21,256 nucleotides of DNA from Bacillota bacterium (GTDB taxonomy: Bacteria; Bacillota; Clostridia; Peptostreptococcales; Thermotaleaceae). Shown piece after piece: positions 1 through 21,256 of this stretch; positions within the stretch are counted from its first letter, which is position 1, and the number at the start of each line of letters is the position of its first letter. The DNA lies in contig JAMNXX010000220.1 of the NCBI GenBank assembly GCA_023623095.1, positions 1 to 21,256 on the forward strand, written 5' to 3'. The notes beneath the pieces were generated by a model that did not search any database, was not told the DNA's origin, and was given only the letters and a program-made list of their open reading frames with translations. Made by a program: the position numbers and the translations under genes.

Positions 1-16
1 GACGCTCTTCCGATCT
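1..16 (+). other. Illumina sequencing adapter remnant at contig end
   Basis: The first 16 bases, GACGCTCTTCCGATCT, equal the 3' end of the common Illumina read-1 adapter. They are not genomic. Biological sequence begins at about position 17, and the left boundary is an assembly end rather than a natural junction. Confidence 0.93.
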
Positions 17-29
17 CTTTGCGGTAGGG

Positions 30-60
30 GCCGCGTGATATTTATCAAATATCATGCGGC
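30..60 (+). terminator. Hairpin, possible terminator of an upstream gene
   Basis: GCCGCGTGATATTT (30-43) pairs with AAATATCATGCGGC (47-60) around a 3-base loop, giving 14 pairs with one G-T wobble. A run of seven T lies at 71-77, ten bases beyond the stem. That gap is longer than in a typical intrinsic terminator, so the call is tentative. It could close a gene lost beyond the contig end. Confidence 0.4.
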
Positions 61-171
61 GTGCATCTTATTTTTTTAACCAAAGTCAAGAGATAAAAGG
101 TAATATCTTAAATGGATTTGACAATATTTTAACAATATTATGGAAGATTGAACAAGATAAGAGGTGGGAAA

Positions 172-282
172 ATGCTCGTCATTCAAGAAGCAAGGACAAA
201 AAATTTGGGAGGAAAGGTTCTGCGGCATGATGCCATGAAAATCGCTTGTGGAGAATTCAAAGAAGCGCTTTTCAAAACCTAA
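172..282 (+). CDS. Small ORF of 36 codons, unknown function
   Basis: An ATG at 172 follows a good ribosome binding site (GAGGTGG, 161-167) and opens a 36-residue frame starting MLVIQEARTKNLGG and ending FKEALFKT. I do not recognise it. It has no membrane segment or cysteine motif, and it is basic. It lies 67 bases upstream of the YopX gene in the same direction and may be its leader or an accessory phage-type microprotein. Upstream, two ACAATATT copies (121-128 and 132-139) repeat 11 bases apart. The ribosome binding site is the only real support. Confidence 0.35.
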   Translation: MLVIQEARTKNLGGKVLRHDAMKIACGEFKEALFKT

Positions 283-349
283 GGAAACTGCAGTCGTAGA
301 AAGGTTTATTATAAGAAGATTTTCATTTTGTGAAGAGAGGAGAAAAAAA

Positions 350-769
350 ATGAGAGAATTTAAATTCAGAGCATGGGATGGGGAAGCGCGCAAGATGTAT
401 TCTCCAGAGGGTCTAGAGCAGCCGGAGATCGAAGATGCCACGAAAAAAACGATTTATTCTTACTTATCTTTTGGTGTGCTTTGTATCTATGATTTCAGGG
501 CCAAAGAACCGATTGAGTTGGTACCGATGCAGTTTACGGGTTGGTATGATAGAAAACAAAATGAAATCTATGAAGGAGACATCGTCAATATCGAAGGCGT
601 CAATTATCAGGTTACCTGGAGCGATGAGACTGCTGCTTTTATTCTCCTATCAGACAGAACGACGACAATGGGTGGAGAATATTTGAGCGATGTCGCAGAA
701 GTCATAGGCAATATTTACGAAAACCCCGAATACCTGGATTTTCAGCAAGAAGAGCAGAATGCGCTGTAG
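350..769 (+). CDS. YopX family protein (phage-type)
   Basis: This encodes a 139-residue soluble protein of the YopX family, found in phages, prophages and other accessory DNA of Firmicutes; the molecular function is not established. The family signature is clear: an N-terminal MREFKFRAWD, then the central FTGWYDRKQNEIYEGDIV followed by a short beta-rich stretch, and a C-terminal VIGNIYENPEYL. The frame is open upstream to 248, but GAGAGGAG at 333-340 directly precedes the ATG at 350, and the family consensus begins there. The next gene follows within about 20 bases. It suggests a prophage remnant or other accessory DNA at the left end, although no structural phage gene is visible. Confidence 0.85.
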   Translation: MREFKFRAWDGEARKMYSPEGLEQPEIEDATKKTIYSYLSFGVLCIYDFRAKEPIELVPMQFTGWYDRKQNEIYEGDIVNIEGVNYQVTWSDETAAFILLSDRTTTMGGEYLSDVAEVIGNIYENPEYLDFQQEEQNAL

Positions 770-787
770 GAAGGATGGTTGATCTTT

Positions 788-1333
788 ATGCTTGAGAGAA
801 TGAATGAACAAGAAATCAAGAATTTGCTGGATGGAAAGGAGCTCGACTTTTATTTAGAGGATGACATGTTTGAATTGGAAGGGAGCGCCAAAGTTCAGGA
901 CGATAAGATTATCGTAAAGGTGCTTTCCGGTGTCAGCCATATGAAAGAGATAGCCGGCGATTTTTTAGAAATAACTCCACAATATCGGAAGGTTCTTGCT
1001 GAACGGTCGGATAAAAGCCGCACATTTCAAATGTTAATCAATCGCGTTTACGAACGATTCAAGGATCCGGAACCTGACGATTTCATAGCAATGAGGGAAC
1101 AGGGAGTCATGTATTTTTTCAAGAAGCCAACAGATACGCTCATATGGTTTGAGCCCAATGAAAACAAATGGTTTATCGAACTAAACAGAATCAACATGCA
1201 TTCTTGGGGGGACAGAAAATCGTATTCATCGATCCAGGAACTATACAAAGAAAATCAGCAGCATCTTTCCGGAGAATGGCAGTTCATCTATTACAGCCCT
1301 GAAATTGAAGAGGAATTAAAAATGAGTTCATGA
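788..1333 (+). CDS. Hypothetical protein, acidic, downstream of yopX
   Basis: This encodes an acidic soluble protein of about 181 residues that I do not recognise. It has no signal peptide and no membrane segment. It is rich in Glu and Asp at the start (NLLDGKELDFYLEDDMFELEG) and has aromatic stretches in the C-terminal half (YFFKKPTDTLIWFEPNENKW, then WQFIYYSPEIEEELK). The start is uncertain: ATG at 788 is chosen, with AGGAAGGATGG at 768-778 upstream. TTG at 779 (spacing 4-5 bases) and ATG at 800 are alternatives in the same frame. It lies directly behind the YopX gene and is probably co-transcribed with it. Beyond co-location with a phage-type gene, nothing points to a function. Confidence 0.65.
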   Translation: MLERMNEQEIKNLLDGKELDFYLEDDMFELEGSAKVQDDKIIVKVLSGVSHMKEIAGDFLEITPQYRKVLAERSDKSRTFQMLINRVYERFKDPEPDDFIAMREQGVMYFFKKPTDTLIWFEPNENKWFIELNRINMHSWGDRKSYSSIQELYKENQQHLSGEWQFIYYSPEIEEELKMSS

Positions 1334-1400
1334 CCCCGTTTTTAAAAGGTAAAATGACAATATTTTTAAAATCGTCTTATCTGCAAAATGCTTGTTGAAG

Positions 1401-1499
1401 ATGACGATTATGAGAACGATCTACCAACCCAAATACGAAGCCATGATAGAAGGCATCAAAAAAGAACAGCTGCAGGATTTTTCTCCAAAACAAAACTAA
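1401..1499 (+). CDS. Possible 32-codon small ORF
   Basis: ATG at 1401 opens a 32-codon frame (MTIMRTIYQPKYEAMIEGIK, ending DFSPKQN). Only a weak GAAG element (1397-1400) precedes it. The composition is protein-like, but there is no paralogue or other support. It may be a remnant of a longer gene. Confidence 0.25.
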   Translation: MTIMRTIYQPKYEAMIEGIKKEQLQDFSPKQN

Positions 1500-1601
1500 A
1501 GATCAAAAAAGCAATTTAAAAAATTTAAGCTCTTAAAAAGCTATGGTTCAGAAGCGGATTGACGGAACACTTATTCAGAAGAGAACAAGGAAGGTGAAGA
1601 A

Positions 1602-1721
1602 ATGGGAAAGAAAGTGGTCGAAGCCTATTATAGGAGGTTGAAGCCGGTACGGCAGGGTGAAAAATGTGCTGTTTGCCCATTAGGTTGTAAAACTTTCTGC
1701 GTCAGAATGCAAGGAAGGTGA
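1602..1721 (+). CDS. Cysteine-rich microprotein, copy 1 of a tandem pair
   Basis: This is a 39-residue frame with ATG at 1602 behind a strong ribosome binding site (AAGGAAGGTGA, 1589-1599). The protein is basic in its first half (AYYRRLKPVRQGEK) and ends in a four-cysteine cluster, CAVCPLGCKTFC, with C22, C25, C29 and C33 (C-x2-C-x3-C-x3-C). That spacing could hold zinc or an iron-sulfur cluster; this is inference. A second copy starts exactly 125 bases downstream. At least seven of the differing codons between the two copies are synonymous, while the cysteines and the RRLKP-[VI]-RQGEKCAVCP core are kept. This is what selection on the protein looks like. I do not know the family. Confidence 0.6.
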   Translation: MGKKVVEAYYRRLKPVRQGEKCAVCPLGCKTFCVRMQGR

Positions 1722-1726
1722 AAAAA

Positions 1727-1879
1727 ATGGGAAAGACGGTGCGGGAAACTTATTATAGAAGGCTGAAGCCAATACGACAGGGTGAAAAATGTGCTGTTTG
1801 CCCATCGGGCTGTAAAGCTTTCTGTTTAAGGCAAGATGTTGTTGCAGAAGAGACAGAGAAGCGGATTCTGAAGCCATAG
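1727..1879 (+). CDS. Cysteine-rich microprotein, copy 2 of a tandem pair
   Basis: This is a 50-residue frame with ATG at 1727, six bases after the first copy stops, and its own ribosome binding site AAGGAAGGTGA (1711-1721) overlapping the end of copy 1. It carries the same basic core (TYYRRLKPIRQGEK) and the same cluster CAVCPSGCKAFC, plus an extra charged tail (RQDVVAEETEKRILKP). The copies are likely co-transcribed and arose by tandem duplication that included the ribosome binding site. The OFA transporter starts 89 bases downstream. A role as a small metal-binding regulator or redox peptide is possible but not shown. Confidence 0.6.
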   Translation: MGKTVRETYYRRLKPIRQGEKCAVCPSGCKAFCLRQDVVAEETEKRILKP

Positions 1880-1967
1880 AAGAGCAAATGGATCATTTCC
1901 AACCGGACAGAAAAAATTTTTATAATCAAAATCGTAAAAATTTAAAAGAAAGCAGGGGGGTCAAATC

Positions 1968-3206
1968 ATGGATTTGAACAAAAAAAGATGGTTTGTATTG
2001 ATTGCCAGCTTAGCGATCAACTTGTGTATCGGTACTGGATATGCATGGAGCGTATTTGCAAAGCCATTGACGGAACAATTTGCTTGGACAGCAGCACAGA
2101 CTGCACTGGCATTTACAGTATGTAATGCAATCAGCCCCGTAACGATGATTAGCGGTGGAAGGATTCAAGACGCCTTTGGGCCGAGATGGGTTATTTTTGT
2201 AGGAGGTCTCCTCTTTGGAGGCGGTGTATTCCTTTGCGGGCTGAGCAAAACATTGCCATGGTTGGTTGTCTCTTATGGGATTGTAGCCGGATTGGGAATG
2301 GGACTTGTATATAGCTGTACAATTGCGAATACAGTTAAGTTTTTCCCAGACAAGAGAGGATTGGTCGGTGGGCTGACCACAGCCGGATATGGATTGGGTT
2401 CCGTACTAGTTCCTCCTTTTGCAAATGCATTGATTATGTCAAAAGGAATTTTACCTACATTCAAAATATTGGGCATCATTTATCTCATCGTGATCTGTGG
2501 CTTTTCGTTCTTAATTATGAGAGCTCCGGCGAACTTCATACCTGAAGGCTGGACTCCCCCAGAACCTACAAAAACTTCTTCAGCAACAGGAGTAGATAAG
2601 ACCTGGAGAGAGATGTTGGCAGATCCAATATTCTATGTCATGCTGATCATGCTTTTAATTGGAGCGTTCTCCGGATTGATGATTACAAGCCAAGCATCTC
2701 CAATCGCACAAGGCATTGTGGGTGTTTCTCCGGCACAAGCAGCAATTGCAGTAAGTATCTTAGCACTGTTTAATTCAGGAGGACGTTTGTTATGCGGCGT
2801 TGTATCCGATAAAATTGGGCGTATTAATACTTTGACAAGCATCTTTGTTCTTTCATCAGTAATGATGTTGTTGATGACGAGAGTTGGAGTAGGTGATTAT
2901 GCGCTATTCTTAGTCGCAGTCAGCGGCATAGGGCTTTGTTTCGGTGGATTCATGGGCGTGTATCCTGCATTTACAGCAGACAGTTTCGGGCCGAAAAACA
3001 ATGGCGTAAACTATGGAATCATGTTCTGCGGGTTTGCATTGGCAGGATTCTTTGGGCCTCGTACGGCGGCTTCTGTCTCAGCTGCCAGCGGTGGAGTTTA
3101 TACAAAGGCATTCGTAATTGCTGCTGTATTGTCTATCATTGGCCTCGGAATTACATTCATTTATCGAGCGATGAGAAAAAAGGCAATGTTAGCACCTGAA
3201 AAATAG
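1968..3206 (+). CDS. MFS transporter, oxalate/formate antiporter (OFA) family
   Basis: This is a 412-residue integral membrane protein of the major facilitator superfamily, OFA branch, which moves small carboxylates by antiport or symport. About 12 hydrophobic segments are visible. Family marks are the first helix with NLCIGTGYAWSVFAKPL, the loop GGRIQDAFGPRW after helix 2 (the MFS G-x3-D-x2-G-x-R type motif), GLGMGLVYSCTIANTVKFFP, and the half-repeat signature SGGRLLCGVVSDKIGR after the central loop. The length is normal. ATG at 1968 follows AGGGGGG (1954-1960). A weak promoter may lie at 1897-1926 (TTCCAA, 18 bases, TATAAT). The neighbouring CoA ligase and CoA-transferase suggest that it imports an organic acid which is then activated to a CoA thioester. 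The substrate cannot be read from the sequence. Confidence 0.9.
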   Translation: MDLNKKRWFVLIASLAINLCIGTGYAWSVFAKPLTEQFAWTAAQTALAFTVCNAISPVTMISGGRIQDAFGPRWVIFVGGLLFGGGVFLCGLSKTLPWLVVSYGIVAGLGMGLVYSCTIANTVKFFPDKRGLVGGLTTAGYGLGSVLVPPFANALIMSKGILPTFKILGIIYLIVICGFSFLIMRAPANFIPEGWTPPEPTKTSSATGVDKTWREMLADPIFYVMLIMLLIGAFSGLMITSQASPIAQGIVGVSPAQAAIAVSILALFNSGGRLLCGVVSDKIGRINTLTSIFVLSSVMMLLMTRVGVGDYALFLVAVSGIGLCFGGFMGVYPAFTADSFGPKNNGVNYGIMFCGFALAGFFGPRTAASVSAASGGVYTKAFVIAAVLSIIGLGITFIYRAMRKKAMLAPEK

Positions 3207-3340
3207 AGTGTAAAACAAATTTAGATTAAATGGCTTGAACACATGGAGAACTGTGATTTACAGATGGTTAATATAGGCGAATGAGAGCGATTTTTCCATA
3301 ATATTGGCTTTGTATAAAACGATAATAAGGGGATTTTCAA

Positions 3341-3958
3341 ATGGATATCGTGAATCGCTACAGAAAGATATCATTCACAGTTTTGGCGGTTGATAGCATA
3401 CCCTGTAGCTTGGTAGGGAATAAAATGATATTTTCCGCTTCGGGCGAGATAGAAACAGCTCCTTGGAAGCTACCATGGGCGATGCCTTGGATTGAAAGAG
3501 AGCTTAAAAAATTAGCAAAAGAGAAAACTGGTATTTCCGGTGTTGAGACGATGAAGGTCTACAATCCAGACGAACCGGATCAGTATCTCTTAGTAAGGAT
3601 AGAGAGATATATTGATTTGAAGATTGGAGAACTAATCGATCGGGCGGCGGAATTGTATCCGGATCAAGAAGCATTGATTCGCTACGATGGCCGTATCCGA
3701 TATCGTTATCGTGAACTTAAAAAGATATGCGATGAATTTGCAAAAGGCCTTCTTCGTCTCGGGATAAAAAAAGATGATAAGACAGCCATTTGGTCAGTGA
3801 ATTCGATAGAGGCTGTGATCGCGCAATTTGGAATAAGCCAGGTGGGATCGTTGGTCGTTCCGCTAAGCCCCTACGAAAAACGACTCAGGATGGAAAACTT
3901 TTTAAAACAGTCTGATACGAAAACATTGAGATGTTGTATGAGATTTGCCCTGAATTAA
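3341..3958 (+). pseudogene. Acyl-CoA ligase (AMP-forming), N-terminal part, frameshifted
   Basis: This is the N-terminal part of an AMP-forming acyl-CoA synthetase. ATG at 3341 follows AAGGGGA (3328-3334). The first 85 or so residues are a charged extension (EIETAPWKLPWAMPWIEREL, KVYNPDEPDQYLLV). Then comes the usual start of the adenylation domain: LIDRAAELYPDQEALI, FAKGLLRLGIKKDDKTAIWS and an NSIEAVIAQFGISQVGSLVVPL segment. The frame goes out of register after FLKQSDTKTL and stops 11 codons later with family-unlike sequence (RCCMRFALN). The rest of the enzyme continues in the next frame from about 3925. The expected stretch of roughly a dozen residues linking ..DTKTL to (I)EMLYEICPEL is missing. 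That points to a small deletion not divisible by three, not to a single-base indel. Confidence 0.8.
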
Positions 3959-5238
3959 AGACATGTAAGCCAGGAGCTTTATACTCAAAAAAGCTGCCTA
4001 TGTTGAGAAATGTTATCGTGGTCGGGGAAACAGATTATCCGGGGACGTACCGGTGGTCTGAAATTCTAGAGATGGGTGCACAATCAGAGGATGCGATTTT
4101 GGAAGAAAGAAAGAAGGAGTTGCATTATGACGATCCCATTCACATGATTTACACTTCTGGTACTACCGGAACGCCAAAAGGGGTTTTGCTCAGCCACGGA
4201 AATATCATTGAAAATGCACTGGCGATGTCGGAAAGGATGCAGCTGACGCCACAGGATAAGATGTGTGTTCAAGCCCCGATTTTTCACTGCTTTGGCTGTG
4301 TAGCCTGTACAGTTACTTCTGTCATCAGCGGCTGTTCCATGGTAATTATCGAGAGATTTCGCTCAGATCTGACGCTGAAGGTGATTGAACGGGAAAGGTG
4401 CACCGTGGCATCTGGGGTTCCGACGATGTTTTTAGGGTTTATAGAGGAAATGAAGAAAAATAAATTCGATGTTTCCTCCCTCCGCACCGGAATTATCGCA
4501 GGAGCCCCTTGTTCTTCAGAATTAGCCCATTCCGTCTCTGAAATTTTGGGGATGGATGAAATCATCATCGCTTATGGCCTTACAGAAACTTCGCCTTGCA
4601 TTACTGCGACAAAACCAGGGGATCCACTTGAATTTAAGGCAAATACTGTTGGGTGCACCATTCCTGGCGTAGAAATTAAAATTGTAGATCCGGTTACGCA
4701 TCAACCTGTAAAGCCGGGAGAGCAGGGTGAGATTTGTGTCAAAGGGTATAACGTGATGAAGGGCTATTACAAGATGCCGGAAGAGACAGCAAAAGTACTC
4801 GATCCGGATGGCTGGCTCCATACAGGGGATATTGGGATTTTGCGAGAAGATGGGTATTTAGAAATGGTATGCAGATGGAAAGACTTGATTATACGCGGGG
4901 GTGAAAATATTAGCCCGAAAGAAATTGAAGCGTATATTAGCAGCATTCCTGAAGTGGCTGAGGTTTATGTTGTGGGAGTACCGGATGCTTTCTATGGGGA
5001 AGAGATTGCTGCGTTTATCCGGCTTGAAAGTGGAAGCACTTTATCTGAAGACGATATCAAGTCCAAATGCAGGGGGAAGCTTGCTAGCAATAAAATACCC
5101 AAATACATCATTTTTACAGAGCGATTTCCTTTGTCCGGGTCAGGGAAAGTATTGAGGACATCGCTGCGCCGTATGGCTCTGGAAGCTCTGGAAATGAAAA
5201 TGAAGTCTGAACAAGAAGCTTCTACTTCTAAAGCATAA
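3931..5238 (+). pseudogene. Acyl-CoA ligase (AMP-forming), C-terminal part, frameshifted
   Basis: This is the remaining 435 codons of the CoA ligase. Numbering from the ATG at 3931, the ATP-binding loop YTSGTTGTPKG is at 74-84. It is followed by AYGLTETSPC, the DGWLHTGDIG adenylation motif, the hinge RWKDLIIRGGENISPKEIE and the C-terminal catalytic lysine region PLSGSGKVLRTSL. All core motifs are intact, so the inactivation looks recent or is an assembly error. The ATG at 3931 is internal and has no convincing ribosome binding site; the family alignment runs back to about 3925 (I-E-M-L-Y-E-I). The enzyme would convert a carboxylate, ATP and CoA to acyl-CoA, AMP and pyrophosphate. The substrate class (fatty, aromatic or enoate) is not decided. 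Stand-alone function without the N-terminal part is unlikely. Confidence 0.8.
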
Positions 5239-5314
5239 CAAGAAGTTTATAATCAAGAAGTTTCTTAAAAATAAAATATAAAAAAATCAAAAAATGAAAG
5301 GAGAAATGCGAAAA

Positions 5315-6904
5315 ATGGCAAAACCAAAAGTAATTAGTGTCAAAGAAGCTGCTGATTTAATTCCGGATGGAGCCACGATTGCGACTGCAGCATTCGGGCT
5401 TGCAGGATGGCCGGAAGAAATCGCATTGGCGATGGAGGAAAAATTTCTGAAAACAGGAAGCCCGGGGAATCTAACCCATATTCACGCAGCGGGAATTGGA
5501 GATTGGAAGAGCAGAGGAGAATGCCACTGGGCCCATGATGGAATGCTGACAAAGTTCATCGGCTCCCATGCAGGATCTTCTCCAAAGCTCTTAAAGCAAA
5601 TTAGTGACAATAAGATTTTAGCATGGAACTTCCCACTTGGAACGATACTTCAAGTATTTAGAGAAATGGGCAGAAGGGCGCCGGGACTTCTTACCAAAAC
5701 AGGACTGGGTACATTTATCGATCCGCGCAATGATGGCGGAAAACTAAATCCACTGACCAAAGAAAAAGGGGAAGATCTTGTAAAATATATCCCAGATTTT
5801 GAAGGAGAAGAATACCTGTTCTTTAAGCCATGGAAGCTTGATTTTGGATTTATGCGAGGTACCACAGCAGATGAAAATGGAAATATTACTTGTGAGAAAG
5901 AAGCGCTGAATCTAGAAATGCTGTCAGTTGCGCAAGCGGTAAAAGCATGTGGCGGAAAGGTTATCGTTCAGGTAGAGTCTTTAGCAAAAGCTGGTACATT
6001 AAATCCAAAATTGGTAAAGGTTCCGGGCATCTATGTTGATTATATTGTTGTAGCGGAAAAACCAGAAAATATCATGCAGACACAAGGAACCAAATTCAAC
6101 CGCTCTTTCTGCGGAGAAGTAAAAGTGCCTGTTAAACAAGTGATGCCAGAAATTCCGCTTGATGAGAAAAAAATTATGGTAAGACGCGCAGCAATGGAAC
6201 TGAGAGAAGGATATAAAGCGAACTTCGGAATCGGAACCCCTACGTTTACTGGAAGCGTGTTGGCAGAAGAAGGATGCGATGATCTCATTATGATGATTTC
6301 CGAATCCGGAAGTATCGGAGGAGTTCCTGGTGGCGGATTAGACTTTGGCGCCCACTGGAACATTGAGGCTTCCTGTGACCAAGGAGACCACTTTAGCTTC
6401 TTTGATGGCGGCGGATTGGATGTTGGCGTATTTGGACTGAGCGAAGTTGATAAAGACGGCAATGTAAATACAAGCTTATTAAATGGAAAAATCATGGGCG
6501 TTGGTGGATTTGCAAACATTGCTGCTACTGCAAAACATGCGATATTTGTAGGAACATTTACAGCAGGTGGCATCAAATGCCGTGTAGAAGACGGAAAGAT
6601 GGTTATCGAGCAAGAAGGTAAATTTAAGAAATTTGTCAAAGAATGCCCACAACTCACATTTAATGCTGAACAATCTTTGAAGGCTGGAAATACGATCTTA
6701 TTCATTACAGAAAGATGTGTTATTGAGAGAACGGAAGAAGGCATGGTTTTAACTGAAATTGCACCTGGGATCGACCTACAAACTCAAATATTGGATCAAA
6801 TGGAATTCAAACCGATTATTCCTGAAGGCGGTCCAAAATTGATGGATCCTGCATTATTCCAGCCAGAATGGGGTAAACTAAAAGAAATTATGACCCAAAA
6901 ATAA
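5315..6904 (+). CDS. Family I acyl-CoA:acetate/3-ketoacid CoA-transferase, fused subunits
   Basis: This is a 529-residue CoA-transferase with alpha-like and beta-like halves in one chain, as in propionate CoA-transferase (Pct) and YdiF. It moves CoA from a donor thioester to a free acid through a glutamyl-CoA intermediate. The N-terminal half shows DGATIATAAFGLAGWPEEI. The C-terminal half shows NFGIGTPTFT, then SESGSIGGVPGGGLDFG, in which E330 (codon at 6302) is the expected catalytic glutamate; its position fits YdiF/Pct. The frame is open from 5294, but AAAGGAGA (5297-5304) is well spaced only for ATG 5315 (MAKPKVISVKEAADLI). It lies 76 bases after the broken ligase and could take over activation of the same acid without ATP cost. 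A terminator follows. Confidence 0.9.
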   Translation: MAKPKVISVKEAADLIPDGATIATAAFGLAGWPEEIALAMEEKFLKTGSPGNLTHIHAAGIGDWKSRGECHWAHDGMLTKFIGSHAGSSPKLLKQISDNKILAWNFPLGTILQVFREMGRRAPGLLTKTGLGTFIDPRNDGGKLNPLTKEKGEDLVKYIPDFEGEEYLFFKPWKLDFGFMRGTTADENGNITCEKEALNLEMLSVAQAVKACGGKVIVQVESLAKAGTLNPKLVKVPGIYVDYIVVAEKPENIMQTQGTKFNRSFCGEVKVPVKQVMPEIPLDEKKIMVRRAAMELREGYKANFGIGTPTFTGSVLAEEGCDDLIMMISESGSIGGVPGGGLDFGAHWNIEASCDQGDHFSFFDGGGLDVGVFGLSEVDKDGNVNTSLLNGKIMGVGGFANIAATAKHAIFVGTFTAGGIKCRVEDGKMVIEQEGKFKKFVKECPQLTFNAEQSLKAGNTILFITERCVIERTEEGMVLTEIAPGIDLQTQILDQMEFKPIIPEGGPKLMDPALFQPEWGKLKEIMTQK

Positions 6905-6971
6905 TTAACTTCGCCCACCACTTATCTTATATCGCTTTCATTCGCTTCAAAAGGAATGGAAGACGAGCATA

Positions 6972-7010
6972 CAGAAGACCGAAATCCCTTGTGTTTTCGG
7001 TCTTCTGTTT
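6972..7010 (+). terminator. Rho-independent terminator after the CoA-transferase
   Basis: CAGAAGACCGAAA (6972-6984) pairs perfectly with TTTCGGTCTTCTG (6995-7007), a 13-base-pair stem with a 10-base loop. It is followed by TTTAGATTT. It separates the transporter/ligase/transferase unit from the hydrolase gene. Confidence 0.8.
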
Positions 7011-7050
7011 AGATTTACAAAAAACCCCTGACTCGTAGTCTGCAATAAAA

Positions 7051-7105
7051 CCGCTTTATAATTCTTATATGTTATAATTCTTATGGAGCGGCTATAATTC
7101 TTATA
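7051..7105 (+). promoter_or_regulatory. Triple TATAATTCTTAT repeat ahead of the MBL hydrolase gene
   Basis: Three copies of TATAATTCTTAT lie at 7057-7068, 7073-7084 and 7093-7104. Copies 1 and 3 extend to a perfect dyad, TATAA-TTC-TTATA. Each contains a TATAAT hexamer, but none has a good -35 box 16-18 bases upstream. CCGCTTTATAA (7051-7061) can also pair with TTATGGAGCGG (7081-7091) as an 11-pair RNA stem with two wobbles. The cluster ends just before the ribosome binding site of the next gene and is probably an operator or promoter cluster. Confidence 0.45.
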
Positions 7106-7123
7106 GAAAGGAAGAAACATGAA

Positions 7124-8104
7124 ATGGTAGAAAAAGTATTTGATGATATTTACAGGATTGAGCTGCCTTTGCCTAAAAATCCATTGAAGAGTTTAAACTC
7201 ATATTTGATCAAAGGAACAGATCGGAATCTTCTTATCGATACCGGATTCAATCGTAAGGAATGCAGGGAAGCACTGCTTGCAGCCCTTGCAGAATTAAAT
7301 GTAACGATGGACAATACCGATATCTTTATCACCCATCTTCATTCCGATCATTCGGGGCTGGCAGCGACCATCCGGACAGAAAATACAAGGGTATATTGCA
7401 GCAAAGAGGATGGGGAAATTCTCAAAATCTGCGGGACAGATATGTACTGGACAGATTTGGCTGAGTCATTTATACGGAGCGGGCTGCGGGCTAGTTTAAA
7501 AGAGGCTATTGAAACGCATCCCGGATATAGATTTAGACTGCAAAGCGAAATTGACTATATTTTTCTGAAGGAGGGCGATGTCCTTTCTGTAGGGAACTAT
7601 CGCCTGAAATGCATCGCTACGCCTGGGCATACCCCAGGACATATGTGTTTGTATGACGAGGATAAAAAATTGTTTTTCTCAGGAGATCATATTCTGGGGG
7701 ATATTACACCTGTTGTTTGTATTGAGAGAGGCATGGATATGCCCTTGACATTGTATTTACAGAGTCTGGAGAAAGTTGAAAAACTGGAAATTGAAACGGT
7801 GCTGGTAGCGCATAGAAATATGCTTGATGATGTATATAGAAGGATCACCGAATTAAAAGAACATCATAAAAATCGCCTCAATGAAGTGATGGAAATTTTA
7901 AAAAGAGGACCGATGGATGCCTATGAAACAGCACAGTTTATGACATGGGATATTTCCTGTAAGACATGGGAGGAGTTTCCACCCTCACAGAAATGGTTTG
8001 CTACAGGAGAGGCATTTGCCCATATGCAGCATTTGTGGCATTTGGGCAAATTAGAGAAACGACTTGAAAATGATCGATATGTATTTGAATTAAAGCATTC
8101 ATAA
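7124..8104 (+). CDS. Metallo-beta-lactamase-fold hydrolase
   Basis: This is a 326-residue soluble protein of the metallo-beta-lactamase superfamily. The metal ligands are all visible: H-L-H-S-D-H at residues 71-76 (THLHSDHSG), H169/H173 in ATPGHTPGHM, D188 in FSGDHIL, and H230 in VLVAHRN. This is the binuclear zinc or iron site of hydrolases such as glyoxalase II and the LACTB2 group. The C-terminal 90 residues look like a helical winged-helix cap (ELKEHHKNRLNEVMEILKRG, then LWHLGKLEKRLENDRY), as in LACTB2-like proteins. ATG 7124 follows AAAGGAAG (7107-7114). Set between a CoA-transferase and an EtfB, it may be a thioesterase-type enzyme of the same pathway. The substrate is unknown. Confidence 0.88.
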   Translation: MVEKVFDDIYRIELPLPKNPLKSLNSYLIKGTDRNLLIDTGFNRKECREALLAALAELNVTMDNTDIFITHLHSDHSGLAATIRTENTRVYCSKEDGEILKICGTDMYWTDLAESFIRSGLRASLKEAIETHPGYRFRLQSEIDYIFLKEGDVLSVGNYRLKCIATPGHTPGHMCLYDEDKKLFFSGDHILGDITPVVCIERGMDMPLTLYLQSLEKVEKLEIETVLVAHRNMLDDVYRRITELKEHHKNRLNEVMEILKRGPMDAYETAQFMTWDISCKTWEEFPPSQKWFATGEAFAHMQHLWHLGKLEKRLENDRYVFELKHS

Positions 8105-8151
8105 ATAAGGGCGATAATTCAGCGGACAGCTGTAGGAGCTGATGAGAAAAG

Positions 8152-8943
8152 ATGCGAATCATTGTTTTAATGAAACAAGTTTTAAATAGCGAGCAGGTTG
8201 CCTTTCATCGAGATGATGATACGGGCACATATACGCTGATTCGGAACCCGATGGACTCGATCATGAACTATGATGATGGCAATGCTTTGGAGATGGCTTT
8301 GCGGTGGAAGGATCAAAACCCGGAGACACATATTACTGTGCTCAGCATGGGTCCACCTGGGGCAGAAGATATGCTTCGAGAATGTTTGGCCATCGGAGTG
8401 GATCAGGCGATTTTAGTAACGGATGAACGGATCAGCGGTGCGGATACAGTTGCAACAGCTACTTATCTGGCATCTTCCATAAACAAAATAGGGGAATATG
8501 ATCTTATTTTGGCGGGCTACCAGAGCCAAGACGGACGTACAGGACAAATAGGGCCGATGGTGGCAGAGAAATTAGGAATCCCCCAAATCACGTATGTCCG
8601 AACATTTTATGAAGAGGCAGGCAGATTGATAGGGATTAGAGAGTTGGGCGAGATGGATGAAAAAACAGCAATCGAAATGCCCTGTGTTGTCGTGATCTCA
8701 AAGCAAAAATACTGTCTCAGGGGGATGACCTTATCTGCAATTCGAAAAGCATTGAAAAAAGAAATCTGCATATGGAATTTGGAAGATATCTGTGGAAAAG
8801 CAGCAATATGTTTATCGCGAACAGCCACAATCGAAATAGAGCAAGTTGAAAAAAAGAGAAAAAACAAGATTGTAAAATTTGAAGACTGTCAAAATGGAAT
8901 TTTAGCGGATATCATTCGAGAAGTTCAGAAATTGGGCTGCTGA
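8152..8943 (+). CDS. etfB: Electron transfer flavoprotein beta subunit
   Basis: This is a 263-residue EtfB/FixA family protein, one half of the flavin-containing electron carrier that links acyl-CoA dehydrogenases to other redox partners. Seen here are the N-terminal MRIIVLMKQV, NPMDSIMNYDDGNALEMAL, the nucleotide-binding stretch LILAGYQSQDGRTGQIGPMVAEKLG, and a basic C-terminal helix (VEKKRKNKIVKF). AGGAG (8133-8137) lies about 14 bases before the ATG, a long spacing. No EtfA gene follows: the next 480 bases are non-coding. Its partner, and the acyl-CoA dehydrogenase or reductase it serves, must be elsewhere. The C-terminal quarter from about residue 195 reads as less typical than the rest. 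Whether it is a bifurcating type is not decided. Confidence 0.9.
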   Translation: MRIIVLMKQVLNSEQVAFHRDDDTGTYTLIRNPMDSIMNYDDGNALEMALRWKDQNPETHITVLSMGPPGAEDMLRECLAIGVDQAILVTDERISGADTVATATYLASSINKIGEYDLILAGYQSQDGRTGQIGPMVAEKLGIPQITYVRTFYEEAGRLIGIRELGEMDEKTAIEMPCVVVISKQKYCLRGMTLSAIRKALKKEICIWNLEDICGKAAICLSRTATIEIEQVEKKRKNKIVKFEDCQNGILADIIREVQKLGC

Positions 8944-9030
8944 CAGCAGCGATTCAAAGAATGTTTTATCGCAAAATGGTATCAGATTGTATAGGAACCT
9001 AAAAAATATCATAAAAAACGATGCAAGATG

Positions 9031-9134
9031 GAGCGGCGAGTTGATATGATACCTCCAAGCAGATAATCTAATTTTAATGAATTAAACTGTTTGCTTTGGA
9101 GGTGTCCTATCAAGTGATAGCCGCTTCTTTTTTT
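9031..9134 (+). terminator. Long imperfect hairpin with T-run after etfB
   Basis: The left arm runs from AGCGGC (about 9032-9037) through TTGATATGATACCTCCAAGC (9041-9060). It pairs with TTGCTTTGGAGGTGTCCTATCAA (9091-9113) and AGCCGCTT (9119-9126), with a few bulges and mismatches. A small AT stem (TAATT/AATTA) sits in the loop. A run of T directly follows (9126-9134). It is much longer than a usual terminator but is best read as the end of the etfB transcript. Confidence 0.6.
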
Positions 9135-9335
9135 ACAAAATAAAATATTTTTATGATGCAAAATGATTTTTTTCAGTCCGTTTTGAATTCGATCGATTTT
9201 ATATTTGTTCTGGAGATATGGCTTTAAAGATTGAATGATTCTACAAAGTTCAGGGCAAACTATCCTTGAATATAAAGATCGAAAAAGCCATGATAATTAA
9301 CAATATGACCGATATGAACAAAATATCTGAATATA
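9135..9335. other. AT-rich intergenic stretch, no gene seen
   Basis: About 200 AT-rich bases lie between the etfB hairpin and the next promoter. Frames are short and lack ribosome binding sites. I see no RNA gene or clear repeat. Confidence 0.5.
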
Positions 9336-9364
9336 TTGACAAATTTTTATCATAAAAATATAAT
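9336..9364 (+). promoter_or_regulatory. Perfect-consensus sigma-A promoter for the FMN-domain lipoprotein
   Basis: TTGACA (9336-9341), a 17-base spacer, then TATAAT (9359-9364): both hexamers and the spacing match the consensus exactly. The predicted transcript would start near 9371 and carry a leader of about 55 bases to the ribosome binding site AAAAAGGAGG (9411-9420). Strong constitutive expression is expected. Confidence 0.85.
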
Positions 9365-9426
9365 CAAATTAATCATTATGCTAGAATATTTCAAATTTCT
9401 AGGAGGATTGAAAAAGGAGGATGAAC

Positions 9427-10536
9427 ATGAAAAAAACGTTATCAATTTTTCTGGTACTTATCCTAGTCTTAGCGGTATTTGTCGGCTGTGCACAGCAGAC
9501 AGAAACAGAGCCGGAACCGGAAAATGGTGAAGTTGGAGAAGCTACATCAGAGATTGCAAAGATAGGTCTTGGACATATTACATCGATTGCCAAATCAAAG
9601 GATCTAGGAGTGGATGAAGAAGGAAATGAAGTACTTCCGGTAGGGCAAGTAGACACCGTTATTGCTGCTGTTGCTTTCGATCAAGACGGCAGAGTGGTAA
9701 AAGTCGCTATCGACAATGCGCAAACGAAAGTAGAGTTCAACAAAGATCTTACATTAAAATCTGATCCAAAGGCAGAGTACAAAACCAAAGTTGAATTAGG
9801 TGACGAATACGGAATGCGTAAGGCTTCCAGTATCGACAAAGAATGGTATCAACAAGCAGAAGCCCTTGGAGACTGGATGGTCGGCAAAACAGTTGATGAG
9901 ATTAAAGCAATGAAAGTGAAACAACGAGATGAAGCGCATCCAGCAGTACCGGATGTTCCTGAATTAACATCTCTTGTAACGATCACCGTTGAAGATTATA
10001 TCGCTGCAGTTGAAGAAGCATACAACAATGCCATCGATGTTGAAGCAGGTGCGGAAACATTGGGTCTTGGGACAAAGATATCTATCGCTAAATCTACTGG
10101 GCTAGGCACGGATGCAGAAGGCAAAGAAGTTCTTCCCCTTGCACAAGTAGATACAGTTATCGTTGCTACAGCATTTGATGGAGATGGCAAGGTTGCGGGC
10201 ACGATTATAGACAATGCGCAAACGAAAATCCAATTTGATAAGGAAGGAAAGGTTACTTCAGATAGAAATGCAGAATACAAAACCAAAGTTGAATTGGGCG
10301 ACGAATATGGTATGATTAAAGCGTCCAGTATCAATAAAGAATGGTATCAACAAGCACAAGCCCTTGGAGATTGGATGGTCGGCAAAACAGTTGATGAGAT
10401 TAAGGCTATGAAAGTGAAACAACGGGATGAAGCGCATCCAGCAGTACCGGATGTTCCTGAATTAACATCTCTTGTAACAATCACCGTTCAAGATTATATC
10501 GCTGCGGTTGAAGAAGCTTATGCAAACGCGAAATAA
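9427..10536 (+). CDS. Lipoprotein with two tandem FMN-binding-type domains
   Basis: This is a 369-residue secreted lipoprotein. The signal peptide MKKTLSIFLVLILVLAVFVG ends in a lipobox with C21 as the lipidated residue. Two copies of a domain of about 160 residues follow, offset by exactly 498 bases (166 codons): 9565-10033 and 10063-10531. Each has a beta core (QVDTVIAA..DGRVVKVAIDNAQTK), DEYGM.KASSI.KEWYQQA, GDWMVGKTVDEIKAMKVKQR, and a tail PDVPELTSLVTITV. The layout resembles the FMN_bind domain of NqrC, RnfG and Listeria PplA, which ApbE flavinylates on the Thr of D-x2-[ST]-G-A-T. Here the matching site reads E-L-T-S-L-V-T in both copies, so the Thr is kept but the context is altered. 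AAAAAGGAGG fits ATG 9427 better than ATG 9421. Two ApbE genes follow. It is probably the surface electron carrier of the locus; flavinylation is inferred. Confidence 0.8.
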   Translation: MKKTLSIFLVLILVLAVFVGCAQQTETEPEPENGEVGEATSEIAKIGLGHITSIAKSKDLGVDEEGNEVLPVGQVDTVIAAVAFDQDGRVVKVAIDNAQTKVEFNKDLTLKSDPKAEYKTKVELGDEYGMRKASSIDKEWYQQAEALGDWMVGKTVDEIKAMKVKQRDEAHPAVPDVPELTSLVTITVEDYIAAVEEAYNNAIDVEAGAETLGLGTKISIAKSTGLGTDAEGKEVLPLAQVDTVIVATAFDGDGKVAGTIIDNAQTKIQFDKEGKVTSDRNAEYKTKVELGDEYGMIKASSINKEWYQQAQALGDWMVGKTVDEIKAMKVKQRDEAHPAVPDVPELTSLVTITVQDYIAAVEEAYANAK

Positions 10537-10561
10537 TGCTCAACCGATACTTGAAGAACAC

Positions 10562-10591
10562 AAAACTCCCTCAGGTCAATGAGGGAGTTTT
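10562..10591 (+). terminator. Rho-independent terminator after the FMN-domain lipoprotein
   Basis: AAAACTCCCTC (10562-10572) pairs with GAGGGAGTTTT (10581-10591), an 11-pair stem with an 8-base loop; the T-rich side ends the stem. It likely limits read-through, so the lipoprotein would be made in excess over the ApbE enzymes. Confidence 0.75.
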
Positions 10592-10606
10592 GCATCAATA
10601 CTCCTC

Positions 10607-10635
10607 TTGCATAACAGTATTTTTTTTGCTAAGAT
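10607..10635 (+). promoter_or_regulatory. Extended -10 promoter directly before the first apbE
   Basis: TTGCAT (10607-10612), a 17-base spacer, then TAAGAT (10630-10635) with an extended TGC before it (10627-10629). The start of transcription would fall near 10642, only a couple of bases from the ATG at 10644. Confidence 0.55.
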
Positions 10636-10643
10636 AGATTGGG

Positions 10644-11747
10644 ATGATGCAGATGAAAAAATTAACAGCGTTTTGGATATCAGTTATCATGCTCGTGCTT
10701 TTCTTATCAAGCTGCCAAATAAAACCGGAGATGGAGTATCAAAAATATGAGGGCAGCTTTTTTGATACATTTGATACTTTAACACAAGTGGTTGCTTACA
10801 CCAAAAGCGAGCAGGAGTTTCACGATTATTTTGAGAAGATTCACACGCGCTTTCAAGAACTTCATAGACTGTATGATATCTATCATGATTATCCGGGAAT
10901 CAACAATATAAAGACGATCAACGACAATGCCGGGATCCAGCCGGTGAAAGTAGAAAAAGAAATTATCGATCTTATCTTGTTCAGTAAGGAATGGTACGAG
11001 CGCACGGACGGCCGTACAAATATCGCCATGGGATCGGTATTGCAGATATGGCATCAATATCGGGAGCAGGGACAATCCGAACCGCAAAATGCCAAACTTC
11101 CTTCACTGGATGCATTGCAAGAAGCTGCAAAACACACGGATATCGATCAAGTGCTCGTCGATACGGAAAATAGTACCGTATATCTTGCCGATAAACGGAT
11201 GCGCTTAGATGTCGGCGCTGTTGCAAAGGGCTTTGCGACAGAGATTGTAGCCCGGGAGATCATGGCAGAAGGGCTTGAGTCTGGGATTATCAGTGCAGGC
11301 GGGAATATTCGGGTGCTTGGAAAACCTCTTGATGGCATCCGTGAGCGCTGGGGAATCGGCATACAGGATCCGCAGCAGTTTATCTTGTCGGATGAACAAA
11401 AACTTTTGGATACGATTTTTGTAAACAATGCATCGGTGGTGAGCAGCGGAGATTATCAGAGGTATTATATCGTAGATGGAAAGAGGATTCATCATTTGAT
11501 CGATCCGAGCACGCTGATGCCTGCAGAATATTATCGTGCCGTGACGGTTGTAGCTGAACATTCAGGAGTTGCAGATTTTTTATCAAGTTCTTTGTTTTTG
11601 TTGCCGTATGAAGAAAGCCGTGCATTGGCGGACAGCATGGATGGGGTTGAAGCGATATGGGTCATGCAGGATGGAAGGCTGGAGGCGACAGATGGCATGA
11701 AAAAAATCATGAAAAGCAACGGGGCATCCGGTGCAAAATCGCAATGA
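10644..11747 (+). CDS. apbE: FAD:protein FMN transferase (ApbE family), lipoprotein, copy 1
   Basis: This is a 367-residue ApbE-type enzyme that transfers FMN from FAD onto a threonine of secreted flavoproteins, with Mg2+. A signal peptide leads to a lipobox FLSSC (C24 from ATG 10644), so it acts outside the cell, tethered to the membrane. Family motifs: FDTFDTLTQVVAY, GRTNIAMGSVLQIW, RLDVGAVAKGFATEI, SGIISAGGNIRVLG, VSSGDYQRYY and HHLIDPST. Two sites drift from the consensus: after HHLIDPST the usual TGxP reads LMPAEYY, and the metal-binding A-D-x-L-S-T reads ADFLSSSLF (Thr to Ser). No real Shine-Dalgarno precedes ATG 10644; ATG 10653 (MKKLTAFW) is an alternative start. It lies between the FMN-domain lipoprotein and a second apbE, and may have diverged to serve one acceptor. 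Confidence 0.9.
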   Translation: MMQMKKLTAFWISVIMLVLFLSSCQIKPEMEYQKYEGSFFDTFDTLTQVVAYTKSEQEFHDYFEKIHTRFQELHRLYDIYHDYPGINNIKTINDNAGIQPVKVEKEIIDLILFSKEWYERTDGRTNIAMGSVLQIWHQYREQGQSEPQNAKLPSLDALQEAAKHTDIDQVLVDTENSTVYLADKRMRLDVGAVAKGFATEIVAREIMAEGLESGIISAGGNIRVLGKPLDGIRERWGIGIQDPQQFILSDEQKLLDTIFVNNASVVSSGDYQRYYIVDGKRIHHLIDPSTLMPAEYYRAVTVVAEHSGVADFLSSSLFLLPYEESRALADSMDGVEAIWVMQDGRLEATDGMKKIMKSNGASGAKSQ

Positions 11748-11776
11748 CAGATCAGCCTATATGGAGGAATTAGAAA

Positions 11777-12823
11777 ATGATAAAAAAGAAAGCCATCCCT
11801 TTTTTTCTTTTATCTTTGATCATCTTTCTATCAGGCTGTACTGAATTAGGCCGACGAGGAGGAGATGAACCGGATACAAAGACAGAATTTGTTTTGGGAA
11901 CGGTCGTCACGGTACAGATATACGATCATGCATCCGAAGCGCTTTTTGATAAGATATTTGATAGGTTAAGAGAGATAGAAGAGAAGATGACGATCAACCA
12001 AGAAAACAGTGAAGTACTTGAAGTCAATAAAAATGCAGGCATTGACTTTGTTCATGTATCGGAAGACACATTTCATGTCATCCAAAGAGGAAAAATATTC
12101 TCTGAGCTTTCTCGAGGGAGATTTGATATATCCATAGGGCCCCTTGTAAAGCTGTGGAATATTGGAACAGAAGAAGCGAGAGTTCCTTCCCGGGAAGAAA
12201 TCGATCAGAAAAAGCAGTTAGTAGATTATCGAGATGTGCTTTTAAATGAATCTGAGAAAAGTGTCATGCTGAAAAAAGAAGGAATGTTCCTTGATCTTGG
12301 GGGGATTGCAAAAGGATTTGCAGCAGATGAAATCGTGAAGATTTTTGAAGAAAATCATGTAGAAAGCGGATTGATCAATGTGGGAGGAAATGTGTTTGCC
12401 CATGGAAACCGACTGGACGGAGCAGATTGGAGGATCGGCATACGGAATCCTTCTTCCTCTTCTTCCGCAGGAGATTATATTGGAATCATCAGTGTCTCCG
12501 ATAAAACCGTGGTGACTTCCGGGATCTATGAGCGGTATTTTGAGGAAGATGGAAAGCGGTATCATCACATATTAGATCCGGAAACAGGGTATCCTGTTGA
12601 AAATAATCTTGTAAGCGTGACCATCATCGGGGAGCATTCTATTGATGCAGATGCGCTTTCTACGGCTGTCTTTTCTCTAGGACTGGAGGAAGGGATGAAA
12701 CTCATACAAGAATTGGAAGATACAGAGGCGATATGGATTACAAAAGAAAATCAAGTGTACGTGACACCCGGGCTTCTCGATCACTTTGAACTGACCCATC
12801 CGCAATTTACACTGGTGAAGTAA
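11777..12823 (+). CDS. apbE: FAD:protein FMN transferase (ApbE family), lipoprotein, copy 2
   Basis: This is a 348-residue paralogue of the preceding gene with the same role. The signal peptide MIKKKAIPFFLLSLIIFLSG gives C21 in the lipobox. Motifs are closer to the family consensus than in copy 1: FVLGTVVTVQIYD, GRFDISIGPLVKLWNIG, FLDLGGIAKGFAADEI, SGLINVGGNVFAHG, WRIGIRNPSS, TVVTSGIYERYF, HHILDPETGYPVENN, and the Mg2+ site DADALSTAVFSLG. ATG 11777 follows GGAGG (11763-11767). It lies 29 bases after copy 1, so both are probably in one transcript that ends at the hairpin at 12842. It is the better candidate for the main flavinylating enzyme of the locus, equivalent to FmnB in Listeria. Confidence 0.93.
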   Translation: MIKKKAIPFFLLSLIIFLSGCTELGRRGGDEPDTKTEFVLGTVVTVQIYDHASEALFDKIFDRLREIEEKMTINQENSEVLEVNKNAGIDFVHVSEDTFHVIQRGKIFSELSRGRFDISIGPLVKLWNIGTEEARVPSREEIDQKKQLVDYRDVLLNESEKSVMLKKEGMFLDLGGIAKGFAADEIVKIFEENHVESGLINVGGNVFAHGNRLDGADWRIGIRNPSSSSSAGDYIGIISVSDKTVVTSGIYERYFEEDGKRYHHILDPETGYPVENNLVSVTIIGEHSIDADALSTAVFSLGLEEGMKLIQELEDTEAIWITKENQVYVTPGLLDHFELTHPQFTLVK

Positions 12824-12841
12824 ATTTTTATCTCTTTATAA

Positions 12842-12876
12842 AAAAAACTCACCCTGAAAAGGGTGAGTTTTTTATT
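12842..12876. terminator. Bidirectional terminator between apbE and the substrate-binding protein
   Basis: AAAAAACTCACCC (12842-12854) pairs with GGGTGAGTTTTTT (12861-12873). A T-run follows on the plus strand, and the A-run gives a T-run on the minus strand. It serves both convergent genes. Confidence 0.88.
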
Positions 12877-12878
12877 TT

Positions 12879-13823
12879 TTAAATGAGGCTATCATCTGCA
12901 AGTTCTTCTAGCGAATAATCACTGGTAGTTAATTCTTTGGAGCGAAGCCAATCCAATACGTCCTTGAAATCTTGTTCTTCAGGCATAGAAGCTTTTTGAT
13001 AGTCTGGAAGGGTCAGGGTATTTTTGATCGTTTCGGGGAATCCTGCTTCCGCGATCAAAACATCGATATAATTTTCTAAGGGCTCCTCTTTCAAATATTC
13101 AACCGCTCGATTATAAGCCCTGTAGCATGCTTGGATTTCCTGCCTTTTATTATCAATTGCGTCTTGAGAAAACAACATGATTCCGGGGTTTAGCCCCAAT
13201 TGTTCAGAGTTGATAAGCGGTTTGCCTCCTTCATCGATTGCAACGCTTGCCAAAGGTTCAGGTAATGTTGCCATATCGATCTTATTGTTTCGAAGCATTT
13301 CCAGTCGAGTAGGGATCTTTGGGATAATGACTTTTTCTGCAGAATGTTCCGGAACGTTTTCGAGCATCTTATCGGTTAGATATTCGATGATCGTGTTTTT
13401 AGAAATCCCGATTGTTCCTCCTTTAATCTCTGTAAGTTGAGAAATATCGGAGTTTTGTGCTGCGATCAGATGATAAAGTCCATCTGTCTTCGATGTGATT
13501 TTTACGTCCAATCCGCTGTCTTTTAAAAAGATTGCAGCGAGGATATCGGATACAACTCCGTCAATATTTCCCGTCTGAAAAGCGGCATCTCGATCGACAG
13601 CGCTTTTAAAATGTTCGATCTTGATTTTCAGCCCTTCTTCCTCGAAATAGCCATTATGCGCTGCGATAATAAAGGGAATAGAGTCTACATCCGGCAATAT
13701 GCCGATTGTAAGGGTTTGCGTGCTTTGTGAATCCGTTTCAGAGGGTTGTTTACTGGAGCAGCCGAATCCGGAAAATCCAAGCAGAACCACTAAAATGAAA
13801 ATGCATAGACGTTTTTTTGTCAT
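12879..13823 (-). CDS. ABC-type substrate-binding lipoprotein, NMT1/SsuA-like
   Basis: This is a 314-residue substrate-binding protein of the NitT/TauT (NMT1/THI5-like) type. The signal peptide ends in a lipobox FSGFGC, then a polar linker. The mature part opens with LTIGILPDVDSIPFIIAAHN and GYFEEEGLKIKIEHF, typical of this family, followed by AAFQTGNIDGVVSDILAAIF and the interlobe region MATLPEPLASVAI. The ribosome binding site GAGGTGAT (minus strand) precedes the ATG at 13823. No permease or ATPase gene is in the window, so it is an orphan here. It is the only reverse-strand gene and splits the flavin genes from the dehydrogenase. Ligands of the family include sulfonates, thiamine precursors and, for RibY, riboflavin. 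A flavin-related ligand would fit the context but nothing in the sequence proves it. Confidence 0.85.
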   Translation of the reverse strand: MTKKRLCIFILVVLLGFSGFGCSSKQPSETDSQSTQTLTIGILPDVDSIPFIIAAHNGYFEEEGLKIKIEHFKSAVDRDAAFQTGNIDGVVSDILAAIFLKDSGLDVKITSKTDGLYHLIAAQNSDISQLTEIKGGTIGISKNTIIEYLTDKMLENVPEHSAEKVIIPKIPTRLEMLRNNKIDMATLPEPLASVAIDEGGKPLINSEQLGLNPGIMLFSQDAIDNKRQEIQACYRAYNRAVEYLKEEPLENYIDVLIAEAGFPETIKNTLTLPDYQKASMPEEQDFKDVLDWLRSKELTTSDYSLEELADDSLI

Positions 13824-13859
13824 AAGATCACCTCAAATTATTATAAAAATTAACAAAAT

Positions 13860-13887
13860 ATTGTGAGAAACAAATCATTTTCACAAT
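13860..13887. promoter_or_regulatory. Dyad near the promoter of the substrate-binding protein gene
   Basis: ATTGTGAGAA (13860-13869) and TTTTCACAAT (13878-13887) form a 10-base inverted repeat with one wobble and an 8-base gap. On the minus strand a TATAAT hexamer lies at 13845-13840, and this dyad covers its -35 region, which has no consensus hexamer. That arrangement suits an operator or an activator site for the reverse gene. Confidence 0.45.
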
Positions 13888-14191
13888 TAAATAAATATAG
13901 ATATTTTCATTTCAGTATAACCAATCGGCAACAAAAATAGGAGGCTGAATTTTAATCAGAGGTTTTGCTTGAATGGTTTGTATTTTATTTGTACAAGATA
14001 ATATTAACATATTTCTTTATGAACAGAATTTACAAAAAGCTTTCTTAATGACCAAAACATAGATATTTTCAATAGATATGGTAAAATTTTAACAGAGGAA
14101 GTCGAAGAATTAAGAAAATTTTATCATTTTTGGGCAGAAATGAGATAAAGATTTTTCGATGAGATGGCGAAAAAGTAAGGGAGGAAAGAAG
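13888..14191. promoter_or_regulatory. Divergent intergenic region with a weak promoter for ndh2
   Basis: No gene is visible here. A 13-base direct repeat, ATAGATATTTTCA, occurs at 13897-13909 and 14059-14071. An extended -10 element, TGGTAAAAT (14079-14087), is the best promoter candidate for the dehydrogenase gene, but no good -35 hexamer matches it. Confidence 0.3.
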
Positions 14192-16165
14192 ATGGGAGAT
14201 AGAAAAAGGATTGTTATCCTCGGCGGAGGGTATGGAGGTGTGCTGACCGCCAAAAAGCTTGCCAGAAAGCTTAAAAAAGATCAGAATATCGAAATCATGC
14301 TTATCGACAAAAAACCCTATCATACGCTCCTCACGGAATTACATGAAGTAGCAGCAGGTAGGGTTGAAGAAGATTCCATTCGAATCGATTTAAAAAAGAT
14401 ATTCGCAAAGCGGAAAGTGAATGTAATACTTGATGAAATAACAGACATTGATTTTGAAGCACAAAGATTAACTTCAAAAGAAAATTCTTATCCCTATGAT
14501 TTTTTAGTAATAGGAGCCGGTTGTCAGCCGACCTATTGGGGAGTGAAAGGTGCAGCTGAGTATACGAAAAAACTATGGTCCTATGAAGATGCTGTTCATC
14601 TGAAAGAGCATATTCTTCATATGTTTCGAGAAGCTGCAAAGGAGCCCAATAAGGAAAAAAGAGAAAGGATGCTTAGCTTTGTCGTTGTAGGCGGTGGCTT
14701 CACAGGAGTTGAGATGATCGGAGAATTAGGAGAGTGGAAAGATAGGCTGTGCAAGGATTTTTATATAGATGAAAATGAAGTAAAGCTTTATGTAGTTGAT
14801 GCACTGCCCAAGATATTGCCCATTTTTCCGGATAATCTGGTCCAAAAGGCTGAAAAAAGGCTTAAAAAACTAGGGATTGAAATTATTACCAATGCAGGGA
14901 TTACCGAAGTAACGGAGAATTCTGTTACAATAGAGGGCAGAGGTTCTATCAGTACCAATACGGTTATTTGGGCAGCCGGGGTGGAAGGTGCTGATATTAT
15001 AGAAAAAATGGAATTAGAAAAGCAAGGAAGAAAAAGGCTTGTCACAAACGATAAGCTTCAGTCTGTAGACTATGAAAACGTTTATGTAGTGGGAGACAAT
15101 ATATTCTATATTCCGGAGGGGCAGGAAAAGCCTGTTCCACAAATGGTTGAAAATGCTGAACATTCAGCGGCACTCGTTGCCCATAATATTTATGTAGATG
15201 TAAAGGGCGGAGAAAAGAAATCGTATCGACCTGTTTTTCATGGCGCGATGGTATGTATCGGAGGGCGCTATGGAGTTGCTCATGTTGGTGTACCGGGACG
15301 ATTCTTTAGTTTTTCTGGATTCCCGGCGATGTTCATCAAACACTTTATCAACCTGGTATATTTTTTCCAAGTAGCTGGATTCAATAAATGTTGGTCTTAT
15401 CTATTGCATGAATTCTTCCGTATTAAAGACAATCGAAGCTTTGTCGGTGGACATTTGGCAAAAGCATCACCAAATTTCTGGTTGCTGCCTTTGAGGCTTT
15501 TTGTCGGATATAAGTGGTTAGAACAAGGGATCGCCAAATTGCCAAGCATCCTGGAAAACCCATCCAATATATTTTTGATCCCTCCACCAGCAGATGCAGG
15601 AAGCAGCGCTTCACCGGCGGTGGGTGAAAGTTCTAATGCGTTGTCCGGTGGGACTCAAGCAGTAGAAGCAGCCGCTGATACAGCATCCAGTGCAACTCAA
15701 GCAGCGCAAGCAGCAGCCGATACGGCATCCGCTGCAACTCCGGCAGCAGATGCAGCGGGAGAAGCTGCCAGCGCCTGGGGAGAAGCACTACCTGTACCTG
15801 ATTTTATTGAAGATATTGTAAATTGGTCCATGGATCTGTTTTTCTACACAGGAGATGGAGGCTATACAAAACTGGCTGAAATTTTCCAAGCAGGAATGAT
15901 ATTGGCAGAGATCGTCGTCGGATTGATGCTCATTGCCGGATTGTTTACAGCAGTTGCTTCAATCGTTTCGGTAGGAATGGGAATGATGATTTGGGCTTCA
16001 GGGATGGCGCCTCATGAGATGCTATGGTATCTGGCAGCAGGGATCGCTTTAATCGGTGGTTCAGGAAGTGCTTTTGGATTAGATTATTATGTACTGCCGT
16101 TTTTAAAGAAACGTTGGAATCGAATTGGACTCGTAAGAAAATCGTATCTGTATATTGATGAGTAA
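14192..16165 (+). CDS. ndh2: Type II NADH dehydrogenase fused to a DoxX-like membrane part
   Basis: This is a 657-residue protein. Residues 1 to about 400 are a two-dinucleotide-site flavoprotein of the NDH-2 type: FAD motif GGGYGG at 11-16, NADH-site motif VVVGGGFTGVEMIGELG, and the VVGDN segment near the C-terminal end. It passes electrons from NADH to quinone without pumping protons. The C-terminal part is membrane-bound: after KHFINLVYFFQVAG comes LLPLRLFVGYKWLEQGIAKL, then an Ala-rich linker (codons about 465-530), then helices including LAEIVVGLMLIAGLF and a last one ending GLDYYVLPFL. This matches DoxX split in its first outside loop. Listeria Ndh2 of the electron-transfer locus also carries an extra membrane domain. 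GGGAGG (14179-14184) sets ATG 14192; the frame is open from 14159. Confidence 0.88.
   Translation: MGDRKRIVILGGGYGGVLTAKKLARKLKKDQNIEIMLIDKKPYHTLLTELHEVAAGRVEEDSIRIDLKKIFAKRKVNVILDEITDIDFEAQRLTSKENSYPYDFLVIGAGCQPTYWGVKGAAEYTKKLWSYEDAVHLKEHILHMFREAAKEPNKEKRERMLSFVVVGGGFTGVEMIGELGEWKDRLCKDFYIDENEVKLYVVDALPKILPIFPDNLVQKAEKRLKKLGIEIITNAGITEVTENSVTIEGRGSISTNTVIWAAGVEGADIIEKMELEKQGRKRLVTNDKLQSVDYENVYVVGDNIFYIPEGQEKPVPQMVENAEHSAALVAHNIYVDVKGGEKKSYRPVFHGAMVCIGGRYGVAHVGVPGRFFSFSGFPAMFIKHFINLVYFFQVAGFNKCWSYLLHEFFRIKDNRSFVGGHLAKASPNFWLLPLRLFVGYKWLEQGIAKLPSILENPSNIFLIPPPADAGSSASPAVGESSNALSGGTQAVEAAADTASSATQAAQAAADTASAATPAADAAGEAASAWGEALPVPDFIEDIVNWSMDLFFYTGDGGYTKLAEIFQAGMILAEIVVGLMLIAGLFTAVASIVSVGMGMMIWASGMAPHEMLWYLAAGIALIGGSGSAFGLDYYVLPFLKKRWNRIGLVRKSYLYIDE
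15671..15796 (+). repeat. In-frame 14-residue repeat in the Ndh2 linker
   Basis: Within the dehydrogenase gene, three 42-base units run in tandem: codons for AADTASSATQAAQA (15671-15712), AADTASAATPAADA (15713-15754) and a degenerate AGEAASAWGEALPV (15755-15796). The Ala, Thr and Ser composition suggests a flexible or helical extracellular spacer. Confidence 0.75.
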
Positions 16166-16184
16166 TTTTGGCACATTGTTCCAT

Positions 16185-16230
16185 TGATACAAATGTCCTT
16201 TTAAAGAAATTTAGAAGGACATTTGTATCA
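16185..16230 (+). promoter_or_regulatory. Long perfect hairpin without T-run between ndh2 and the next gene
   Basis: TGATACAAATGTCCTT (16185-16200) pairs perfectly with AAGGACATTTGTATCA (16215-16230). With one wobble the stem extends to 21 pairs and closes on a GAAA loop. No T-run follows (GGAATGATTC), so this is not a standard terminator. It may be an RNA stability or processing element, or an operator, that tunes expression between the dehydrogenase and the quinone genes. Confidence 0.7.
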
Positions 16231-16272
16231 GGAATGATTCACCTTAACCGTTTCTCTGGGGGAGGGATAAGA

Positions 16273-16812
16273 ATGGAATATCCAATTCAAAAATATACGA
16301 TGAGTAGAGTAAAAAAAATCATATTGATTTCCCTCTTGGTATCGCAGGCGATGGTGCTTAGCTTTATCGAGAGCATGATCCCTTTGAACTTTAGCGTTCC
16401 GGGCGCAAAATTAGGGCTTGCAAATATCGTTACGTTAACATCTCTTTATTTATTTTCGTTTCGGGAAACATTGCTGATCATTGTGCTTCGAACGGTGATG
16501 ACGGCATTTATAAGCGGTTCATTTTCCATGTTTTTATACAGCATATCGGGCGCTTTGCTCAGTTTCTTGATGATGTATCTGTTAATTCATTTTGCTTCTG
16601 AAAAAGTAAGTACGGTCGGAGTCAGTATTGTAGGAGCGATCTTTCATAATTTAGGACAATTGGCAATGGCTGCTCTAATCATTCAAAATATAAAGATTGT
16701 TTTGTATCTGCCTTTTTTAATGGTAGCCGGCATTGCAACTGGATTTATTGTTGGCGCGAGTGTAAAATATTTAATGAAATATCTAATGAGAGTCAAATAC
16801 ATTACTTTATAA
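16273..16812 (+). CDS. Gx transporter / heptaprenyl diphosphate synthase component I-like membrane protein
   Basis: This is a 179-residue integral membrane protein with five to six hydrophobic segments. It belongs to the family named heptaprenyl diphosphate synthase component I, more recently Gx transporter family, which resembles substrate-capturing S components of ECF transporters. Family marks: IESMIPLNFSVPGAKLGLAN early, then FRETLLIIVLRTVMTAFISG, VSIVGAIFHNLGQLAMAAL, and a final glycine-rich helix (VAGIATGFIVGASV). GGGAGGG (16260-16266) fixes ATG 16273; the frame is open from 16168. It is 16 bases upstream of the polyprenyl synthase. In the Listeria electron-transfer locus an S-component-type protein (FmnA) supplies flavin outside the cell, and the position here fits such a role. 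Its naming as a synthase subunit rests on neighbourhood only. Confidence 0.8.
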   Translation: MEYPIQKYTMSRVKKIILISLLVSQAMVLSFIESMIPLNFSVPGAKLGLANIVTLTSLYLFSFRETLLIIVLRTVMTAFISGSFSMFLYSISGALLSFLMMYLLIHFASEKVSTVGVSIVGAIFHNLGQLAMAALIIQNIKIVLYLPFLMVAGIATGFIVGASVKYLMKYLMRVKYITL

Positions 16813-16828
16813 CGGCAAAGGTGATGAG

Positions 16829-17800
16829 ATGAATAAATTATGGGGGAACTATCCGGAATTAACTGAAGAATTACTCCAGGTGAAGCAGATCATCAAAAAG
16901 AACATCCGCTCGAGAGAAAAATATCTTCAAGAAGCAATCAGCCCAATGATCGACAGCGGAGGAAAGATGCTCCGGCCTGCATTTGTTTTATTGGCAGGGA
17001 GATTTGGCAAATATGATCCAAAACGCATGCGCCAACTGGCGGCTGCAATTGAAATGCTTCATGTGGCTACACTCGTACACGATGATATTTTAGACGATTC
17101 GAAGTTCAGAAGAGGGATAGAGACGGTTCAATATCGATATGGAAAGGAATATGCAGTCTATATCGGAGATTTTTTATTTTGCCAATGTTTTTGTATGCTT
17201 TCAGAATATGAATACACGATGGAAAGTTTAAAAAAGATTTCTAAATCCATATCGAGCATCTGTTTAGGAGAGATCCGCCAGTATCATTTTCGGTATATAA
17301 AAGATATCAATTTTAGGAATTATCTTCGGATCATATCCGGCAAAACAGCCGCTTTGTTTGCAATCAGTTTTTTTGCAGGAGCGAAAGAAGGAAAATGCAG
17401 CGATAAAATCTGCAATCTGCTTACAAAAGTGGGTTATCATATGGGAATCGCTTTTCAAATTATCGATGATATTTTGGACTACAACGGGGATATGGATACC
17501 TTAGGAAAAAGTGTACAAAGTGATTTAAAAAAGGGATATTATACGCTGCCGTTGATTTATGCACTTGAAGCAGATAGGGAAAATCGTATTTCAAACATAT
17601 TGGAAAAACCCGTATTGACGGAGGAGGATATTGCGGAAGTAGGCCGCCTTGTTCATGCATACGGAGGGTGCAAAAAAGCCGGTCAGATGGCAGCACGCTA
17701 TACGCAGAAAGCTTTTTCTTATATCGAGCGATTGCCGGAGAACGGGAGCAAAAAAATAATTCGGGAAACGGCCTCAAGGCTATTAGAGCGAGATTATTAA
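16829..17800 (+). CDS. hepT: Polyprenyl diphosphate synthase (heptaprenyl synthase component II-like)
   Basis: This is a 323-residue trans-isoprenyl diphosphate synthase. It extends an allylic diphosphate with isopentenyl diphosphate to make the side chain of a quinone. Both aspartate-rich motifs are intact: LVHDDILDDSKFRRG (DDILD at 85-89) and FQIIDDILDYNG (D213, D214, D217). SGGKMLRPAFVLL holds the substrate-binding GGK..RP motif. The residues before the first Asp-rich motif (IEMLHVATLVH) lack bulky aromatics close to the motif, as expected for long-chain enzymes. AAAGGTGATGAG (16817-16828) serves as ribosome binding site. It corresponds to DmkB in the Listeria locus. The UbiD-type decarboxylase starts 30 bases downstream. 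Confidence 0.9.
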   Translation: MNKLWGNYPELTEELLQVKQIIKKNIRSREKYLQEAISPMIDSGGKMLRPAFVLLAGRFGKYDPKRMRQLAAAIEMLHVATLVHDDILDDSKFRRGIETVQYRYGKEYAVYIGDFLFCQCFCMLSEYEYTMESLKKISKSISSICLGEIRQYHFRYIKDINFRNYLRIISGKTAALFAISFFAGAKEGKCSDKICNLLTKVGYHMGIAFQIIDDILDYNGDMDTLGKSVQSDLKKGYYTLPLIYALEADRENRISNILEKPVLTEEDIAEVGRLVHAYGGCKKAGQMAARYTQKAFSYIERLPENGSKKIIRETASRLLERDY

Positions 17801-17830
17801 TCGGTATTGCGACGAGAAGGAGATGGTTTT

Positions 17831-19279
17831 TTGGCTTATAAAGATTTGCAGGATTTTATGGAACACTTGAGGAATAAAAAACTTTTGGATGAGATCTCGG
17901 TTGAAGTGGATAGTCATTTGGAGATAACGGAAATTACAGACAGGGTTTCCAAACAATATGGGAATGCACTTTTGTTCAAGAACGTGAAAAATTCTCCTTA
18001 CCCTGTTCTGATCAATACATTTGGAACCTATGAAAGACTCAATATGAGTTTGGGGGTCGAGCGGCTCGATGAAATTGCAGAAACGATTTTAGATTTTATG
18101 GATATGGCCAATTATGCTACGCTTTTCAATCAGATCAAATCCGTTCCGAAACTAGCGAGATTGGCAAAAATTTTCCCTAAAAAAGTAAAAAAGGCAGCTT
18201 GTCAGGAGGTTGTAGAAGAACCGGATCTGGATAAGCTGCCTATTTTGCAATGTTGGCCAAAAGACGGCGGAAGATATATTACGCTGCCCCTTGTGATTAC
18301 AAAGGATCCGGAGACAAATCAGCAGAATATGGGGATGTATCGCTTGCAGGTTTATGACAAGAAGACAACAGGAATGCATTGGCATTTGCACAAAGACGGC
18401 AGGGAGATTTATGAGAAATATAAAAAACGAGGCTTATCGAGAATGCCTGTATCGGTTGCATTGGGCGGGGATCCGGCTACGATTTATTCGGCTACGGCAC
18501 CGCTGCCCAAAATGATCGATGAAATGATCTTTGCAGGGTTTTTGAGAAAAGCTCCTGTTGAAATCGTGCAGTGTATTACAAATGACTTGTACGTTCCTGC
18601 GAATGCGGAATTTATATTGGAAGGATATGTGGATTTAGATGAAATGCGGCTTGAAGGACCCTTTGGAGATCATACCGGATATTATTCTTTGCAGGATTGG
18701 TATCCCGTTTTTCATATCGAAAAAATAACGAGGAAAAAAAATCCGGTCTATCCAACGACGATCGTAGGAAAACCGCCGATGGAAGACTGTTATTTAGGAA
18801 AGGCGACGGAGCGAATTTTTCTTCCGCTGATTCAGATCCAATGTCCGGAAATCGTCGATATGAATTTTCCGCTGGAAGGCGTCTTTCATAATTGCGTGAT
18901 CGTATCGATAAAAAAAGCTTATCCCAAACATGCCCATAAGGTGATGCACGCCCTTTGGGGGATGGGGCAGATGATGTACACAAAAATGATCATCGTTGTG
19001 GATGAAAATGTGGATCCGCACGACTTATCCACTGTTGCTTGGAAAGTATTTAATAATATTGATGCCAAAAGGGATTTGGTGATCTCAGAGGGACCGTTGG
19101 ATGCGCTGGATCATGCTTCCAACACGCCCCACTATGGACATCGATTGGGAATCGATGCCACCAAAAAATGGGCAAGTGAAGGATATACCCGAACATGGCC
19201 GGATGATATTGAAATGACAGAAGAGATCAAAAATCTTGTAGACAGAAGGTGGAAGGAGTATGGGATTCAAAAAGATTAA
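17831..19279 (+). CDS. UbiD family prenylated-FMN decarboxylase (menaquinone pathway)
   Basis: This is a 482-residue UbiD-type decarboxylase that uses prenylated FMN. Cofactor and metal site: NMGMYRLQVYDKKTTGMHWH. Catalytic Glu/Arg region: EFILEGYVDLDEMRLEGPFG followed by DHTGYYS. The length fits the family. The frame is open from a TTG at 17807, but AGAAGGAGA (17815-17823) points to TTG 17831, giving MAYKDLQDFMEHL, the usual UbiD opening. Next to UbiA-like and UbiX-like genes, it most likely removes the carboxyl group of a prenylated 1,4-dihydroxy-6-naphthoate in the futalosine route to menaquinone. UbiD homologues also act on aromatic acids, but the operon favours quinone synthesis. Its stop overlaps the next gene by 20 bases. 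Confidence 0.9.
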   Translation: MAYKDLQDFMEHLRNKKLLDEISVEVDSHLEITEITDRVSKQYGNALLFKNVKNSPYPVLINTFGTYERLNMSLGVERLDEIAETILDFMDMANYATLFNQIKSVPKLARLAKIFPKKVKKAACQEVVEEPDLDKLPILQCWPKDGGRYITLPLVITKDPETNQQNMGMYRLQVYDKKTTGMHWHLHKDGREIYEKYKKRGLSRMPVSVALGGDPATIYSATAPLPKMIDEMIFAGFLRKAPVEIVQCITNDLYVPANAEFILEGYVDLDEMRLEGPFGDHTGYYSLQDWYPVFHIEKITRKKNPVYPTTIVGKPPMEDCYLGKATERIFLPLIQIQCPEIVDMNFPLEGVFHNCVIVSIKKAYPKHAHKVMHALWGMGQMMYTKMIIVVDENVDPHDLSTVAWKVFNNIDAKRDLVISEGPLDALDHASNTPHYGHRLGIDATKKWASEGYTRTWPDDIEMTEEIKNLVDRRWKEYGIQKD

Positions 19280-20114
19280 AACTTATGGAGAACTGGTCAT
19301 GTTCTCACATACATTGTTCTCTCTTCCTTTTGCACTGATTTCAATGATCTGGGCAGCCCAAGGGCTCCCGTCAGCGCGTACAATCTTCTGGATTTTGGTT
19401 GCACTGATTGGAGCACGAAATGGAGCCAATGCTTTAAATCGGTGGATCGATTGCGATATAGACAAAAAAAATCCGAGAACCAAGAACCGTCATATGCCCA
19501 GAGGGATAGTGAGCCGTTGGGAAGTATTTGGGCTTGTTCTGTTTTGTTTTGGTATTTTTATTTATGCGGCCTACCGTTTGAATTCACTTTGTTTCCGATT
19601 AACTCCTGTTGCGCTTTTTCTCTTTATTATCTACTCATATACGAAACGATTTACATGGGCATGTCATCTTGTGTTGGGGATTGCCTGTGCAGGAGCGCCT
19701 GTGGGAGCTTGGTTTGCTGTAACAGGAAAATTTTCGATTATTCCTTTTATTTTAGGAACGGTAGTGATGCTGTGGGTTGCAGGATTTGATATTATTTATG
19801 GCACACAGGATATTGAGTTTGACAGAAAAAATCATTTGTTTTCGATACCGGCTATTTTCGGTTTAGAGAAAGCGCTGTGGATCTCTCGGGCATTCCATTT
19901 CATGATGATTTTCCTGCTGATTGGGCTGTATTTTATCATGGATATGGGATGGCTGTATCTGTTGGGGGTTTTTATCAGCGCTGTGTTGTTAGGAATTGAA
20001 CATTATATGGTATCCCCTTCTAATCAGAAAAAGATGAATCTCGCTTCCTACCATATCAATCAGATTGTGAGTGTTTTAATTTTTGTGTTTACCAGCGTAG
20101 ACTTTTTTTCCTGA
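19260..20114 (+). CDS. UbiA family prenyltransferase (MqnP/DmkA-like)
   Basis: This is a 284-residue membrane prenyltransferase that joins a polyprenyl diphosphate to an aromatic acceptor. The first Asp-rich motif is NRWIDCDIDKKNPRT (N60, R61, D64, D68) and the second is DIIYGTQDIEFD (D178, Y181, D185, D189). About eight or nine hydrophobic segments are visible, and the length is normal. ATG 19260 overlaps the end of ubiD by 20 bases, so the two are translationally coupled; the upstream AAGGTGGAAGGAG supplies the ribosome binding site. Its opening (KKIKTYGELVMFSHTLFSLPFAL) is typical of the MqnP/4-hydroxybenzoate group, not of MenA. It fits the DmkA role in making the demethylmenaquinone that receives electrons from Ndh2. 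Confidence 0.88.
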   Translation: MGFKKIKTYGELVMFSHTLFSLPFALISMIWAAQGLPSARTIFWILVALIGARNGANALNRWIDCDIDKKNPRTKNRHMPRGIVSRWEVFGLVLFCFGIFIYAAYRLNSLCFRLTPVALFLFIIYSYTKRFTWACHLVLGIACAGAPVGAWFAVTGKFSIIPFILGTVVMLWVAGFDIIYGTQDIEFDRKNHLFSIPAIFGLEKALWISRAFHFMMIFLLIGLYFIMDMGWLYLLGVFISAVLLGIEHYMVSPSNQKKMNLASYHINQIVSVLIFVFTSVDFFS

Positions 20115-20270
20115 ATGGGAGATTGGTAGAGGCGGGGAAGATCTCTCCTGCCGAAACTCATAGAAGGCACGTTTAGGAAGTAACTGTGTGAGTGGATTTT
20201 GCTTAAGACAACCGTAGACGGAGTTATCCTTTAAGAATAATGGTAAGGGCGAGCTGCATACTATCAATCT
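20115..20270. other. Intergenic stretch downstream of ubiA, no gene seen
   Basis: No convincing gene or terminator lies here. A short GGGAGAT/ATCTCTCC pairing at about 20117-20150 is weak. GGGCGAGC occurs at 20248-20255 and recurs in the hairpin element at 20275-20282, which suggests the repeat-like DNA starts before 20271. Confidence 0.4.
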
Positions 20271-20329
20271 GTAGGGGCGAGCTTTGCTCGCCCAAAGATA
20301 AGGAACGGGCGGTCAAAGGCCGTCCCTAC
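20271..20329. repeat. 59-base double-hairpin intergenic repeat with GTAGGG/CCCTAC ends
   Basis: The element starts with GTAGGG and ends with CCCTAC as inverted termini. Hairpin 1 is GGGCGAGC, loop TTT, GCTCGCCC (20275-20293). Hairpin 2 is GGGCGGTC, loop AAA, GGCCGTCC, with two wobbles (20307-20325). Its G+C is far above the surroundings. From memory, short GTAGGGGCG-type palindromes are dispersed between genes in many Firmicutes, so this is probably one copy of a genome-wide repeat. Confidence 0.65.
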
Positions 20330-20357
20330 GTTAGTGTCTCAGAAGTTGCAGTGCGCA

Positions 20358-20572
20358 GAAAGATTCACGGAAAGCAGCAGATGTGACTGATAAAAGATTC
20401 GCTAAGAAAAGCCTCTGAAAAATTTCTAAAAATCCGTGAAGACAGCAGGATGCTGTTTTAGCTGCCTTTGGACAGGACGTCCAGTAGGCAGCGGTAGGAT
20501 TTTTAGAAATTTTGAGGAGCTGCATTTCTTGAATCTTTTATTGGAATCAGATGTGCTTTCCGTGAATCTTTC
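20358..20572. repeat. 215-base nested inverted repeat between ubiA and ubiX
   Basis: Three perfect inverted blocks are nested in the same order: 19 bp (20358-20376 with 20554-20572), 11 bp (20390-20400 with 20531-20541) and 17 bp (20419-20435 with 20497-20513), with diverged stretches between them. The middle holds two more hairpins: ACAGCA-GGA-TGCTGT (20442-20456), and AGCTGCC..GGCAGC (20460-20492) enclosing TGGAC..GTCCA. No reading frame spans it. It could be a miniature inverted-repeat element without transposase, or a structured RNA in the operon transcript. Confidence 0.7.
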
Positions 20573-20705
20573 ATTCGAACTACTAGCTGTACATCTAGCC
20601 GCGCATTTTATATATATTGCGTAAGATCTGTTTTACGTGAAACGGTGAGAACGAGCCGATTGTTGTTCTATCGGATTTCATTATCAATTTTAAGAGGTGA
20701 AAAAA

Positions 20706-21256
20706 TTGTCAAGGTATATCGTCGGAATAACAGGAGCCAGCGGAAGCATTTATGGGGTTCGCCTTGTAGAGGAATTGCTAAAGAAAGGCCATGAAGTTTA
20801 TTTTGTGATTACTGAACATGGAAGAGAAGTCCTCGAATACGAACTGGAAATCAGCTTTGAGACGTGGATAAAAGACTGCGAGGAAAGGTGGAAAAAGATT
20901 ACTTTCTGTCCCAATGATGATCTCTTTTCTGAAATCGCCAGCGGTTCATTCCCGACTGATGGAATGATCATCGCCCCCTGCTCCATGGGTACCCTTGCCA
21001 AACTGAGCAGCGGGATTGCAGATAATTTACTTGTCCGGGCAGCCGATGTCATTATCAAAGAAAAAAGGCAATTGATTTTGGTTCCGAGGGAAACGCCGCT
21101 CAGTCCAATCCATCTAAGAAATATGCTTTTCTTAAGCGAGCTGAATGTAACGATATTGCCGCCTATGCCTGCCTTTTACCACAGGCCGAAAACATTGGAG
21201 GAAGTTGTTCAGATATCGATAGGAAAAATTCTTTCCATGTTGAATATAAAAAGTGA
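20706..21256 (+). CDS. ubiX: UbiX-type flavin prenyltransferase, 3' end cut by the window
   Basis: This enzyme joins dimethylallyl phosphate to FMN to make the prenylated-FMN cofactor of UbiD. It starts with TTG at 20706 after GAGGTGA (20694-20700): MSRYIVGITGASGSIYGVRL, the classic UbiX opening with the FMN-binding GASG. Further on are APCSMGTLAKLSSGIADNL, LVPRETPLSPIHLRNM and PPMPAFYHRPKTLEE, all typical of the family. About 183 codons are present. The final TGA of the window is not in this frame: the last bases read AAA-AGT-GA, so the gene continues past the edge, as expected since UbiX usually has another 5-10 residues. It lies 591 bases after ubiA, behind a repeat cluster, in the same direction as the UbiD it serves. 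With no ATG start and no end in the window, automated calling could miss it. Confidence 0.92.
   Translation, partial: MSRYIVGITGASGSIYGVRLVEELLKKGHEVYFVITEHGREVLEYELEISFETWIKDCEERWKKITFCPNDDLFSEIASGSFPTDGMIIAPCSMGTLAKLSSGIADNLLVRAADVIIKEKRQLILVPRETPLSPIHLRNMLFLSELNVTILPPMPAFYHRPKTLEEVVQISIGKILSMLNIKS

Follow-up and report, generated by a model that had tools for sequence, protein, structure and literature searches.

Sequence evidence places the locus described here among flavin-based extracellular electron transfer (EET) loci of the Listeria type, as a variant form, and two of its parts look new beyond the known scheme: the flavin motif of a lipoprotein (LIP) with an ApbE clade of its own, and a cassette tying an ABC importer to UbiD, UbiA and UbiX. 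On balance we lean towards reading the whole as a modular EET locus fed by quinone salvage, with LIP as its surface carrier. The window (the whole stretch of DNA analysed, 21,256 nucleotides) is the entire contig C86 of an assembly of 1.73 Mb in 332 contigs, 76% complete, and the locus is therefore cut at position 21256. From synteny with two relatives, G067 and G012, the remainder very probably lies on contig C283, which carries genes for an ABC ATPase, a permease, a small FMN_bind lipoprotein, a histidine kinase and a response regulator. The source family includes a Geosporobacter species whose name refers to iron reduction. The features of the window are as follows:

9421..10536, plus strand: LIP, two-domain lipoprotein and predicted flavin carrier (PplA-like profile match and motif; no Pfam FMN_bind match)
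10644..11747, plus strand: ApbE1, FMN transferase of the LIP-linked clade (PF02424, E 1.5e-64; tree)
11777..12823, plus strand: ApbE2, FMN transferase on the PplA-linked side of the tree (PF02424, E 3.8e-95; tree)
12879..13823, minus strand: SBP, lipoprotein binding protein of an ABC importer (NMT1/SsuA families; UbiD-adjacent in relatives; fold)
14159..16165, plus strand: NDH2, type II NADH:quinone oxidoreductase with a C-terminal DoxX/DoxD-like membrane part (Pyr_redox_2, E 4.1e-40; NDH-2 structures)
16168..16812, plus strand: EetB-family FAD export subunit (PF07456, E 4.8e-48)
16829..17800, plus strand: HepT/DmkB-like polyprenyl diphosphate synthase (PF00348; TIGR02748 at 259.5 bits, below the cut-off of 456.55)
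17807..19279, plus strand: UbiD, MqnL-type decarboxylase (TIGR03701 at 661.7 bits, over the equivalog cut-off of 495.9)
19260..20114, plus strand: UbiA, MqnP-like prenyltransferase (TIGR01475 at 297.5 bits, over the cut-off of 180.8; MqnP models score it below their cut-offs)
20697..21256, stopping at the contig end, plus strand: UbiX, prenyl-FMN synthase for UbiD (TIGR00421 at 200.8 bits, cut-off 108.9)

An EET-type NDH2, ApbE and a polyprenyl synthase occur together here in one locus, as in Listeria-type FLEET loci. With the Listeria set (Ndh2, PplA, FmnB, EetA, EetB, FmnA, DmkA, DmkB) the locus has in common NDH2, ApbE, the EetB family, a polyprenyl synthase, a UbiA-superfamily prenyltransferase and the position of a two-domain flavin lipoprotein; it differs in having LIP for PplA, a second ApbE, UbiD-UbiA-UbiX with an ABC importer for DmkA, and no EetA. 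The first-pass annotation had listed the two-domain lipoprotein, two ApbE enzymes, an NDH-2 with a C-terminal membrane part, the polyprenyl synthase, UbiD, UbiA and UbiX, all of which we recovered. Its FLEET-type reading stands because the neighbourhood is conserved in relatives: G067 and G012 share ApbE, NDH2, EetB, HepT, UbiD, UbiA and UbiX with the source locus, and five further loci combine the LIP/ApbE pair with a MenA-like UbiA, HepT and NDH2. The minus-strand SBP gene, absent from that earlier list, is also part of the locus.

The protein first described as S-component-like belongs instead to PF07456, which PMC9973259 takes as the Pfam family of EetB. Its likely start, judged from the sequence and from relatives of 179-180 aa, is the ATG at 16273. 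The family that we take to be that of EetA (PF07009) was found neither in the window nor in the assembled 76% of the genome, and in G067 no EetA lies between NDH2 and EetB. The earlier statement that neither EetA nor EetB was in view thus holds for EetA and fails for EetB. The route from quinone to the surface had been called open on this ground; the reason given no longer applies, since the locus does encode EetB, whose counterpart in Listeria is an exporter of FAD, and delta-eetA Listeria has normal EET (PMC9973259). What may be novel is not a gap at EetA and EetB but the flavin motif with its ApbE clade and the importer cassette. FmnA (ECF-T) was not among the Pfam results for the window. 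The DoxX-type fusion was confirmed as a C-terminal membrane part (DoxD E 0.0012, below cut-off), but a DoxX/DoxD-like tail is not peculiar to this locus, because three of four other EET-type NDH-2 proteins tested show one at E <= 0.01.

LIP had been described as an FMN-domain lipoprotein with an altered flavin site. It gave no PF04205 (FMN_bind) match in the Pfam search, and L047, a member of the LIP family, reached E 0.0039, below cut-off, so that the FMN_bind label falls away while kinship to PplA-like proteins is retained: profile comparison with PplA-like proteins other than Listeria PplA gave a match of 94.5-96.1%, and by this measure LIP is a divergent PplA-like relative. Like the PF04205 flavinylated lipoproteins it has two domains, sharing with PplA-like proteins the C-terminal half of each and the acceptor hydroxyl, and in syntenic G067 its place is held by a PplA-like gene; the assembled genome (76% complete) contains no PplA-like protein. 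The altered site was borne out. Unlike the PF04205 lipoproteins, LIP carries S-[L/S/T]-V-[T/S] in place of [S/T]GA[S/T] as its predicted flavin site, and Thr187 and Thr353 are the predicted acceptors.

The two ApbE enzymes fall on different sides of a tree in which each acceptor type has one clade. All 20 LIP-linked ApbE proteins, ApbE1 included, group in a single clade (support 100/100), and ApbE2 is the sister of the G020 ApbE, itself encoded beside a PplA-like gene. LIP and ApbE1 genes lie within 300 bases of each other in 19 of 27 cases, and in 24 of 27 the distance is at most 6 kb. The locus itself provides a natural side-by-side pair of ApbE clades.

Could the LIP site have decayed, the conserved Thr being merely structural and the protein not flavinylated? 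Almost every aligned sequence has another residue in place of the canonical glycine, the Pfam match is missing, and the fold search with a confident structure model gave no clear match. Nevertheless, a T/S hydroxyl is kept at both sites in 144 of 144 aligned sequences, the motifs AGCT, TSAT and GSVT are intermediate between the LIP and canonical types, and a dedicated ApbE clade accompanies the protein; we regard loss of flavinylation as very unlikely. Another reading has the locus feeding electrons to a periplasmic or membrane enzyme, or servicing Rnf flavinylation, instead of reducing something outside the cell. EetB is frequently located with Rnf in Clostridia (PMC9973259), the LIP-ApbE1 pair of G144 adjoins Rnf genes, and of the 23 genomes in which LIP matches strongly (E <= 1e-30) only seven have an NDH2 relative at E <= 1e-60, which means that LIP must often draw on some other electron donor and also weighs against the EET reading that we favour. 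On the other side, NDH2 sits in one locus with the quinone block, no extracellular reductase occurs among the window ORFs, and a parallel locus in Fervidicella metallireducens, a species described as an iron reducer, includes a PplA-like gene. An acceptor other than an outside one appears improbable here.

Judging from gene neighbourhoods, UbiD, UbiA, UbiX and the ABC importer form one cassette. MqnL-type UbiD occurs with UbiA and UbiX homologues, as in the late futalosine steps MqnP, MqnL and MqnM set out in PMC4746308, but compared with that scheme the cassette genomes of the source order have no MqnE over cut-off and the block is tied to an importer. In the order sample MqnE (TIGR03700) exceeded its cut-off in none of 19 genomes, the 76% complete source included, and MenB in one, which has no UbiD; neither did so in any of the 14 genomes with MqnL-type UbiD. 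Importer genes lie beside UbiD in 13 of those 14. Across the phylum, the importer is near UbiD in 19 of 40 MqnE-lacking genomes versus nine of 49 MqnE-bearing genomes examined, or, counted per family, in 13 of 21 without MqnE versus two of 20 with it (p 9e-4); 21 of the 40 MqnE-lacking genomes had no SBP within the stretch read, a point against the link. From these associations we propose uptake of a soluble quinone precursor by the importer, with 1,4-dihydroxy-6-naphthoate as the probable candidate.

Two other accounts of the quinone block need weighing. The locus might be a FLEET locus of the ordinary kind in a cell that makes its quinone de novo, the Mqn genes being unassembled or undetected variants and the importer serving some other role in quinone synthesis. 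The incomplete assembly leaves room for this, genus g112 combines MqnE with the cassette, and the low cut-off of PF02621 (MqnA/D) is passed weakly in four UbiD genomes (G012, G067, G125 and G129); the last two points also count against salvage. Yet MqnE and MenB stay below cut-off even where UbiD relatives reach 96-100% completeness, and the G067 match is to a lipoprotein with a higher score for a phosphonate-binding family; we consider this account rather unlikely. The importer might instead carry flavin, a thiamine precursor, sulfonate or another common substrate and sit near UbiD by chance. SBP exceeds the Pfam NMT1 cut-off and scores 89.6 with SsuA TIGR01728, short of the subfamily cut-off of 163.5; its fold class includes binders of sulfonate, nitrate, bicarbonate and thiamine precursors, and is common to MqnD/MqnA and the PQQ-binding PqqT, an ABC binding protein presumably functioning in PQQ uptake; the fold shared with these last proteins counts in favour of salvage. 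PqqT and SBP are 18% identical, and SBP is set apart by its link to UbiD-UbiA and its proposed naphthoate ligand. None of the common substrates accounts for the tie to MqnE loss, and in eight relatives the importer stays with UbiD-UbiA apart from NDH2. A common substrate therefore seems unlikely, if a serious contender. An SBP relative (62%) in Oceanirhabdus seepicola speaks against salvage, since MenF, MenD and MenH are encoded in the EET locus of that species.

In the salvage-fed EET locus that we favour, SBP, with the ATPase and permease of contig C283, would import a soluble naphthoate, for which 1,4-dihydroxy-6-naphthoate is the likeliest candidate. UbiA would prenylate it, using the HepT product, and UbiD would decarboxylate it with the help of the UbiX cofactor. 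NDH2 would pass electrons from NADH to demethylmenaquinone. ApbE1 would flavinylate LIP on Thr187 and Thr353 with FAD exported through EetB, and LIP would take electrons from the quinol and reduce acceptors outside the cell.

Importers of soluble quinone precursors are expected to exist yet remain to be annotated, according to PMC4746308; PMC5738691 states that no menaquinone or DHNA transporter has been described, and PMC10746273 that quinone uptake pathways of L. plantarum are still to be identified. We propose that the cassette transporter, not previously linked to quinone precursor import, is of the kind this literature expects. Tentatively, and as somewhat less than an even prospect, it may be the first system to be identified that takes up a soluble precursor of menaquinone, namely 1,4-dihydroxy-6-naphthoate, found in MqnE-lacking genomes of at least 13 Bacillota families, with salvage built into respiratory and EET loci and here feeding an EET chain whose surface carrier would have a new flavin-attachment motif, S-x-V-T, read by its own ApbE clade. 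The LIP acceptor would broaden the flavin-attachment motif used in counting flavinylated proteins, and the cassette importer would be a genomic mark for quinone auxotrophs, a widespread candidate that makes quinone cross-feeding directly testable.

The first-pass annotation read this locus as FLEET-type (flavin-based extracellular electron transfer), and that reading is upheld: the locus is genuinely FLEET-type, although its arrangement is new. Its genes, which start at 9421 and run on to the end of the contig, encode a two-domain lipoprotein (LIP), two ApbE FMN transferases, a minus-strand binding protein (SBP), the type II NADH:quinone oxidoreductase NDH2, an EetB-family protein, a HepT-like synthase, UbiD, UbiA and UbiX. 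Gene calls and family profiles recovered the paired ApbE genes, the two-domain lipoprotein and the UbiD and UbiX of the quinone block, all as annotated. The source assembly (1.73 Mb, 332 contigs, 76% complete; the window is its contig C86) belongs to a family, f1, that takes in Geosporobacter ferrireducens (G011), and Geosporobacter is placed in Thermotaleaceae in NCBI. Features of the window's first half are:

3341-3958 and 3931-5238, plus strand: AMP-dependent synthetase/CoA ligase, apparently in two overlapping frames
8152-8943, plus strand: EtfB without adjoining EtfA, with CoA-ligase and CoA-transferase genes upstream
9421-10536, plus strand: LIP

The split ligase (3341-5238) may reflect a frameshift or an assembly error.

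The proposed placement of LIP in FMN_bind stood in part: Pfam gave no FMN_bind match for LIP, while profile comparison supported kinship to PplA-like domains (94.5–96.1% probability, E 3.7e-9 to 7.6e-8), and none of four control pairs reached 2%. Here "PplA-like" denotes a lipoprotein beside NDH2/ApbE2, named by position; the one in relative G067 matches PF04205 at 26.1 bits (cut-off 22). In both alignments inspected, the predicted LIP acceptor Thr falls on the Ser/Thr of S-G-V-S in the PplA-like domain. A search found 1191 LIP relatives at E <= 1e-3, and the 120 matches listed include Geosporobacter, Alkaliphilus, Clostridium and Paenibacillus proteins. When 144 sequences were aligned (26 from loci and 118 of those 120 listed out of 1191), the predicted acceptor was Thr or Ser in 144/144 at each of the two sites (139+5 and 136+8) and usually lay inside S-[L/S/T]-V-[T/S], in line with the "altered flavin site" of the annotation. 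Divergent members carry AGCT (L052), TSAT (L047) and GSVT (L050), and L047 matched FMN_bind below cut-off (E 0.0039). The structure model is confident (pLDDT 90.7), and fold searches gave no informative match. The flavinylation motif used in PMC8238504 is [S/T]GA[S/T]; according to that paper, sites outside known domains are likely missed.

LIP travels with its own transferase. In the fetched loci, window included, an ApbE1-type gene lies within 300 bases of LIP in 19/27 cases and within 6 kb in 24/27, with none in view at 3/27. When 36 ApbE proteins were placed in a tree, a branch with support 100/100 set all 20 LIP-linked ones apart from the rest (label shuffling: 0/500 as low); the rest are nine PplA-linked proteins, the window's ApbE2 and six for which no acceptor was seen. 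Since no PplA-like protein turned up in the assembled source genome, ApbE2 may act on RnfG and on the small FMN_bind protein. At L035, L036 and L042, a single ApbE1 lies between two copies of LIP (~12 kb span), and ABC and binding-protein genes recur beside them.

NDH2 relatives (E <= 1e-60) occur in 30/148 genomes overall and in 7/23 of those whose LIP match reaches E <= 1e-30. This disfavours a tight LIP-NDH2 bond, and LIP must therefore often have another donor. LIP adjoins Rnf genes in G144. A different route, NosR-ApbE, is proposed in Clostridium (PMC13134045).

The annotation had seen neither EetA nor EetB, and only the first absence held. PF07009, which we take to be the EetA family, had no profile match in the 76% complete source assembly; it is present in 138/148 relatives searched, lying between NDH2 and EetB in G012 and away from NDH2-EetB in G067. 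The protein at 16168-16812, by contrast, matches PF07456 (Pfam, E 4.8e-48), the eetB family of Rivera-Lugo et al. 2023 (PMC9973259), where EetB is described as binding FAD and as required for PplA flavinylation, and EET as kept after clean eetA deletion. An inverted repeat spotted by eye between NDH2 and EetB (~16186-16231, arms like GATACAAATGTCCTT / AAGGACATTTGTATC) sits in the slot held by EetA in G012.

Gene order was compared across relatives, as the annotation had proposed, and NDH2-EetB-HepT-UbiD-UbiA-UbiX is common to G067 and G012, the latter with EetA inserted. G067 (L103) reads PplA-like, ApbE2, SBP (minus), then this series, ABC ATPase, ABC permease, small FMN_bind lipoprotein, histidine kinase and response regulator; in the window, the place of this PplA-like gene is taken by LIP-ApbE1. 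G012 (L104) shows no PplA-like gene in the stretch covered; there SBP and ApbE2 lie on the minus strand and are followed by NDH2, EetA, EetB, HepT, UbiD, UbiA, UbiX, ATPase, permease, small FMN_bind, kinase and regulator. The last five are also found on C283, the very probable continuation of our locus, at 64, 65, 50, 64 and 57% identity to reference proteins. NDH2-HepT is paired with UbiD-UbiA in G067, G012, G023 and G034; in others, among them Fervidicella metallireducens (L053; iron-reducing by description, PMC4007986), its partner is a MenA-like UbiA. In Oceanirhabdus seepicola (L060), EET-type NDH2-HepT is followed by MenF, MenD and MenH, quinone synthesis genes within the locus.

UbiD scores 661.7 against TIGR03701 (cut-off 495.9). 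UbiD of this kind (E <= 1e-80) occurs in 14/148 genomes of the relatives sample, own included, and importer genes adjoin it in 13, our genome being counted through C283; the sole exception is G099, where a contig edge falls. G023 and G034 have ATPase and permease with no SBP in view, and G125 has SBP and permease with the ATPase not called. Across 19 genomes (these 14 plus G011, G013, G020, G059 and G096), MqnE exceeds cut-off in none and MenB in a single one, G013, a genome without UbiD; in control genomes the counts are 2/14 and 7/14. PF02621 (MqnA/D) has no match in our 76% complete assembly and weakly passes its low cut-off in G012, G067, G125 and G129, the G067 match being a lipoprotein for which a phosphonate-binding family gives the higher score. 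An Rfam TwoAYGGAY RNA motif lies in the UbiA-UbiX gap (20403-20528, plus strand; 51.3 bits, cut-off 43), with no match in 8 related loci.

Among 398 genomes of the phylum, TIGR03701 was found at E <= 1e-100 in 136 (106 over cut-off) and MqnE at E <= 1e-60 in 102 (97 over cut-off), giving 95 with both and 41, own included, with UbiD and no MqnE; groups were set by MqnE alone. We covered UbiD surroundings (~9 kb each side, contig permitting) in the 40 other MqnE-lacking genomes and 40/95 MqnE-bearing ones. An SBP homologue was near UbiD in 19/40 of the former (both ABC subunits in 16) versus 2/40 of the latter. Because G160 was positive, nine extra MqnE-bearing genomes of its family f35 were chosen; 7/9 had the homologue in shorter stretches, bringing the total to 9/49. 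Counted by genome, p is 2e-5 without the targeted nine and 0.005 with them. As related genomes are not independent, the family count is fairer: 13/21 MqnE-lacking versus 2/20 MqnE-bearing (Fisher p 9e-4).

In the most likely working of the locus, electrons would pass from NADH through NDH2 to demethylmenaquinol, flavinylated LIP and outside acceptors, with EetB exporting FAD for ApbE and the quinone made from imported naphthoate. The importer's proposed cargo, 1,4-dihydroxy-6-naphthoate, is an intermediate of the futalosine pathway (PMC4746308), from which UbiA, UbiD and UbiX alone could be enough to finish the quinone. In PMC4746308, PMC5738691 and PMC10746273, importers of soluble quinone precursors are variously given as expected, as undescribed and as unidentified; among the literature matches listed, we found no report of an ABC importer linked to MqnP/L/M. 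Altogether, two features merit testing: the acceptor, with an ApbE clade to itself, and the importer cassette.
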